From Lysobacter gummosus (lineage in GTDB: Bacteria; Pseudomonadota; Gammaproteobacteria; Xanthomonadales; Xanthomonadaceae), in the NCBI RefSeq assembly GCF_001442805.1, contig NZ_CP011131.1:5146001-5210000 (forward strand): 64,000 nucleotides of DNA. Direction: 5' to 3'. The notes beneath the pieces were generated by a model that worked only from the letters and a program-made list of their open reading frames with translations, searched no databases and was not told the DNA's origin. The position numbers and the translations under genes were made by a program. Position 1 is the first letter of the stretch. The number at the start of each line of letters is the position of its first letter. Positions 1 through 64,000 of the stretch are shown in pieces.

Positions 1-2
1 CG

Positions 3-1148
3 CAACGCGCCGATGCGTTGCGCAGTTATCCGGGCCACTATCTCGCCGCCTCGGCGATCCCGTTCACGCCGTCGCTGCCGCCGATCGATCTGTTCCCACG
101 CGAAGTCTGGAACCGCCTGCTGCAGCGCGAAGCCAGCAAGGCCGGCAGCGACTACTGGGAGTACGGCGCCAGCAACGGCCTGCCGGCGCTGCGCGGCGCG
201 ATCGCCGCGCACGCCTCGGCGATGCGCGCGGTGCGTTGCTCGCCCGGGCAGGTGATCGTGGTCACCAGCACCCAGCAGGCGGTGGAACTGGCCGGCAAGG
301 TGCTGGCCGATCCCGGCGCCAAGGCCTGGTGCGAAACGCCCGGCTATCAACCGGTGCAGCACTGCCTGCGCGCGGCCGGCCTGGAAGTGGTCGCGGTACC
401 GGTGGACGCCGACGGCCTCGACGTGGACGCCGCGCTCGCCCTCGCCGGCGATGCGCGCGTGGCCTATGTCACGCCCGCGCATCAGTATCCGCTGGGCGTG
501 GAGATGTCGATCCAGCGCCGCAAGTCGCTGCTGGCCTGGGCGAGGCAACACGACGGCTATGTGCTGGAAGACGACTACGACGGCGACTACCGCTACGAGG
601 GCCGGCCGATCGCGTCGCTGCAAGGCATGGACGATCACGGCCGGGTGATCTACATCGGCAGCTTCAACAAGATCCTGTTCCCGGGCCTTCGCATCGCCTA
701 CGCGATCGTGCCCGAGCCGCTGGTCGCCGCCTTCGTCGATGCCAAGCACGCCGCCGACGGCCATACCGCCTTGCTGATGCAGGGCGCGCTGGCGGCCTTC
801 ATCCACGAGGGCCACCTGGGCCGGCATCTGCGCACCACCCGCGCGATCTACGACGAACGTCGCCTCGCTTTCCTGCACGAGGCGCAAACCTTGGCCGATC
901 TGCTGGATTTCGGCCCGGCCATCGCCGGCATGCACGTGGCCGCGCGGTTCAAGCCGGCACTGGCGGCGAGGGTGGACGATCGCGCGGTCGCCGAGGCTTG
1001 CGCGCGCGAAGGCATCGCCGTGCATCCGCTGTCCAAATACGGGGCCGGCGAGCGTGGACTGGTGTTCGGTTTCTCCGGCGCCACCCGCGCCCAGAGCCAT
1101 GCGGGGCTGACGATCGTGCGCGGCGCGATTCTCGCTGCGCTTGTTTGA
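3..1148 (+). CDS. MocR-type PLP-dependent transcriptional regulator, C-terminal part (5' truncated by window)
   Basis: The reading frame is already open at the window edge, so only the C-terminal aminotransferase-like domain is visible; the N-terminal GntR winged helix would lie upstream. The fold-type I signature is clear: SFNKILFPGLRIAY carries the lysine (codon 669-671) expected to bind pyridoxal phosphate, and the acidic LEDDYDGDYRYEG stretch precedes it, as in PdxR/GabR-like MocR proteins. These proteins sense PLP or amino-donor metabolites and regulate nearby vitamin B6, GABA or transport genes. The regulated target is not visible here. The gene ends shortly before a strong stem-loop and a convergent neighbour. 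Confidence 0.85.
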   Translation, partial: QRADALRSYPGHYLAASAIPFTPSLPPIDLFPREVWNRLLQREASKAGSDYWEYGASNGLPALRGAIAAHASAMRAVRCSPGQVIVVTSTQQAVELAGKVLADPGAKAWCETPGYQPVQHCLRAAGLEVVAVPVDADGLDVDAALALAGDARVAYVTPAHQYPLGVEMSIQRRKSLLAWARQHDGYVLEDDYDGDYRYEGRPIASLQGMDDHGRVIYIGSFNKILFPGLRIAYAIVPEPLVAAFVDAKHAADGHTALLMQGALAAFIHEGHLGRHLRTTRAIYDERRLAFLHEAQTLADLLDFGPAIAGMHVAARFKPALAARVDDRAVAEACAREGIAVHPLSKYGAGERGLVFGFSGATRAQSHAGLTIVRGAILAALV

Positions 1149-1195
1149 GCGCGGCGGCTTGCCATGCGCGCACTCAGAGCGAGCAACGGAACTCT

Positions 1196-1219
1196 CCCTC
1201 TCCCGCGAGCGGGAGAGGG
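1196..1219. terminator. Stem-loop between convergent genes (REP-like)
   Basis: Perfect inverted repeat CCCTCTCCCGC / GCGGGAGAGGG, 11-bp arms with a two-base loop, between the ends of two convergent genes. There is no T-tract. The 18-base core CCCTCTCCCGCGAGCGGG recurs exactly at 17021-17038, also between convergent genes, which suggests a dispersed REP-type element used as a bidirectional terminator or mRNA stabiliser. Confidence 0.6.
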
Positions 1220-1239
1220 GCTCCATCGAGGTTCGACGT

Positions 1240-2916
1240 TCAGATCACCACATCGCCCACCGCCGCGCGCTGCACCGTCACCCGATCGCGGCCACCGGCC
1301 TTGCTCGCGTACAGCGCCGCGTCGGCGCGTTCGAGCAGTTGGTCGAAGCTCTCGCCCGGACGCAGCTCGGCGACGCCGACGCTCAGGCTCAAGGGCAGCA
1401 TGCGGCCGTGCACGGTCGGCGGATTGGAGCTGATGGTGCGGCGCAGATGTTCGGCGACCACCAATCCTTGCTCCAGCCGCGCGCCGGGCAGGCCGACCAG
1501 GATTTCGTCGCCGCCGTAGCGGCCGCACAGATCGGTCGCGCGCAGACGGTTGCGGGTGCGCTCGGCGACCGTGCGCAAGGCTTCGTCGCCGGCGCTGTGG
1601 CCGTGCTCGTCGTTGATGCGCTTGAAGTGGTCGATATCGAAAAACACCACGGTCAGCGGGCGCTTGTTGAGATGCGCGTCGCTGATCGCCTGGCGCAGGC
1701 CTTCCTCGATCGCGGCGCGGTTCATCACGCTGGTCAGGCGGTCGTAGGTGGCGCGGTGCTTGGCGTTGTCGTGATCGCGGCGCAGTTGCTGCAGCTTCGC
1801 CGCCAATCCCATCAGCAGGCCCAGCCCGCCCAGCACCAGGCCGATGGGATAGGCGTATTCCAGCCAGGCAAAGATCGGCCACCAGCGCTGATAACTGCCG
1901 ACCAGCACGATCAACACCGCCATCAGCGGCGTCCACGCCAGCATCAGGAAATACGCTTCGCGCTGCCGCCGCGAGATCGCCACCGCGCTGGCGTAGACGG
2001 TCGCGCCGATCACCACCAGCAGCACCACGTTGCCGAAGCTCGCGCTGATGCGCCAGGTGCGGAAGATCGAGATCGCCAGCAGGATGCCCAGCAGCCAGCT
2101 GCATACGTTGAGCACGCGCGCGATCCGCGGCTGGGTTACGCCGAGATCCAGGAAGAACATCAAAAAGCGCACGCTGGCCAACACCGCCGCGGTGTTGAGC
2201 ACGACGTTGGTGCGGCGATCGGGCATCAGATCGCTGAACCAGGAAATCATCCGCACTTCGCCGCCCTCCACCGCCAGATTGAAGGTCTGCATCAGCAAGG
2301 TCAGGCACAAGAAGGCGTAGCCGCGTTCGCGCAGGCCGATCCAGAACGCGAACGCCAGCACCGAGATCACGCCCAGCGCCGTCAGCACCACGCTGCGCAG
2401 GGCGACGTGGCTCATGTCCTGGCGATGCACGGTGTCCAGAGGTTCGATCTGCAGCGTCGAGGTAGTCAGCCCGGTGCCTGCCACGCGCAGGTACAGCACT
2501 TCACCCTTGCGCATGCCGCCGTCGAGCGGAAACACCAGGAAGCGCGAGGAGTGCTGGAACGATGCGGCCTTGCCGTGCACCGAGCGGCGCACCGGCTCGG
2601 CATCGCCCGGACGCCAGACACTGACCGCCTTGCGGTACGGCTGGCTCATCACCAGTTGCGGCGCGTTGTTGGCGGCGACGTCCTGATTGGCGGTGAGCCG
2701 CCACCAATGCGCCTGTCGATCGATCACGTGAATCTGGTCGCCGCGTATCGGCACGAAGCGCTGCGCGTAGTCGCCGGCGAGCAGGCGCGCGGGCGCCGGG
2801 TCGGTCGCCGGCTGCAGCCGCGCCAGGGTAAAGGGCTGCGCGCAGGCGAGCGCCGTCACCGTCAGACCCAGCAGGGTCAGCAGGGTCTGCCAGATAAGAC
2901 GCCAGGACCGATCCAT
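1240..2916 (-). CDS. Membrane diguanylate cyclase (7TM-DISM plus GGDEF)
   Basis: A 558-residue protein predicted to make cyclic di-GMP. It starts with a signal peptide ending near ALACAQ. An extracytoplasmic beta-rich region of about 180 residues follows, then seven or so hydrophobic segments (roughly residues 185-385) in the arrangement of 7TM-DISM receptors, and a C-terminal GGDEF domain. The active-site loop reads RYGGDEI, with isoleucine for the usual phenylalanine, and an upstream RATD matches the inhibitory RxxD product-binding site. Catalysis is plausible because the G-G-D-E core is intact. The ligand sensed outside the membrane is unknown. It appears to be a single-gene unit. Confidence 0.9.
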   Translation of the reverse strand: MDRSWRLIWQTLLTLLGLTVTALACAQPFTLARLQPATDPAPARLLAGDYAQRFVPIRGDQIHVIDRQAHWWRLTANQDVAANNAPQLVMSQPYRKAVSVWRPGDAEPVRRSVHGKAASFQHSSRFLVFPLDGGMRKGEVLYLRVAGTGLTTSTLQIEPLDTVHRQDMSHVALRSVVLTALGVISVLAFAFWIGLRERGYAFLCLTLLMQTFNLAVEGGEVRMISWFSDLMPDRRTNVVLNTAAVLASVRFLMFFLDLGVTQPRIARVLNVCSWLLGILLAISIFRTWRISASFGNVVLLVVIGATVYASAVAISRRQREAYFLMLAWTPLMAVLIVLVGSYQRWWPIFAWLEYAYPIGLVLGGLGLLMGLAAKLQQLRRDHDNAKHRATYDRLTSVMNRAAIEEGLRQAISDAHLNKRPLTVVFFDIDHFKRINDEHGHSAGDEALRTVAERTRNRLRATDLCGRYGGDEILVGLPGARLEQGLVVAEHLRRTISSNPPTVHGRMLPLSLSVGVAELRPGESFDQLLERADAALYASKAGGRDRVTVQRAAVGDVVI

Positions 2917-3078
2917 TTCCTCAGCAACTCGATGAAGCCAGCGCGAGCATAGCCCAGCCGCGAGCCGCGTGATCTTACAGTTAGGGCGCAGTTCCGCACA
3001 GGATTGGGAACTCGATTCCGTTGCGAGAGATGAATCCGCCGCCGCGCCCCTTGCGCCGGCCCGCGCGGAGGCTTCGGC

Positions 3079-4344
3079 TCAGTCGCGGTAACGCTCCACG
3101 CCCAGGCCATCCAGACTGATATCGGGGGGGCGGCCGGCGATCAGATCGGCGATCACCCGGCCGGTACCGGCGGCCATGGTCCAGCCCAGCGTGCCGTGAC
3201 CGGTGGCGAGGAACAGCCGGCGCAGCGGCGTGGCGCCGATCACCGGCGTGCCGTCGGGCGTCATCGGCCGCAACCCGGTCCAGAACTCGGCCTGCGCGGC
3301 ATCGCCGCCGCGCGGAAACAGATCGCCGACCACGTGATTCAAGGTGCGCCGGCGCGATTGATGCAGGCGCCGATCGTAACCGGCCAGCTCCGCGGTGCCG
3401 CCGACGCGGATGCGATCGCCCAGCCGGGTGACCGCGACCTTGTGGGTCTCGTCCATGATCGTGGACTGCGGCGCATAGCGTTCGTCACTGATCGGCAAGG
3501 TCAGCGAATAGCCTTTCACCGGATACACCGGAATGCGGATGCCCACCGGCGCCAGCAGCAGCGGCGAATAACTGCCGAGCGCGAGCACGTAGGCATCGGC
3601 ACGGCACGGGCCGGCATCGGTGTGCACGCCGCGCAGTTCGCCGCCTTCGCTTTCCAGTCGCTGGATATCCACGCCGAAACGGAATCTCGCTCCGAGCGAT
3701 TGCGCCATCGCGGCCAGATTCTGCGTGAATTTGAAGCAATCGCCGGTCTCGTCCCCGGGCAGGCGCAACGCGCCGACGAATTTGTCCTTGACCAGTTCCA
3801 GCGCCGGCTCGTAGCGCAAATAGCCGTCGCGATCGAGCAACTCGAAGGCCACGCCGGATTCGCGCAGGATCTCGATGTCCTTGCCGGTGCCGTCGAGTTG
3901 GCGCTGAGTGCGGAACAACTGCAAGGTGCCCTGCTGGCGCGCGTCGTAGGCGATGCCGGTGTCCTCGCGCAATTCGCGCAGGCAGTCGCGGCTGTATTCG
4001 GCCAGCCGCACCATGCGCGCCTTGTTGATGCGGTAACGCGCATGCGTGCAGTTGCGCAGCATCGCCGCGCACCAGCGCAGCAGCGCCGGATCGAGCGCGG
4101 GCCGGATCACCAGCGGCCGATGCCGCATCAACAGCCACTTGATCGCCTTCAACGGCACGCCCGGCCCCGCCCACGGCGCGGAATAGCCCGGCGAAACTTC
4201 GCCGGCGTTGGCGTAACTGGTCTCCATCGCCGGCGCGGGCTGGCGATCGATCACTTCCACCTCGAAGCCGGCCCGGGCGAGGTAGTACGCGGCGGTGGTT
4301 CCGATGACCCCGCTGCCGAGAATGAGAACTTTGATGCGGGTCAC
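3079..4344 (-). CDS. dadA: D-amino acid dehydrogenase, small (FAD) subunit
   Basis: Oxidises D-amino acids, classically D-alanine, to 2-oxo acids and passes electrons to the respiratory chain at the inner membrane. The N-terminus shows the FAD-binding [14 protein letters not shown] motif followed by the acidic end VEVIDRQ. The DadA-specific stretch [19 protein letters not shown] and the C-terminal dinucleotide block near [15 protein letters not shown] are also present. The GTG at 4344 gives 421 residues, close to the family length; a TTG at 4386 would add 14 residues before the FAD motif. No alanine racemase gene lies next to it, unlike the dadAX operon. Confidence 0.88.
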
Positions 4345-4459
4345 CCTTGTGTGCGCGGGCCGGGACGCTCCCCGGGCGCCGAACAAGCGCAGGCTACCAC
4401 CGCGATGCGCGCGACCGGAATCCCGCCACGCCGGGCCTTTCGATGCCGCGGCGCGGCGC

Positions 4460-4708
4460 TCAGTCGCGGAGCTTGAAGTCCGGATGCTCGTCGATCGAGC
4501 CGTCGGTGCGCAACACCACGAACTTTTTGCTATTGGCGCGGAACAGCACCGCGATGGGGTCCTGGAACAGCGGCCGGCGCACGAACTTCAAGGTCCAGCC
4601 GAACTGCTCCAGCGTCGTCAGCGCATCGAGCTGATGCCGGGTCAGGCCGGCGCGCAGGCCGACCGGGCTCACCAGTTCGGCCGGTTGACGGCGTTGACGG
4701 TCGGTCAT
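4460..4708 (-). CDS. Small conserved hypothetical protein
   Basis: An 82-residue protein starting [17 protein letters not shown] and ending [10 protein letters not shown]. It has no signal peptide, membrane segment or known catalytic motif. The sequence is well formed ([21 protein letters not shown]) and looks like a short cytoplasmic protein of the kind seen in many Xanthomonadaceae genomes. An upstream ATG at 4774 would add 22 basic residues that look untranslated. No function is proposed. Confidence 0.6.
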
Positions 4709-4870
4709 GGCGTCGGCGCCCGTGCGCTGTGCGAAAACGGATTCCGACAATACCGCAGGGCGGCGCCGATGCAAGCCGGCGGCACGCGCGCAAGGCCGTG
4801 CGCGCCGCCGGGTTCGTGATGCAGTCCACGCTTGGCGACGACTGCCGCCATGCCCCGGCGCGGCGCGCGC

Positions 4871-5668
4871 TTATCGCGCCAGCAGGAAATCGACCACGGC
4901 GCGGTCGAAGGCCTCGCCGAATTCGATATTGGTCAGATGCACCGCCGGCCATGTCAGCAGCTTCGCGCCGGCGATGGTCGCGGCGATGGCTTCGCTGTGG
5001 CTGGCGGCGGTCACCGTGTCGTGCTCGCCGGCGATCACCAGGGTCGGCGCGACAATCAGCGCATTGGTGCGGCGCATGTCCATGTCGCGCACCGCGGCGT
5101 AGTTGCCGGCCAGGCCTTGCGGCTGCGTCGCCAGCAGCATCGCGCGAAAGGCGCTCACCACCGGGGCCTCGGGCTCAAGCATGTGCGCGGGAAACCAGTT
5201 GCCGAGGAACATCTGCGCGGTATCGACCATGTCCGGCGCTTGCAATACCGAAGCGATGCGCTCGCTCCACTGCCCGGCCGGACCGAGATAGGCCGAGGTG
5301 TTGCTCAGGATCAACCGGTCGATGCGCTCGGGCGCATGCACGCCCAGCCATTGGCCGATCATGCCGCCGAGCGACAGGCCGAGAAAATGCGCGCGTTCGA
5401 TCCGCAGGGCGTCGAGCATCTCGATCACGTCGCGACCCAGGCGATCGAGCGAGTACGCGCCCGCCGGCACGTCGCTGCCGCCGTGGCCGCGGGTGTCGTA
5501 GCGCAATACGCGAAAGTGCTGCGTCAGCGCCGGGATCTGCGCGTCCCACATGCTCAGGTCGGTGCCGATGGAATTCGACAGCACCAGCACCGGCCGGCCC
5601 GCGTCGCCATCGAAGCGGTAAGCGACGCGCACGCCATCGCCGGTGTGGAAGTAAGACAAGGTGTTCAT
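4871..5668 (-). CDS. pcaD: 3-oxoadipate enol-lactonase-like alpha/beta hydrolase
   Basis: A 265-residue alpha/beta hydrolase that best fits PcaD, which opens 3-oxoadipate enol-lactone in the beta-ketoadipate pathway. Visible elements are SNSIGTDLSMW (oxyanion region), the nucleophile elbow GLSLGG, an aspartate in AGEHDTVT and the catalytic histidine in PAVHLTNIE. The length matches the family. Other pca genes are absent here, so the assignment rests on sequence flavour and a related lactone is possible. It is divergent from a LysR gene, with a perfect inverted repeat between them, the usual layout for aromatic-acid regulons. Confidence 0.75.
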   Translation of the reverse strand: MNTLSYFHTGDGVRVAYRFDGDAGRPVLVLSNSIGTDLSMWDAQIPALTQHFRVLRYDTRGHGGSDVPAGAYSLDRLGRDVIEMLDALRIERAHFLGLSLGGMIGQWLGVHAPERIDRLILSNTSAYLGPAGQWSERIASVLQAPDMVDTAQMFLGNWFPAHMLEPEAPVVSAFRAMLLATQPQGLAGNYAAVRDMDMRRTNALIVAPTLVIAGEHDTVTAASHSEAIAATIAGAKLLTWPAVHLTNIEFGEAFDRAVVDFLLAR

Positions 5669-5790
5669 GAGGCTTGTTTCCCTGGAATCGTTCGCGACCC
5701 CGCGGCGGCGCGTCGATCGCGCTGCCCGGCGGAATGCCGCGACGGCCTGCGCCGTGGAAACAAGGCTAGTTGCGGCCCGCCCGGCTTGAT

Positions 5791-5818
5791 ATTACAAAGA
5801 TCGCACAGTCTTTGTAAT
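5791..5818. promoter_or_regulatory. Perfect inverted repeat, probable LysR operator
   Basis: ATTACAAAGA (5791-5800), an 8-base spacer, then TCTTTGTAAT (5809-5818): 10-bp arms without mismatch. It is AT-rich in a GC-rich background and lies between the divergent enol-lactonase gene (start 5668) and LysR gene (start 5840). Position and symmetry fit a LysR binding site controlling both directions. Confidence 0.75.
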
Positions 5819-5839
5819 TAAACCCGACAGGCCCGCCGC

Positions 5840-6796
5840 ATGAGCGCTTTCACCCTGCACGACCTGCAATGCTTCGACGCCGTGGTCCGCGCCGGCGGCT
5901 TCCAGGCCGCGGCCGCCGCCCTGCATCGCTCGCATCCGGCGGTGTTCGCCGCGGTCGCAAAACTCGAACGCCAGCTCGGCCTGAGCCTGCTCGATCGCAG
6001 CGGCTACCGGGTGCGACCGACCGCGGCCGGGTTGTCGCTGCATCGCCGCGCGCAATCGCTGCTGCGCGAATTGCAGGAACTGCGCACGCACGCCGAGCAG
6101 CTGGCGATGGGCGAGGAAAGCGAACTGCATGTGGTGATCGGCGACCTGTGTCCGCGCACGCAGGCGCTGGCCCTGCTCGGCCGCTTCTTCGGCCGATGCC
6201 CGGGCACGCGGCTGCATCTGCATTTCGAGGCGGTGAGCGGGCCGTGGGAGCGTTTGTTCGACGATGAGGCCGATCTGATCGTGCACCGCATCGACAAGAG
6301 CGACGCGCGCCTGGAATGGATCGACCTGTGCGAGGTGGCGATGATACCGGTGGTCGCGCCCGGATTCCTGCCGTTTCCGGTCACCCGCGCGATCCGTCCC
6401 GAGCAGATGCGCGGGCTCACCCAATGCATCATGCGCGACAGCGCGCGGCATTCGCCGCCGCAGGATTACTTCACCGTCGAAGGCGCGCATCAGTGCACGG
6501 TGGCCGATCAGGCGATGAAGAAGGACATCATTGCGCAGGCCATGGGCTGGGGCCACATGCCGGGATTCATGATCGAGGACGAGTTGCGCGACGGGCGCCT
6601 GCAATCGATCGTCGGGCGTTATCTGCCCGGACGCCGCGAGCAACTGGTCGTCGCGCGCCGCCGCGATCGCGCGCAGGGGCCGGTGGCCAATCGCTTATGG
6701 GATTACCTGCTGGAACACGCGCCGGCGTTTCGCGACTCGCTCAAGCCGTCGGCCGCGACGGCGCGCAAAACCGCGGCGCGCAAGAAAACCCGATAG
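5840..6796 (+). CDS. LysR-family transcriptional regulator
   Basis: A 318-residue LysR regulator. The N-terminal winged helix is recognisable (FDAVVRAGGFQAAAAALHRS, then VAKLERQLGLSLLDRSGYRV), followed by a substrate-binding domain of about 210 residues and a lysine/arginine-rich tail (ATARKTAARKKTR). It starts 22 bases after a perfect inverted repeat and is divergent from the enol-lactonase-like gene, so autoregulation and control of that gene are likely. The inducer cannot be read from the sequence. Confidence 0.9.
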   Translation: MSAFTLHDLQCFDAVVRAGGFQAAAAALHRSHPAVFAAVAKLERQLGLSLLDRSGYRVRPTAAGLSLHRRAQSLLRELQELRTHAEQLAMGEESELHVVIGDLCPRTQALALLGRFFGRCPGTRLHLHFEAVSGPWERLFDDEADLIVHRIDKSDARLEWIDLCEVAMIPVVAPGFLPFPVTRAIRPEQMRGLTQCIMRDSARHSPPQDYFTVEGAHQCTVADQAMKKDIIAQAMGWGHMPGFMIEDELRDGRLQSIVGRYLPGRREQLVVARRRDRAQGPVANRLWDYLLEHAPAFRDSLKPSAATARKTAARKKTR

Positions 6797-6851
6797 CACG
6801 CACTCGCGCTTTCCTGTCAATGCCGGCAAGCGCGACGCGGAAACCCGCGCT

Positions 6852-7229
6852 CTAGCTGTTCTTGCTCCAGCGCGAACGCGGACGATCGCCCAGGATCGTC
6901 TTCGACGACGAGCTGAGCATTTCCGGCTCGGTATTGGCGCCCAGCGATTTCAATCGCACCGAGGTGTAGTTGCCGTCGCCGAGCAAATCCAGACTGGCGG
7001 CCGGATTGCGCAGCAGCGCCTCGCGTTGCAGGAACGTCTCCGCGCCCACCACCGGCGGACTGCGCAGGCTGCACAACTCGATGTCGAGTTTCAGCCGGCT
7101 GGTGCCGGAGGTGCGCCAGGGATGGCCGGGCACCAGGCGGCTGACGATCGCGCTGTCGAGCTTGATCGTCACCGTCTTGTTTTCGATCGATTCGCATCGA
7201 CCCACCGCGATATCAAACATGGTCTGCAT
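6852..7229 (-). CDS. Hypothetical protein, second gene of a small two-gene unit
   Basis: A 125-residue protein (MQTMFDIAVGRCESIENKTV...) that I do not recognise. The chosen ATG has a GAGG ribosome site that overlaps the stop codon of the upstream gene (ending at 7237), so the two are probably translationally coupled. The protein begins with a beta-rich, charged stretch and ends in a serine-rich, basic tail (SSSSKTILGDRPRSRWSKNS). No signal peptide or membrane segment is seen. An earlier ATG at 7250 would overlap the previous gene. Confidence 0.6.
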   Translation of the reverse strand: MQTMFDIAVGRCESIENKTVTIKLDSAIVSRLVPGHPWRTSGTSRLKLDIELCSLRSPPVVGAETFLQREALLRNPAASLDLLGDGNYTSVRLKSLGANTEPEMLSSSSKTILGDRPRSRWSKNS

Positions 7230-7236
7230 CACGACC

Positions 7237-7506
7237 TCAGTGCGAGACATAAGTGAGCACGCTGTCGAGTCGGGCGGTGAGCAACAGGCTGCGAAGTCGC
7301 GCCTCGATGACCGGTATGTTTCCAAGCCTCGGCGAAGCGCGTAGCGAATAAACCGCGGTACGTTTTCCCAGCAAGTATCGGTGCATCCGCTGCACCGTGA
7401 CGTTCGTCGTTCCGCAAGCTTCCATCCAGATCAGTCGTAGCGGCGCGGGCCCTACCGTTTGTCCGTTGGACAGCGTGAACTGGAACCACTCAACGTGATT
7501 ATCCAT
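7237..7506 (-). CDS. Hypothetical protein, first gene of a small two-gene unit
   Basis: An 89-residue protein beginning MDNHVEWFQFTLSNGQTVGP and ending RLDSVLTYVSH; a GTG four codons earlier is an alternative start. I recognise no family. Codon use is less GC-biased than in the neighbours (many AAT, ATA and CGT codons), which hints at recent acquisition. Its stop codon is followed at once by the ribosome site of the next gene, so the pair likely makes one functional unit. Confidence 0.55.
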   Translation of the reverse strand: MDNHVEWFQFTLSNGQTVGPAPLRLIWMEACGTTNVTVQRMHRYLLGKRTAVYSLRASPRLGNIPVIEARLRSLLLTARLDSVLTYVSH

Positions 7507-7700
7507 TTTGGTTCCCACACTACAGTCGGGCCAGTATGCGCTTATAAGCCTGCGGAAGTTGAATGGGGCCGCGCCGACGAAATGTCTCGCTTAATCCGTA
7601 TAAAGGGCGTAGGGTGGAAAGGCGACCCGGCTTCTCGCGATTCATAAGACGCTGCAACAGCGTCGCTGCCTGCACGACGGCTCACGTCACCCGAGGCTCT

Positions 7701-8345
7701 TTGCGATATCACACCCGTGTCATCGATCTTCGGATCGGTGAGTTCGACTATCGCATCCGCGCACTCAAGGATCGGCAACAGTTTTTCGATCCCGACGAAG
7801 AAGCCGAACGCGCCGGCGTTCCGCCCGCGATGTGGAGCATCTTCGGCCAGTTGTGGCCGGCCGGAGTGCACCTGGCGCAGGAAATCGCCAAGCGCGACGT
7901 GCGCGGCCTGCGCATTCTGGAAATCGGTTGCGGCCTGGCGTTGAGCAGCCTGGTGCTGCGGCGCGGCGGCGCCGACGTCACCGCCACCGATCAGCACCCG
8001 CTGGCCGAACGCTTTCTGCATCACAACTGCGGCCTCAATCACGTGAGCGAGGTCGCCTATTGCCATCTGGATTGGCGCGACGACATCGACCTCACGCTGG
8101 GCAAGTTCGACCTCATCGTCGGCAGCGACGTTCTGTACGAGCGCAATCACGCGACCTTGCTGTCCAACGTCATCCAGCTCTATGCAGGCACCGACGCGGA
8201 AATCCTTATCGCCGATCCAGGCCGCGGCAACTGCGGCGCCTGGACCGGCGCGATGCTGGCGAAGGGATTCACGTCCACCGAAAGCCGTTTCTCGGTCGAA
8301 GGCCGCACCGCGCTGAGCGGACGTTTGATGAAACTCCACCGCTGA
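7701..8345 (+). CDS. Class I SAM-dependent methyltransferase (Methyltransf_16-like)
   Basis: A 214-residue methyltransferase of the lysine/nicotinamide N-methyltransferase-like group. The SAM-binding loop is ILEIGCGLALSSLVL, the acidic end of strand 2 is VTATDQHP, and the post-motif FDLIVGSDVLYE matches the (D/E)VxY element of Methyltransf_16 proteins. The start is a TTG at 7701 with GAGG four bases upstream, which gives the natural N-terminus MRYHTRVIDLRIG; the in-frame ATG at 7563 would add 46 low-complexity residues. The substrate is unknown, probably a protein side chain or small amine. Confidence 0.82.
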   Translation: MRYHTRVIDLRIGEFDYRIRALKDRQQFFDPDEEAERAGVPPAMWSIFGQLWPAGVHLAQEIAKRDVRGLRILEIGCGLALSSLVLRRGGADVTATDQHPLAERFLHHNCGLNHVSEVAYCHLDWRDDIDLTLGKFDLIVGSDVLYERNHATLLSNVIQLYAGTDAEILIADPGRGNCGAWTGAMLAKGFTSTESRFSVEGRTALSGRLMKLHR

Positions 8346-8462
8346 GGCGGCGACGCGGCTGCGGGACGAACTACAAATCGACACGAATTGGCGGCGCCGC
8401 GCGCCGCGCGTTGAGGCAGGATATCGATCCGGCCATTCAAGGCCTCAGCCGCCTGCCCCGCG

Positions 8463-8936
8463 ATGGACTTCGACCCGCAAGGCCAGTATCCCGATCAGGT
8501 GACCAAGCACATCCGGATCGACGCGTCGCCGTCGAAGGTCTGGCGCGCGCTGACCGTCCCGAGCGAAGCGGTGGCATGGATGTCGGACGAACCGCTGGAG
8601 TTGATCACCGACTGGATCGTCGGCGCGCCGATCCTGATTCGCGGCATCCTGCATGGACGGCTGCGCTTCCAGAACAGCGGCAGAGTCGAAGCCTTCGAAC
8701 CCGAACGCGTTCTTCAGTACAGCCACTGGAGCTCGCTATCGCGCCGGGTCTTGCCCGATCTTGCGCACAATCACGTCGTTATCCGCCTCGAACTGCAGCC
8801 GTCGGATGCGGGCACGGATCTGCGGCTGAGGCTGAGCAATCTGACCAGCTACGCGGTGTACGGGCACATCAATTATTACTGGGAAATCGCCTTGGTCGCG
8901 TTGAAGCGGCATTGCGAATCGCCGGCGGCGGACTAG
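8463..8936 (+). CDS. SRPBCC / AHSA1-type domain protein
   Basis: A 157-residue protein with the START-like fold of the AHSA1 (activator of Hsp90 ATPase homolog) group: HIRIDASPSKVWRALT at the N-terminus, then VGAPILIRG, VEAFEPERVLQYSHW and a C-terminal helix ending in WEIALVALKRHCES. Such proteins bind hydrophobic ligands or act as small polyketide cyclase-like enzymes; the ligand is unknown. It ends 10 bases from the convergent kdgK gene. Confidence 0.82.
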   Translation: MDFDPQGQYPDQVTKHIRIDASPSKVWRALTVPSEAVAWMSDEPLELITDWIVGAPILIRGILHGRLRFQNSGRVEAFEPERVLQYSHWSSLSRRVLPDLAHNHVVIRLELQPSDAGTDLRLRLSNLTSYAVYGHINYYWEIALVALKRHCESPAAD

Positions 8937-8946
8937 GCGTCGATGT

Positions 8947-9966
8947 TTACCGGCGCACGTGAAACCCGCCGCCGCCGAGCAACGCCTCGACCTCTTCGAC
9001 CGACACCGGATTGAAATCGCCGGGTATCGAATGCTTCAGGCAGGCCGCGGCCAGGGCGAAATCGAGACTGCGCGCATCGTCCATGCCGCTGCACAGGCCG
9101 TGCAGGAATCCGGCCGCGAACGCATCGCCCGCGCCGATGCGATCGACGATGCCGGCCAACTCGCGCGGCGCGGCGTGGCCTCGTGTTCCGTCGCGATGGA
9201 ACGACCACGCCGACAGGACGTGATGATCGACATCGCGCTGTTCGCGCTGGGTGCACACCAGCCGCTGCAGATGCGGGAAGGCGTCAAACGCGCGCGTCGC
9301 GGCCTGACTCAGGCTGGCGTGGAACGGCTCAGCAAAGATCTCGCCGCCCAGCGCCACGGCGATGTCGCGGTGATCGGCGAAGATCAGATCCGTCTGCGCC
9401 ATCAACTCGCGCAGGATCGAACCCGGATCGCCGCCCCATTGCTGCCACAGCTTGGCGCGGAAATTTCCGTCGAAGCACACGCGCACGCCGGACGCGCGCG
9501 CCGCCGTTGCAGCGGCCAGCGCGGCTTGCGCGCCGGCCACGCCCAGCGCCGGCGTCACGCCGGACAGATGCAGCCAGCTCGCGCCGGCCAACGCCTTCGA
9601 CCAGTCGTAGCGGTCGGCGCCGGCGCGCGCGAACGCCGAATCGGCGCGGTCGTAGAGCACGCTGCTCGGGCGCTGCACCGCGCCGGTTTCGAGGAAATAC
9701 AAGCCCATGCGGCCCGGCGCCACATCGACCAGACGGGTATCGACGCCGTGCCGGCGCAATTCGCCGATGGCCGCGTGGCCGAGCGCGTTATCGGCGACCA
9801 CGCTGAGCATCGCCGCCTCATGGCCGAAACCGGCCAGCGACACCGCGACGTTGGCTTCCGCCCCGCCGATGCACACCTCCAGCCGCGGCGATTGCAGCAG
9901 ACGCTCGCGGCCGGGCGCGGCCAGCCTGATCAGCAATTCGCCGAAACACAGGATTCGTTCTGCCAT
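8947..9966 (-). CDS. kdgK: 2-dehydro-3-deoxygluconokinase (PfkB family)
   Basis: Phosphorylates 2-keto-3-deoxygluconate to KDPG, the last step before aldolase cleavage in hexuronate catabolism. The protein has 339 residues from the ATG at 9966 (MAERILCFGELLIRLAAP). PfkB features are the N-terminal IGGAEANVAVSLAGFG and the C-terminal RIGAGDAFAAGFLHG with the catalytic aspartate. It is divergent from the FAH/TRAP genes, and KduI and KduD lie 6 kb away, so the pathway context is strong. The KDPG aldolase is not in the window. Confidence 0.88.
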   Translation of the reverse strand: MAERILCFGELLIRLAAPGRERLLQSPRLEVCIGGAEANVAVSLAGFGHEAAMLSVVADNALGHAAIGELRRHGVDTRLVDVAPGRMGLYFLETGAVQRPSSVLYDRADSAFARAGADRYDWSKALAGASWLHLSGVTPALGVAGAQAALAAATAARASGVRVCFDGNFRAKLWQQWGGDPGSILRELMAQTDLIFADHRDIAVALGGEIFAEPFHASLSQAATRAFDAFPHLQRLVCTQREQRDVDHHVLSAWSFHRDGTRGHAAPRELAGIVDRIGAGDAFAAGFLHGLCSGMDDARSLDFALAAACLKHSIPGDFNPVSVEEVEALLGGGGFHVRR

Positions 9967-10195
9967 GCGGTTTTCTCGGAATGGGTTAGTGTCGCGCGCC
10001 GTTGCGGCGCGGGCTGGGCGGGGATGCGTGACTCTCGGTGTCATGTCCCGGGGACACGGTATCAGGTGGGGCTTGGGGCTGGGAGCGGGCTGGGGTCAAG
10101 TTGGCCGGTGCGGCTTGGCGCGGAGGCGTCGCGACCGGGTCGATTAAACTGCCTAAATATCAATTACTTAAGGCCATCGCCTCGAACAAGTTCGT

Positions 10196-10229
10196 GGGCC
10201 GGCGGAATTCCTCCTGCTCGGTTTATTGT
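10196..10229 (+). promoter_or_regulatory. Candidate promoter of the FAH-TRAP operon
   Basis: The 16-mer GGGCCGGCGGAATTCC (10196-10211) is followed after 12 bases by TATTGT (10224-10229). The same 16-mer at 46896 is followed after exactly 12 bases by TATAAT. The upstream element may be an extended or alternative -35 box. A LacI-like operator begins two bases downstream. I see no gene in the rest of the 9967-10294 gap; it includes a G-rich stretch near 10070-10095. Confidence 0.45.
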
Positions 10230-10230
10230 C

Positions 10231-10246
10231 AATGACACCGGTTTCC
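10231..10246. promoter_or_regulatory. LacI-type operator upstream of FAH-TRAP genes
   Basis: AATGACACCGGTTTCC is centred on the palindromic core ACCGGT, with the central CG typical of LacI-family operators. It differs by one base from AATGACACCGGTTACC at 15295-15310, upstream of kduI. It sits just after the candidate -10, where a bound repressor would block initiation. The likely binder is the LacI-family protein encoded at 14068. Confidence 0.7.
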
Positions 10247-10294
10247 TATACAACTTGTTCCATCAGAAATCGCGTTCCGAAGGACCGCCCCGGC

Positions 10295-11131
10295 ATGGAT
10301 AAACACCCGTTCGACGACTCTTTCGACCCGGCCGCCGTAGCGGCGCGCCTGGTCCTGGCGCGGCGGACGGCCGAAGCCTTGCCGGTCTATCCCGGCCCGT
10401 TGCCGCGCAGCCTGGACGAGGGCTATCGCGCCCAGGACCGGGCGATCGCGCAGTGGGGCAGCGAGGTGGCCGGCTGGAAAGTCGGGCGCATTCCGGAAAG
10501 TTGGGAACAGCGCCTGGGCGAAGACCGTCTGGTCGGGCCGATCTTCGCCGAGGCGGTGCAGCACGTCGCCGACGGACAGGCCGGCCGGTTCGCGGTGATC
10601 GAGCGCGGCTTCGCCGCGGTCGAGGCCGAATTCGTGTTCGAGCTGGGCCACGACGCCCCGCCCGGGCAACTGGATTTCAGCCACGCCCAGGCCGCCGCGC
10701 TGGTGTCCGCGTTGTCGATCGGCATCGAACTGGCCGGCAGCCCGATGCCGATGATCAACGCGCTGGGCCCGCCGGTGGTGGTGTCGGACTTCGGCAACAA
10801 CGCCGGCCTGATCGTCGGCCCGCGCATCGCCGCCTGGCAGTCGCTGGCCGACCACGAGCTGACCTGCGAGACCTTCATCGACGAACGCAGCGTCGGCCGC
10901 GGCGGCGCGGCCTCGATTCCCGGCGGTCTGCTCGCGGCGCTGGCGTTCGCGCTGACGCGCTGCGCGCGGCGCGGCCATCCGCTCAAGGCCGGCATGTACG
11001 TGACCACGGGCGCGGCGACCGGCATCCACGACATCCTTGCTGGACAGCGTTCGCGTATTTCCTTCGGCCGTTGGGGCAGTCTGCATTGCGAAACGGTGCC
11101 GGCCCGCGGCATCGCGGGGGCGATCGCATGA
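10295..11131 (+). CDS. Fumarylacetoacetase-fold hydratase/hydrolase (2-keto-4-pentenoate hydratase-like)
   Basis: A 278-residue FAH-superfamily enzyme. The metal-binding acidic pair appears in VEAEFVFELG, and other family elements are SIGIELAGSPMP, SDFGNNAGLIVGP and the C-terminal VTTGAATGIHDI. Relatives hydrate 2-oxopent-4-enoate or cleave 2,4-diketo-3-deoxy sugar acids. Being the first gene of a TRAP operon in a Kdu/Kdg island, it more likely acts on a keto-deoxy sugar acid than on an aromatic ring-cleavage product; that is inference. The start is the ATG at 10295, preceded by AAGGA. The stop overlaps the next start (ATGA). Confidence 0.78.
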   Translation: MDKHPFDDSFDPAAVAARLVLARRTAEALPVYPGPLPRSLDEGYRAQDRAIAQWGSEVAGWKVGRIPESWEQRLGEDRLVGPIFAEAVQHVADGQAGRFAVIERGFAAVEAEFVFELGHDAPPGQLDFSHAQAAALVSALSIGIELAGSPMPMINALGPPVVVSDFGNNAGLIVGPRIAAWQSLADHELTCETFIDERSVGRGGAASIPGGLLAALAFALTRCARRGHPLKAGMYVTTGAATGIHDILAGQRSRISFGRWGSLHCETVPARGIAGAIA

Positions 11132-12120
11132 GCACACGCCGCGAATTTCTCCGCGGCCTGGGCGCCGCCGGCATCGCCGCCGCGGCGCCGTCGGCGCTGT
11201 GGGCCGAGGACGGACGCCGCCTGCTCACCGCCACCGATGTCCACGTCAAGGACTATCCGACGGTCGCGGCGATCGAATGGATCGGCCAGCAATTGCAGCA
11301 GGCCACCGGCGGCCGCCTGGGCTTGCGCATGTATCACTCCGGGCAACTGGGGCGCGAGTCGGAAGCCATCGACATGGCGCGCTTCGGCGCCATCGACATC
11401 ACCCGCGTCTACAGCGGCGCGCTCAACAACGCATTTCCACTGACCCAGGTGCTGTCGCTGCCGTACGTGTTCGACTCGGTGGCGCATCTGCGCCGCGCGC
11501 TGGACGGCGGCGTCGGCGCGCAGGTGCTGCGCGGCTTCGCTTCGCGCGAACTGGTCGGACTGGCGATCTACGACTGCGGCGCGCGCTGTTTCTACAACAC
11601 GCGCAAGCCGATCCGCACCCCGGCCGACATGCACGGATTGAAGTTCCGCGTGCCGTCCTCGGACATCTTCATGCGCATGATCCGCCTGCTCGGCGGCAAT
11701 CCCACACCGCTGGCCTACGGCGAAGTGTTTTCCGCGCTGCAGACGCATCTGATCGACGGCGCCGAGAACAATCTGCGCAGCTTCCACTCCAGCCGCCAGT
11801 TCGAGGCCGCGCATTACTGGTCGCAAAGCGCGCACTCCTATGCGCCGGACGTGCTGCTGATGTCCAGGCGCAGTTTCGATTCCCTGCGCGCAGGCGACCG
11901 CGAGTTGCTGCTCGACCTGGCGCGCAGGTCGGTGACCGTGATGCGTCAGCGCTGGGACGAATCGGAAACCAGCGCACGCGCGGCCCTGGTCGCCGCCGGC
12001 GTGCGCATGAACGAATGCGACCTGCCCGCGTTCCGCGCCGCGGTCGCGCCGCTGCTGTCCGACTACCACCGCGTGCCGGCGCTGGAAGCGCTGTACCGCG
12101 ATGTCCGCTCCCTGGCTTGA
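11128..12120 (+). CDS. dctP: TRAP transporter solute-binding protein (DctP family)
   Basis: A 330-residue periplasmic substrate-binding protein. It starts MSTRREFLRGLGAAGIAAAA, a twin-arginine (RREFLRG) signal ending near SALWA, so it is probably exported folded by Tat. The DctP fold is shown by WIGQQLQQATGGRLGLRMYHSGQLG, by FNTRKPI-like FYNTRKPIRTPADMHGLKFRVP, and by an arginine (in KFRVP) expected to bind the carboxylate. Context points to a uronate or keto-deoxy acid as ligand. It overlaps the FAH gene by four bases and is followed by the two permease genes. Confidence 0.9.
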   Translation: MSTRREFLRGLGAAGIAAAAPSALWAEDGRRLLTATDVHVKDYPTVAAIEWIGQQLQQATGGRLGLRMYHSGQLGRESEAIDMARFGAIDITRVYSGALNNAFPLTQVLSLPYVFDSVAHLRRALDGGVGAQVLRGFASRELVGLAIYDCGARCFYNTRKPIRTPADMHGLKFRVPSSDIFMRMIRLLGGNPTPLAYGEVFSALQTHLIDGAENNLRSFHSSRQFEAAHYWSQSAHSYAPDVLLMSRRSFDSLRAGDRELLLDLARRSVTVMRQRWDESETSARAALVAAGVRMNECDLPAFRAAVAPLLSDYHRVPALEALYRDVRSLA

Positions 12121-12130
12121 GGCATCGATC

Positions 12131-12661
12131 GTGGAAGAGACTCTCGATACGCATGAGCGCGCCGCCTCGCCGGCGGCCCTCGGCCTGCTGGACCACGTCG
12201 CCACCGGCGCGGTCGCCATCGCCGGGACGGCCCTGGTCGGCATGGTCGCGGTGCAGGCGCTGCAGGTGTTCGCGCGTTACGTTCTCAACGATTCGCCGGG
12301 CTGGACCGAGCCGGTCGCGTTGATCCTGCTCAATACCGCGATGAGCTTCGGCGCCGCGGCCGGCGTGCATCACGGCGCGCACTTCGGCTTCTTCGTGCTG
12401 GTGCACTGCGCGCCGCCGTTGCTGCGGCGGGCGATGCTGGCGCTGTCCAACAGCGTGATCGCGCTGATCGGCGCGGCGCTGGCGTGGTGGGGCGGCGAAC
12501 TGCTGCTGGACGGAATCGACATCCCCATGGCCGGCGCGCCGCTGCCGCAAAGCGCGGTGTACGCGCCGATGGCGATGGGCGGCGCGCTGATGGCCTTGTT
12601 CGCGCTCAAACGGCTGGCCGCGGTGCTCGCGCCCGCCCCCTCGACGATGCGGAGCGAATGA
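12131..12661 (+). CDS. dctQ: TRAP transporter small permease (DctQ family)
   Basis: A membrane protein of 176 residues with four predicted transmembrane helices. QVFARYVLNDSPGWTEPVALILL is the conserved first loop and helix of DctQ subunits. I chose the GTG at 12131 because GAGG lies eight bases upstream; an ATG at 12101 would add ten residues and overlap dctP. It pairs with the large permease to form the sodium-dependent channel fed by the binding protein. Its stop overlaps the next start. Confidence 0.85.
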   Translation: MEETLDTHERAASPAALGLLDHVATGAVAIAGTALVGMVAVQALQVFARYVLNDSPGWTEPVALILLNTAMSFGAAAGVHHGAHFGFFVLVHCAPPLLRRAMLALSNSVIALIGAALAWWGGELLLDGIDIPMAGAPLPQSAVYAPMAMGGALMALFALKRLAAVLAPAPSTMRSE

Positions 12662-13944
12662 TGGAAGTCGCGATTCTGTTCGGCGTGTTCGCGATCTTGC
12701 TGATGATCGGCGTACCGGTGGCCTACTCGCTCAGCTCGGCGGCGCTGGCGACCTTGCTGTGGATCGGCCTGCCGCCGATCGTGGTGGTGCAGCAGATCGC
12801 CGCCGGCGCCGGCTCGGCTTCGCTGATCGCGATCCCGCTGTTTATTTTCGCCGGCGAAATCATGCTGCGCGGCGGCATTTCCGAGCGCTTGATCGGTCTG
12901 GCCTCATCGCTGGTCGGGCATCTGCGCGGCGGCCTGGGCCAGGTCAGCGTGCTGTCGTCGCTGTTCTTCGGCGGCGTGTCCGGCTCGGCCATCGCCGATG
13001 TGTCGGCCATCGGCGGGGCGATGATCCCGCAGATGGTCAAGCGCGGCTTCGACCGCGATTTCGCCGTCAACGTCACCATGACCGCGGCCATGGTCGCTCT
13101 GCTGGTACCGCCTTCGCACAATCTGATCCTGTACTCGGCCTCAGCCGGCGGCAGCATTTCGATCTCCGACCTGTTCGCCGCCGGCATCGTGCCGGCGCTG
13201 CTGATGACGGTCACGCTGATGACCACGACCTGGATCATCGCCCGCCGCCGCGGTTACGTGGTCGAGCCGTTCCCGGGCCTGGGCATCGTCGCGCGCCGCT
13301 TCGTCGCCGCGTTGCCCGGATTGATGCTGGTGGCGCTGATCTTTATCGGCATCCGCGCCGGCATCTTCACCGCGGTGGAGAGCGCGGCGATCGCGGTGGT
13401 GTACGCGCTGCTGGTCACTGCGCTGGTCTATCGCAACCTGCGCTGGCGCGATTTCCTCGAAACCGTGACCGGCGCGGCGCGCACCACCGGCATGATCTTG
13501 TTCGTGATCGCCTCGGCCGCCTCGTTCGGCTGGCTGCTGGCCTATCTGCAGGTGCCGACCGCGGCGGTGGACGCGCTGACCAGCATCACCACCGACAAGA
13601 ACCTGCTGTTGCTGCTGATGATCCTGATCCTGCTGGTGCTGGGCACGTTCATGGATCTGGCGCCGATGATCATCATCTGCACACCGATCTTCCTGCCGCT
13701 GGCCAAGGCCATCGGCGTGGACCCGGTGCATTTCGGCATCATCCTGATCCTGAAGGGCGGCATCAGCCTGATCTCGCCGCCGCTGGGCTCGGTGCTGTTC
13801 GTCGGCACCGCGATCGGCAAGATCAGCATCGGCGAGGCGCTGCGCACGATCTGGCCGTTCTGGCTGTCGGCCCTGGGCGTGCTGCTGGTGGTGACGTTCG
13901 TTCCACAACTGTCGCTGTGGCTGCCGTCGCTGCTCAAGCACTGA
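12661..13944 (+). CDS. dctM: TRAP transporter large permease (DctM family)
   Basis: A 427-residue polytopic membrane protein with about 12 hydrophobic segments. Family signatures include IPLFIFAGEIMLRGGISERLI, the SSLFFGGVSGSAIADVSAIG loop, and GIFTAVESAAIAVVYAL. It is the translocating subunit of the TRAP system encoded with dctP and dctQ. Two tandem ATG codons (12658 and 12661) are possible starts; the second has better spacing from GGAG. A LacI-family gene follows 123 bases later. Confidence 0.92.
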   Translation: MEVAILFGVFAILLMIGVPVAYSLSSAALATLLWIGLPPIVVVQQIAAGAGSASLIAIPLFIFAGEIMLRGGISERLIGLASSLVGHLRGGLGQVSVLSSLFFGGVSGSAIADVSAIGGAMIPQMVKRGFDRDFAVNVTMTAAMVALLVPPSHNLILYSASAGGSISISDLFAAGIVPALLMTVTLMTTTWIIARRRGYVVEPFPGLGIVARRFVAALPGLMLVALIFIGIRAGIFTAVESAAIAVVYALLVTALVYRNLRWRDFLETVTGAARTTGMILFVIASAASFGWLLAYLQVPTAAVDALTSITTDKNLLLLLMILILLVLGTFMDLAPMIIICTPIFLPLAKAIGVDPVHFGIILILKGGISLISPPLGSVLFVGTAIGKISIGEALRTIWPFWLSALGVLLVVTFVPQLSLWLPSLLKH

Positions 13945-14067
13945 CGGCGGCGCCGGCGCCGGTTCGTTCGCGATCCGGCGCCCGGCGCGGCTTGCGCGGC
14001 CACGACCGCGCAAGTGGCCGAGCCGGCGGGCTAGAATCACCGCAACGCTCTTCTGGCCTGCCTGCCC

Positions 14068-15153
14068 ATGCCGCGCAAGAAAACTGAACATCCGGCGCCG
14101 GCTCTGGCCAAGGCTGCGGCGCCGGTGCGCCAGGCGCCGGACAAGGCGAAGACGATCAACGACATCGCGCGCCTGGCCGAAGTGTCCAAGAAGACGGTAT
14201 CGCGGGTCATCAACCATTCGCCGCTGGTGCACCAGGAAACCCGCGAGCGGGTCGAAGCGGTGATGCGCCAGTTCAACTACACGCCCGATCCGTTCGCGCG
14301 CGGGCTGGCGTTCCGGCGTTCGTTCCTGATCGGCATGGTCTACGACAACCCGACCGCGCAGTACATCGTCAACATGCAGTACGGCGCGCTCGACGCGATC
14401 CGCGACTCGGGTTTCGAGCTGGTCGTGCACCCCTGCGACAGCCGCAACCCGGGCTATATCGACGGCGTGCACCGCTTCGTCCAGCAGCAGAAGCTGCACG
14501 GGGTGATGCTGGTGCCGCGCGTGTCGGAAGACCAGGCGCTGGCCGACATGCTCGCCGACATCGGCTGCCGCTATTCGCGCATCGCCTCGGTGTCGCTGGA
14601 CGAAGCCTCGCGCATGGTCATCACCCACGACCGCGACGGCGCCGCGGAAGCGGCCGATTACCTGCAATCGCTGGGCCATCGCGATATCGCCCTGATCACC
14701 GGCCCGTCCAGCTATCGTTCGGCGCATGAACGCACCGCCGGTTTCGTCGAGGCGTTGAGCAAGCGCGGGATCGAACTGCCGGCCGCGCGCATCGTCGAAG
14801 CCGGCTACACCTTCGAATCAGGCGTGGCCGCGGCGGAACGGCTGCTCTCGGGCAACCAGCGGCCCAGCGCGATCTTCGCCGGCAACGACGAAATGGCCGC
14901 GGGCGTGTACAAGGTCGCGCTGCGCGCCGGCATCAGCATTCCGCAGCAGTTGTCGGTGGTCGGTTTCGACGACAGCCCGCTGGCGTCGCGCTTGTGGCCG
15001 GCGTTGAGTTCAGTGCGGCTGCCGGTGCGCGACATGGGCCGGATCGCCGCGTCGATGCTGCTGCAGTCCGAACCCGGCGCCGCTTCGGTGGCCTCGGCCA
15101 GCGTGCGCCCGCATCTGGTCGTGCGCGATTCCTGTCAGCCGCCGGCGTACTGA
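14068..15153 (+). CDS. LacI-family repressor of the uronate catabolic genes
   Basis: A 361-residue LacI/GalR regulator. After an unusual basic, proline/alanine-rich N-terminal extension of about 28 residues, the helix-turn-helix reads INDIARLAEVSKKTVSRVIN, with the hinge helix at FARGLAFRRS. The periplasmic-binding-like core contains LITGPSSYRSAHERTAGF and FAGNDEMAAG. It lies between the TRAP operon and kduI, and matching operators precede both. Repression relieved by a uronate or keto-deoxy acid is the likely mode. The exact inducer is not readable. Confidence 0.9.
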   Translation: MPRKKTEHPAPALAKAAAPVRQAPDKAKTINDIARLAEVSKKTVSRVINHSPLVHQETRERVEAVMRQFNYTPDPFARGLAFRRSFLIGMVYDNPTAQYIVNMQYGALDAIRDSGFELVVHPCDSRNPGYIDGVHRFVQQQKLHGVMLVPRVSEDQALADMLADIGCRYSRIASVSLDEASRMVITHDRDGAAEAADYLQSLGHRDIALITGPSSYRSAHERTAGFVEALSKRGIELPAARIVEAGYTFESGVAAAERLLSGNQRPSAIFAGNDEMAAGVYKVALRAGISIPQQLSVVGFDDSPLASRLWPALSSVRLPVRDMGRIAASMLLQSEPGAASVASASVRPHLVVRDSCQPPAY

Positions 15154-15294
15154 CGCCTCGCTGAAGTCGCTATTTGAGCCAGCGCGCGCCTCGATCCCCG
15201 GGGCGCGACGGCTCTGCGCGGCCGCCGCGTTCTTGCGTTGCTCAGCCGCCGAATCCCCGTCTTCTGACCGTCCTGCGATGGCGCTGTCCGCCCT

Positions 15295-15325
15295 AATGAC
15301 ACCGGTTACCTTTCGGGACTAGAAT
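15295..15325 (+). promoter_or_regulatory. kduI promoter overlapped by LacI-type operator
   Basis: The operator AATGACACCGGTTACC (15295-15310) includes a -35-like TGACAC (15297-15302). A TAGAAT at 15320-15325 lies 17 bases further on and fits the -10 box. Repressor binding would cover the -35. The kduI ATG at 15380 is 55 bases beyond the -10. Confidence 0.7.
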
Positions 15326-15379
15326 CGCCCGAAACCCCTCGCCCACGTCATGTGCGAGCGCCACCTCGGGAGTTCCTCG

Positions 15380-16225
15380 ATGTTCCAAAAGACCTATCAC
15401 GCGACCCATCCGGACATGATGGCCGGCGCCAGCAACCAGCAATTGCGCGATCGCTACCTGATCGCGGATCTGTTCGCCGACGGCGAAGTGCGCCTGAACT
15501 ACTCGCACAACGAACGCTTCGTCATCGGCGGCGCCGCGCCGACCGCCGCACCGATCAGTCTTCCCGCGCAAACCGAACCGGCCTCGGCCGCGGGCAAGCC
15601 GTTCCTGGAGCGGCGCGAGTTGGGCATCGTCAATGTCGGCGCCGGCGCCGGCACGGTGGTGGTCGATGGCCAGAGCTATTCGCTGCAACCCAAGGACGGC
15701 TTGTATGTACCGATGGGCAGCACCGAGGTCGTGTTCGCCTCCGACGACGCCGCGCAACCGGCGAAGTTCTATCTGGCCTCGACCCCGGCGCATGCGCGCT
15801 ACGAGGCCGTGCACATCTCCATCGATCAGGCCGTGCCGCTGCTGCGCGGCGCGCTGGAGACCTCCAACGAACGCACGATCTACCAGTACATCGTGCCGGC
15901 CACCTGCCGCTCGTGCCAGCTGCTGCTGGGCCTGACCGTGCTCAAGCCCGGCAGCGTGTGGAACACCATGCCGCCGCATCTGCACGACCGCCGTTCGGAG
16001 GTGTATTTCTACTTCGACCTGGGCGATCAGCAGGTCATGCATTTCATGGGCGAGCCGGCCGACATGCGCCACCTGGTGATCCGCAACGACGAGGCCGTGG
16101 TGTCGCCGCCGTGGTCGATCCACATGGGCTCGGGCACGAAGAACTATTGCTTCATCTGGGCGATGGGCGGCGAGAACCTCGACTACACCGACATGCAGCA
16201 GATCGACATCTGCCAGCTCAAGTGA
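15380..16225 (+). CDS. kduI: 5-dehydro-4-deoxy-D-glucuronate isomerase
   Basis: Converts 5-keto-4-deoxyuronate, the product of pectate and glycosaminoglycan lyases, to 2,5-diketo-3-deoxygluconate. It is 281 residues long, close to the E. coli enzyme (278). The cupin metal site is visible as [15 protein letters not shown] (two histidines and a glutamate) plus the histidine in WSIHMGSGT. The ATG at 15380 is used ([14 protein letters not shown]); an earlier ATG at 15350 would add ten residues. kduD follows 10 bases later in the same transcript. Confidence 0.95.
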
Positions 16226-16235
16226 GGAGGCGCGC

Positions 16236-16997
16236 GTGAACCACGACGATCCTTTCAGCCTGAGCGGCAAAGTCGCGCTGGTTACCGGCGCCAATCGCGG
16301 CCTGGGCCAGGGCATCGCGCTGGCGCTGGCGCGAGCGGGCGCGGACGTCGCCTGCCTCGCCAGCGGTGCTTCGCACGACACCGTGCAGCATGTGCGCGGC
16401 CTGGGCCGGCGCGCGCATGCGATCCAGGCCGACCTGTCGAGCCTGGAGCCGATCGAGCGCATCGTCGGCGGCACGGTCGAGGCCTTGGGCGCGATCGACA
16501 TCCTGGTCAACAACGCCGGCCTGATCCGGCGCGCGGACGCGATCGACTTCAGCGAGGAGGATTGGGACGCGGTGATGAACGTCAACCTCAAGAGCGCGTT
16601 CTTCCTGGCCCAGGCCGCGGGCCGGCGCATGCTCGCGCAGGGGCGCGGCAAGATCGTCAACATCGCTTCGATGCTGTCGTTCCAGGGCGGCATCCGGGTG
16701 CCGTCCTACACCGCGAGCAAATCCGGCCTGGCCGGCATCACCCGTTTGCTGGCCAACGAATGGGCCGGCAAGGGCGTGAACGTCAACGCGATCGCGCCGG
16801 GCTACATGAGCACGGACAACACCGCGCAACTGCGCGCGGACGAAACGCGCAACCGCGACATCCTGGCGCGCATTCCGGCCGGGCGCTGGGGCGAGCCTTC
16901 GGACCTGGGCGGGGCGGCGGTGTTTCTTGCCAGCCGCGCGTCGGATTACGTCAACGGCGCGGTGTTGCCGGTGGATGGAGGGTGGCTGGCGCGTTGA
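16236..16997 (+). CDS. kduD: 2-dehydro-3-deoxy-D-gluconate 5-dehydrogenase (SDR)
   Basis: A 253-residue short-chain dehydrogenase that reduces 2,5-diketo-3-deoxygluconate to KDG, the substrate of the kinase encoded at 8947. Motifs are the cofactor loop TGANRGLGQG, NNAG, the catalytic YTASK and the serine in IASMLSFQGG. It starts with GTG behind a strong GAGGAGG ribosome site. KduD, KduI and KdgK give a complete route from unsaturated uronate to KDPG. Confidence 0.93.
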   Translation: MNHDDPFSLSGKVALVTGANRGLGQGIALALARAGADVACLASGASHDTVQHVRGLGRRAHAIQADLSSLEPIERIVGGTVEALGAIDILVNNAGLIRRADAIDFSEEDWDAVMNVNLKSAFFLAQAAGRRMLAQGRGKIVNIASMLSFQGGIRVPSYTASKSGLAGITRLLANEWAGKGVNVNAIAPGYMSTDNTAQLRADETRNRDILARIPAGRWGEPSDLGGAAVFLASRASDYVNGAVLPVDGGWLAR

Positions 16998-17020
16998 GGG
17001 TGGCGGGCCCTCACCCCAAC

Positions 17021-17038
17021 CCCTCTCCCGCGAGCGGG
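17021..17038. repeat. Second copy of the REP-like element
   Basis: CCCTCTCCCGCGAGCGGG is identical over 18 bases to 1196-1213, but the 3' arm is cut short, leaving a CCCGC/GCGGG stem. It lies between the convergent kduD and wza-like genes. The preceding CCTCACCCCAAC matches the usual lead-in of such repeats in xanthomonads (recalled, not checked). Confidence 0.5.
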
Positions 17039-17173
17039 GCTTGGTGCGGCGGCGCGCTGATCGTTTTCGCGCTCAAGCCGCCGCGTACATTGCCCGCGGC
17101 GACGCCGGCCGCGTGAGCCAGCGACGCCGCGAGCGCGCAAGCGCCGCTGCGCCGCGACGCCCGCGCCGCGACA

Positions 17174-18271
17174 TCACTTGTCGAGCAGATTGTCGGTATT
17201 GGCCGCGTTGTTGATGATGTTGGAGAACGGCAGCAGCTGATTGACGAAGCGATTCCAGCGGGTCACGCCGGCCGGTCCCACGAACACCACATCGCCCGCG
17301 CGTACCGGGAACTGGCTGGCCAGCGCGTAGGACGCCGGCGACTTGGCGTTGAGGTGATAGATCATCGCCGGTTCCTTGCGCATGTCTTCCACGCCGCGGA
17401 TCACGTAGACCGCTTCGCCCTTGGCGGTCAGCGGATTGAGCCCGCCGGCGCGGCCCAGCGCCTGGGTCAGGGTCATGTCGGTGGTCTTGAAGGTCAGCGC
17501 CTGCGGGCGCATGACTTCGCCGACCACATAGACTTCCTTGCGATCGTTGTACGGCATGTACAGATGATCGCCGGCCTTCAGGTAAATATCCTTCGCCACC
17601 GACTCGCCGCGATTGAGCCCGTCCAGATCCAGGTGGTACTGCTTGTCGCCGCGGGTCAGCACGAATCCGGACAGGTCCGCGCGGATCGGGTCCACCGTCG
17701 CCGCGCCGATCGCCTGCGCCAGGGTCAAGGGCGTGGCGGTGATCGACTGGCGGTCGGTCTTGACGAACGCGCCCTGCAAGGTCACGCGCTGGCTGCCGTA
17801 ATCGATGATGCTCAGATCGACCTGCGGGCTTTCGACGAAGCGCGAAATCTTGTCGGTGAGCAGCGTGCGCAGCTCTTCGATGGTCAGGCCTTCCGCGCGC
17901 ACCACGCCGACATACGGATAGAACAGCGTGCCGTCCGGCCGCACCATGCGCCCGTTCGCGGCCGCCTGCTGCTGGGTGCCGGCCGGCGAGGTCAGCTCCG
18001 GGTGATCCCAGATGGTGATGTACAGCGTGTCGCCACGGCCGATGCGGTAGGAGTCGGGCTGATACGCCATCAGTTCGGCCGGCAACGCGATCTGGCTGCG
18101 ATGTTCGGTAGACAGAAATTCCGGGGTGATCGAGACCATCTTGATATGGCCGTCGTCGGCGACGCCGCTGCGCACGAACTGACTCGGCGAAATGTATTGG
18201 CCCGGCGCCAACATGCAGCCCGGGAGTCCGACGATGGCGGCGACGGCCAGCGCGCGCGAAAACTTGCTCAT
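17174..18271 (-). CDS. wza: Outer-membrane polysaccharide export lipoprotein (Wza/GumB-like)
   Basis: A 365-residue polysaccharide export protein. The lipoprotein signal ends at LPGC, placing it in the outer membrane. The export (PES) domain is recognisable at YRIGRGDTLYITIWDHPELT and is followed by two SLBB-type segments (VTLQGAFVKTDRQSITA and VYVVGEVMRPQALTF). The start MSKFSRALAV at 18271 is preferred over upstream in-frame codons because it starts the signal peptide. It would form the channel for the polymer made by the divergent locus and work with the Wzc-like kinase at 19261. It is transcribed alone. Confidence 0.9.
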   Translation of the reverse strand: MSKFSRALAVAAIVGLPGCMLAPGQYISPSQFVRSGVADDGHIKMVSITPEFLSTEHRSQIALPAELMAYQPDSYRIGRGDTLYITIWDHPELTSPAGTQQQAAANGRMVRPDGTLFYPYVGVVRAEGLTIEELRTLLTDKISRFVESPQVDLSIIDYGSQRVTLQGAFVKTDRQSITATPLTLAQAIGAATVDPIRADLSGFVLTRGDKQYHLDLDGLNRGESVAKDIYLKAGDHLYMPYNDRKEVYVVGEVMRPQALTFKTTDMTLTQALGRAGGLNPLTAKGEAVYVIRGVEDMRKEPAMIYHLNAKSPASYALASQFPVRAGDVVFVGPAGVTRWNRFVNQLLPFSNIINNAANTDNLLDK

Positions 18272-18789
18272 GGTGTCGTCTCTAAATCGCGAACGCGGAT
18301 GAGGCCGGGCGCCTGTGCGGGACGATGCCGGACGCATGCGGACACGGCACGACTTCGCCATTGCGCGCCGCTGAATAAGGATGAGTGCCGACCGCTGACG
18401 CCGGACGAACAAGATACGGTTGGCGCATGAATCCTCAGTAGATTACGTCGTTACTGGTGCTGCCCCCGTGCAAAAAGTATAGCCAGCGCGAACGCATTCT
18501 TGTTCACACACATGGAACCTCATCACGTTTTCTGTCATCGAATGCGTTCTGGATACAGCTCACGTTAGGTAACCGCATGTGTTGAACAACATATCTTTAA
18601 CGAATATGTCCAGCCGTGCCCGCAATGTGCAATGTGTCAACGAGTGATGCGCGTCACGGCTTGAGGGATGCGTTCTCTATTCATGTTGACCCTGTAAGGT
18701 GCAGCTCTTACATTCGCGGCCGTTGCGTTCGAGCCACGCTTCGTGCGTCTCATGATGCGCGGTCGCTTAAAACCTGAGGCATCGAGCGT
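18272..18789. promoter_or_regulatory. Divergent promoter region of the exopolysaccharide locus
   Basis: 518 bases without a gene, markedly AT-richer than the surroundings. It holds GAACGCATTC at 18490-18499 and its exact reverse complement GAATGCGTTC at 18540-18549, with the partial copy ATGCGTTCT at 18668-18676. A further palindrome, TGTTGAACAACA, lies at 18580-18591. These spaced repeats suggest binding of a regulator that controls wza leftwards and wzb-wzc rightwards. I assign no specific protein. Confidence 0.6.
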
Positions 18790-19224
18790 GTGTTCAAACG
18801 AGTTTTGATGGTTTGCGTAGGCAACATCTGCCGCAGTCCGACCGCGGAAATGTTGCTGCGCCATGAGTTGCAAGGTCGGGATGTCACCGTAGAATCCGCC
18901 GGTCTTGGCGCCTTGGCGGGTCATCCGATCGACGCTACAGCACAGGCTGTGCTGGAAGGACATGGATTGAGTGGGCAATCCCATGTCGCGAGACAGATCG
19001 ACCGCACGATGATCGATGCGGCCGATCTGATACTGACGATGGAGCCATGGCAGATCGATGCCGTGCTCCGGATTTCCCCACACGCGCGAGGCAAGACCTA
19101 TCTACTAGGCAAATGGCTGGACAACACCAGCATTCCGGATCCATACCGGCAATCGCGCAGCGCGTTCGAACAGGCCTATCAGCTGATCAGCTCGGGGGTG
19201 AGCAGCTGGAGGGCCTATCTGTGA
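18790..19224 (+). CDS. wzb: Low-molecular-weight protein-tyrosine phosphatase (Wzb-like)
   Basis: A 144-residue phosphatase that would dephosphorylate the tyrosine kinase encoded next. The P-loop CVGNICRSPTAE (Cys9 to Arg15, the CX5R motif) and the acid loop DPYRQS near residue 118 are intact. The start is a GTG at 18790 (MFKRVLMVC). It lies 36 bases before the wzc-like gene, the standard order in Wzx/Wzy polysaccharide loci. Confidence 0.93.
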   Translation: MFKRVLMVCVGNICRSPTAEMLLRHELQGRDVTVESAGLGALAGHPIDATAQAVLEGHGLSGQSHVARQIDRTMIDAADLILTMEPWQIDAVLRISPHARGKTYLLGKWLDNTSIPDPYRQSRSAFEQAYQLISSGVSSWRAYL

Positions 19225-19260
19225 TGCGGCCCGTTCCCTTTTTTTCAGGTTCTTTCCCCC

Positions 19261-21489
19261 ATGTCGGCAGCCCCCACGACGCCCGGTCCGTACCAGGACA
19301 GAAGCAACGATGAGATAGACCTGGCCGCGCTGCTGGGGACGTTGCTCGATCACAAATGGCTGATCGTCAGCGTCACCTCGATCGGTTTCGTGCTCGCCGT
19401 CGCTTATGCGCTGATCGCCTCGCCGGTGTACCAGGCCAATGCGATGGTGCAGGTGGAGTCCAATGCCCCGACCCTGCCCGGCCTGACCGCGGTCACCCAG
19501 GCGCTGACCGATTCGGCGCCGCAGGCGGTGACCGAGATCGCGCTGCTGACCTCGCGCTCGGTGGTCGGCAAGGCGGTGCAGGATCTCAAGCTGGATGTGC
19601 AGATCGAGCCGGTCCGCTTCGTGCTGATCGGCGAACTGATGGCGCGCCGCTATCAGCCGACCCGCCCGGGCGACGTGGCTTCGCCGTGGCTCGGCCTCAA
19701 CAGCTACGGCTGGGGCGGCGAAAGCCTGCACGTGGCGCAGCTCACCGTCACCGACGAACTGGTCGCCAAGCCGCTGACCCTGGTCGTCGGCGAGGCCGGC
19801 AGCTACCGCCTGTACGACGAAGACGACACCCAGCTGCTCAGCGGCAAGGTCGGCGAAACCGCCACCGGCGGCGGCGTGAGCCTGCAAGTCAAGGACATGG
19901 CCGCCAACCCGGGGATGCGCTTCGAGATCACTCAGCTCTCGCGCCTGGCGATCATCACCGCGCTGCAGAACAACCTGATCGCCACGGAAAAAGCGAAGGA
20001 CTCCGGCATCCTGCAGCTGAGCTACCAGCTCGGCGATCCGGACCTGGCCGCGCAGACGCTCGATGCGATCACCCGCCAGTACACCAAGCAGAACGTCGAA
20101 CGCAATTCCGCCGAAGCCGCCAACAGCCTGAAGTTCGTCAACGGGCAGTTGCCCAAGACCCGGCGCGACCTGGAAAAGGCCGAGCAGGCCCTGGCCAAGT
20201 ACCAGGAGCAGGCGCATACGGTCGATATCACCCTGGATGCGCAGTCGCTGCTCGACCAGGTCGTGGCGCTGGATACCAGCATCTCGCAGTTGAAGATGCA
20301 GCAGGCCGAGGTCAGCCGCCGCTTCACGCCGCAACATCCGGCCTACAAAGCCTTGATGTCGCAGCTGGGCGAACTGGAATCGCGCAAGCAGCAGATCAAC
20401 GACCGCATCAGCGTGCTGCCGCAGACCCAGCAGGAACTGCTGGGCCTGACCCGCGAAGTGCAGGTCAGCACGCTCACCTACACCAACCTGCTCAATCAGG
20501 CGCAGCAGCTGGATATCGCCCGCGCCGGCACGGTCGGCAACGCCCGCGTCGTCGACAAGTCGGTGGTGGACATCAGCCAGCCGGTCAAGCCCAAGCGCCT
20601 GCTGATCGTGATGATCGGCACCTTCGTCGCCGGTTTCCTGGCGGTGGCCTGGGTGTTCCTGCGCCAGATGCTCAGCCGCGGCGTCGAAGACGTGAAGGAG
20701 ATCGAGCAGCTCGGCCTGCCGATCTACGCCTCGATTCCGATGAGCGACTTCCAGCGCGACCATCACAAGCTCGGCCGCAAGCTGCAGAGCAACGGCACCC
20801 GCCTGGACAAGCCGCATCTGCTCGCGCTCGACGCGCCCAACGATCTGGCGATCGAGGCCATGCGCAGTCTGCGCACCGCGCTGCACTTCGCCCGCATGGA
20901 AGCGAACAACAACATCCTGATGGTTTGCGGCGCCAGCCCGGGCGCCGGCAAGACCTTCGTGTCCACCAACCTGGCCGCGGTGATCGCGCAGGGCGGACAG
21001 CGCGTGCTGCTGATCGACGGCGACCTGCGCCGCAGCACGCTGCACAAGGTGCTGGGCCAGGACCCGCACGACGGCCTGTCGGATCTGCTGATCGGCCGCA
21101 TCGACGTGAAGACCGCCACCCGCACCACCGCCATCCCCGGCCTGGACTTCATTCCGCGCGGCGAAGCGCCGCCCAATCCGTCCGAACTGCTGATGCGCCC
21201 GAACCTGGGCGTGCTGTTGAAGATGGCCTCGCAGCAGTACGACCTGGTCATCATCGATACGCCGCCGATCCTCGCGGTCACCGATGCGGCGATCATCGGC
21301 CGCCATGCCGCCACCAGCATCATGGTGGTGCGCTTCGGCCTGAATCCGCCCAAGGAGCTGTCGATGGCGATTCAGCGTTTCGAACAGAACGGCATCGATC
21401 TCAAGGGCGCGGTATTCAACGCCGTCGAACGCCGTCACGACACCAACTACGCATACGGTTATGAATACCGGGCGACGCCGGAGAAGTGA
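19261..21489 (+). CDS. wzc: Polysaccharide co-polymerase / bacterial tyrosine kinase (Wzc-like)
   Basis: A 742-residue inner-membrane protein. The N-terminal Wzz domain has a membrane helix at about residues 36-58 and a second near 448-470 after a proline-rich ISQPVKPKR stretch; a coiled-coil periplasmic region lies between. The C-terminal BY-kinase domain shows Walker A GASPGAGKT (about 557-565), Walker A' LLIDGDLRRS and Walker B VIIDTPP, and ends in a tyrosine cluster (NYAYGYEY). Cycles of autophosphorylation and Wzb action control polymer length and export. Confidence 0.95.
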   Translation: MSAAPTTPGPYQDRSNDEIDLAALLGTLLDHKWLIVSVTSIGFVLAVAYALIASPVYQANAMVQVESNAPTLPGLTAVTQALTDSAPQAVTEIALLTSRSVVGKAVQDLKLDVQIEPVRFVLIGELMARRYQPTRPGDVASPWLGLNSYGWGGESLHVAQLTVTDELVAKPLTLVVGEAGSYRLYDEDDTQLLSGKVGETATGGGVSLQVKDMAANPGMRFEITQLSRLAIITALQNNLIATEKAKDSGILQLSYQLGDPDLAAQTLDAITRQYTKQNVERNSAEAANSLKFVNGQLPKTRRDLEKAEQALAKYQEQAHTVDITLDAQSLLDQVVALDTSISQLKMQQAEVSRRFTPQHPAYKALMSQLGELESRKQQINDRISVLPQTQQELLGLTREVQVSTLTYTNLLNQAQQLDIARAGTVGNARVVDKSVVDISQPVKPKRLLIVMIGTFVAGFLAVAWVFLRQMLSRGVEDVKEIEQLGLPIYASIPMSDFQRDHHKLGRKLQSNGTRLDKPHLLALDAPNDLAIEAMRSLRTALHFARMEANNNILMVCGASPGAGKTFVSTNLAAVIAQGGQRVLLIDGDLRRSTLHKVLGQDPHDGLSDLLIGRIDVKTATRTTAIPGLDFIPRGEAPPNPSELLMRPNLGVLLKMASQQYDLVIIDTPPILAVTDAAIIGRHAATSIMVVRFGLNPPKELSMAIQRFEQNGIDLKGAVFNAVERRHDTNYAYGYEYRATPEK

Positions 21490-22010
21490 GGCCGCGAAAA
21501 ATTATTACGATTTCAATCGCAACTATTGCGCGTCCTGCCCGCCGTTTTGTTTTCGCTCATTTTTTGCGGATGCGAAATTCCGCGAAATGCCGGAAAAACG
21601 CAGTGAGAAAGGGTGATTCATAAGCAACCGGGTTGCCCGTCGCCATTGCCATGCGATGTACCGCAATGATCATTTTGACGTAAGAAATTCTTATATGTGT
21701 CGCATGTGAACGAGCAGCACGCTTCCGTAACGAGCACAAACAAACGAACTACTAGCGCACAGTATTTAGCAACTGAACAGTGGCACGATTCCGCCCGCTG
21801 CTGGCCCGGACGCAAACGCGTCCAGGCCGGCGCGGGCGAACAACGAATCGTGCATCGACACCGAAGCAGATCTATCGATTCAACGTGATCGCGCGCCGCC
21901 GATACACCGCAACAACGGCGCGCAAGAATCACGAAGCAAGAAAACAGGATTGACCGAAGGGGGCGGTCGTCGGATGGGTCTACCGAAGACTTTCCTTGGA
22001 TACAACGGTC
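21490..22010. other. Long AT-rich intergenic region inside the polysaccharide locus
   Basis: About 520 bases between wzc and the wecA-wecB gene without a convincing gene. The first 300 bases are much AT-richer than the locus, with runs such as AAAAATTATTACGATTT and CATTTTTTGC and several short inverted repeats (for example GCGGA/TCCGC near 21566-21583). It may hold a second promoter, a long 5' leader or a small RNA. I cannot decide which from sequence alone. Confidence 0.5.
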
Positions 22011-24368
22011 ATGATGAAAGAACAGTTCGTCATCGCGTGCGCCCTGACGTTCGTGGTCACCAGCATCGCGATGTACGCGATGTACCCGGTCGCCGGGCAG
22101 CTCGGTCTGATCGACCGGCCGAACGCCCGCAAACAACATAAGGGCCACATTCCCGTCATCGGCGGGATCAGCTTCTTTCTCGGCCTGCTCGCCGGCGCCC
22201 TCTACCTGGGCCTGGCCGATCGCTTCGCGGTCTGCCTGATCGCCACCTCCAGCCTGATCGTGGTCACCGGCGCGATCGACGACGCGAAAGACCTCAGCGT
22301 GCGCGCGCGGCTGCTGATCCAGACCATCGCGGTCGGCCTGATGATTTCCGGCAGCGGCGTATACCTCAACGACCTGGGCAATCTGTTCGGCACCGGCGCG
22401 ATCCGCCTGGGCTGGATCGGCGTTCCGGTCACGGTGATCGCGGTGGTCGGCCTGATCAACGCCTTCAACATGCTCGACGGCATCGACGGCCTCGCCGGCA
22501 GCATGGCGATGGTCGGCATCGGCGCGATCTTCCTGTTCGACAACGGCGGCGTGCTGTCCAAGGGCGCGCTGCCCTTGATGCTGCTGTTGTTCGTCGCGCT
22601 GGTTCCGTACCTGTTCGTCAACCTGGGCGGGATGAACGAGCGCAAGATCTTCATGGGCGACGCCGGCAGCATGCTGATCGGCTATTTGACCGCGTGGAGC
22701 CTGATCTACCTGAGCCAGCGCGGCGCGACCCGCATCGATGCGGCCGAGGCGCTGTGGTGCATCGCCCTGCCGGTGTTCGAGACGCTCACCGTCATGTACC
22801 GCCGGGTCAGCAAGGGCCTGTCGCCGTTCAAGCCCGACCGCCAGCATCTGCACTACATCCTGCTCGACCACCAGCGCTCGCCCAAGGCCGCGCTGATGAC
22901 CATCGTCGGCATCGCCTGCGCGCTCACCGCGGTGGGTTACTCGCTGCGCGAGCTGCCGGTCGCGGTCGGCCTGCTCGCGTTCTTCTTCGCCATGGCCGTC
23001 TATTCGCTGGCGCTGGCCCACGGCGACAAGCTCAAGCGCCTGCGCGGCATGTCGGGCGGATCGGACACGCCGGAACTGGCGTTCGCGCCGGAAGGCTCGG
23101 TGCCGCTGAAGACCACGCCGGCGCCGGCTACCGCCTATGCGCGCAACAACCTCGCGGGCGAATTCGCCCCGCATCCGCTGGCCACGCCGGCCAACGCCGC
23201 CATGTCGCAGCCATCGCGCGTGATCAAGACCCTGTGCGTGTTCGGCACCCGTCCGGAGGCGATCAAGATGGCGCCGCTGGCGAAGATGCTGGCGCAAGAC
23301 CCGCGCTTCGATGCGCGCGTGTGCGTGACCGGCCAGCACCGGCAGATGCTGGACCAGGTGCTGAACCTGTTCGACCTGCAGCCGGACTTCGATCTCAACA
23401 TCATGAAGCCCAAGCAGGACCTGACCGACGTCACCACCGCGATCCTGACCGGCATGAAGCAGGTGCTGTCCGAGCTCAAGCCCGACGTGGTGCTGGTGCA
23501 CGGCGATACCTCCACCACCATGGCGACCACGCTGGCCGCGTACTACCAGCAGATTCCGGTGGCGCACGTCGAAGCCGGCCTGCGCACCGGCAACCTATAC
23601 TCGCCGTGGCCGGAAGAGGCCAACCGCAAGCTCACCGGCGCGCTGGCGGCGATGCATTTCGCGCCGACCACGCTGTCGAGCCAGAACCTGCTCGACGAAG
23701 GCATTCCGACCGAACGCATCGCCGTCACCGGCAACACCGTGATCGACGCGCTCAAGGAAGTGCTGGTGCGCATCGACCGCACGCCGGCGCTGCGCAACGA
23801 AGTCGCCTCGCAATTCAGCTTCCTCGATCCGCAGCGGCGCATCGTGCTGGTCACCGGTCATCGCCGCGAAAGCTTCGGCGGCGGCTTCGAGCGCATCTGC
23901 CACGCCTTGCGCGACGCCGCGCTGCGCCATCCGGATGTCGATATCGTCTATCCGATGCACCTCAACCCGCAGGTGCGCGAGCCGGTCAACCGCCTGCTCA
24001 CCGGCATCACCAACGTCCATCTGATCGAGCCGCTGGATTACCTGCCCTTCGTCTACCTGATGAACAAGGCCTACATCATCCTCACCGATTCGGGCGGCAT
24101 CCAGGAAGAAGCGCCGTCGCTGGGCAAGCCGGTGCTGGTGATGCGCGACACCACCGAGCGGCCCGAAGCGGTCGCCGCCGGCACGGTGAAGCTGGTCGGC
24201 ACCGATCGCCAGTTGATCGCCGACGGCATCAGCGAGCTGCTCACCAACCGCGCGGCGTACGAGGCGATGAGTTTCGCCCACAACCCTTACGGCGACGGCT
24301 TGGCCTGTCAGCGCATCGTCGAAGCCCTGGCCAGTTTCAACCGCGAAGACTCGCTGCTCGCCGCCTGA
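22011..24368 (+). CDS. Fused WecA-like UndP-GlcNAc-1-P transferase and WecB-like UDP-GlcNAc 2-epimerase
   Basis: One uninterrupted 785-residue frame with two enzymes. Residues 1-340 form a polytopic membrane glycosyl-1-phosphate transferase: [10 protein letters not shown] (catalytic aspartates), [21 protein letters not shown] and the cytoplasmic PDRQHLHY histidines, as in WecA. A proline/alanine-rich linker follows (about 345-400). Residues from about 403 are a full non-hydrolysing epimerase: [48 protein letters not shown] and [16 protein letters not shown]. Together they would start lipid-linked repeat synthesis and make UDP-ManNAc. The ATG at 22011 is used; a TTG at 21996 is possible. An internal ATG at 23202 lacks a ribosome site. 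Confidence 0.9.
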
Positions 24369-24386
24369 GTTTTCGCGTCGCCGCCA

Positions 24387-24410
24387 CGCCCGCGCCCTTG
24401 GGTGCGGGCG
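24387..24410. terminator. Stem-loop between the fused gene and wecC
   Basis: CGCCCGCGCCC / GGGTGCGGGCG, an 11-bp stem with one G-U pair and a two-base loop, 19 bases after the stop codon. No T-tract follows. It may attenuate transcription or stabilise the upstream mRNA rather than end the operon. Confidence 0.45.
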
Positions 24411-24475
24411 TAGCGCGTTCACCCCACACCCTTGAGCGCAACACCCTCCCCGCACGGAGGATCACTGGAGTCTTT

Positions 24476-25732
24476 ATGAGTTTCGACACCGTCTCGGTCA
24501 TCGGCCTGGGTTACATCGGCCTCCCCACCGCCGCCGCTTTCGCCGCCGTGCGCAAGCAGGTCATCGGCATCGACGTGAACCGGAATATCGTCGATACGAT
24601 CAACCGCGGCGAGATCCATATCGTCGAGCCCGATCTCGACGTGGCGGTACGCGCGGCGGTCTCGGGCGGATACCTGCGCGCCTCGATCCAGCCCGAATCG
24701 GCCGACGCCTATCTGATCGCGGTGCCCACGCCGTTCAAGAACGACCACGAGCCGGACCTGCGCTACATCGAAGCGGCGGCCAAGGCGCTGGCGCCGGTGC
24801 TGCGCAAGGGCGACCTGGTAGTGCTGGAATCCACCTCGCCGGTCGGCGCGACCGAACAGCTGGCGCAGTGGCTGGCCGAAGCGCGTTCGGACCTGAGCTT
24901 TCCGCAGGACGCCGGCGAAGACGCCGACGTCAACGTCGCCCACTGCCCCGAGCGCGTGCTGCCGGGCCATGTGATGCGCGAGCTGATCGAGAACGACCGC
25001 GTCATCGGCGGCATGACCCCGCGCTGCTCGGCGCGCGCCTGCGAGCTGTACAAGAGCTTCGTGCGCGGCGAGTGCATCGTCACCAACGCGCGCACCGCCG
25101 AGATGTGCAAGCTGACCGAGAACGCGTTCCGCGACGTCAACATCGCCTTCGCCAACGAGCTGTCGATCATCTGCGACAAGCTCGGCATCAACGTGTGGGA
25201 TCTGGTGCAGCTGGCCAACCGCCATCCGCGCGTCAACATCCTGCAGCCCGGCCCCGGCGTCGGCGGCCACTGCATCGCGGTGGACCCGTGGTTCATCGTC
25301 GACAGCGCGCCGGAAGAGGCGCGGCTGATCCGCACCGCGCGCGAGGTCAACAACAGCAAGCCGCGCTGGGTGATGGACAAGGTCGATGCCGCCATCGCCG
25401 ATGCCAAGGCCGACGGCAAGCAGGACAAGGACCTGACCATCGCCGTGTTCGGCCTGTCGTTCAAGCCCGACATCGACGACCTGCGCGAAAGCCCCGCGCT
25501 CGATATCGCCATCGAACTGGCCGCGCGCCACCCGGGCAAGGTGCTCGCGGTCGAGCCGCACATCGATGCGCTGCCGGAGAAGCTCAAGTCGCCGAACCTG
25601 ATCCTGGTGGACTTCCCCACCGCCAGCGCGCAGGCCGACATCGGCCTGCTGCTGGTCGATCACAAGCCGTTCCGGGAGCAGGCCGCGCCCACGCACCTGC
25701 GCCTGGTCGATACCAAGGGCATCTGGGTCTGA
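24476..25732 (+). CDS. wecC: UDP-N-acetyl-D-mannosamine dehydrogenase
   Basis: A 418-residue UDP-sugar dehydrogenase that oxidises UDP-ManNAc to UDP-ManNAcA. The NAD loop is VIGLGYIGLPTAA, the catalytic cysteine lies in GPGVGGHCIAVDP, and KLTENAFRDVNIAFANELS is the helix typical of the ManNAc-type enzymes. FGLSFKPDIDDLRESPA marks the C-terminal domain. It follows the epimerase fusion directly, giving two consecutive steps. GGAG lies five bases before the ATG. Confidence 0.93.
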   Translation: MSFDTVSVIGLGYIGLPTAAAFAAVRKQVIGIDVNRNIVDTINRGEIHIVEPDLDVAVRAAVSGGYLRASIQPESADAYLIAVPTPFKNDHEPDLRYIEAAAKALAPVLRKGDLVVLESTSPVGATEQLAQWLAEARSDLSFPQDAGEDADVNVAHCPERVLPGHVMRELIENDRVIGGMTPRCSARACELYKSFVRGECIVTNARTAEMCKLTENAFRDVNIAFANELSIICDKLGINVWDLVQLANRHPRVNILQPGPGVGGHCIAVDPWFIVDSAPEEARLIRTAREVNNSKPRWVMDKVDAAIADAKADGKQDKDLTIAVFGLSFKPDIDDLRESPALDIAIELAARHPGKVLAVEPHIDALPEKLKSPNLILVDFPTASAQADIGLLLVDHKPFREQAAPTHLRLVDTKGIWV

Positions 25733-25763
25733 GCCGCTTCGGCTCGGACGGAACGCTTGCATC

Positions 25764-27056
25764 ATGATCCGGCGACTGATCACCACCGCCAGTCTTTCGG
25801 CCGTGAGCGCCATGGCCTCGCGCGGGGCGATCTTCGCCGGCGTGCTGCTGGTCGCCGGTTTGCTGGGGCCGCGGGCGTTCGGCCAGTTCACCCTGATCCA
25901 GACCACGGCGCTGTTGTTCACCACGTTCTGCGCGCTCAGCCTGGGGCAGATGGCGACCAAGATCGTCGCCGAAGCCCTGCAGGGCTCGCGCGAGCGCATG
26001 GGGGTGGCGTGGTCGGTGTCGTACGGTTCGGCGTTGTTGATCTCGCTGGTGTTCGCGGTGGCGATCGTGGCGCTGTCGCCGCTGGTGGCGCGCTACGTCG
26101 GACACGACGCCGCGCTCACGCCGGTGTACGCCAGCTCCAGCCTGCTGGTGTTGGCGGGATTTCTCACCGCGATCCAGAACGGCGTCGCCCTGGCCGTGGG
26201 CCGGGTCAAGGAACAGGCCTGGGCCAATCTGCTCAGCGCGCCGATCGCCTTCGCGATCATGGTGCTGGCGGCGTTTCAGCGCGATCTGCATTGGGCGATG
26301 TACGGCTACATCGCCTCGCAGATCGTGATCGCCGTCGGCCAGGAGCGCAGCCTGCGCCGCTACCGCCGCGAACACGGCCTGAAGTTGTCGCTGCGCACGA
26401 CCACGCGCGCGGACTGGTCGGTGCTGTGGCGGCTGGGCCTGCCTTCGTCGCTGGCCGGACTGCTGACCGTGCCGGCGATGTGGCTGGTGATGGTGATGCT
26501 CTCGCACACCGCCGACGGCGCCACCGACCTGGGGCATTTCGCCCTCGGCAATCAGGCCCGCTCGATCCTGCTGTTCGGCATCGGCGTGGTCGCCAACGCG
26601 GCGCTGCCGATGCTGTCCTCGGCCCTGGCCCAGGGCGATCGCCACGGCGCGTCGACGGTGCTGCGTCATTCGATGGCGCTGCTGCTGGCGATCACCGGCG
26701 CCATCGCCTTACTGGCCGCGCTGGCGGCGCCGCCGTTGATCCACGCGCTGGCCCCGGCCTACGCCGGCTCGGTGGAACCGCTGCAATGGCTGCTGGCTTC
26801 GGTGGTGGCGACCGCGCCGACCACGATCCTGATGCGCAAGGCCACCGCCGACGGCCGCCCGTCGATTCTGCTCTACGGCAACGCGGTGTTCTGCGTGGTC
26901 CTGCTCGCCACCGCCGCGGTCGCCCTGCACATGCACGGCGGCGCGACGGGGCTGGCGTTCGCGTACTTCCTCGCCTCGCTGCTGCAGCTGCTGACTTTCG
27001 CCCTGTTCAACCGAAACGAGCTGCGCTGGAAGGCGCTGGCCCGGAGCAATTCATGA
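25764..27056 (+). CDS. wzx: Repeat-unit flippase (Wzx-like, MOP superfamily)
   Basis: A 430-residue protein with about 12 hydrophobic segments in the pattern of polysaccharide flippases, starting MIRRLITTASLSAVSAMASRG. It should move the lipid-linked repeat unit across the inner membrane before polymerisation. Wzx proteins share little sequence, so the call rests on topology, length and position between sugar-nucleotide genes and the polymerase. Its stop overlaps the next start (ATGA). Confidence 0.83.
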   Translation: MIRRLITTASLSAVSAMASRGAIFAGVLLVAGLLGPRAFGQFTLIQTTALLFTTFCALSLGQMATKIVAEALQGSRERMGVAWSVSYGSALLISLVFAVAIVALSPLVARYVGHDAALTPVYASSSLLVLAGFLTAIQNGVALAVGRVKEQAWANLLSAPIAFAIMVLAAFQRDLHWAMYGYIASQIVIAVGQERSLRRYRREHGLKLSLRTTTRADWSVLWRLGLPSSLAGLLTVPAMWLVMVMLSHTADGATDLGHFALGNQARSILLFGIGVVANAALPMLSSALAQGDRHGASTVLRHSMALLLAITGAIALLAALAAPPLIHALAPAYAGSVEPLQWLLASVVATAPTTILMRKATADGRPSILLYGNAVFCVVLLATAAVALHMHGGATGLAFAYFLASLLQLLTFALFNRNELRWKALARSNS

Positions 27057-27574
27057 GCGTCGCCCGTCTGTTGAAGAAAACCGTGGTCCTGGGTGCGATC
27101 CGCATCGGCTGGCTGATCAAGCCGGGTCTGGTCACGCGTCTGTACACCTGGTACCTGAAATCGGAGGGCGCGCGCATCGACGGCCTGCCCAACTATCTGT
27201 CGGCCAAGATCTGGTTCGACGGCACCGACTACTCGCTGATCACCCTCGGCGAGGGCTGCACGATTTCCAGCAACGTGCGCATCCTGACCCACGACGCGGC
27301 GATCAACACCGTCGCGAAGGAACTCGGCCTGTTTTTCGATCCGCCGGAAATCCGCGTCAAGCCGGTGTCGATCGGCCGCTACAGCTTCGTCGGCACCGGT
27401 TCGATCATCATGCCCGGCGCCGACATCGGCGCGGGCTGCATCATCGGCGCCGGCAGCGTCGTGCGCGGCACGATTCCGCCGCTGAGCATCGTCGTCGGCA
27501 GTCCCGGCCAGGTGGTCGGCTCGGTCGGCGACTACGTCGGCAAGCTGTATCCCGACCGGCTGCGCGAAGGCTGA
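27053..27574 (+). CDS. Hexapeptide-repeat acyltransferase
   Basis: A 173-residue left-handed beta-helix acyltransferase. Hexapeptide repeats run through ITLGEGCTISSNVRI, VSIGRYSFVGTGSIIMPGADIGAGCIIGAGSVV, with a histidine in RILTHDAAIN likely to be catalytic. The N-terminal 40 residues are basic and hydrophobic, suggesting membrane association. It probably O-acetylates or otherwise acylates a sugar of the repeat unit. It overlaps wzx by four bases; a second acyltransferase follows 10 bases later. Confidence 0.85.
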   Translation: MSVARLLKKTVVLGAIRIGWLIKPGLVTRLYTWYLKSEGARIDGLPNYLSAKIWFDGTDYSLITLGEGCTISSNVRILTHDAAINTVAKELGLFFDPPEIRVKPVSIGRYSFVGTGSIIMPGADIGAGCIIGAGSVVRGTIPPLSIVVGSPGQVVGSVGDYVGKLYPDRLREG

Positions 27575-27583
27575 GGCGCCGGC

Positions 27584-28117
27584 ATGTCCGCCCTGTCCAA
27601 GACCTGCTACGTGTTCGCGCGCACTTTGTCCGCGTTCGGCCTGCCCGGCCTGCGCGGGCTGCGCACGCGCGTGTACCGCTGGCATTTCCGCGCTGAACGC
27701 ATGAGCGTGTCGGACCGGGTGATGGTGGTCGCCGCGCACCGCAGCGAGCACGCCGCGATCGCCTTCGGCCGCGGGGTGGAGCTGGGCGCCGATGCCTACA
27801 TCGATTACTCCGGCGGAGTGCAGGTCGGCGATCACGTCGCCATTTCCGAAAGCGCGAAGATCTTCACGCACAACCACGTCGTGCGCCGCGGCCATGCCGA
27901 CTGGCATCTCAATCCGATCGAGTTCTCGCCGCTGCGGATCGAGGACTTCGCCTGGGTCGGCGCCGGCGCGATCGTGCTGCCGCGGGTCAAGCGCATCGGC
28001 CGCGGCGCCATCGTCGGCGCCGGCGCGGTGCTGGCCGAGGATGTGCCGGATTTCGCCGTGTACGCCGGCAATCCGGCGCGCGAGATCTTCCGCCGCGACA
28101 TCGACGGCGCGGGCTAG
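27584..28117 (+). CDS. Second hexapeptide-repeat acyltransferase
   Basis: A 177-residue acyltransferase of the same superfamily as its neighbour but not a close duplicate. Repeats span VQVGDHVAISESAKIFTHNH and FAWVGAGAIVLPRVKRIGRGAIVGAGAVLAEDVP; FTHNHVVRRGH supplies the likely catalytic histidines, and VYAGNPAREI is the common C-terminal signature of the NodL/WbbJ type. Two acyltransferases in one locus suggest that the polymer carries at least two acyl substitutions, or that one modifies a nucleotide sugar. Confidence 0.86.
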   Translation: MSALSKTCYVFARTLSAFGLPGLRGLRTRVYRWHFRAERMSVSDRVMVVAAHRSEHAAIAFGRGVELGADAYIDYSGGVQVGDHVAISESAKIFTHNHVVRRGHADWHLNPIEFSPLRIEDFAWVGAGAIVLPRVKRIGRGAIVGAGAVLAEDVPDFAVYAGNPAREIFRRDIDGAG

Positions 28118-28128
28118 GAGGACGACGC

Positions 28129-29460
28129 ATGGCGATCCTCTACTTCGTGTTCTTCATCGGCCTGGTGATGCTGGCGTTCACGCGCATCGGCGGCCGGCTC
28201 GACCGTTTGTTCGTCAATCCGATCCTGGTCTTCATCCTCACCGTCGCCTTCATCTACGGCTTCATTCCGTGGCTGAAGGACTTGCATCAGGTCCAGACCT
28301 ACCCGTTCTACTACTCCTTCGACGCCAAGCTGGCGGCGCTGATGTTCTCGCTGGTGTTCTGCCTGTCCGGCATCGGCGGCTACGCCTTCGCCGGCGGCCT
28401 GAGCCGGCCGGTGCTGCCGCAGGTGCGCAGCCTGACCCGGCGCGAGCGCCGCCGCGTGCTGGTGCTGGTCGGGATTCCGGCGATGTGCGCGGTGATCTAC
28501 CTGGCGCGCACGGTGGCCAGTTACGACCTGGCCGATTACATGAAGGACCGCATCATGATCCGCCGCGGCATGGGCCCGGCGGTGGTGCTTGCGTTCGCGG
28601 CGATCTGCTACTGCGCGATCCTGGTCACCAACTACCTCGCCTCGCGCCGCACCGACGGCCCGCCGCTGGCGCGCTGGCGATTGCTGCCGATCGGCGGCGT
28701 GGTGCTGGTGGTGGCGGTGGCGTTCGTGGCGATGGGCAACCGCAACTTCGTCTTCATCCTGATCGCGATCCTGCTGCTGGCTTCGCTATCGATCTACCGC
28801 GGCGAAATCGGCCGCGCGCTGATGCTGCTGCCGCTGCTGCTGATCGTCGCCCTGGGCCTGTCGGCCTGGGCCAAGGTGCGCACCACGCTCGACAGCGCCG
28901 ACAGTTCCAGCCTCACCAGCGAAGGCCCAGTGCAGTTGCTGGTGTACGGCCTCAACGGCGCCTTCGGCAATGCCGAGAACCTGACCTGGCTTGCGCAGAA
29001 CGATTCGCGCTGGGACTTCGTCTACGGCGAGACCGTGTTCGCCGCCGCGGTCAATCCGATCCCGCGCGCGCTGTGGCCGGACAAGCCCTTCGGCGGCGGC
29101 CCGGCGCTGCGCAACATGATCTATCCGGGCAGCTACACCCTGGAAGGCGAAAAACTCACCTCCTACACCACCGGCCTGCCGACCGAGGGCTACATGAACT
29201 TCGGCCTGTTGGGACTGATCGCGTTCGGCGCGGTCAACGGCGCCTGCCTGGCCGGCATTCGCAAGGTCTATGCGCGCCGGCGCGTGGTCACGCCGGTCGG
29301 CGTGGTGATCTACAGCTTCTCGATCTTCATGTTCTCTTCCGGATTTCTCTACATGGAACTGCTCGGCGGCTGGAGCCGTTATTTCATCACCCTGCTGTTG
29401 CTGTACGCCGTCACCTGGGTCGGCAACCGCCCCATCCGCATGCGCGGAGCCATGGCATGA
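28129..29460 (+). CDS. wzy: Repeat-unit polymerase (Wzy-like)
   Basis: A 443-residue integral membrane protein with roughly 11-12 hydrophobic segments and one large extracytoplasmic loop (about residues 245-355) rich in charged and aromatic residues (ENLTWLAQNDSRWDFVYGET and NPIPRALWPDKPFGGGPALRN). The stretch NPIPRALWPDKP resembles motifs of O-antigen/oligosaccharide polymerases. It would polymerise the flipped repeats under Wzc control. AGGAGG lies ahead of the ATG. Confidence 0.82.
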   Translation: MAILYFVFFIGLVMLAFTRIGGRLDRLFVNPILVFILTVAFIYGFIPWLKDLHQVQTYPFYYSFDAKLAALMFSLVFCLSGIGGYAFAGGLSRPVLPQVRSLTRRERRRVLVLVGIPAMCAVIYLARTVASYDLADYMKDRIMIRRGMGPAVVLAFAAICYCAILVTNYLASRRTDGPPLARWRLLPIGGVVLVVAVAFVAMGNRNFVFILIAILLLASLSIYRGEIGRALMLLPLLLIVALGLSAWAKVRTTLDSADSSSLTSEGPVQLLVYGLNGAFGNAENLTWLAQNDSRWDFVYGETVFAAAVNPIPRALWPDKPFGGGPALRNMIYPGSYTLEGEKLTSYTTGLPTEGYMNFGLLGLIAFGAVNGACLAGIRKVYARRRVVTPVGVVIYSFSIFMFSSGFLYMELLGGWSRYFITLLLLYAVTWVGNRPIRMRGAMA

Positions 29461-30554
29461 ACGCGATCATCCTGGGACAAGGCAATCCCTATCTGAAGAA
29501 TCCGTACCTGAGCAAGTTGTCGAAGGTGCTCGACAGCGCGCGCATCCCGTACGAATTCTGGATCTGGAGCCGCGACAAGCAAAACGCCGACCTGCCCAAG
29601 GTCAAGGTGCTGCTGAGCTTCGGCTCGTGGGGCGGCGGCGCGGTCAACGCGCTGGGCTACGCGCTGTGGATGGCGTGGCTGACCGTGCGCGTGTTCTTCC
29701 AGCCGCGCGCCGGCGTGTACTTCTGCTCGCGCCTGGACGCGGCGCTGCCCTGCGCCATCGTCGCCTCGCTGCGGCGCTGCCGGTTCGTGTTCCTGGATCG
29801 CGACAAGCTGTCCAAGAGCTACGCCTGGCCGGCGCCGGTCAAGCGCGCGATCGAAGCCATCGAGCGCTTCATCGGCCGCAAGGCCTCGCTGCACGTGGTC
29901 CCGGGCGCCTCGCGCGCCGACGGCAACGACGGCGACAACGTGCGGATCGTGCGCAACACCCCGCACAGCGACGTGATCGCCCGCGCACGGCAGATGGCGG
30001 CGGCGCGGCCTTATCGCGACGGCCGCCTGCGGGTGCTCGTCAGCGGCCTGATCTCGCCCGAGCGCGGCGCGCGGATGATGCGCGAAGCGATGGAAGCCAC
30101 CGCCGGCCGCATCGAGTTCGTCGGCGCCGGGCGCCTGCTCGGCGAGGACGCGCAGAGCCTGGCCCAGCAGATGGGCGCGAACTACCGCGGCATCGTCAGC
30201 AACGAAGACGCGCTGGCGATGCTGCTCAGCGCGGACGTGGTGCTGGCCTTCTACGATCCGGCGCTGGAGATCAACCGACTGGCCGAGCCGAACAAATGGT
30301 TCGACTGCGCGGCGCTGGAAATCCCCTTCTTCACCAATCCCGGCCTGTCCACCTCCGCCCCGTTCGAACAGGCCCAGGCCTGTTTCCTGGTCGAGTACGG
30401 CAACGGCGCGCGGCTGGCGCAAGACCTGCTGCGCATCGACGCCGACCGCTCGCTGCTGGACCAGCGCCGCGACGGCCTGCGGCAACTGCGCTACGAAGCC
30501 TGGGACACGGCGATGGCGCGCGTGGTCGCCGAATGCGCGCAGCTGCCGTCATGA
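29457..30554 (+). CDS. Glycosyltransferase (GT4-like, GT-B fold)
   Basis: A 365-residue cytoplasmic protein that overlaps wzy by four bases. The N-terminal half holds a Rossmann-like start (MNAIILGQGNPYLKNPYLSKL) and the C-terminal half has RLRVLVSGLISPERGARMM, FVGAGRL, and the donor-site region VVLAFYDPALEINRLAEPNKWFD, in which the glutamate before PNK fits the EX7E position. Lack of strong identity to a named enzyme leaves donor and acceptor open. It likely adds one sugar to the lipid-linked repeat. Confidence 0.72.
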   Translation: MNAIILGQGNPYLKNPYLSKLSKVLDSARIPYEFWIWSRDKQNADLPKVKVLLSFGSWGGGAVNALGYALWMAWLTVRVFFQPRAGVYFCSRLDAALPCAIVASLRRCRFVFLDRDKLSKSYAWPAPVKRAIEAIERFIGRKASLHVVPGASRADGNDGDNVRIVRNTPHSDVIARARQMAAARPYRDGRLRVLVSGLISPERGARMMREAMEATAGRIEFVGAGRLLGEDAQSLAQQMGANYRGIVSNEDALAMLLSADVVLAFYDPALEINRLAEPNKWFDCAALEIPFFTNPGLSTSAPFEQAQACFLVEYGNGARLAQDLLRIDADRSLLDQRRDGLRQLRYEAWDTAMARVVAECAQLPS

Positions 30555-30634
30555 ACCTTGTCAATTCCATCGCAACACGCTCCGCGCTCCGTGCCTGAGC
30601 TCCCCTCCCCCGCATTCAACGCATCGGAACCGCC

Positions 30635-32782
30635 ATGCAACAAGTCCTGCAAAACCTGCGCGACGGCAGCACTGAAGTCGCCGACGTCCCCGCTCCCGCG
30701 CTGCGCCGCGGGCATCTGCTGATCCGCAGCCACGTCACCCTGGTTTCGGCCGGCACCGAGCGCATGCTGGTCGAATTCGGCAAGGCCAACATGCTGCAGA
30801 AGGCGCGGCAGCAACCGGACAAGGTGCGCATGGTGCTGGAGAAGATCCGCACCGACGGCCTGGCGCCGACGCTCGACGCGGTGCGCAGCAAGCTCGATCA
30901 ACCCCTGGCGCTGGGCTATTGCAACGTCGGCACGGTGATCGGCATCGGCCCGGGCGTGACCGGGTTCGAACTCGGCGACCGCGTCGCCTCCAACGGCAAG
31001 CACGCCGAAGTGGTCGCGGTGCCGGTCAACCTGTGCGCGAAGATTCCGGACGAAGTGGACGACGAGTCGGCCGCCTTCACCGTGCTCAGCGCGATCGCGC
31101 TGCAAGGCATCCGCCTGGTCCAGCCCACCCTCGGCGAAACCGTGGTGGTCACCGGCCTGGGCCTGATCGGCCTGATCACCGTGCAATTGCTGCGCGCGCA
31201 CGGCTGCCGCGTGCTCGGCATCGATTTCGATCCGGCCAAACTCGCGCTGGCGCGCAGCTACGGCGCGCAGACCGTGGACCTGTCCAAGGGCGAAGACCCG
31301 CTGGCCGCCGCGCAGACCTTCTCGCGCGGTCGCGGCGTCGATGCGGTGCTGATCACCGCCTCGACCAAGAGCAACGAACCGGTCTCGCAGGCCGCGCACA
31401 TGTGCCGCAAGCGCGGCCGCATCGTCCTGGTCGGCGTCACCGGCCTGGAGCTGTCGCGCGCGGATTTCTACGAGAAAGAACTGTCGTTCCAGGTCTCGTG
31501 CTCGTACGGCCCGGGCCGTTACGACGCCTCCTATGAGGAACGCGGCAACGATTATCCGGTGGCCTTCGTGCGCTGGACCGAGCAACGCAACTTCGAAGCG
31601 GTGCTGGACATGATGGCCAGCCGCGCGGTCGATGCCAGCGCATTGGTCAGCCATCGCTACGGCATCGCCGACGCCGAACAGGCTTACAGCGTGCTCGGCG
31701 GCGGCGAACCCTCGCTGGGCATCATGCTCGACTATCGCCGCGGCGAAGAAATGCCCGACGACCTGATCCGGCGCAAGGTGCCGCTGCCGGCCAAGCCGGC
31801 GGTGCGCGAAGTCGCCGGCGATGCCGACGGCGCCGGTGTGGCCTTCATCGGCGCCGGCAACTACGCCGGCCGCGTGCTGATTCCGGCCTTCGTCAAATCC
31901 GGCGCCAAGCTGCATACCGTGGTGACCAACAACGGCGTCGGTAGCGTCCACTTCGGGAAGAAGTACGGCTTCCGCAACGCCAGCACCGATACCGACGCGC
32001 TGCTGCGCGACGCCAGCGTCGGCTCGGTGGTGATCGCGACCCAGCACGGCAGCCACGCCGAACTGACCTTCAAGTCCTTGCGCCGCGGCAAGCACGTGTT
32101 CGTCGAAAAGCCGCTGTGCCTGACCCTGGAAGAACTGCAGACCATCGAGAAGGCGCACGGCGAGCAATCGGTCTACGGCGCCCCGCCGGTGCTGATGGTC
32201 GGCTTCAACCGCCGCTTCGCCCCGCAGGTGAAGAAGATGCACCAGCTGCTGGCCGGCGTGCGCGAACCCAAGTCGTTCGTGATGACGGTCAACGCCGGCG
32301 CGATTCCGGCCGATCACTGGACCCAGGACCCGCAACTCGGCGGCGGCCGCCTGATCGGCGAGGCCTGCCACTTCGTCGATCTGCTGCGCTTCCTCGCCGG
32401 CTCGCCGATCGTCGGCCATCAGCTCACCGCGGTCGGCGATGCCAGCGGCATCCGCAGCGACCGGGTCAGCTTCACCCTGAGCTTCGCCGACGGTTCCTTC
32501 GGCACGGTGCATTACCTCGCCAACGGCCATAAGAGCTTCCCGAAGGAACGCCTGGAAGTGTTCACCGCCGGCCGCGTGCTGGCGCTGGACAACTTCCGCA
32601 AGCTGCGCGGTTACGGCTGGCCGGGTTTCAGCAAAATGAATCTGTGGAGCCAGGACAAGGGCCAGGCCGCCTGTGCCGCCGCCTTCATGCAGGCGGTGCA
32701 AGGCAAGTCGCCGCCGCCGATCCCGCCGGAGGAAATCTTCGAAGTGGCGCGGGTCACCATCGAACTGGACGCCTCGGTCTGA
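30635..32782 (+). CDS. Two-domain oxidoreductase: zinc-less MDR fused to Gfo/Idh/MocA
   Basis: A 715-residue protein with two dehydrogenase modules. Residues 1-370 match medium-chain dehydrogenases (GYCNVGTVIGIGPGVTGFELGDRV, then VVTGLGLIGLITVQLL), but the usual zinc-binding GHE is absent. Residues 390-715 are a Gfo/Idh/MocA domain (VAFIGAGNYAGR and the EKPLCLT active-site lysine). I recall the arrangement as an annotated but uncharacterised bi-domain oxidoreductase found in polysaccharide loci. It may produce or edit an unusual sugar nucleotide. It lies 80 bases after the glycosyltransferase and 40 before the heparinase-like gene. Confidence 0.85.
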   Translation: MQQVLQNLRDGSTEVADVPAPALRRGHLLIRSHVTLVSAGTERMLVEFGKANMLQKARQQPDKVRMVLEKIRTDGLAPTLDAVRSKLDQPLALGYCNVGTVIGIGPGVTGFELGDRVASNGKHAEVVAVPVNLCAKIPDEVDDESAAFTVLSAIALQGIRLVQPTLGETVVVTGLGLIGLITVQLLRAHGCRVLGIDFDPAKLALARSYGAQTVDLSKGEDPLAAAQTFSRGRGVDAVLITASTKSNEPVSQAAHMCRKRGRIVLVGVTGLELSRADFYEKELSFQVSCSYGPGRYDASYEERGNDYPVAFVRWTEQRNFEAVLDMMASRAVDASALVSHRYGIADAEQAYSVLGGGEPSLGIMLDYRRGEEMPDDLIRRKVPLPAKPAVREVAGDADGAGVAFIGAGNYAGRVLIPAFVKSGAKLHTVVTNNGVGSVHFGKKYGFRNASTDTDALLRDASVGSVVIATQHGSHAELTFKSLRRGKHVFVEKPLCLTLEELQTIEKAHGEQSVYGAPPVLMVGFNRRFAPQVKKMHQLLAGVREPKSFVMTVNAGAIPADHWTQDPQLGGGRLIGEACHFVDLLRFLAGSPIVGHQLTAVGDASGIRSDRVSFTLSFADGSFGTVHYLANGHKSFPKERLEVFTAGRVLALDNFRKLRGYGWPGFSKMNLWSQDKGQAACAAAFMQAVQGKSPPPIPPEEIFEVARVTIELDASV

Positions 32783-32822
32783 CGCGCATGAACGCCTTCA
32801 CGCCCGCTTGCAGGTGCGCCGC

Positions 32823-34469
32823 ATGAGCATCGCCTCGCGATTGCCGCGCATGTGGCACACCGTGCGTTATCTGCGCCCGGTGCAGATCTACGGCCGCGCC
32901 TGGCACCGGCTGCACCGGCCGCGCATCGAGCACGCGCCGGCGCCCGCGCCGGCCGCCACCGACACGCGTTGGACCGCCTGCGCGCGCAATCCCTCGATGC
33001 TGGGCGCGAACCGCTTCCGTTTCTTGAACGACGAACGCGAGCTGGCCGGCAACGACTGGAACAGCACCAAGCTGCCCAAGCTGTGGCTGTACAACCTGCA
33101 TTACTTCGACGACCTCAACGCCGACGGCGCGTCGTCGCGCAGCCATTGGCATCGCGAGTTGATCGCGCGCTGGATCGCCGACAATCCGCCGGCCGGCGGC
33201 AACGGCTGGGAGCCGTACTGCCTGTCGCTGCGCATCGTCAACTGGATCAAATGGCGCTGCGCCGGGCAGGCCTTCGGCGATGCCGCCCGCGAGCGTTCGG
33301 CGCTGAACAGTCTGGCGATCCAAGTGCGTTTCCTGCGCCGGCGACTCGAACGCCATCTGCTCGGCAATCATCTGTGGGCCAACTACAAGGCGCTGCTGTT
33401 CGCCGGCGCGTTCTTCCAGGGCGCCGAAGCCGCGCGCTGGCGCACCGAAGGCTTGAACGGACTGCGCCGCGAGATCGACGAGCAGATCCTCGCCGACGGC
33501 GGCCACTTCGAACGCAGTCCGATGTATCACGCGATCCTGCTCGAAGACCTGCTCGACATGGTCCAGCTCGCGCGCCTGTTCCCCGAAGCGGTGCCGCACA
33601 CCGACGTGGCGCTGTGGCGCGACAAGGCCGGCGCGATGCTGCGCTGGCTCAGCGTGATGACCCATCCCGACGGCGGCATCGCCTTCTTCAACGACGCCGC
33701 GCTCGGCATCGCGCCGAACTTCGCCGAGCTGTCCGCCTATGCGCTCGCGCTCGGCATCGAAGCGCCGGAACCGTCCGACGAAGCCATGCAGCTGCTGCCG
33801 GATTCGGGCTACGCGCGTCTGCAATGCGGCGACGCGGTGGTGATCGCCGACGTCGGCGACATCGGCCCGGACTATCTGCCTGGCCACGCCCATGCCGATA
33901 CCTTGAGCTTCGAACTGTCGCTGCGTGGACGCCGGGTGCTGGTCAACGCCGGCACCTCGCGCTACGACATCGGCGCCGAACGGCTATGGCAGCGCGGAAC
34001 CTCCGCGCACAACACCATCGAGATCGACGGGCAGAATTCCTCCGAAGTGTGGAGCAGCTTCCGCGTCGCCCGCCGCGCTCGCGCATCGGCGGTCGAACAC
34101 GGCCACTTCGGCGAAGGCGCCTGGCTCGCCGCCTCGCACGACGGTTATCGGCGCCTGAAGGGCCGGCCGGTGCACCATCGCCGCTGGGTGCTGCAACCCG
34201 GCGCGCTGCGCATCGAGGACCGCATCGACGGCGCCTTCGATCGCGCCGTCGCGCGCTACCGCGTGCATCCGGATATCCGCATCGAAGATCACGCCCTGCA
34301 CCTGGATGCGAACTTCGGCCTGCGCTGGCGCATTGAGCCGGCGACCGAACGCACCGCGGCCAGCATGTATCACCCCGAATTCGGCCTCGGCCGCGCCTGC
34401 CGGGTCATCGAGGCGACGCTGGACCCGGCCGTCGGCAACGCGGTCGCCCTGTTCCTCTGGGATTGTTGA
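32823..34469 (+). CDS. Heparinase II/III-family (alginate lyase-like) protein
   Basis: A 548-residue protein with an N-terminal alpha/alpha toroid and a C-terminal beta-sandwich. Landmarks are LYNLHYFDDL, RHLLGNHLWANYKALLF, the tyrosine/histidine in ERSPMYHAILLED, and the family signature DYLPGHAHADTLSFEL with its histidines, followed by NAGTSRYDIG. No signal peptide is seen, so it may act in the cytoplasm or be exported differently. Members cleave uronate-containing polymers by beta-elimination. Within this locus it could trim or clear the nascent, ManNAcA-containing polymer. Confidence 0.82.
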   Translation: MSIASRLPRMWHTVRYLRPVQIYGRAWHRLHRPRIEHAPAPAPAATDTRWTACARNPSMLGANRFRFLNDERELAGNDWNSTKLPKLWLYNLHYFDDLNADGASSRSHWHRELIARWIADNPPAGGNGWEPYCLSLRIVNWIKWRCAGQAFGDAARERSALNSLAIQVRFLRRRLERHLLGNHLWANYKALLFAGAFFQGAEAARWRTEGLNGLRREIDEQILADGGHFERSPMYHAILLEDLLDMVQLARLFPEAVPHTDVALWRDKAGAMLRWLSVMTHPDGGIAFFNDAALGIAPNFAELSAYALALGIEAPEPSDEAMQLLPDSGYARLQCGDAVVIADVGDIGPDYLPGHAHADTLSFELSLRGRRVLVNAGTSRYDIGAERLWQRGTSAHNTIEIDGQNSSEVWSSFRVARRARASAVEHGHFGEGAWLAASHDGYRRLKGRPVHHRRWVLQPGALRIEDRIDGAFDRAVARYRVHPDIRIEDHALHLDANFGLRWRIEPATERTAASMYHPEFGLGRACRVIEATLDPAVGNAVALFLWDC

Positions 34470-34475
34470 GCTCTC

Positions 34476-35735
34476 ATGCGCATTCTTTTTCTATCGGACA
34501 ATTTCCCGCCCGAGGGCAACGCACCGGCCACGCGCACCTATGAGCACGCGGTGCGCTGGGTGCGCGCCGGGCATGAGGTGACCGTGATCACCTGCGCGCC
34601 CAACTTCCCCGAGGGCAAGTTGTTCGACGGTTACCGCAACGATTGGCGCAGCGTGGAAACCATCGACGGCATCCGCGTGGTGCGGGTCAAGACCTACATC
34701 ACCGCCAACGAAGGCTTCATCAAGCGCACCCTGGATTACTTGAGCTTCATGGCCGCCTCCACCGTCGCCGGCCTGTTCGAGCGCCGCCACGACGTGGTGG
34801 TGGCGACCTCGCCGCAATTCTTCTGCGCGCTGGGCGGTTGGATGCTGGCGCGGCTCAAGCGCCGGCCGTTCGTGTTCGAACTGCGCGACCTGTGGCCGGC
34901 GTCGATCACCGCGGTCGGCGCGATGAAACGCAGCCTGGCGATCCGCGTGCTGGAACGGCTGGAGATGTTCCTGTACCGCAGCGCGGATGCCATCATCCCG
35001 GTCACGCAGTCGTTCCGCGAGGAGCTGATCCATCGCGGCGTCGACGCCGGCAAGATCCACGTCGTGCTCAACGGAGTGGACCTGCAGCGCTACGTGCCGT
35101 GCGCGCGCGACACGGCGATGGCGCAACAGTACGATCTGGACGGACGCTTCGTGGTCGGCTACCTGGGCACCCACGGCATGGCGCACGGACTGGAAACGGT
35201 GGTCGATGCCGCGGAGAAACTCCGCCACGATCCGCGCATCGTGTTCTTCTTCGCCGGCAGCGGCGCCGAGCGCGCGCGGGTCGAGCAACTGGTGGCCGAG
35301 CGACAACTGGCGAACGTACGCATGATTCCGCGTCAGCCCAAGGAAATGATGCCCAAGCTGTGGGGGCTGTGCGACATCTCGCTGATTCCGCTGCGCGACA
35401 ACCCGGTGTTCGGCGGCGTGATTCCGTCCAAGCTGTTCGAAGGCATGGGCATGGGCATTCCGGCGTTGATGTCGCTGCCGCGCGGCGAAGCCACGCGCAT
35501 CGTCGAAAGCACCGGCTGCGGCTTGTGCGTCGCTCCGGAGAATGCGCAGGCCATGGCCGATGCGATCGCGCAGTTGGCCGGCGACCCCGAACGCCTGCAG
35601 CGCCTGCGCGCGGCAAGTATCGCCGCGGCGCCGGCGTATTCGCGCGATCGTCAGGCCGGATTGATGAGCGACGCGCTGCTGCGCCTGCTCGACGACGATA
35701 CTCGCGGCATGTTGCCGACTTCGAAAGGCTCGTAA
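34476..35735 (+). CDS. Glycosyltransferase family 4 (WbuB-like)
   Basis: A 419-residue GT4 enzyme. MRILFLSDNFPPEGNAPATRTYEHA, the basic TCAPNFPEGKLFDGY stretch, FELRDLWP, VLNGVD, VGYLGTHGMAHGLETVV and FGGVIPSKLFEGMGMGIP match the WbuB group, known for adding FucNAc-type sugars. The glutamate in SKLFEGMG is the expected EX7E donor residue. It starts seven bases after the heparinase-like gene. The donor sugar cannot be fixed from sequence. Confidence 0.9.
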   Translation: MRILFLSDNFPPEGNAPATRTYEHAVRWVRAGHEVTVITCAPNFPEGKLFDGYRNDWRSVETIDGIRVVRVKTYITANEGFIKRTLDYLSFMAASTVAGLFERRHDVVVATSPQFFCALGGWMLARLKRRPFVFELRDLWPASITAVGAMKRSLAIRVLERLEMFLYRSADAIIPVTQSFREELIHRGVDAGKIHVVLNGVDLQRYVPCARDTAMAQQYDLDGRFVVGYLGTHGMAHGLETVVDAAEKLRHDPRIVFFFAGSGAERARVEQLVAERQLANVRMIPRQPKEMMPKLWGLCDISLIPLRDNPVFGGVIPSKLFEGMGMGIPALMSLPRGEATRIVESTGCGLCVAPENAQAMADAIAQLAGDPERLQRLRAASIAAAPAYSRDRQAGLMSDALLRLLDDDTRGMLPTSKGS

Positions 35736-35737
35736 CG

Positions 35738-36499
35738 ATGGACGCCGTCGCCGCCGCGCTGGGCTGGTTGATCGAACCTCTGCATCTGTCGCTGCTGGCG
35801 GCGGGACTCGCGGTGGTGGCGTGGCTGGCGCGCTGGCGCCGCAGCGGTCTTTCGTTGTTCCTGGCCGGCGCGGTGTGGTCGCTGCTGTGGTCGATGCCGG
35901 CCGCCGCCGATGCGCTGCGCGATTCGCTGCAACGCGCTTATCTGGGCCAGTCCGCCGAAGGCATGCCGGCGGCCGACGCCATCGTCGTGCTCGGCGGCGA
36001 TATCGGCCGCCTCGACCGTTTCGACAGCGGCGACGCGCAGTCGCCGGAGTTGGCCGACAACCGCGTCGCCGCCGCCGCGCGCGCATGGCATGCCCAGCGC
36101 GCGCCGACCATCCTGCTCAGCGGCGGCCCCAACGGCACCAGCCGCGGCATCAGCGAAGCGCGGATCATGGCCCAGGCATTGGCCAAACTCGGCGTGCCCG
36201 AGTCGGCGATGATCCAGGACGACAGCAGCAGCGACACGCGGCAGAACGCCGAACACGCCGCGCGCATCGCGCGCGAACGCGGCTGGCAACGGGTGATCCT
36301 GGTGACCTCGGCGATGCACATGCCGCGCGCGCTGCGCTGGTTCAATCATCAACGCCTGCCGGCGCTGCCGCTGGCGCCGGCCGAGGCGCCGCCACTGCTG
36401 AGCGCGGCCACGCCATGGCAACCGTCGATGCGCGCCTTGCGCTACAGCGCGCGCGGGCTGCGCGAGTACGCGGGGCTGTTGGTGGCGATGGTGGTCTGA
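35738..36499 (+). CDS. DUF218 / YdcF-ElyC-like membrane protein
   Basis: A 253-residue protein with two N-terminal membrane helices (about residues 14-30 and 36-52) and a DUF218 domain: ADAIVVLGGDIGRL, TILLSGGPNG, the acidic patch, DTRQNAEHAARI and VILVTSAMHMPRAL. Relatives (ElyC, SanA, YdcF) affect envelope polymer metabolism and the fate of lipid carriers, which fits the last gene of a polysaccharide locus. It begins two bases after the WbuB-like stop codon and is followed by a strong terminator. Confidence 0.86.
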   Translation: MDAVAAALGWLIEPLHLSLLAAGLAVVAWLARWRRSGLSLFLAGAVWSLLWSMPAAADALRDSLQRAYLGQSAEGMPAADAIVVLGGDIGRLDRFDSGDAQSPELADNRVAAAARAWHAQRAPTILLSGGPNGTSRGISEARIMAQALAKLGVPESAMIQDDSSSDTRQNAEHAARIARERGWQRVILVTSAMHMPRALRWFNHQRLPALPLAPAEAPPLLSAATPWQPSMRALRYSARGLREYAGLLVAMVV

Positions 36500-36509
36500 G
36501 CCGCCGCGC

Positions 36510-36530
36510 GGACGGACGGACGGACGGACG
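36510..36530. repeat. GGAC tetranucleotide repeat
   Basis: Five tandem GGAC units, eleven bases past the DUF218 stop and just before the operon terminator. It is outside any gene, so phase variation of a protein is not expected. Confidence 0.8.
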
Positions 36531-36544
36531 AAACAACTGTAACG

Positions 36545-36572
36545 AAAACGGCGCCCCGAAGGGCGCCGTTTT
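36545..36572. terminator. Bidirectional terminator of the polysaccharide locus and glmS
   Basis: AAAACGGCGCCC, loop CGAA, GGGCGCCGTTTT: a perfect 12-bp stem with a stable tetraloop, A-tract and T-tract. It works for both the rightward polysaccharide operon and the leftward glmS, whose gene ends at 36629. Confidence 0.95.
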
Positions 36573-36628
36573 CTTATCGAAAGGTTTCGCGAGCGCCGAT
36601 GGCGATTCGCGAAACCGACCGCCCGCGC

Positions 36629-38461
<1,833 letters not shown>

Positions 38462-38860
38462 GCTGGAAGTACTCCGGGGGAAGTGGCGATAGTTTATCCA
38501 TCCCGCCTCGCGACAGACGCGACACGCGTCTCGGCGAACGCCGTGGCTTTCGCGTCTCTCACCCCGGATTCAGCTTGGATCGAACCGATCGGCCCGCGCC
38601 GCTCGAAGGCGGGGGCGCGGTCGTGAGTCCGGTGACAGAACGGTGACCATCATCGCGTCGAAATCCGCGTGACTGCCCGCATCGGAATTCGCGGGCCCCG
38701 CTCCGAATCGACGCACCGCCGCCCGGCGTCACAGCCCGCCGGCTCCGCCGTTCTAGCGAGCATGGCCGTCCGCGCGGCCAGCCCTCGTTTTCACCCCTAT
38801 CGATCGACCGGCCGGGTTGCTCCGGCGTCCGCAGTAGTCGCGTCCCAACCTAGGAACGTC
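38462..38860. promoter_or_regulatory. Divergent intergenic region between glmS and the sulfatase gene
   Basis: 399 bases without a gene. It holds the inverted repeat AGACGCG-ACA-CGCGTCT at 38515-38531, about 55 bases upstream of glmS and possibly in its leader. A direct repeat of GGTGAC lies at 38631 and 38642, an 11-base period that suits an activator bound on one DNA face. No function is proven for either. Confidence 0.4.
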
Positions 38861-40813
38861 ATGATCAGTCCCTCCGCCAAGCCGAACATCCTCGTCATCC
38901 TCGTCGATCAACTGCGCTTCCCGCGTTATGCCTACGGTGCCGAGGGCGGCTTCGCGCCGCAGCTCAAGGACATCGTCGGTTTCCAGGGCGAGCCCGAGGC
39001 CGACAACGACTATCGCCGTTTCTTTCCCGGGCTGTGGTCGCTGCGCAAGCATTCGGTGGTGCTGCGCAAGCACACCATCGCCTCCTCGGCCTGCATTCCC
39101 AGCCGCGCCGCGCTGATGACCGGGCAATACGGCGCGCGCACCGGCGTGACGCAGACCGACGGCTTGTTCAAGAACGGCGACACCGATGCGTTTCCGTGGC
39201 TGGCCGAAGACGGCATCCCGACGCTCGGCCACTGGTTCCGCGGCGCCGGGTACAAGACGCACTACTTCGGCAAGTGGCATGTCAGCAATCCACCGGCGCA
39301 TTCGCTGCAGAAATACGGCTTCGACGATTGGGAGTTGTCGTGGCCCGAGCCGCACGGATCGAGCATCAACAACCTCGGTGCCTATCGCGACATCGGCTTC
39401 CGCGATCTGGTCTGCGGCTTCCTGCGCGGACAGGGCCTGGGCCTGCCGTACAACCGTCATCTGGCGCAGCAGGATCAAAGCCGGCCGCTGGCGCAACCGC
39501 CCGGCACCGAAGCCAAGCCGTGGCTGGCGGTGGCGTCGTTCGCCAATCCGCACGACATCGCGACTTATCCCGGCCTGCCGCGCGGGCTCGATCCGGATGC
39601 GCCGCCGCTGGGTCCGCTGCCGGTGCCGGCGCAGGGCAGCTTCAGCAATCCGCCAACCGCCGGCAGCCTGAGCCTGGCGCTCAACCCGCTGGGATTTCCG
39701 CAGGACAACGCGCGCGTGCCGCCGAGCATGGACGATCCGCTCAGCAACAAACCCGCGTGCCAGTTCGATTACGCATACAAGATGGGTCTGGCGCTCGCGG
39801 CCAAGACCGGGCTGTCGGCGCAGACCCAGGCCGGGCTGGATGCGGTCAACGCCGCCTTGCTGTCGGGCATTCCGTTCCAGCTGACCCGCGATCCGCACGA
39901 AGCGGTGCTGCGTTTCATCCAGTACTACGCCTGGCTGCAGCATCTGGTGGATGGGCACATCCGGCAAGTGCTCGACGCGCTGGACGAATCGGGCCAGCGC
40001 GAAAACACCCTCGTGGTGTTCATGGCCGATCACGGCGAATACGGCGGCGCGCACAACTACATGATCGAGAAGTGGCATACCGCGTATCAGGAAACGGTGC
40101 ACGTGCCGGTGGTGATCCAGTCGGCGCGGGTCAACGATCGGCCCGACATGCGCCAGATCGATGCGCTGACCAGCCACATCGACATCGTACCGACCCTGCT
40201 CGGTCTGGCCGGAATCGATGCCGCGCAGCGCGAACAGATTCGGCAGACGCTGCGCGAGACCCGCCCGGTGCCGCCGTTCCCGGGCGTGGACCTGAGCGCG
40301 GTGATCCGCGGCGAACAGACCGAACCGAAACAAGCCGACGGCCAGGTGCGCGAAGGCATCCTGTTCGCGACCGACGATGAAATCACCGAACGCCTGCACG
40401 CCGACATCGATCCGCATCAAGTGCATTCCGATCGCGAGTTCAAGATCTTCCTGGACATGGTCGATGTGGTCCGAGACGGCAGCAGCCGGCTGCCGTACAA
40501 CGGTCCGGTACCGCAACTCGCGCCCGGCCCGGTGCGCCAGCCCAACCACGTGCGTTGCGTGCGTTCTGGCGAGTGGAAATTGGTGCGCTATTGGGACCCG
40601 CGCGGCATCGAATCCGACCAGTGGGAGTTGTACGACCTGGAACACGACGGCTGCGAGATGACCAACTTGCTGGTCACCGACGGCCACTTCCCGACGCCGA
40701 TCGCCGCGTTGCCCGCGCCCTACACCGCCGTACAGATCGTGGAGACGGCGAACCGGCTGCTGCGGTTGTTGCAGCGCTACGAAAAAGAAATGCTGTCGGC
40801 GACGGAGCAGTAA
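38861..40813 (+). CDS. Cys-type sulfatase
   Basis: A 650-residue alkaline-phosphatase-superfamily sulfatase. The metal ligand start is NILVILVDQLRFP, and Cys78 in SSACIPSRAALMTGQYGARTG is the residue converted to formylglycine (CxPSR). ADHGEYGGAHN and the following lysine (IEKWHTAY) complete the active site. No signal peptide is visible from the ATG at 38861, which has AGGA five bases upstream; earlier in-frame codons look untranslated. Substrate unknown; it could release sulfate from a glycan or a small ester. No formylglycine-generating enzyme is encoded nearby. Confidence 0.88.
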   Translation: MISPSAKPNILVILVDQLRFPRYAYGAEGGFAPQLKDIVGFQGEPEADNDYRRFFPGLWSLRKHSVVLRKHTIASSACIPSRAALMTGQYGARTGVTQTDGLFKNGDTDAFPWLAEDGIPTLGHWFRGAGYKTHYFGKWHVSNPPAHSLQKYGFDDWELSWPEPHGSSINNLGAYRDIGFRDLVCGFLRGQGLGLPYNRHLAQQDQSRPLAQPPGTEAKPWLAVASFANPHDIATYPGLPRGLDPDAPPLGPLPVPAQGSFSNPPTAGSLSLALNPLGFPQDNARVPPSMDDPLSNKPACQFDYAYKMGLALAAKTGLSAQTQAGLDAVNAALLSGIPFQLTRDPHEAVLRFIQYYAWLQHLVDGHIRQVLDALDESGQRENTLVVFMADHGEYGGAHNYMIEKWHTAYQETVHVPVVIQSARVNDRPDMRQIDALTSHIDIVPTLLGLAGIDAAQREQIRQTLRETRPVPPFPGVDLSAVIRGEQTEPKQADGQVREGILFATDDEITERLHADIDPHQVHSDREFKIFLDMVDVVRDGSSRLPYNGPVPQLAPGPVRQPNHVRCVRSGEWKLVRYWDPRGIESDQWELYDLEHDGCEMTNLLVTDGHFPTPIAALPAPYTAVQIVETANRLLRLLQRYEKEMLSATEQ

Positions 40814-40825
40814 TCGCCCGCGCGT

Positions 40826-40853
40826 CGACGGCCGGGCGCCGCCCCGGCCGTCG
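40826..40853. terminator. Stem-loop after the sulfatase gene
   Basis: CGACGGCCGGG / CCCGGCCGTCG, 11-bp perfect arms with a six-base loop, 13 bases beyond the stop codon. No T-tract. It probably ends or protects the sulfatase transcript. Confidence 0.6.
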
Positions 40854-40975
40854 GCGGCGGATCGGACCATCAGATCGCAGCCGTCTGGCTGTCGCTTCCC
40901 CAACGCGGACATCGACAAATAGCTCACCCGAAACTGACGCGTTATGCTGATGCCATCCCTTCCGGCGCCTTCCCG

Positions 40976-41554
40976 ATGACCGCCGCTGCTCCGCAAGACA
41001 TCACTCGGCTTCTGGAGAGTTGGCGTAATGGCGATGCCAACGCCGAGACGCAGTTGCTCGAACAGATCTACCCGGTGCTGCGGCGCTTGGCGCAACAGCG
41101 CCTGACCCGCAGCGGCCAGCTCACGTTGCTGGCCACCGAGCTCGCCAACGACGCCTATTTCAAGCTGGTCGAACAGCGCGACGCGCCGTTCCAGAACCGC
41201 GTGCATTTCTACGCCATCGCCGCCCACGTCATCCGCCGCCTGCTGGTGGATCATCTGCGCGAACGCTCGGCGCTCAAGCGCGGCGGCGGCGTGTTGCAGG
41301 TCACCTTGCAGGCCGGGCAGGACGTCGCCGCGGCCACGCCGGATCTGGCCGACGCGCTCGATCTCGATCGCTTGCTGCAACGCCTGGAACGCATCAACGC
41401 GCGCGCCGCCAGGGGCGTGGAGTTGCGTTACTTCGGCGGCCTGACCATCGAGGAAACCGCGCAGACCATCGGCGTGTCGCTGCCCACCGCCAAGCGCGAC
41501 TGGCAGTTCGCCCGCGCCTGGCTGCACGACCAACTCGCACCGCCCGGCGCCTGA
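40976..41554 (+). CDS. ECF-type RNA polymerase sigma factor
   Basis: A 192-residue sigma factor of the group that pairs with Ser/Thr kinases. The sigma-2 region reads IYPVLRRLAQQRL and ATELANDAYFKLVEQRD, and FYAIAAHVIRRLLVDHLRER covers its end. The sigma-4 helix-turn-helix is LRYFGGLTIEETAQTIGVSLPTAKRDW, split over helix 3 and 4. No anti-sigma factor follows; the large kinase gene starts 15 bases downstream instead. Kinase-dependent activation is the likely control, as in EcfP/EcfK-type systems (family knowledge). Confidence 0.9.
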   Translation: MTAAAPQDITRLLESWRNGDANAETQLLEQIYPVLRRLAQQRLTRSGQLTLLATELANDAYFKLVEQRDAPFQNRVHFYAIAAHVIRRLLVDHLRERSALKRGGGVLQVTLQAGQDVAAATPDLADALDLDRLLQRLERINARAARGVELRYFGGLTIEETAQTIGVSLPTAKRDWQFARAWLHDQLAPPGA

Positions 41555-41569
41555 GCCGGAACCTTCGCC

Positions 41570-44257
41570 ATGCAGACGTCCACTTCGGTGTGGTCGCAAG
41601 CCGCGGACTTGTTCGCGCGCGCGCTGGAACTGCCGGCGGCGCAGCGCGAAGCGTTCCTGCGCGAGCAATGCGCCGCCCAGCCCGATCCGGCGGCGCTGTA
41701 CGACGCGGTGCAACGGCTGCTGCACGCGCACGAATCGCTGGACGAATCGACGGACGATTCGGCTCCTCCCGAGCGCTGGCATGAGGCCGCCGCGGCCGCG
41801 GCCGAGGACTGGATCGAGCACGACGCCGAGCGCCTGAGCCCGGGCAGCCGCGCCGGCCCGTTCGTGATCGAGCGCGAACTCGGCGCCGGCGGCATGGGCC
41901 GGGTGTATCTGGCGCGGCGCGAGATCGATCAGGGCGAGCAACGCGTGGCGCTCAAAGTCGCGGCGTTTCACCGGCTGGCGCCGCAGGTGCGGCAACGTCT
42001 GCGCCGCGAACGACAACTGCTGGCGTCGCTGGAGCATCCCAACATCGCGCGTCTGGTCGACGCCGGCGATCTGGCCCCGGATCGTCCTTACTTCGCGATG
42101 GAGTACGTCGACGGCGAGCCGATCCTCGCCTACTGCGATGCGCGCGAACTGTCGCTGCGTGCGCGCATCGCGCTGATGCTGCAGGTGCTGGCGGCGGTGG
42201 AGTACGCGCACCAGCGGCTGGTGCTGCATCGCGACCTCAAGGCAGGCAATGTCCTGGTCGATGGCCAGGGCCGGCCCAAGCTGCTCGACTTCGGCATCGC
42301 CAAGACCCTGGCCGGCGACGGCGGCGCCACCGACGCGGCCGCCACCGCCGATGCGCAGTCGTTCTTCTCGCCGGCCAGCGCCGCGCCCGAGCAGGTGCTG
42401 GGCGCGGCCACCGGCGTCGCCACCGACATCTACGCGCTGGGCACGCTGATGTACCAATTGTTCGCCGGCGAACTGCCGCTGGCGACGGCCGAATCCAATC
42501 CGGCTCTGCTGGCCCACGCCATCGCCAACACGGTGCCGGCCCTGCCCAGCCGCGCGGTCGCGCAACTGGAGAAACACGATCCGCAGCGCGCGCTGCGGAT
42601 CGCCCGTCAACGCCACGCCGGCAGCGCGGCGGCGCTGAGCCGGCAATTGCAGGGCGACCTGGACACGATCCTGGCGCGCTGCCTGCGCAAGGAACCGGCG
42701 CAGCGCTACGCCAGCGTGGAGCGGCTGGCCGCCGATCTGCGCGCGGTGCTGGAATCTCGGCCGATCGCCGCGCGCCATGGCGAAACCCTGTACCGCCTGG
42801 GCAAGTTCGCCCGCCGCCACACGGTCGCGCTGAGTTTGGCCGCGGCCATTTGCGCGATCACCTTCGGCTTTCTCACCTACACCGTGCTGCAGTCGCGGCA
42901 ACTGGCGCTGGCGCGCGATCGCGCCGAAGCCCGGCGCGTGCAGGCCGAGCAGGTCACGCAGTTCATGGTCGATCTGTTCCGCGCCAACGATCCGGAACAA
43001 GCGCTCGGCAAGAATCCCGGCGCGCGCGAACTGCTCGCGCGCGGCTCAAAGCGACTGCAACGCATCGACGATCCGGAAACCCGCGCCGCGCTGGCGTTCG
43101 CCATCGCCGACATCGATCTGTCGCTGAACGATTTCGACGGCGCCGAACGCCATTCGAGCGATGCGCTGAAACTTCGCCAGGCACTGCCGCAAACCGATCC
43201 GAAGGCGCTGCGCCAGACCTATCTGCAGCGCGCGCGCGTCGCCGCGGCGCGGGCCGAGTATGCGCAGGCGCAGCAGTTTCTCGATCAAGTCGAGCAACGC
43301 TTGCCGTCGGGCGCCGCCGCCATCGACGAAAGCCTGCAGATCCAGCGCCAGCGCGCCGGGCTGTACCAGTCGCAGGCCCGTCTGGAGGCTTCGCTGAAAC
43401 TGTGGGAATCGGTGGATCGCGAGCACCAGCAGCGCTACGGCGGCAGCGACCCGCGCAGCATCGAAGCCCGCCATGGCTGGACCAGCGCGCTGCGCGCCGC
43501 CGGCCAACAGGCGCGCGCCGCGCAACTGGAGGCGCAGCTGCCCGTGGTCTCGGCCGAACACGCCGACACTCCGGTCGTCGCCAAGGCGATCTACAGACAA
43601 GCCCTGCAACACCGCGACGCCGGCAACTATGCACAGGCCGAACGGCTGGCGCGCGAAGCGCTGCGCATCGACCTGAAACTGCACGGCGAGAATCACGGCG
43701 ACACTGCCGACGCCTTCAACGCCTTGGGCACGATCGAACAAGGCCGCGGCGACTACGCCGCGGCGGTGGATTATTTACAGCGATCGATGCAGATCAAGCG
43801 CGCGGTCAACGGCCCGGCGCATCCGCGCGTGGCCGGGGCGCAATTCAATATCGGCCTGATGCGGCACCTGTATCTCAACGATCCGGCCGGTGCCGAGCCG
43901 CATCTGCGCAAGGCGGTGGAGATCGGCGCGGCGGTCTTGCCGTCGCGGCATCTGAATCTGGCGTTCTATCGCATGGGTTGGGCGATGGCCCTGCACGATC
44001 TGCATCGCGACGCCGATGCGCGCGCGGCGCTGGCGCCGGCGCGCGAAGTATTCGAAAGCACGCCGGGGCAGACCTTGAATCTGGCCCTGGCGCGGGCGGA
44101 AACCGTCTGCCTGTCCGCGCCCCCGCTGAGCGCCGCGCAGAAAACCGAGTTGGCGCAGGCGCTGGTGACGGTCCGCGCCGAACAGGCCGCGGACCATCCC
44201 AAGCGCCGCCGGGTGGAAAGCTGTCAGGCGCGCTTGAAATCCATCGCCGCGCGTTGA
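41570..44257 (+). CDS. Membrane Ser/Thr protein kinase with C-terminal TPR region
   Basis: An 895-residue protein. After an N-terminal helical segment of about 95 residues comes a Hanks-type kinase: GAGGMGRVYLAR (from residue 105), Lys129 in VALKVA, catalytic Asp222 in HRDLKAGN and Asp240 in the DFG motif. A single membrane helix lies near 417-440 (VALSLAAAICAITFGFLTYT). The extracytoplasmic part carries several tetratricopeptide-like repeats, for example around GNYAQAERLAREALRIDLKLHG. It probably senses an envelope signal and acts on the sigma factor encoded upstream. Confidence 0.93.
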   Translation: MQTSTSVWSQAADLFARALELPAAQREAFLREQCAAQPDPAALYDAVQRLLHAHESLDESTDDSAPPERWHEAAAAAAEDWIEHDAERLSPGSRAGPFVIERELGAGGMGRVYLARREIDQGEQRVALKVAAFHRLAPQVRQRLRRERQLLASLEHPNIARLVDAGDLAPDRPYFAMEYVDGEPILAYCDARELSLRARIALMLQVLAAVEYAHQRLVLHRDLKAGNVLVDGQGRPKLLDFGIAKTLAGDGGATDAAATADAQSFFSPASAAPEQVLGAATGVATDIYALGTLMYQLFAGELPLATAESNPALLAHAIANTVPALPSRAVAQLEKHDPQRALRIARQRHAGSAAALSRQLQGDLDTILARCLRKEPAQRYASVERLAADLRAVLESRPIAARHGETLYRLGKFARRHTVALSLAAAICAITFGFLTYTVLQSRQLALARDRAEARRVQAEQVTQFMVDLFRANDPEQALGKNPGARELLARGSKRLQRIDDPETRAALAFAIADIDLSLNDFDGAERHSSDALKLRQALPQTDPKALRQTYLQRARVAAARAEYAQAQQFLDQVEQRLPSGAAAIDESLQIQRQRAGLYQSQARLEASLKLWESVDREHQQRYGGSDPRSIEARHGWTSALRAAGQQARAAQLEAQLPVVSAEHADTPVVAKAIYRQALQHRDAGNYAQAERLAREALRIDLKLHGENHGDTADAFNALGTIEQGRGDYAAAVDYLQRSMQIKRAVNGPAHPRVAGAQFNIGLMRHLYLNDPAGAEPHLRKAVEIGAAVLPSRHLNLAFYRMGWAMALHDLHRDADARAALAPAREVFESTPGQTLNLALARAETVCLSAPPLSAAQKTELAQALVTVRAEQAADHPKRRRVESCQARLKSIAAR

Positions 44258-44260
44258 ATC

Positions 44261-44278
44261 CGCCGCGTCGATGCGGCG
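44261..44278. terminator. Short stem-loop between convergent genes
   Basis: CGCCGC, six-base loop, GCGGCG, then CGTCTTATT. It lies three bases after the kinase stop codon and just before the end of the leftward gene. A weak terminator candidate. Confidence 0.45.
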
Positions 44279-44282
44279 CGTC

Positions 44283-45137
44283 TTATTGAACGGCCATGGG
44301 CTGCGGCGATTCGGGCGGATCGACCGGCGCCTCGCCGGGGTCGAAGCGGGCATCGACATCGACGTCGCGGAACTCCGGCGGCCACGACAGATGCACTTTC
44401 ATCCCCTCAAACATTTGCGCATCGCGCAGGAGGCCGTTGCGCAGGCGGATCGGCCGCCACTGGCCTTCGGGCAATTCGAACCGCGCCACCACGGGCTTGT
44501 CGGAGTCGCGCAGCCCCACCAGCACCGAGCGGCCGTCGCGCTTGAGGTACAACCACGGCAACCGGGCGAACTGAGCCGAATCCGGGAGCATCTCCCCCAG
44601 CTTGATGCGCTGGTTGTCCAACAGCAACGGTTCGATGCCGGGCTGGGTCGACGACGACCAGCCGCGACCGGGCGGGATCACCCAGTCCATGTTCAACACA
44701 AGGTCGCGGCCTTCGCGCCTGAGCGACAGCGCCAGCATGCGGCCGGCATTGGACTTGTCCTGCGACTCGAACGACCACTCCACCAACGCCGCTTCCGTAT
44801 CCGATACCGACGAACTGCCCAGGCTCGCCGAACGCACGGTGAAATCGATCTGCAGGTGCTCCGGCGTCGCGATGGCCACGCCGCTGCTGCTGAGCGCCGC
44901 ATACAGACTTTGATTGAACGGCATGTCGCGCAGCCGCAGCAGGTGCGGATCGGTTCCCCATCCGTCCACACCCGCGCTCGGACTCGGCGCCATCAGTTTG
45001 ACTTCGCAGCCGCCGCCGTTCGGATCGGGCGGAACCGGGTCGGTCCCGAGCGCGTTATCGCAAAAATCGTTCCCCGCCATCGCCTGCCCGCTCAACAGCA
45101 ACAACGACGCCAAGATGGGATAGCACAACCTGTTCAT
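44283..45137 (-). CDS. Secreted protein of unknown function
   Basis: A 284-residue protein with a classical signal peptide (MNRLCYPILASLLLLSGQAMA) and a strong AAGGAG ribosome site before the ATG at 45137. The mature part is beta-rich, with two cysteines near the start (DFCDN and GGGCEV) that could form a disulfide, and a proline-rich acidic end (DPGEAPVDPPESPQP). I recognise no domain. It is convergent with the kinase gene, and no operon partner is evident. Confidence 0.75.
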   Translation of the reverse strand: MNRLCYPILASLLLLSGQAMAGNDFCDNALGTDPVPPDPNGGGCEVKLMAPSPSAGVDGWGTDPHLLRLRDMPFNQSLYAALSSSGVAIATPEHLQIDFTVRSASLGSSSVSDTEAALVEWSFESQDKSNAGRMLALSLRREGRDLVLNMDWVIPPGRGWSSSTQPGIEPLLLDNQRIKLGEMLPDSAQFARLPWLYLKRDGRSVLVGLRDSDKPVVARFELPEGQWRPIRLRNGLLRDAQMFEGMKVHLSWPPEFRDVDVDARFDPGEAPVDPPESPQPMAVQ

Positions 45138-45554
45138 TCGGATCTCCTTGTAAAAACGATGTTCGCAACCGCCGGTGCGGCGCCGTCCGCGCCGCGGATC
45201 GGGCCGGCTGCGATCCTTGCGCGTGGGTAACAACGCTTGCGGCTCGCGCAGACCGCAACCGGGTAGGTGTCGCGCACGCAGCCCGCGCGCCCGCCAGACA
45301 TCATCGCCGCCGCGCGCCGCCGCCGGCGCGGTCGCGGGTGGTGTGATCCATAGCTCGTAATCGGCGCGGCGAACGGCTCATGCCGGCGCGAAATCCCGCC
45401 TCACGCCGGCGCCGCGGCGGGCCCGAGCGCGTCGGCGATCACAGTCGCGCGGACGCGAATCGCAGGCGCCGCCGGGTGCGCGGCGAAGCGTGATCCAGCC
45501 GCCAGAAGCCCGCGCGCGGCCCGGCTAGTCTCGCCCAATCCCCTCTCGCAATTC
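45138..45554. other. Intergenic region, 417 bases
   Basis: Lies between the divergent secreted-protein gene and acyltransferase gene. It is very GC-rich with short CGGCG-type repeats. I see no gene, RNA structure or clear operator in it beyond the ribosome site of the secreted-protein gene. Confidence 0.5.
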
Positions 45555-46841
45555 GTGAACCGTATGGTCGATATCCATCAGGTCTGGCCGTACTTCGTCA
45601 TGATGCTGGCGACCTTCGCCTTCGCCTGGCTGCCGCTGTTCCGGCGCGCGGACCTGATCGGACCGCAACTGGACAAGCGCACCGACACCCTGGACGGCCT
45701 GCGCGGCTTCCTGGCGATGAGCGTGTTCGCCACGCACGTGATCGTCCACTACGACTACCTGCTCACCGGGGTGTGGAAGCCGTCCTCGGCGCAGTTCTAC
45801 AACACCGCCGGGGTGGTGTCGGTCTGCGTGTTCTTCATGCTCACCGGCTTCCTGTTCTGGAACAAACTGCTCAAGGCCGACGGCCGTCCGGGCTGGAAGG
45901 ATCTGTATATCGGCCGCGTGTTCCGCCTGGGGCCGATGTACGTGGTCGCGGTGCTGGTGATGATCGGCGTGGTCGCGTACCGCACCGGATTTCAATGGCG
46001 GGTGCCGCCGCTGCAGGCCATCGCCTCGGCGCTGGCGTGGCTGGCGCTGGGCATCGTTCCGCCGCCGCCGACCATCAACGGTTACACCGGCACCGGCACG
46101 ATTCTCGCCGGCGTGACCTGGACCTTGTTCTTCGAATGGCTGTTCTATTTCTCGCTGCCGCTGCTGGCGTTCTTCGTGCGCCGCCGTCGCCATCTGATGT
46201 TCACCGCCAGCGTCGTCGTGCTGTGTCTGCTGACCATCCTCGCCGCGACCTGGGGCGGCGGCTTCGAACCCGGAGTCAAGCCGCGCCCGATCCTGCTGCT
46301 GGCGGTATTGGCCGAACTGATCCTGATGCTGGCTTCGGGCATGTTCGTCGCCTCGCTGCTGCACGCTGGGTTCGGCGCCAGGCTGCAGCTGCACAAACCG
46401 CAGTGGGCCGCGGTCGCGCTGGCGTGCATCGTGCTGGTGTTCGCGGCGATGCTGAGCACGCGCAGCATCGGCATGCTGCAGTTGTTGGCGCTGTGCCCGC
46501 TGACCGGCGCGTTCTTCTTCATCGTGTGCTCGGGCAATCGCCTGTTCGGCGTGCTGTCGCTGGCGCCGGCGCGGCGGCTGAGCAATATGAGCTACAGCAT
46601 CTACCTGTCGCAGGGATTGGCGATGGTGGCGGTGTTCGCGATCCCCGACGTCAAGGCGTATGCGCTCAGCGGCACGGTACCGTTCTGGATCGTCAACATC
46701 GGCTGCGGCCTGGTGCTGTGCCTGAGCGCATTGGCGACGTATCTGTACGTCGAGGAGCCCGGCATCCGCATGGGCAAGCGGATCGTCCAGCGCCTGGGCA
46801 GCAAGCGCGCGCCGCTGGGCGCGGTGCCGTCGCCGACCTGA
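45555..46841 (+). CDS. Membrane acyltransferase (acyltransferase-3 / OafA-like)
   Basis: A 428-residue protein with about ten membrane helices. The family signature TLDGLRGFLAMSVFATHVIVHY gives the catalytic histidine region near residue 58, and the conserved arginine lies in YIGRVFRLGPMYV. Such proteins O-acylate surface sugars, peptidoglycan or small glycosides. The start is GTG at 45555, with an ATG three codons later as an alternative. There is no SGNH domain. Its substrate might be the polymer encoded upstream, but the distance makes this a guess. Confidence 0.9.
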   Translation: MNRMVDIHQVWPYFVMMLATFAFAWLPLFRRADLIGPQLDKRTDTLDGLRGFLAMSVFATHVIVHYDYLLTGVWKPSSAQFYNTAGVVSVCVFFMLTGFLFWNKLLKADGRPGWKDLYIGRVFRLGPMYVVAVLVMIGVVAYRTGFQWRVPPLQAIASALAWLALGIVPPPPTINGYTGTGTILAGVTWTLFFEWLFYFSLPLLAFFVRRRRHLMFTASVVVLCLLTILAATWGGGFEPGVKPRPILLLAVLAELILMLASGMFVASLLHAGFGARLQLHKPQWAAVALACIVLVFAAMLSTRSIGMLQLLALCPLTGAFFFIVCSGNRLFGVLSLAPARRLSNMSYSIYLSQGLAMVAVFAIPDVKAYALSGTVPFWIVNIGCGLVLCLSALATYLYVEEPGIRMGKRIVQRLGSKRAPLGAVPSPT

Positions 46842-46895
46842 AGCCCTGGCGGCTGCGTCGCCGCAATCGAGTCGTCCTCTCTCGTTATAGATATG

Positions 46896-46929
46896 GGGCC
46901 GGCGGAATTCCCTTCAAGACTTTTATAAT
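46896..46929 (+). promoter_or_regulatory. Candidate promoter of the alpha/beta hydrolase gene
   Basis: GGGCCGGCGGAATTCC (46896-46911), 12 bases, then a consensus TATAAT (46924-46929). The same 16-mer with the same spacing occurs at 10196. No TTGACA-like -35 is present at the usual place, so the 16-mer may supply upstream recognition. Confidence 0.5.
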
Positions 46930-46980
46930 TCCAGGAAATTCATATAGTTGCGTCGTTCTCTCAGCTCCCGCGGGCGACCT

Positions 46981-47919
46981 ATGAACGACTTCGACACCTC
47001 CGCTCAAAGCACGCCCTCGCGTCCGCCGGACGCCTTGCCCACGTTCAAGAACGACGCTGCGCGCGACCGCTATCTGGCCGCTTACGACGCGGCCGTGCGC
47101 GACTGGCCGATCGCCTGCGAAGAACTCGATATCCCAAGCCGTTGGGGATCGACCCACGTCATCGTCAGCGGCCCGGTCGACGCGCCGCCGCTGGTGTTGC
47201 TGCCCAGTTTCGCCGGCACCGCCACCGCCTGGCGCCTCAATGTCGCCGGGCTGAGCGCGCACTACCGCACTTACGCGATCGATGTGATCGCGCAGCCGGG
47301 CAAGGGCTGGTCGCATCGGCGTTTGCGCGATCGCCGCGAGTACGCCGACTGGCTCGGCGAAGTGCTCGATGGCCTGGGCCTGTCGCGCGTATCGATCGTC
47401 GGCTGTTCGTTCGGCGGTTTCCTCGCCTTGAATCAAGCCTCGCTGACGCCGCAGCGGGTCGAGCGCGTGGTGATGATCAGCCCGGTCGGCAGCTTCGCTT
47501 CGCAATTGTGGAAGCTCACTTACTCGGCGCGGATCAAGCGGCCGCTGGTCAAACTCTGGCGCCGCCTGAGCGGCAGCAAGCGCGCGCCGGGCATGACCGA
47601 CCTGGGCGTGCGGCCGCCGCGCGACACGCTATGGGCCGCGCTGATGGCGACGACGATGATGCCGGCGTTCTCCGCGGTCGGCGTCATCAACCCGGCGGTG
47701 CTGAGCCGGCGCGAACTGCGCGCGATCCGCGCGCCGGCCTTGTTGCTGATCGGCGACGCGGAGCGGCTGTACGAACCGGCGGCGATGGCGCGATTGGCAC
47801 GCAAGCGCATGCCCGCGCTGGAAACGGCGGTCGTGGCCGATGCCGATCACGTCGCGGCGATGGCGCAGCCCGATGAGGTCAACGCGCGGATCCTGCGGTT
47901 CCTGCAACCGCGCGATTGA
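46981..47919 (+). CDS. Alpha/beta hydrolase
   Basis: A 312-residue hydrolase. LVLLPSFAGTATAWRLNVAGL is the oxyanion region, IVGCSFGGFLALN carries the nucleophile serine, LLIGDAERLYEP the acid position and DADHVAAM the histidine. No signal peptide. The substrate is unknown; the fold is common among esterases and lactonases. The ATG at 46981 is chosen because the preceding 33 bases in frame look like leader. It is convergent with the large TonB-dependent receptor gene, with a hairpin between them. Confidence 0.85.
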   Translation: MNDFDTSAQSTPSRPPDALPTFKNDAARDRYLAAYDAAVRDWPIACEELDIPSRWGSTHVIVSGPVDAPPLVLLPSFAGTATAWRLNVAGLSAHYRTYAIDVIAQPGKGWSHRRLRDRREYADWLGEVLDGLGLSRVSIVGCSFGGFLALNQASLTPQRVERVVMISPVGSFASQLWKLTYSARIKRPLVKLWRRLSGSKRAPGMTDLGVRPPRDTLWAALMATTMMPAFSAVGVINPAVLSRRELRAIRAPALLLIGDAERLYEPAAMARLARKRMPALETAVVADADHVAAMAQPDEVNARILRFLQPRD

Positions 47920-47922
47920 AGC

Positions 47923-47955
47923 GGCAACGCCGATGAGGATTTCATCGGCGCTGCC
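47923..47955. terminator. Stem-loop between hydrolase and receptor genes
   Basis: Core CGCCGATGA, loop GGATT, TCATCGGCG. The stem extends by GGCA/TGCC after one mismatch. It lies between convergent stop codons and is a good bidirectional terminator candidate, without a T-tract. Confidence 0.7.
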
Positions 47956-47979
47956 CGTGCGAGGCCTACGCGGCCCGGA

Positions 47980-50364
47980 TCAGTGCCAGTTGAGGTTGAG
48001 CGACACGCCGACCACGCGCGGCTCGTTGTAGACCGCGGCCATGTAGTTCTCGATCACGCCCTTGAGGTTCTTCTCGTTGGTGATGTTGCGCGCGAACAAG
48101 GCGACTTCGTACGCGCCGTAACCGCCGGTGTAGCCCACCTTCAGGCCGCCCTCGAAGTTGCCGCTGGCGTTGAATTCGGTCGAGTCGTACAGCACGAAGC
48201 TCGTGTAGCCCTGCTTGTTCCAGTCGGTGGACACGAACAAGGCGCCGCTGTCGCTGACCGGGATGTCGTAGCGCGCGCCCAGGTTGACGCTGTACTTGGG
48301 CGCGTTCGGCAGCGGGTTGCCGTTGATCTGCGCGAAGGTGTTCGCGCCGACCTTGATGGTCGGATCGTTGACGGTGCACACCACCGTGCCGTTGAGCGCG
48401 CATACCTGGGCGTAGACGCGGTCGTCCTCGATCTTGCTGCGCAGCAGGCTCACGCCGGCGGTCAGCGACAGGTTCGGGATCGGGCGCCAGTCCAGGTCGG
48501 CCTCGACGCCGTAGGCGCGCGCCTTGTCGGCGTTGAACAGCACGCCGTTGCCGTTGGAGTCGTTGCCGTTGAGCTGGATGTCATCGACGGTGTAGGTGAA
48601 GCCGGTGACGTTCAAGCGCAGGCGGTTGTCGAACAGGCTGCTCTTGATGCCCGCCTCCCACGACAGGATGGTTTCCGAATCGGCGGTGGTGAAATCGGCG
48701 TTGAACACCGCCGAGCGGCCCTGGATGGTCGGGCCGCGGAAGCCGCGCGCCACCTTGGCGTAGACGCTGAGATTCGGGTTGATTTCGTACATCGCGCTCA
48801 GGTCCCAGCTGGGCTGGGTGTCGGACATGCGCACATCGCGGCGGCCGGTGTAGGTAGACACGCCGGCCACGGTGTCGGCGGTCTTGAGCAGGCGCGTGCG
48901 CTTGCTGTCCTTGGTCTCGCGCAGGCCGGCGGTCAAGGTCAGCGCATCGGTGACCTTGTAGCTGAGCTGGCCGAACGCGGCCCACGAGGTATTGCTGTTG
49001 CGCAGACGCACCCAGTTGTTGGGATTGCGCGCCGCGCCCTGCAGGAACCAGGCGCGCTGATAGAAATCGGTGGTGTCGCGGCCGTCGAAATAGAACGCGC
49101 CGACCTGCCATTGCAGGGCGTCGTCGCCTTCGCTGGCCAGGCGGAATTCCTGCGTGAACTGGTCCAGATCGCGGACTTGCCCCATCGACTGGCCGAAGCC
49201 GTTGGGCACGCCGCGCACCGGATAATTCGCCGCGGCGCCGCCGTCGGTGTCGCCGCGGCTGTAGCCGGAGGTGGTTTCGTAGGCGCTGATCGAGGTCAGC
49301 GAAGCTTCGCCGAAGTTGTACGTGGCCTTGATCGAGCCGCCGTAGGTCTTGTACGCCTGCGGGTTGTTGCCGGCTTCGTCAAAAGCGACCTTGTCGCGCG
49401 GCACATCGACTTCATTCGAGCCCTTGACGATGGCATTGCGCAGGAACAGCGTCGAGGTGCCGGCGTAGTCGCGCGCGTGCGCCGAGGCCAGGACGGAGAA
49501 ATTCTCGCTCGGCGTCAGCAGCAGTTGCAGGCGCAGATTGCGGTCGTCGAAGCCGCCCATCGCGTCCTTCTTCGGCGTGACCGTGCCGTCGGCGCTGGCG
49601 CCGGTGAAGGTGTTGTCGACCCAGTCGTCGCGGTGCTGGTACAGCGCCGACACGCGGAACGACAGGATGTCGTTGATCGGGCCGCCGATGCCGCCGTCGA
49701 AGGACACGGTGTTGTAGCTGCCGTAGCTGGCCTGCATGCGGCCGCTGTAGTCCTGGCTCGGCTTGATGCTGTCGAACTTGATGATGCCGGCGGTGGTGTT
49801 GCGGCCGAACAGCGAGCCCTGCGGGCCGCGCAGCACTTCGACCTGATCCAGGTCGAAGACCGGATTGGATTTCAGCACGACATGTTCGAGCACGACATCG
49901 TCCTGGATGATCGACACCGGCTGCGAGGCGCCGAGGTAGAAATCGATATTGCCCAGGCCGCGGATGTAGAAGCGCGGGAAGATGCGCCCGGTGGTGGTTT
50001 CCGCGTACAGGCTGGGAACGCGGCCGGACAGGGCCAGCAGCGTGTCGTCGCCGCCGGCGGTCAGCGCGCGCATCGCATCGCCCTGCATTACGCCGACCGA
50101 GACCGGCACGTCCTGCAGGTTCTGCTCGCGGCGCTCGGCGGTCACGGTAACCGCGTCGAGCGAAGTCGCCGATTCGTGCGCCGCCGGCGCGGCGGCGGCC
50201 GGAGCCGGTGCGGCGTCCTGCTGGGCCGAGGCGGCGGTCGCGGCACAGACCAGCAACAGGCCGGCGCAGGCCCGGGCCAGCACGCTCCTGCGCGAAAGCG
50301 CCAGCAGCCGGCGGGAGTCGTCAACGCGGCTGCGCGGCGGCAGGCGTACTTCATGCAGATACAT
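47980..50364 (-). CDS. TonB-dependent outer-membrane receptor
   Basis: A 794-residue receptor. The N-terminus has an extended signal region ending near ASAQQDAAP, a TonB-box-like TSLDAVTVTAERREQ, a plug domain (NLQDVPVSVGVMQGDAM, then RFYIRGLGNIDFYLG and VEVLRGPQGSLFGRNTTAGII) and a 22-strand barrel ending in NLNWH with an aromatic-proximal C-terminus. The plug type is that of receptors annotated for siderophores, pigments or plant-derived compounds. No periplasmic transporter gene is adjacent. The ATG at 50364 (MYLHEVRLPP) is used. The ligand is unknown. Confidence 0.93.
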   Translation of the reverse strand: MYLHEVRLPPRSRVDDSRRLLALSRRSVLARACAGLLLVCAATAASAQQDAAPAPAAAAPAAHESATSLDAVTVTAERREQNLQDVPVSVGVMQGDAMRALTAGGDDTLLALSGRVPSLYAETTTGRIFPRFYIRGLGNIDFYLGASQPVSIIQDDVVLEHVVLKSNPVFDLDQVEVLRGPQGSLFGRNTTAGIIKFDSIKPSQDYSGRMQASYGSYNTVSFDGGIGGPINDILSFRVSALYQHRDDWVDNTFTGASADGTVTPKKDAMGGFDDRNLRLQLLLTPSENFSVLASAHARDYAGTSTLFLRNAIVKGSNEVDVPRDKVAFDEAGNNPQAYKTYGGSIKATYNFGEASLTSISAYETTSGYSRGDTDGGAAANYPVRGVPNGFGQSMGQVRDLDQFTQEFRLASEGDDALQWQVGAFYFDGRDTTDFYQRAWFLQGAARNPNNWVRLRNSNTSWAAFGQLSYKVTDALTLTAGLRETKDSKRTRLLKTADTVAGVSTYTGRRDVRMSDTQPSWDLSAMYEINPNLSVYAKVARGFRGPTIQGRSAVFNADFTTADSETILSWEAGIKSSLFDNRLRLNVTGFTYTVDDIQLNGNDSNGNGVLFNADKARAYGVEADLDWRPIPNLSLTAGVSLLRSKIEDDRVYAQVCALNGTVVCTVNDPTIKVGANTFAQINGNPLPNAPKYSVNLGARYDIPVSDSGALFVSTDWNKQGYTSFVLYDSTEFNASGNFEGGLKVGYTGGYGAYEVALFARNITNEKNLKGVIENYMAAVYNEPRVVGVSLNLNWH

Positions 50365-50794
50365 CGTGGGAAATCCTTGGCTGGCGCTGAGGTGCAATGC
50401 GTTCGGCTCGCGCAGGGCCGATGGCAGCGTGGCGGACGTTTCCGCGTCGCGGCACGGTATGTCACAAGTGTTGCACGCCGGTTGCATATCGGCGCGTCTG
50501 CGACGGCGCGCTCGCTGTCGCTGCGCGCGGGCGATGGCGGCTCCGGGGGCGGAGGCGCTGTGCTGGTAAAAACACGCGAATCCGCGCCGGCGAAGGCTTT
50601 GAGCGAGATGAGCAGCGAAGGGGCGACGATGGCCGGCCCGCTCACTCGCATCCGGCGAGCGCCGCCGGATGCGGCGGCGCTGCAAGACGGGCGATGGCCA
50701 GCCGCCAAAGCCCGCACACACGGCCGGCGCTGCGCCGGCTCGGCGGGCGTCGCTGCACTCATGCAGCGAGCCCGGGACGACGCTGGCGCAACGA
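50365..50794. other. Intergenic region, 430 bases, with a hairpin
   Basis: Upstream of the receptor gene. It contains a perfect hairpin GCATCCGGCG, five-base loop, CGCCGGATGC (50648-50672), which could end the leftward lipoprotein transcript from 50795. No gene is seen. The 180 bases next to the receptor start presumably carry its promoter, but I could not pick a clear -35/-10 pair or Fur box. Confidence 0.5.
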
Positions 50795-52339
50795 TCAGGG
50801 ACAGGTGTAGGTGTCGCTGGCCTGGGGTCGATACGCGGTCCACATCGCGTCGGCGAAGTCGTTGGCGTAGTAACCGCCGTCGCGACCGGTGCCGTGTGCG
50901 GCCGGCCAGCGTCCGATTCCGTCGGCCGGATTATTGTCGGCCGCGCCGCTGCCGCCAGGCTGGTACGGATCGGGCTGGGTCCACACGCCGTGCTGCACCC
51001 AGCGATCGGCGTAGCGCAGGATGCGGTCGTCGGTCCAGATGCAGCGCAAGGCCGGCAGCAGCCGCAGCGCCAGCGCGGTGGCCTTGTAGGCCTTGGCCGT
51101 GCAGCAGAACTGGTAGTAGTCGCCCGGCTGCTGGCCGCCGTCGATATAGCCGTAGGGGTCGCGGCAATCGCGCGAGTTGGTGCCGTGGATCTGGTTTTCC
51201 CAGTAATCCTCCGCCGAACACGGGCTGCCGAACAGCACGACGCCGGAACCGGCGCCGACCGACAGCTGATCGTCTTCCTGATACGTCCCGCCCTGGAAAT
51301 CGCGCACGCGCTTGCTCAGCGCCGCGTCGTCGAGCAGCAGCGCCGACATCGCCAGCACCAGCTTGCGGCCATGGCGATGACCGCCGTCGGCGTTGAAGTG
51401 CAACCCGCCCTGCATGGCGGCTTCGAGGTCGATGCCGTACTGGACCAGATTGATCGCCAGCTGCCGGCGTTCCAGCGGATCGCCGTCGATCATCAGGCGC
51501 AGCGAGGCCACCGAGGTGTCCATCGCGATCGCCGCCCCGTAGTCGGGCATGTTGAGCGTGGGATGGATCTGATCGGCCTGCCAGCCCAGCTGATGATCCA
51601 GCTGCACGCGGGCGAAGCGATCGGACAGCGAACGCAGGCTGGGCATGTCGGGCAGGCCGGTCAACGCCGGCAACCGGTCCATGCGCAGGCGGCTGACCGG
51701 ATACAGCGGCTTGATGCGGCCGAAGTACGGCGGACGGAACACATCGCGGCCGCCACCGGGCGGAACCGCGGCCAGCACTGTCAGCACCACCGCGGTCTGC
51801 AGCGCGGTCTTGTCGTTGCCGGCAAGCGAAACCGCCTTGACGATGGATTGATCGGGCGCGGCCGAATACGGCAGCGCCGGCACGCGCGCGGCGTCGTAAC
51901 CGCCGGCGTCCTTGTCGAAGCCGTGGCGGTCGATCCTGGACGGATTGACCTCGAAGCCGTTGTGGCCGCTGGCGAAGGCCGGGCTGATCGAGGTCACCTT
52001 GACCTTGCCCGCGCTGCCATCGACCGGGGTGACCCAATAGTCGCCGTTGGCGAACTGGCCGCAGGGATACGCGCGGTCCAGGGTGAAGGTGACGCCGTAT
52101 TGCTGCACTTGCGAACAGGTGGCCACCGCTACGGCGCGCGCGGTGCCGGCCTGGACCGGCGCGGCGCCGACAGCGCCCGCCGATGCGGCCGCGGGCGTGG
52201 CGACGGCGGTCTGCGCCGAGGCGGACGCGGCCCGCTCGGACGAAGACGGAACCGCGGCGGAGTCGAGCTCCCACTTCGGGCACCCGGCCAGCGCCAGCAC
52301 GCCCATCAACAAGGCCGCGCGCGTCAGCAGCGGGCGCAT
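50795..52339 (-). CDS. Large lipoprotein of unknown function, possible (alpha/alpha)-toroid enzyme
   Basis: A 514-residue protein with a lipobox (GVLALAGC) followed by an alanine/serine-rich linker of about 50 residues. The mature region has several paired cysteines (CSQV, PCGQF, PCSAED, DCRD, QFCCTA) and histidine/aspartate-rich stretches such as MQGGLHFNADGGHRHGRKL and a C-terminal GRDGGYYANDFADAMW. Helix-rich patterns recall lyases and hydrolases of the alpha/alpha-toroid fold, but I recognise no family. It lies upstream of the TonB receptor on the same strand, so a role in handling its ligand is possible. Confidence 0.75.
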   Translation of the reverse strand: MRPLLTRAALLMGVLALAGCPKWELDSAAVPSSSERAASASAQTAVATPAAASAGAVGAAPVQAGTARAVAVATCSQVQQYGVTFTLDRAYPCGQFANGDYWVTPVDGSAGKVKVTSISPAFASGHNGFEVNPSRIDRHGFDKDAGGYDAARVPALPYSAAPDQSIVKAVSLAGNDKTALQTAVVLTVLAAVPPGGGRDVFRPPYFGRIKPLYPVSRLRMDRLPALTGLPDMPSLRSLSDRFARVQLDHQLGWQADQIHPTLNMPDYGAAIAMDTSVASLRLMIDGDPLERRQLAINLVQYGIDLEAAMQGGLHFNADGGHRHGRKLVLAMSALLLDDAALSKRVRDFQGGTYQEDDQLSVGAGSGVVLFGSPCSAEDYWENQIHGTNSRDCRDPYGYIDGGQQPGDYYQFCCTAKAYKATALALRLLPALRCIWTDDRILRYADRWVQHGVWTQPDPYQPGGSGAADNNPADGIGRWPAAHGTGRDGGYYANDFADAMWTAYRPQASDTYTCP

Positions 52340-52674
52340 GCCCGGGCCTGACTCGCGCAGCGATACATCGATGATTCTTCTCACAGCGGTTCTCCCATCG
52401 CGACAATCGCGGCGGCCATGGTGCACGCGCGCCGCGGCGCAAGTTGCGAGCAACTTTCGGAACCGCGGCCGCTCATGCAGTTTCGATAAATTTCGCTGGG
52501 CGAGTGTGTTCCTTGGCGATTTCGGTCACGGTTCCAGGCCGGTTTTTCCTTCGTGCGCGCGCCGCCCGGGCGCGCGGCGCGGACATGGATGCGCCCTGGG
52601 CGCGCCTGTCAACGTACTTACCGGCGACATCGGCCTGCTCTATGCTTCCGCCCCACCCCAAAGGAGCGAGCACC
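52340..52674. other. Intergenic region, 335 bases
   Basis: Between divergent genes. Apart from the AAGGAG ribosome site at 52661-52666 for the next gene, I see no gene, operator or structured RNA. Confidence 0.5.
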
Positions 52675-52899
52675 GTGGATCTGGAAACGATTGGAGCGGT
52701 TTTTCAAACCGACGACGTGCAGGAAGTCAACAAGCGCCTGGAAGACAGCTGGGTGATCATCGCGGTCGCCACCGGTACGCGCGCCGACGGCCAGCCGTGG
52801 ATCCTGTACTCGCTGGGCGAGCAGTACGAGGACGAAGAAGACGAGGACGAAGAGGATGAAGAAGAAGGCGACGAGGAAGAGGAAGAAGATTCCGAGTAA
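52675..52899 (+). CDS. Small protein with a polyacidic C-terminal tail
   Basis: A 74-residue protein starting at a GTG with AAGGAG eight bases upstream. Residues 1-50 form a compact domain (VDLETIGAVFQTDDVQEVNK, WVIIAVATG, WILYSLGEQY) distantly like short DUF1737-type folds. The last 25 residues are almost only aspartate and glutamate, encoded by GAA/GAC/GAG repeats. Such tails occur in DNA mimics, histone-like chaperones and metal-binding proteins. No partner gene is evident. The function is unknown. Confidence 0.7.
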   Translation: MDLETIGAVFQTDDVQEVNKRLEDSWVIIAVATGTRADGQPWILYSLGEQYEDEEDEDEEDEEEGDEEEEEDSE

Positions 52900-52977
52900 G
52901 CCCGGCGCAGATCGCGCTTCGAACTTCGTTTGAGCGCCGTGGAGGGCGCCGAATGCCCTCCGCGGTCGCGCGCATCG

Positions 52978-53376
52978 TCAGGCGCTGGCCCGCCGCACGC
53001 CCCAGCGCATGCCGAGCCAGCCTTGCAGCGGCAGGCCCAGCACCAGGCCGGCATTGAACCAGCGCGGGAAATCACCGCCTAGCTGCACCACCGCGTAGAC
53101 GGTGACGAGCGCTACCAACCCCAGGCACGCCAGCGCATGCCCGCGCGCAGCCGCCGCAGCGCAACGCGCCGCCGTCGCGATCGCGGCGATACCGCCGGCG
53201 ATCGTCCAGGCCAGATCCCAGCCCAGGCGCGCATTGCCTCCCGGCGCCAGTCCCAGCCAACGCGCCACCTCGCCGCCGGCCAGATTGACCAGCACCAGCA
53301 CGGCCGCCGCCGCGACCATCGCCAGCAGCGAGCGCAGGATCAGGCGCATGGGGTTTCGCGGGACAGTCGATTTCAT
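52978..53376 (-). CDS. Small four-helix membrane protein
   Basis: A 132-residue hydrophobic protein with four predicted membrane helices (about 11-33, 45-68, 75-97 and 103-125). It begins MKSTVPRNPMRLILRSLL, with basic residues before the first helix, and ends in a basic tail. I recognise no family. A nearby start at the second methionine is possible. Confidence 0.65.
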   Translation of the reverse strand: MKSTVPRNPMRLILRSLLAMVAAAAVLVLVNLAGGEVARWLGLAPGGNARLGWDLAWTIAGGIAAIATAARCAAAAARGHALACLGLVALVTVYAVVQLGGDFPRWFNAGLVLGLPLQGWLGMRWGVRRASA

Positions 53377-53425
53377 AAGAGCTTGTTCGAAGCCTGTGCT
53401 TGGGTGCGGAGCGTCTTGTTTGTCT

Positions 53426-53469
53426 CGTCATTCCCGCGAACGCGGGAATGACGGGGCTTTGAAAGCCCC
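53426..53469. repeat. REP-like palindrome plus second hairpin
   Basis: CGTCATTCCCGCG, AA, CGCGGGAATGACG: 13-bp perfect arms (53426-53453). It is followed at once by GGGGCTT / AAGCCCC (53453-53469). The first palindrome is a well-known kind of dispersed extragenic element in gamma-proteobacteria. It lies in the 445-base gap 53377-53821, which otherwise shows no gene. Confidence 0.85.
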
Positions 53470-53821
53470 GCCGCCGCTCGTTCGCGTTTTCCGCCGCAGC
53501 CGTCGCGGCAAGACCGACAAGCACCGAGGCTTGCGATGTCCTGTCGCGCCACGACGCCGATAGTACAGCGCCTGGTTCGACACGATCGCCTGCGTTCGCA
53601 CCAACGAACCCCGCTTTCGTCGCCCTCACCCCGGCTTCGTCGCGTGCGCATTGCGGCCGCACGCGGCCCGGCGGTATCCGTTGTGTACGCAGTTCTTCAA
53701 GCGCGACCTCATACGGGCGCTGCGCCACCTGCATCGTCGCCGGCTGTCGCCGCCGGCATGCGGGGCGGATGCGCTCGCCTCGAATTCGCGCCCGACTCGC
53801 TACGCCTACCGGGACAGTCCA

Positions 53822-54169
53822 ATGCACAGAAGATTCGTACTCGCGCTCGCCGCGACGCTGTTGGCAATGCCGGCGCAGGCCGCGCCGTCGTCGATGTCCG
53901 ATCGGCGCATCGTGGAGGATATCGCCAGCGATGCCGGCATCACGCCGTGTCAGGTGCGGCAGGCGCTGGCCGAGCAGTTCCCCATCGCCGCGGAGCAATA
54001 CGGCATGCATCCGTCGGCGCGCGGACGCATCGCCCGTTTGGTCCGGGAACACCACGACGCGCAGCGGGCCGAGATATCCGCAGGTTCGACGCGGCCGGAC
54101 AGTTGCGCCGGGCACGACGCAGCGCCGGACGCGGTCGATCGCAGCCGCGGCGATTCACGCGGCCACTAG
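53822..54169 (+). CDS. Small secreted hypothetical protein
   Basis: A 115-residue protein with a clear signal peptide (MHRRFVLALAATLLAMPAQA). The mature part (SSMSDRRIVEDIASDAGITP, then QVRQALAEQFPIAAEQYGMHPSARGR) is helical, and the end is polar and low in complexity. No family recognised. It stands alone between the REP element and the convergent lipase gene. Confidence 0.6.
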   Translation: MHRRFVLALAATLLAMPAQAAPSSMSDRRIVEDIASDAGITPCQVRQALAEQFPIAAEQYGMHPSARGRIARLVREHHDAQRAEISAGSTRPDSCAGHDAAPDAVDRSRGDSRGH

Positions 54170-54235
54170 CGGCGCGCCGATGCAGGACGATCACGCTGGA
54201 TTCCCGCGAACCCAGCGCGATCGCAACCGGTCGCC

Positions 54236-55558
54236 TCAAGGCGCGGGAATCGGGTCCAGCGGATTGCCCGGCGCGATGTTCGCGCAGTTCTGCGGCGCGG
54301 CGCGACCGGCGAAACGGTCGTTGACCCACACCAGCGTCTCGGGAATCCATGCCGCGGCGGCGCCGACATGGCTCAGCAGTTCGCTCTGGCCGTACTGCAC
54401 CTTGACGCCGCGCGCACAGTAGTCGCGAGCCAGCGTGCGCACGTCGCCGGCGATCATGACGCCGTCGCCGCGGCCGATGCCCGGCTTGTTGCCGAGGGTT
54501 CCCTCGAGTTCGCCGCCGGCGCCCTGGCGGATCAGCAACGGCGCCGACGGCGTGCCGCCCGTGCCCATGATCAAGTCGTTCGCCAGTTCCACGAACACCG
54601 GGATGCGCTCTGGCGTGGCGTATTCGGGCTTGGCGATCGAGGCCCAGGTCAGTCCCGGGTATTGCGCCAGCACGTTGATGATCGAGGCCTTCTGCAAGCG
54701 TTCGCTGAGCTGTTTGCCGTAGTCGTTGAGGTAGGGCGTGAGATCGACCTGGAACGAACGCGACACGCCGACGATGGCCATCGGCATGATCCCCGCCCAC
54801 ACTGCGCTGCCGTCGACGTAATGCAGGTTGTGCGCCGGATGCACCAGCACCCCGCCCATCGACGAGCCAACGATGCGCCGGTCGATGTCGGGCGCGTAGG
54901 ACGGCGCCAGCTCGGCCGCCCACTCGGTGGCGATCGCGCCGCCGGAGTAACCGACCAGCGCGACCTTGGTGTCGCCGGCCAGGCCTACCGCGGGCGAATT
55001 GAAGGTGGCGCGCACCGAGTCCAACGTGTTCATGCCGTACTCGCGCCCGGCGGCGAAATTCGCGCGCTGGCCCTGGGTGTCGGAGATCACGATGCTGTAG
55101 CCCTGCGACAGGAACGGCGCGATCAGCGCCGTCTCGACATTCAGAATCAACCCGCCCAGGGTCAATCCGCCGGAGATCGCATACGACGGCTCGTCGTCGG
55201 GATTGAGCGAGTCGTAGAAGGATTGGTACGAAATCAGTTTCTGCCGGCCGAGCGCGAACACCGGCTGGATCACCGAGGTGACGTTGACGGTCGGCTGCCC
55301 GAGTTGTCCGGTCGAGCGATACAACAGCTGCGTGGTCTTGATCGGCAGCGCGAAACCGACCACGTGGTACGGAACGGTGCGCGTCTTCAACACCGTGCCG
55401 GGCGCGATGTTCTCCAGCGGCGTGTCGCCGGTGTACTGATAGAACGGATCGTCGCCCGGCGCCAGCCTGGCTTGCGCCGAACCGGCCGCGCCCGCGATCG
55501 CCAGCGATGCAGCCATCAGGGCGGCGCGGCGGCGGTTCGTGTGTTTCGTCTCGGACAT
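54236..55558 (-). CDS. Secreted lipase of the LIP (secretory lipase) family
   Basis: A 440-residue protein with a signal peptide (RRRAALMAASLAIAGAAGSAQA; possibly exported by Tat through the RRR start). It has the alpha/beta hydrolase features of the secretory lipase family first known from Candida: YRSTGQLGQPTVNVTSVIQP, ISDTQGQRANFAAGREYG, the nucleophile in VALVGYSGGAIATEW and a C-terminal GQSELLSHVGAA with the catalytic histidine. It should hydrolyse triacylglycerols or related esters outside the cell. It is a single-gene unit. Confidence 0.88.
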   Translation of the reverse strand: MSETKHTNRRRAALMAASLAIAGAAGSAQARLAPGDDPFYQYTGDTPLENIAPGTVLKTRTVPYHVVGFALPIKTTQLLYRSTGQLGQPTVNVTSVIQPVFALGRQKLISYQSFYDSLNPDDEPSYAISGGLTLGGLILNVETALIAPFLSQGYSIVISDTQGQRANFAAGREYGMNTLDSVRATFNSPAVGLAGDTKVALVGYSGGAIATEWAAELAPSYAPDIDRRIVGSSMGGVLVHPAHNLHYVDGSAVWAGIMPMAIVGVSRSFQVDLTPYLNDYGKQLSERLQKASIINVLAQYPGLTWASIAKPEYATPERIPVFVELANDLIMGTGGTPSAPLLIRQGAGGELEGTLGNKPGIGRGDGVMIAGDVRTLARDYCARGVKVQYGQSELLSHVGAAAAWIPETLVWVNDRFAGRAAPQNCANIAPGNPLDPIPAP

Positions 55559-55876
55559 TTCGTGCTCCCGGATTGGGGGTATCGACAGGACGCCGTGCCG
55601 GCATCGGCGCGGACGGTAACGCGGCGAAGGTCGCCAGCGCGCGTGGTTCGATCAAGCCGCAATGCACCATGCAGATGAACATGTCTTCGAACGTTCAGCT
55701 ACGCAGCAGCGCGATCGCGGTGTCGGCGATCGCGGCGATTGCGATGGCTCTTGAGTACAGACGCGGCCGACCGTAAAACCCGAACGCGCAGGGCATGCCG
55801 CGAACGCGGAAAGAATCGAATTTCGATTCAGGCAATTCAGCGCGCCCGAACGACGCGCATTGCCATCGCCGCCTCG
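55559..55876. other. Intergenic region, 318 bases
   Basis: Upstream of the lipase gene and downstream of the NAD epimerase gene, both leftward. The lipase promoter should lie here, but no clear boxes were found. No gene is seen. Confidence 0.5.
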
Positions 55877-56812
55877 TTACGGCGATGCGGAGCAATACAG
55901 CGCTTTAAATCCCTCGCGCCACGAACGGATCTCGGGTTCCCAACCCAGCTCGCGCCTGGCCTTCGCGTTGGACGCGCCGCGCTGCTCGTTCATGATGTAG
56001 ACCAGCATGTCGCCGAGCGCGCGCCGAGCGTCGCTTACCGGCAGATGCGCCGGTGGCGGCGCCTGCAGAAGCTCCGCCATGACCGGCAGCCATTCGCTCA
56101 GGCGCGCCGGCTCGTCGTCCACGATGTTGTAGATGCCGGGCGCAGCGCCGGTCAGCGCTTGCATCGTCGCCCGCGCGGCGTCGCGCAGGTGAATGAACGA
56201 ATAGGTTCCGGCGCCCTCGCCGACGATGGGCGCACGGCCTTTTCGCACCGAGCGCGGGATCGAGTTGGCGGGATCGTAATTGGTGCCGGGCCCATAGAAC
56301 CAGCCGTAACGCAGCACCACGCCTTCGATGCCGTCGGTGTTCAGCGTCAGCCGTTCCATCTGTTCGACGGCTTGCACCAGCGGCAGGACCGCCTCGGGCG
56401 CGTCGAGGTACAAGGGCGTACTTTCGTCGCTGAGGCCTGTGCCGCGCGGCGAGCAGACGAAAGAGATGCTTTGCGTGATCAAACGCGCCGCCCCGGCCGC
56501 GCGCGCGGCTTCGACAAGATTGCGCGTGCCTTCGCCGCGGACGCGGATGGTCTGCGCGAGCGGATCGGCCTGGGTCTCGCCGAAGGCCGTCAGCTGGTGG
56601 ATCACGATCCGCGGCTTGACCTGCGTCACCACGTCGATGAGCTTCGCCGCATCGAACACATCCGCGATCACCGCATCGGCGCCCATCGCCCGCAACGCCG
56701 ATGCGTTATCCGGCGAACGCGTCATGGCGGTGACGCGGTGCCCTTGCGCCACGAGCATCGGCACCAGGCAGCGTCCGATCGCGCCGGAACCGCCAGCGAT
56801 AAATACCTCCAT
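55877..56812 (-). CDS. NAD(P)-dependent epimerase/dehydratase-like oxidoreductase
   Basis: A 311-residue extended SDR. The cofactor loop is VFIAGGSGAIGRCLVP, followed by VTAMTRSPDNAS and the YGWFYGPGTNYDP active-site tyrosine region; SFIHLRDAARATMQAL is the usual C-terminal signature. Members act on sugars or as atypical reductases, and the substrate is unknown. The ATG at 56812 has GGAG nine bases upstream; an ATG at 56821 is too close to that site. It is divergent from the secreted-protein gene at 56974. Confidence 0.85.
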   Translation of the reverse strand: MEVFIAGGSGAIGRCLVPMLVAQGHRVTAMTRSPDNASALRAMGADAVIADVFDAAKLIDVVTQVKPRIVIHQLTAFGETQADPLAQTIRVRGEGTRNLVEAARAAGAARLITQSISFVCSPRGTGLSDESTPLYLDAPEAVLPLVQAVEQMERLTLNTDGIEGVVLRYGWFYGPGTNYDPANSIPRSVRKGRAPIVGEGAGTYSFIHLRDAARATMQALTGAAPGIYNIVDDEPARLSEWLPVMAELLQAPPPAHLPVSDARRALGDMLVYIMNEQRGASNAKARRELGWEPEIRSWREGFKALYCSASP

Positions 56813-56973
56813 CGAAGCCATCTCCCGTTTGACCGCGCAAAGCGAAGCCGGCACCGGCGCATGTTCGACCTGTGCGTAATCGGCCGTCAACCGGCGCAGG
56901 CCACGGATCGGGCCGCGCGGCTGCGTAGAATGGCGGCCCCGCGGCGCACGCCCGCGTCGCCGAGTCGGTACGG

Positions 56974-57585
56974 ATGCTTTCCATCGCGCTTACACGCCGC
57001 ACCTTGTGGCTGCTGTTGTCGTTTGTCTCCGCCAATGCGCTCGCGTCCGACGCGGCGCCGGACACCGAGCAGGCGAACGCGGCTTACCGCCGCGCCCTGG
57101 ATGCGCAAACGCGCGAGCAGGCCGGCACGACCTCGCCGCTGATGCGCAGCATGCTCGACTCGATGAAGATCGCCGCCGTGCAAGGCTGCCAGCGGGTCGA
57201 TGCGGAGCAGACCGCCTGCATCGTCAAACTCGACGCGCCGATGCGCGAGGGCTATCAGGCCTATCGCTTCCGCGCCGACGGCAAGGATTGGCGCATCGTG
57301 CAGGACGCCGACACCCCGGCGCCGCAGCCGACATTGGCGCGGGCGCAGGAGCTGATACGCGAGCATTTGAACGCACTGGCCGCGCAGAACCCCGACCGCA
57401 AAAAGGCGGAGGAATTTCGCCGATTCGCCGCTGGCCTGAGCATGACTGCGCTGAATTCGTGTCAGCTCGACCGCGACAGCGGCGCGGTGGAATGCGACGG
57501 GCAGTGGGACAGCAGCGAGGGCAAGGGCGGAAAGCCCTTGCGCTTCGGCCTGAACGCAGCGGACTGGTCGCTGCTGGCGGATTGA
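56974..57585 (+). CDS. Secreted hypothetical protein
   Basis: A 203-residue protein with a signal peptide ending at ANALASDAAP. Two cysteine-containing repeats are visible in the mature part (IAAVQGCQRVDAEQTACIVKL and LNSCQLDRDSGAVECDGQW), each preceding a beta strand, as if two similar small domains were joined. No known family. It is convergent with the pseudouridine synthase gene. Confidence 0.65.
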   Translation: MLSIALTRRTLWLLLSFVSANALASDAAPDTEQANAAYRRALDAQTREQAGTTSPLMRSMLDSMKIAAVQGCQRVDAEQTACIVKLDAPMREGYQAYRFRADGKDWRIVQDADTPAPQPTLARAQELIREHLNALAAQNPDRKKAEEFRRFAAGLSMTALNSCQLDRDSGAVECDGQWDSSEGKGGKPLRFGLNAADWSLLAD

Positions 57586-57622
57586 CGGCGCTGGCCCCGC
57601 AAAGCCGCGATGCCGGCGCGAA

Positions 57623-58333
57623 TCAGAACCGTTCGCCGACCGGCAGGTAGCGCCACTGCCCGACCGGCATCTTGCTCAGCGAAATCCGGCCGATGCGCAG
57701 ACGCTTGCTCGACACCACCTGCAGGCCGACCTGGGCGCACATATGCCGCAATTGCCCGCCCTGTGGGTTCTTGATCGCGAAACGCAGGCGGGTTTCGTTC
57801 TGCCAGCTGACCTTGCACGGCGCCAGCGGGCGGCCGCGGTACTCCAGGCCGTGGGCCAACCGCTTGAGGCCGTACGGCCCCAGTTCGCCGCTGACCTCGA
57901 CCACGAATTCCTGCTCGATCTGCGCGTAATCCTCGGTCAGGCGGCGCCAGATGCGGCCGTCCTGGCTCAGCACGACCAGGCCGGAGGCCTCCGCGTCGAT
58001 CGGCATCAATGGGGTCAAACGGTGGAAATGGCGCTTGAGCAGGCGCACTCCGGAGACATCGCCCTCGGCACGGGTAGCCGGCACGACCAGGCCGGGAATG
58101 TCCATGAAATCCACGCCGGCCGGCTTGTGCAGCAGCACGGTGGCCGGTTCGGCCGGCTCCAGCCGCGCCTGCGGGTCCAGTTCGACCTGCTCGGTGGAGA
58201 CTGGCGCCTGCGGCTCTTCCACCACCTCGCCGTCCACCCGGACCCAGCCGCCCTCGATGTATTGCTGGGCTTGCGCGCGCGAACAGCCCGCCAGTTCTGC
58301 GACGCGTTTATCTAGACGGAGAGGCTCGGACAT
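57623..58333 (-). CDS. Pseudouridine synthase (RsuA/RluF-type)
   Basis: A 236-residue RNA-modifying enzyme with an N-terminal S4 RNA-binding domain (RLDKRVAELAGCSRAQAQQYIEGGWVRVDG in two stretches) and a RsuA-type catalytic domain. The catalytic aspartate lies in PIDAEASGLVVLSQDG; the arginine that usually precedes it (RLD) is replaced by isoleucine. The C-terminal NPQGGQLRHMCAQVG matches the RluF/RluB substrate loop. 23S rRNA or tRNA modification is likely, with RluF as closest call. Confidence 0.85.
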   Translation of the reverse strand: MSEPLRLDKRVAELAGCSRAQAQQYIEGGWVRVDGEVVEEPQAPVSTEQVELDPQARLEPAEPATVLLHKPAGVDFMDIPGLVVPATRAEGDVSGVRLLKRHFHRLTPLMPIDAEASGLVVLSQDGRIWRRLTEDYAQIEQEFVVEVSGELGPYGLKRLAHGLEYRGRPLAPCKVSWQNETRLRFAIKNPQGGQLRHMCAQVGLQVVSSKRLRIGRISLSKMPVGQWRYLPVGERF

Positions 58334-58429
58334 GGAAAAAGTCGGCGGGAAAGGCGCTAAGTGTAAAGATATGCGGGTGCCCGGCGGTAAATCCCCCGCC
58401 GCCGGACCGATTTCATTCATTAGGACTAG

Positions 58430-59287
58430 ATGAAGACTCCCACAGGCTTGCAGGCGCTGATCGACGACGGCGTCATCGATGAAGTGATGCGCCCGCTCAA
58501 GAGCGGCAAAGAGGCGGCGGTGTACGTGGTGCGCTGCGGCGAGGAGGTGCGCTGCGCCAAGGTCTACAAGGACATGGCCCAGCGCAGCTTCCAGCAGCGT
58601 GTGCAGTACCAGGAAGGGCGCAAGGTGCGCGGCAGCCGCGAGGCGCGCGCGATCGGCAAGGCCACCAAGTACGGGCGCAAGCAGCAGGAAACCGCCTGGA
58701 AGAACACCGAGGTGGATGCGCTGTACCAGTTGCGCGAGGCCGGCGTGCGCGTGCCCGAGCCCTACGGCTATTTCCACGGCGTGCTGGTGATGGAGCTGGT
58801 GACCGACGCCGACGGCCATTCCGCGCCGCGCCTGGGCGAGGTCGAACTGGCGCCGGATCAGGCGCGCGGCTTTCACCGCTTCCTGGTGCGGCAGGTGGTG
58901 AAGATGCTGTGCGTCGGACTGATCCACGGCGATCTGTCCGAATACAACGTGCTGGTCGCGCCCGACGGCCCGGTCATCATCGACTTCCCGCAGGTCGTCA
59001 GCGCCGCCGGCAATAACGCCGCGCGCACGATGCTGTTGCGCGACGTCAACAACCTCACCGCCAGCCTGGGCGCCTGGGCGCCGGAACTGCTCGACACCTG
59101 GTACGCGGAGGAAATGTGGGCCTTGTTCGAGGCCGGCGATCTGCATCCGGACAGCGAACTCACCGGGACCTTCGTCCACGATGAGTCGGTGGTCGATCTC
59201 GACAGCGTGCGCCACGCGATCAACGACGCGCGCGAAGAAGCCTTGATCCGCCAGCAGGGGCGCGAAGCCGCGGCGGCCGAGGACTGA
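58430..59287 (+). CDS. RIO-type serine protein kinase
   Basis: A 285-residue RIO1-like atypical kinase. SGKEAAVY forms the short glycine loop, CAKVYK holds the ATP-binding lysine, GLIHGDLSEYNVLV is the catalytic loop with Asp, and VIIDFPQVV supplies the metal-binding aspartate. Bacterial RIO kinases are linked to ribosome or stress functions but are poorly studied. Divergent from the pseudouridine synthase gene, a neighbour that also acts on RNA. Confidence 0.93.
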   Translation: MKTPTGLQALIDDGVIDEVMRPLKSGKEAAVYVVRCGEEVRCAKVYKDMAQRSFQQRVQYQEGRKVRGSREARAIGKATKYGRKQQETAWKNTEVDALYQLREAGVRVPEPYGYFHGVLVMELVTDADGHSAPRLGEVELAPDQARGFHRFLVRQVVKMLCVGLIHGDLSEYNVLVAPDGPVIIDFPQVVSAAGNNAARTMLLRDVNNLTASLGAWAPELLDTWYAEEMWALFEAGDLHPDSELTGTFVHDESVVDLDSVRHAINDAREEALIRQQGREAAAAED

Positions 59288-59289
59288 CG

Positions 59290-59321
59290 CGAGCCCGCAT
59301 GGCGATGGCCATGCGGGCTCG
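59290..59321. terminator. Strong bidirectional stem-loop
   Basis: CGAGCCCGCATGGC, loop GATG, GCCATGCGGGCTCG: a 14-bp perfect stem three bases after the RIO kinase stop codon and before the convergent hydrolase end. No T-tract. Confidence 0.8.
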
Positions 59322-59366
59322 TTCCGCGGCGGCTTGCCCGGCTTGCATGCCGCCGCTTTCAACGCA

Positions 59367-60377
59367 TCAGCGGTCCTTGAGGAAATCGCGGATCAGGCCG
59401 GCGATCTGCGGCGCGTGCGTTTCCAGCGCGAAATGGCCGGTGTCGAACAGATGCACCTGCGCATCGGGATTGTCGCGACGGTACGGCTCCGCGCCAGCGA
59501 CCAGGAAGATCTGGTCGTTCTTGCCCCAGATCACCAGGGTCGGCGGGCGGTGCTTGCGAAAGTAGGCATGCCACTGCGGATACTTGCTCAGGTTGTGCTG
59601 GTAATCGAAGAACAGCGCCAGCTGGATGTCCTTGTTGCCGGGGCGCTCCAGATAGGCCTGATCCAGCGCATACGCATCCGGGCTGACCAGACTCTCATCG
59701 CGCACGCCGTCCAGGTACTGCCAGCGCGTGGCCTCCGCCGACAAGCCGGCCTTCAGCAGCAGCTCGCGATTGGCGACGTTGTTGTCCTTCCAATAGGCCT
59801 TGATCGGGTCCCAGAACTTGCCGATGCCTTCCTCGTAGGCGTTGCCGTTCTGAATGACCAGCGCGGTCACGCGCTCGGGATGCGCGCTGGCCAGACGGAA
59901 GCCCACCGGCGCGCCGTAGTCCATCAGGTACAGCGCATAGCGCTTGAGCCCCAGTTGCCGGGTGAAGCCGTCCATCAAGGTGGCGTAGTGGTCGAAGCTG
60001 TATTCGAACTTATCCATCGGCGGCGCCGCGCTCTGGCCGAAGCCGGGATAGTCCGGCGCGATGACGCGATAGCGGTCGGCCAGACGCGGCATCAGGTCGC
60101 GATACATGTGGCTCGAACTCGGGAATCCGTGCAGGAGCAGCAGCACCGGCGCATCGCGCGGGCCGGCTTCGCGATAGGCGATCTCCACGCCATCGACTAC
60201 GGCTTTCCGATAGTGGACGACGCTGGCCTGATCCTGCTGCGCGACGGGCGCGGGGGTTTCGGCTTGCTGCGCCGAGGCGAGGCCGGGCAGCGCCAGAGCG
60301 ATAGCGATCACGAGTACGGACGCGGCGGCACGGCGCAGGCGCGAGGCGGGACGCAGCACAGGGGACGGGGTGGACAT
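59367..60377 (-). CDS. Exported epoxide hydrolase/dehalogenase-like alpha/beta hydrolase
   Basis: A 336-residue protein with an N-terminal export signal ending near [27 protein letters not shown] is the oxyanion segment, and the nucleophile elbow [15 protein letters not shown] has aspartate instead of serine, typical of epoxide hydrolases and haloalkane dehalogenases. The histidine lies in [13 protein letters not shown]. The ATG at 60377 has GGAGT upstream. It is divergent from a TetR gene, and operator-like sites lie in the gap, so it is probably repressed until its substrate appears. Confidence 0.85.
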
Positions 60378-60403
60378 GGCGGGACTCCTTGAGTGAGTTA
60401 TGA

Positions 60404-60524
60404 ACCGAACGATCGGTACAATAGACTCAGGTATGATTCCCGTCAACCATGGCATCGCAGCCAAATTCGACACTTCATTGTTCCGCCGGCGACCCCGCCG
60501 GCCGCCTCCACTAAACCGAACGGT
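60404..60524. promoter_or_regulatory. Two TetR operator-like sites in the divergent promoter
   Basis: Site 1 at 60404-60417: ACCGAACGATCGGT (ACCGA/TCGGT arms). Site 2 at 60515-60524: ACCGAACGGT (ACCG/CGGT arms). Both begin ACCGAACG and are followed by ACA. One lies 27 bases from the hydrolase start, the other 17 bases from the TetR start, fitting control of both genes by one repressor. Confidence 0.7.
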
Positions 60525-60540
60525 ACAGACAGGCCCTCCT

Positions 60541-61098
60541 ATGCCCGCCCCTCAGTTCACGCGCGAAACCGTCGTCGACCGCCTGCTCGGCGCCTTCCGC
60601 CGCTACGGTTACGACGCCGCCTCCCTGGGCCAGTTGTCCAGCGCCACCGGCCTGGGCCGCTCCAGCCTTTACCACTACTTCCCCGGCGGGAAGGAAGACA
60701 TGGCGCGCGCCGTCTTCGATCACGTCGATGATTGGGCGCGCGATGCGATCTTCGCGCCGATACACGCCTCCGGCCCGCCCGAGCAGCGGCTGCGGCAAGT
60801 GATCGGCGTGCTCGACGAGTTCTACGACGGCGGCGCGAAAGCCTGCTTCTACGGCAATCTGGTCGTGGGCGACGCTGGCGTACTGTTCAAGGACCGGCTC
60901 AGCGCATCGCTGCGCAAGCTGATCGAAGGATTCGCGCGGCTGGCGAAGGAAAAAGGCGTATCCGAGCGCGAAGCGCAGCAACGCGGCGAAGACGCGGTGG
61001 TGCGCATCCAGGGCGCGCTGATCGTCGCCCGCGGCCTGGGCGATCCGGCGCCGTTCCGGCGCGTGCTCAAGCGGCTGCCGAACGATCTGCTGGGCTGA
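60541..61098 (+). CDS. TetR-family repressor
   Basis: A 185-residue regulator. The helix-turn-helix reads [26 protein letters not shown] and the ligand-binding domain follows with [18 protein letters not shown], which resembles the TetR_C_33/LmrA-like group. The ATG at 60541 is used; in-frame upstream codons would run through the operator sites. It probably represses itself and the divergent hydrolase gene. Confidence 0.9.
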
Positions 61099-61122
61099 GG
61101 TTTGCCGCGGCGAACGGCGCAG

Positions 61123-62019
61123 TCAACGCCGCATCGGCGCCGACAACGCCAGCAGGCGGCCGGCGGCCTCCAGCACCATGCCGCGCGCCTCGCCGGCGCG
61201 CATGACCAGGTAATGCGAGAACGGATTGGCGATGGCCGCCTTCGATACGCGCACCAGCGCCGCGGATTCCATCGCCTCCTGCGCCAGCGGCGTGCGCAGC
61301 AGCGCGATTCCGAGCCCCGCCTTCGCCGCCGCGAGCACCAGGTCGTAATCCTCGAAACGCCGATCCGCGGCCTTGCTGCGAAAACCGGCACCCTGGCTTT
61401 TCAACCACGCCTTCCACTGGCTGGTATCGGAATCGTGCAACAGCGGCGCATCGGCCAGACGGCTCGCCGTCGCGTGGCCGCCCCATTCGCCGGCCAGTTC
61501 CGGCGAGGCCACCGGAATCAGTTGCTCCTTGAACAGCAGCTGTGAGGAAACATCACGCCATTGGCCTTTGCCGTAACGCACCGCCAGATCCACTTCGCCG
61601 CCGGCCAGATCGGCCAGGCGATGTTCGATGATCAACTCGACCCGCCGCCGCGCGGGAAAATCCTGCAGCGCGCGCATCCGCGGCAACAACCACAGGCGCG
61701 CGAACGACGGCACCACGCTGAGCCGGATCACCGGCACCTCGCGACGCGGACGCCAGCGGTCGGCGGACTCGCTGATCGAGCTCAGCGCCTGCTCTACCTG
61801 GGCGATGAAGCGCTGCCCGGCCGGGGTCACGCGGACGCCGCGGCCGTGGCGCTCGAACACCGCCGTGCCCAGCCAGTGCTCGACCGCGTGCACGCGCCGG
61901 CTCACCGCGCCGTGGGTCAGCCCCAGGCGCTCGGCGGCGGCGGTGAACGAGCCGGTGGCGGCCGCGGCGATGACGGCGTTGAGGCCTTCCAGCGGCGGCA
62001 GCGGCTTCGAGCTGTGCAT
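61123..62019 (-). CDS. LysR-family regulator (GcvA-like)
   Basis: A 298-residue LysR protein with the GcvA-type start PPLEGLNAVIAAAATGSFTAAAERLG, then HGAVSRRVHAVEHWLGTAVF and a substrate domain with the conserved DLAVRYGKG. The ATG at 62019 is preferred over the GTG nine bases upstream. It is divergent from the receptor-like gene at 62108, with an inverted repeat in the 88-base gap. Confidence 0.9.
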   Translation of the reverse strand: MHSSKPLPPLEGLNAVIAAAATGSFTAAAERLGLTHGAVSRRVHAVEHWLGTAVFERHGRGVRVTPAGQRFIAQVEQALSSISESADRWRPRREVPVIRLSVVPSFARLWLLPRMRALQDFPARRRVELIIEHRLADLAGGEVDLAVRYGKGQWRDVSSQLLFKEQLIPVASPELAGEWGGHATASRLADAPLLHDSDTSQWKAWLKSQGAGFRSKAADRRFEDYDLVLAAAKAGLGIALLRTPLAQEAMESAALVRVSKAAIANPFSHYLVMRAGEARGMVLEAAGRLLALSAPMRR

Positions 62020-62071
62020 ATGACGCACAGCTCATCACCGATCGTCGCGCTATGTCAACCGCGTCGGCGTC

Positions 62072-62099
62072 GCTTCAATAGGCTCCTGCCCATTGAAGC
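62072..62099. promoter_or_regulatory. Inverted repeat between LysR and receptor genes
   Basis: GCTTCAAT (62072-62079), 12 bases, ATTGAAGC (62092-62099). Perfect 8-bp arms, eight bases before the receptor ATG. It may be the LysR site, or an RNA hairpin that hides the receptor ribosome site. Confidence 0.55.
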
Positions 62100-62107
62100 C
62101 GCAGGCC

Positions 62108-64000
62108 ATGCGCTCAACACCGCCGTTGCATCGAAGCACACCCACGCGGGTCGGTTCGACCTTGCTGACTTCGCTGGGCCTGGCCTGCGGCGCGCATGCG
62201 CAGGAAGACCCCACGCACAAGGCCGGCGACGCGTTCGGCCATCGCATCGGCCAGGAAAGCATCGGCCTGTATTCCGAATCGCTGGTGCGCGGATTCAATC
62301 TGCAGGAATCGGGCAATTACCGGCTTGAGGACGCCTACTTCGTGCGCGCCGCAAATCCCTCCGACGCGGTGGTCGAAGCCGTGCGCGTGCGCGTCGGCTC
62401 GCAGGCCCTGGATCTGGATTTCCCCGCGCCGTCCGGGTTGGTCGATTACCGATTGATCGCCGGCGACCGGGAACGCAGCAAACTCGAACTCGGCTTCCAG
62501 CACCTGAGCGACAACAACCCGCGGCCGTATCTGCGCGCTCACGCCGCGCGCCGATCGAACGACGGAAACCTGTCGCTGGCCGCGGGCTTCATCGGTTCGC
62601 ACAGCGCGCGCTACATCTTCGGCAACGAGGCCGAGTACTACGGCATCGGCCTGGTGCCGCGCGCGCGCCTGGGCGAGCGCTGGCAAATCACCGGCGTGCT
62701 GACCCGTTACGAACATCAGTACCAGGCCGATGTGGGATTCACCCCCGCCGGCACGCAGCCGTTGCCCAGGCCCGAGCGGCTGCGTTACCTCGGCCAGCCG
62801 TGGTCGCGTTACGACACCCGCAACAGCACCTACGGTTTGATCGCCGCCACGACCGCGCGCGACAACGCCTGGGACTATCGCTGGTCGAGCCTGTACTCCG
62901 GAGTCAATCGCCCGCGTTCGGACTTCAACCTGTTCGACGCCGTGCAAACCGACGGCCGCGCCGAAGCGGCGACCGTGGTCGCGCGCGGACGCAGGATCGA
63001 AGCCTGGGGCCATGAAGCCGTCGCCAGTTACGACTGGACCGGCGCGTGCCAGCGTCACGAACTCACCGGGCTGGCGCGACTGCGCCGATCCGATTACCGC
63101 AATCCGCACGTGGACCATGTGCGGATCGGGCCGGCGTCGATCCTGGAAGGCACGACGCGTATCGACGGCCCCGACGCGGCGAAGGGCGCGCCCTACTCCA
63201 CCGCCGCGATCGATCAGTACGAATTCGGCCTGGGATGGCAGTACCAGCATCAGGACGGCTTCGCCCTCAACCTCAGCGCGCGTCGCGCCAACATCGAACA
63301 GCGCTCGCATCCGCTGACGGGCCCCAGGCACTCGCGCGCCTCGGCCGCGTGGTTGCACAACGCCGCGCTGGTAGCTCCCCTCGGCCGGCGCACGACGATA
63401 TTCGCCGCGACCGCGCGCGGCATCGAAGAAGGCGTGAGCGCGCCGGAGAACGCGATCAATGCCTATGAAGTGCTGCCGCCGATTCTCGCCCGCCAGCACG
63501 AACTGGGCGTCAAATGGCAGGCGCGGCCGGATCTGGCGCTGCTGGCGACGGCGTTCGCAATCGAAAAGCCCTCGCCCGGGTTCGACGACAACGCGGTCTA
63601 TCGCTACCTCACCGATGTTTCGCATCGCGGCGTCGAACTGTCGCTGGCCGGCGACCTCGGCGAACGCCTGAGCATCGTCGCCGGCATTACCCAGATGCAA
63701 CTGCGTCTGCGCGGCGAACCGGTCGCGGACGGATCGATGGGCAAGCGTCCAGTCGGGCGCTCGGCGCGGCAGGCGCTGCTCAACCTCAACTACCATCTCG
63801 CCAGCGTGCCGGGGCTGTCGATCGACGCCGACGCCAACTACTACGGCCCGCGTCCGGCCGATGCGCTCAATCGCTTCCACACGCCGGGCTATGCCGTGCT
63901 CAACCTGGGCGCGCGCTACCGCTTCGACTGGGCCGGCACGCCCGCGGCCGTGCGGTTGCGTATCAACAACGCGACCGACCGCTACGCCTGGATCGCCGGC
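62108..64000 (+). CDS. TonB-dependent receptor-like beta-barrel protein (3' truncated by window)
   Basis: 631 codons are visible without a stop, so the gene continues beyond the window. A signal peptide ends near GAHAQED. The plug region is very short: SIGLYSESLVRGFNLQESGN and YFVRAANPSDAVVEAVRVRVG resemble only part of a plug, and no TonB box is seen before it. From about residue 130 the sequence is a run of amphipathic strands typical of a siderophore-receptor barrel (LGFQHLSDNN, RYEHQYQADVGFTP, LNLGARYRFDWAG). It is divergent from a LysR gene that may control it. Confidence 0.82.
   Translation, partial: MRSTPPLHRSTPTRVGSTLLTSLGLACGAHAQEDPTHKAGDAFGHRIGQESIGLYSESLVRGFNLQESGNYRLEDAYFVRAANPSDAVVEAVRVRVGSQALDLDFPAPSGLVDYRLIAGDRERSKLELGFQHLSDNNPRPYLRAHAARRSNDGNLSLAAGFIGSHSARYIFGNEAEYYGIGLVPRARLGERWQITGVLTRYEHQYQADVGFTPAGTQPLPRPERLRYLGQPWSRYDTRNSTYGLIAATTARDNAWDYRWSSLYSGVNRPRSDFNLFDAVQTDGRAEAATVVARGRRIEAWGHEAVASYDWTGACQRHELTGLARLRRSDYRNPHVDHVRIGPASILEGTTRIDGPDAAKGAPYSTAAIDQYEFGLGWQYQHQDGFALNLSARRANIEQRSHPLTGPRHSRASAAWLHNAALVAPLGRRTTIFAATARGIEEGVSAPENAINAYEVLPPILARQHELGVKWQARPDLALLATAFAIEKPSPGFDDNAVYRYLTDVSHRGVELSLAGDLGERLSIVAGITQMQLRLRGEPVADGSMGKRPVGRSARQALLNLNYHLASVPGLSIDADANYYGPRPADALNRFHTPGYAVLNLGARYRFDWAGTPAAVRLRINNATDRYAWIAG

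Follow-up and report, generated by a model that had tools for sequence, protein, structure and literature searches.

An enzyme that initiates a polysaccharide chain and an enzyme that makes a sugar nucleotide are here encoded as one polypeptide. The locus lies on the forward strand of a 64,000-nucleotide stretch of the Lysobacter gummosus genome (hereafter the window, whose numbering we use throughout), where positions 22011 to 24368 translate into 785 residues without a stop. Pfam models recognize Glycos_transf_4 at residues 75-234 and Epimerase_2 at 426-773 of this protein, and NCBIfam assigns the second half to WecB, in line with the original prediction that WecA and WecB are read in one frame. 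We divide it into a first domain (residues 1-344; 22011..23042) that resembles WecA, a polyprenyl-phosphate GlcNAc-1-P transferase, as judged by PF00953, its catalytic residues and the helices of a structure model; a Pro/Ala-rich disordered linker (residues 345-403; 23043..23219), with low pLDDT and variability in relatives; and a WecB-type non-hydrolyzing UDP-GlcNAc 2-epimerase domain (residues 404-785; 23220..24365), supported by TIGR00236, its conserved residues and its fold. The transferase half scores 105 bits against a gathering score of 27 for PF00953, and is filed as WecA-like, with UDP-GlcNAc as its presumed sugar donor, because it falls short of the model for the WecA of the enterobacterial common antigen (ECA) pathway (TIGR02380; 275.8 bits versus a cut-off of 326.05). 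The second half is 66% identical to Escherichia coli WecB and scores 517.8 bits with TIGR00236, for which the curated cut-off is 210.15.

Both motif sets are complete, as had been predicted. The equivalents of E. coli WecA D35, D90, D91, D156, D159, R265, H279 and H281, which we take to be the residues that matter, are all in place in the first half, and HLHY stands where E. coli WecA reads HIHH in all 15 copies from the window's genus. The WecB half has the catalytic D95, E117, E131 and H213 and the substrate residues R10, K15, R135, S290 and E296 (E. coli numbering), and retains all six allosteric positions (Q38, H39, E41, Q65, R214 and H246 in E. coli WecB), with Gln in place of E41. This residue list was transferred by homology from Table 4 of the PaMnaA study, according to which most enzymes have Gln or Glu at the position of E41 (PMC11464976).

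A structure model of the whole protein, built on an alignment of 35 sequences (mean pLDDT 78.6, pTM 0.49), combines membrane helices, a segment at residues 340-401 whose pLDDT stays under 50, and a GT-B domain that superposes on E. coli WecB (1f6d_D) with a TMt of 0.94, an rmsd of 1.9 A and 67% identity. Eleven membrane helices were counted by hand on the model of the WecA half, in which D35, D90/D91, D156/D159, the FMGD loop and the HxH loop (E. coli numbers) share one side of the membrane. The C-terminus of this half is predicted to emerge on the same side as these catalytic loops, and a cytoplasmic WecB half is consistent with that placement. The linker, described beforehand as Pro/Ala-rich and about 55 residues long, measures 57 residues as cut for comparison and 59 as residues 345-403; it is disordered in the model, varies in both length (41-71 residues) and sequence across 18 intact loci, and contains neither of the lesions, a stop or a frameshift, that had been named as fatal to the idea of a single protein.

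An open frame of this length is by itself weak evidence since, at 67% GC, long open frames come cheaply; indeed, another forward frame across 22011-24368 has a single stop. The fusion is judged real because it is conserved among relatives. In a search of 60 relatives, a fusion free of stops and 71-98% identical extends across residues 1-785 or 2-785 in 14 of 19 congeners, as in the window's own genome, and of the remaining five congeners two have a degenerate version, discussed below, and three just a distant transferase match. A scan of named genomes contributes Lysobacter enzymogenes ATCC 29487, L. antibioticus 13-6 and HS124, Lysobacter sp. ISL-50, yr284 and Root690, and Luteimonas panaciterrae, L. 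aquatica and L. salinisoli, although most of these coincide with loci already counted. Among 297 sampled genomes of the window's family, at least 15 have the intact fusion. Over all searches, with duplicates removed, the same-architecture homologues amount to 17 distinct loci besides that of the window, making 18; 26 fused loci that duplicate a place under another locus identifier were left out of the counts. The nine catalytic and substrate residues of the epimerase and the six allosteric positions are retained in 18 of 18 intact loci, and the catalytic residues of WecA in all 54 fusions, intact and degenerate. On this genomic evidence the fusion is one protein in Lysobacter and some Luteimonas. 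When 250 genomes of the order, 369 of the class and 398 of the phylum were sampled, every listed two-domain match fell within the window's family, under strict E cut-offs and with at most two to four candidates scored per genome, a setting that divergent fusions may escape. A literature search by titles and the beginnings of abstracts, a coverage outside which most subscription papers lie, found no paper on a WecA-WecB fusion.

The genes around the intact fusion, all on the forward strand unless stated, place it in a polysaccharide cluster. Upstream are a wzb-like low-molecular-weight phosphotyrosine phosphatase gene (18790..19224), recognized by tblastn to degenerate-class homologues, one of them matching LMWPc, and wzc, coding for a chain-length determinant and tyrosine autokinase (19261..21489; WZC_N, GNVR and Wzz; TIGR01007 157.6 versus a cut-off of 108.05). 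The next gene downstream is, as anticipated, wecC for the UDP-N-acetyl-D-mannosamine dehydrogenase (24476..25732; PRK11064 equivalog, 731.6 versus 459), and it adjoins the fusion in all 17 genomes of the intact class. There follow genes for a wzx-like flippase (25764..27056; Polysacc_synt/MatE), a wzy-like repeat-unit polymerase (28129..29460; TIGR04370, 52.7 versus 40), a conserved 365-residue protein without a Pfam or NCBIfam match (29457..30554), which is a candidate glycosyltransferase for the ManNAcA step, a heparinase II/III-like protein (32841..34469; Hepar_II_III_C, 172.9 bits) and a WcaI-like GT4 glycosyltransferase under the WcaI cut-offs (34476..35735). The single open reading frame at 30635-32782 joins zinc-dehydrogenase and GFO/IDH/MocA domains, and is thus another two-enzyme fusion within the cluster. 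At the end of the cluster, on the reverse strand, lies glmS (36629-38461; TIGR01135, 857.9 bits versus 418.05), an early enzyme of UDP-GlcNAc supply.

In all nine distinct intact loci with long flanks the fusion is preceded by wzb and wzc and followed by genes for WecC, Wzx, the 29457-type protein and the 30635-type dehydrogenase, and wzy was detected in six of them. The combination of wzc with wzx-like and wzy-like genes near the fusion is that of a Wzx/Wzy-dependent polysaccharide cluster. It does not qualify as an ECA cluster, the window having no PF03808 match that could represent the ECA transferase WecG (GT26). Two PF03808 (WecG/TagA) matches occur elsewhere in the same genome, one under the cut-off at 1.49 Mb and one over it at 4.06 Mb (G000 C1:4062870-4063352, reverse strand); unlike in ECA, the latter lies outside the fusion cluster, more than 1 Mb away.

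We posit that in the intact form the WecA half would load GlcNAc-1-P onto undecaprenyl phosphate at the inner membrane, that the WecB half, on its flexible cytoplasmic linker, would epimerize UDP-GlcNAc to UDP-ManNAc, and that WecC would oxidize the latter to UDP-ManNAcA, feeding the same Wzx/Wzy polymer. That both activities are present is what we infer from the complete residue sets. Initiator and epimerase in one chain would draw on one UDP-GlcNAc pool, and UDP-ManNAcA would meet the lipid-linked GlcNAc at the next transfer. The coupling of chain initiation to precursor supply that had been suggested is a conjecture. Its classical version, with WecB channelling substrate to WecA, is ruled out on pathway grounds, because in ECA synthesis neither enzyme acts on the product of the other; each uses UDP-GlcNAc, and what they make comes together only in the step that follows.

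Phylogenetic trees of the two domains point to a single origin. These trees are quick searches without bootstraps; in that of WecB the stand-alone sequences were E. coli WecB, 28 from the same family and 20 of the 72 from outside it. In it, all 54 fused domains form one clade (SH-aLRT 100), within which the 36 degenerate domains form a nested clade of their own (100) on a stem of 0.93, and 27 of the 28 stand-alone WecBs from the family group in another clade. In the WecA tree the fused clade has a support of 91 and the degenerate clade 98. The two trees disagree on the placement of the degenerate clade, within the intact one or next to it, and, as it sits on a long branch, its nesting inside the Lysobacter fusions may be long-branch attraction. 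Both domain trees, as far as sequences can tell, show that the fusion arose once in the family. Recruitment of the fused WecB from the family's stand-alone WecBs is unsupported, given that 27 of the 28 cluster apart. We propose that the fusion arose from adjacent wecA and wecB genes; Kangiella sp. HZ709 (L039) has wecA, wecB and wecC as separate adjacent open reading frames (7995-9014, 9024-10145 and 10156-11418), plausibly the order before fusion.

A second class of the same fusion, spanning several genera, is found in at least 36 of the 297 sampled genomes of the family; its members are 38-46% identical to the window protein, aligning with it along the whole of that span or just the N-terminal portion. 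Their WecB halves are 26-37% identical to E. coli WecB (40% in L164, which is cut by a contig end and is counted among the 36, though not in the 35 of the column counts nor among the C-half losses described below). R10 is missing from every one of the 36, and D95, E117, E131 and H213 occur all four together in none. In stand-alone WecBs, by comparison, all nine residues are kept in 100 of 100, a set that includes the nearest matches and so leans toward close relatives, and from which sequences under 45% identity (including L026), the partial L027 and the duplicates L017, L018, L019, L131 and L133 were left out. TIGR00236 places 34 of the 36 degenerate domains under its cut-off. The two above it, L116 (G021; 230.9 bits) and L135 (G115; 229.7 bits), carry a warning for annotation, in that automatic procedures could call both active WecB. 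L135, which keeps D95, E117, E131, R135, S290 and E296, could be partly active; H213 is kept by L160-L162.

The setting of the degenerate gene differs as well. Its neighbors are wzb on one side, detected at E 1e-15 in 34 of 36 loci, and wzc on the other, detected in 35 of 36 with the exception located at a contig end; no match to wecC was found in its flanks. None of the 17 genomes of the intact class has a match over the WecB cut-off other than the fusion, and the window's own has no second TIGR00236 match. A stand-alone WecB over the cut-off is present in 11 of the 36 degenerate-class genomes, five of which also have wecC at E 1e-60. The other 25 have neither a stand-alone WecB over the cut-off nor wecC, with G139 and G278 among them possessing a WecB-family paralogue under it. 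No genome of 53 has both classes of fusion. In one degenerate locus wzc is followed by an asparagine-synthase-like gene, genes for two beta-helix proteins and a GT4 gene. A separate wecB-wecC pair (L168; G168, C1:223917-226377) in a degenerate-class genome appears to be a later acquisition, since its WecB groups with those of Pseudomonas and Burkholderiales (support 96) and not with those of its own family.

In seven degenerate loci (L113, L114, L115 and L155-L158) the C-terminal Rossmann half is missing in frame, the deletions starting near the border of the N- and C-domains. Six of the seven keep a final helix resembling the C-terminal one of WecB, such as DACARVADALANLR in L114; that of L113 was read by eye, as the alignment does not place it, and L158 ends in a shorter match. 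The N-domain of PaMnaA, residues 2-172, is the part with which the last helix associates (PMC11464976), which means that the deletion takes out nearly exactly the C-domain. The seven loci fall at four places on the WecB tree, where the joining of L113 is a possible long-branch error. The packing at the dimer interface of Staphylococcus aureus MnaA involves a helix near residue 76 (PMC4856313); its location in the N-domain implies that what is retained is the half with the dimer contacts.

Taking these observations together, we give a probability of about 0.7 to the joint reading, drawn from sequence comparison, that the intact protein is a bifunctional enzyme and the degenerate one a WecA with a non-catalytic module derived from the epimerase. 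On this reading, in the sister lineage the gene came to lie between wzb and wzc, wecC was gone, and the epimerase residues were probably lost together with their activity while the N-terminal Rossmann half was mainly kept; the direction of the move between the two contexts is our conjecture. The retention of a degenerate epimerase half suggests a role for the fused domain beyond making UDP-ManNAc: it might dimerize or anchor WecA, or relay a signal, perhaps from the Wzb/Wzc pair. Dimerization or gating of WecA is the version that we favor, and such a non-catalytic job may have been useful already in the intact fusion. Still more tentatively, at somewhat less than even odds, the initiator absorbed a metabolic enzyme, whose catalysis was lost first, along with wecC, and then, in several lineages, its C-domain though not the closing helix, leaving an N-domain that dimerizes or gates WecA under the tyrosine phospho-switch of Wzb and Wzc, whose genes flank it.

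The best-surviving alternative is that this is a plain operon fusion, devoid of coupling or extra role, and that its degenerate relatives are simply decaying. It is in keeping with a linker that is long, variable and disordered, with enzymes that are not consecutive, and with loss of the C half in several lineages. The rates of evolution bear on it in both directions. Fourteen pairs were picked by hand among near neighbors on the trees, several sharing a sequence so that not all are independent; in all 14 the NG86 dN/dS of the degenerate domain lies between 0.06 and 0.41, and in all 14 it exceeds that of its own WecA (0.02-0.30), if nearly equal in one (0.142 versus 0.140). Among intact pairs the order is the reverse, with WecB below WecA in eight of eight. 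The excess over WecA signifies relaxed constraint, under which slow decay is still possible. Nevertheless, ratios of this size show, at the level of sequence, that the degenerate domain is kept under purifying selection, albeit of a looser kind. Furthermore, neutral simulation to 0.5 substitutions per site yields a mean of 5.5 stops and 0.1% open frames, whereas there are no stops among the listed matches spanning both domains; these loci were chosen by open frames over both domains, so that broken copies may be missed. The N-half is the more constrained in nine of 12 pairs (medians 0.15 versus 0.25), the three exceptions all coming from one clade, and deletions that spare the last helix also suggest selection on the fold of the N-domain. 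We regard a plain operon fusion with mere decay as unlikely, if still deserving of weight.

A second alternative holds that the degenerate domain has acquired a new catalytic function, be it that of a GT-B glycosyltransferase or of an epimerase for a different nucleotide sugar, and that the protein is still bifunctional. It could draw on the persistence of R135 in 34 of 36 and of E296 in 23 of 28 full-length degenerate domains (hand count), on two copies that in Pfam match GT-B N-domains besides Epimerase_2, mostly under the gathering score, and on dN/dS values below 1. It is hard to reconcile, though, with the universal loss of R10, with the scarcity of polar positions that reach at least 85% conservation across the class, and with the seven of 36 loci that have dispensed with the entire C-terminal domain and thereby with half of the GT-B cleft; we consider it rather improbable.

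Concerning the window's organism itself, WecB might be made as a separate protein, either from the internal ATG at 23202..23204 (forward strand, residue 398), six codons ahead of the WecB domain, or by proteolysis of a linker that, being disordered, would be accessible to proteases. The original prediction had raised independent translation from this start as an objection to a fused product. However, the ATG is present in just six of the 18 intact loci and is absent from a sister sequence that is 98% identical, and no Shine-Dalgarno-like motif precedes it in any of the six, which speaks against this start. We consider a separate WecB, by either route, very unlikely. Finally, a sequencing or assembly artefact is ruled out by the occurrence of the same fusion in independent genomes.

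The preferred reading, of a bifunctional intact protein and a non-catalytic module in its degenerate relatives, can be set against several known systems. With the E. coli ECA genes the fusion shares, by homology, the two reactions, the catalytic residues and the presence of wecC beside wecB; it differs in that E. coli has separate wecA and wecB with wzzE between them, whereas here a single polypeptide is encoded in a Wzb/Wzc-type cluster. In staphylococci MnaA supplies TarO and TarA in trans, and MnaA and TarO, unlike the halves of the fusion, are separate proteins of wall teichoic acid synthesis (PMC4856313). A covalent union of a 2-epimerase domain with a second enzyme is also seen in the system of PMC4793188, in which the partner is a kinase, the pathway is that of sialic acid and the epimerase is distinct from the non-hydrolyzing enzymes. 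As proposed here, polysaccharide synthesis is controlled through the transferase that initiates it in two other systems, with CapM phosphorylated by the CapAB tyrosine kinase (PMC6441080) and EpsZ under the control of the dimer-promoting partner EpsW (PMC12802240); in contrast to the fusion, both transferases are monotopic, have their partner in trans and are without an epimerase-derived domain.

For CapM and EpsZ, control of the initiating transferase is exerted in trans; in this family it may be covalent. The family, with its outgroup, also offers a series of separate genes in the outgroup, an intact fusion, a domain without catalytic residues and a half-domain remnant, which permits a direct test of what use a fused enzyme is to its partner after losing its own activity. 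More generally, the fusion bears on the rationing of UDP-GlcNAc and undecaprenyl phosphate when cells begin a polymer.
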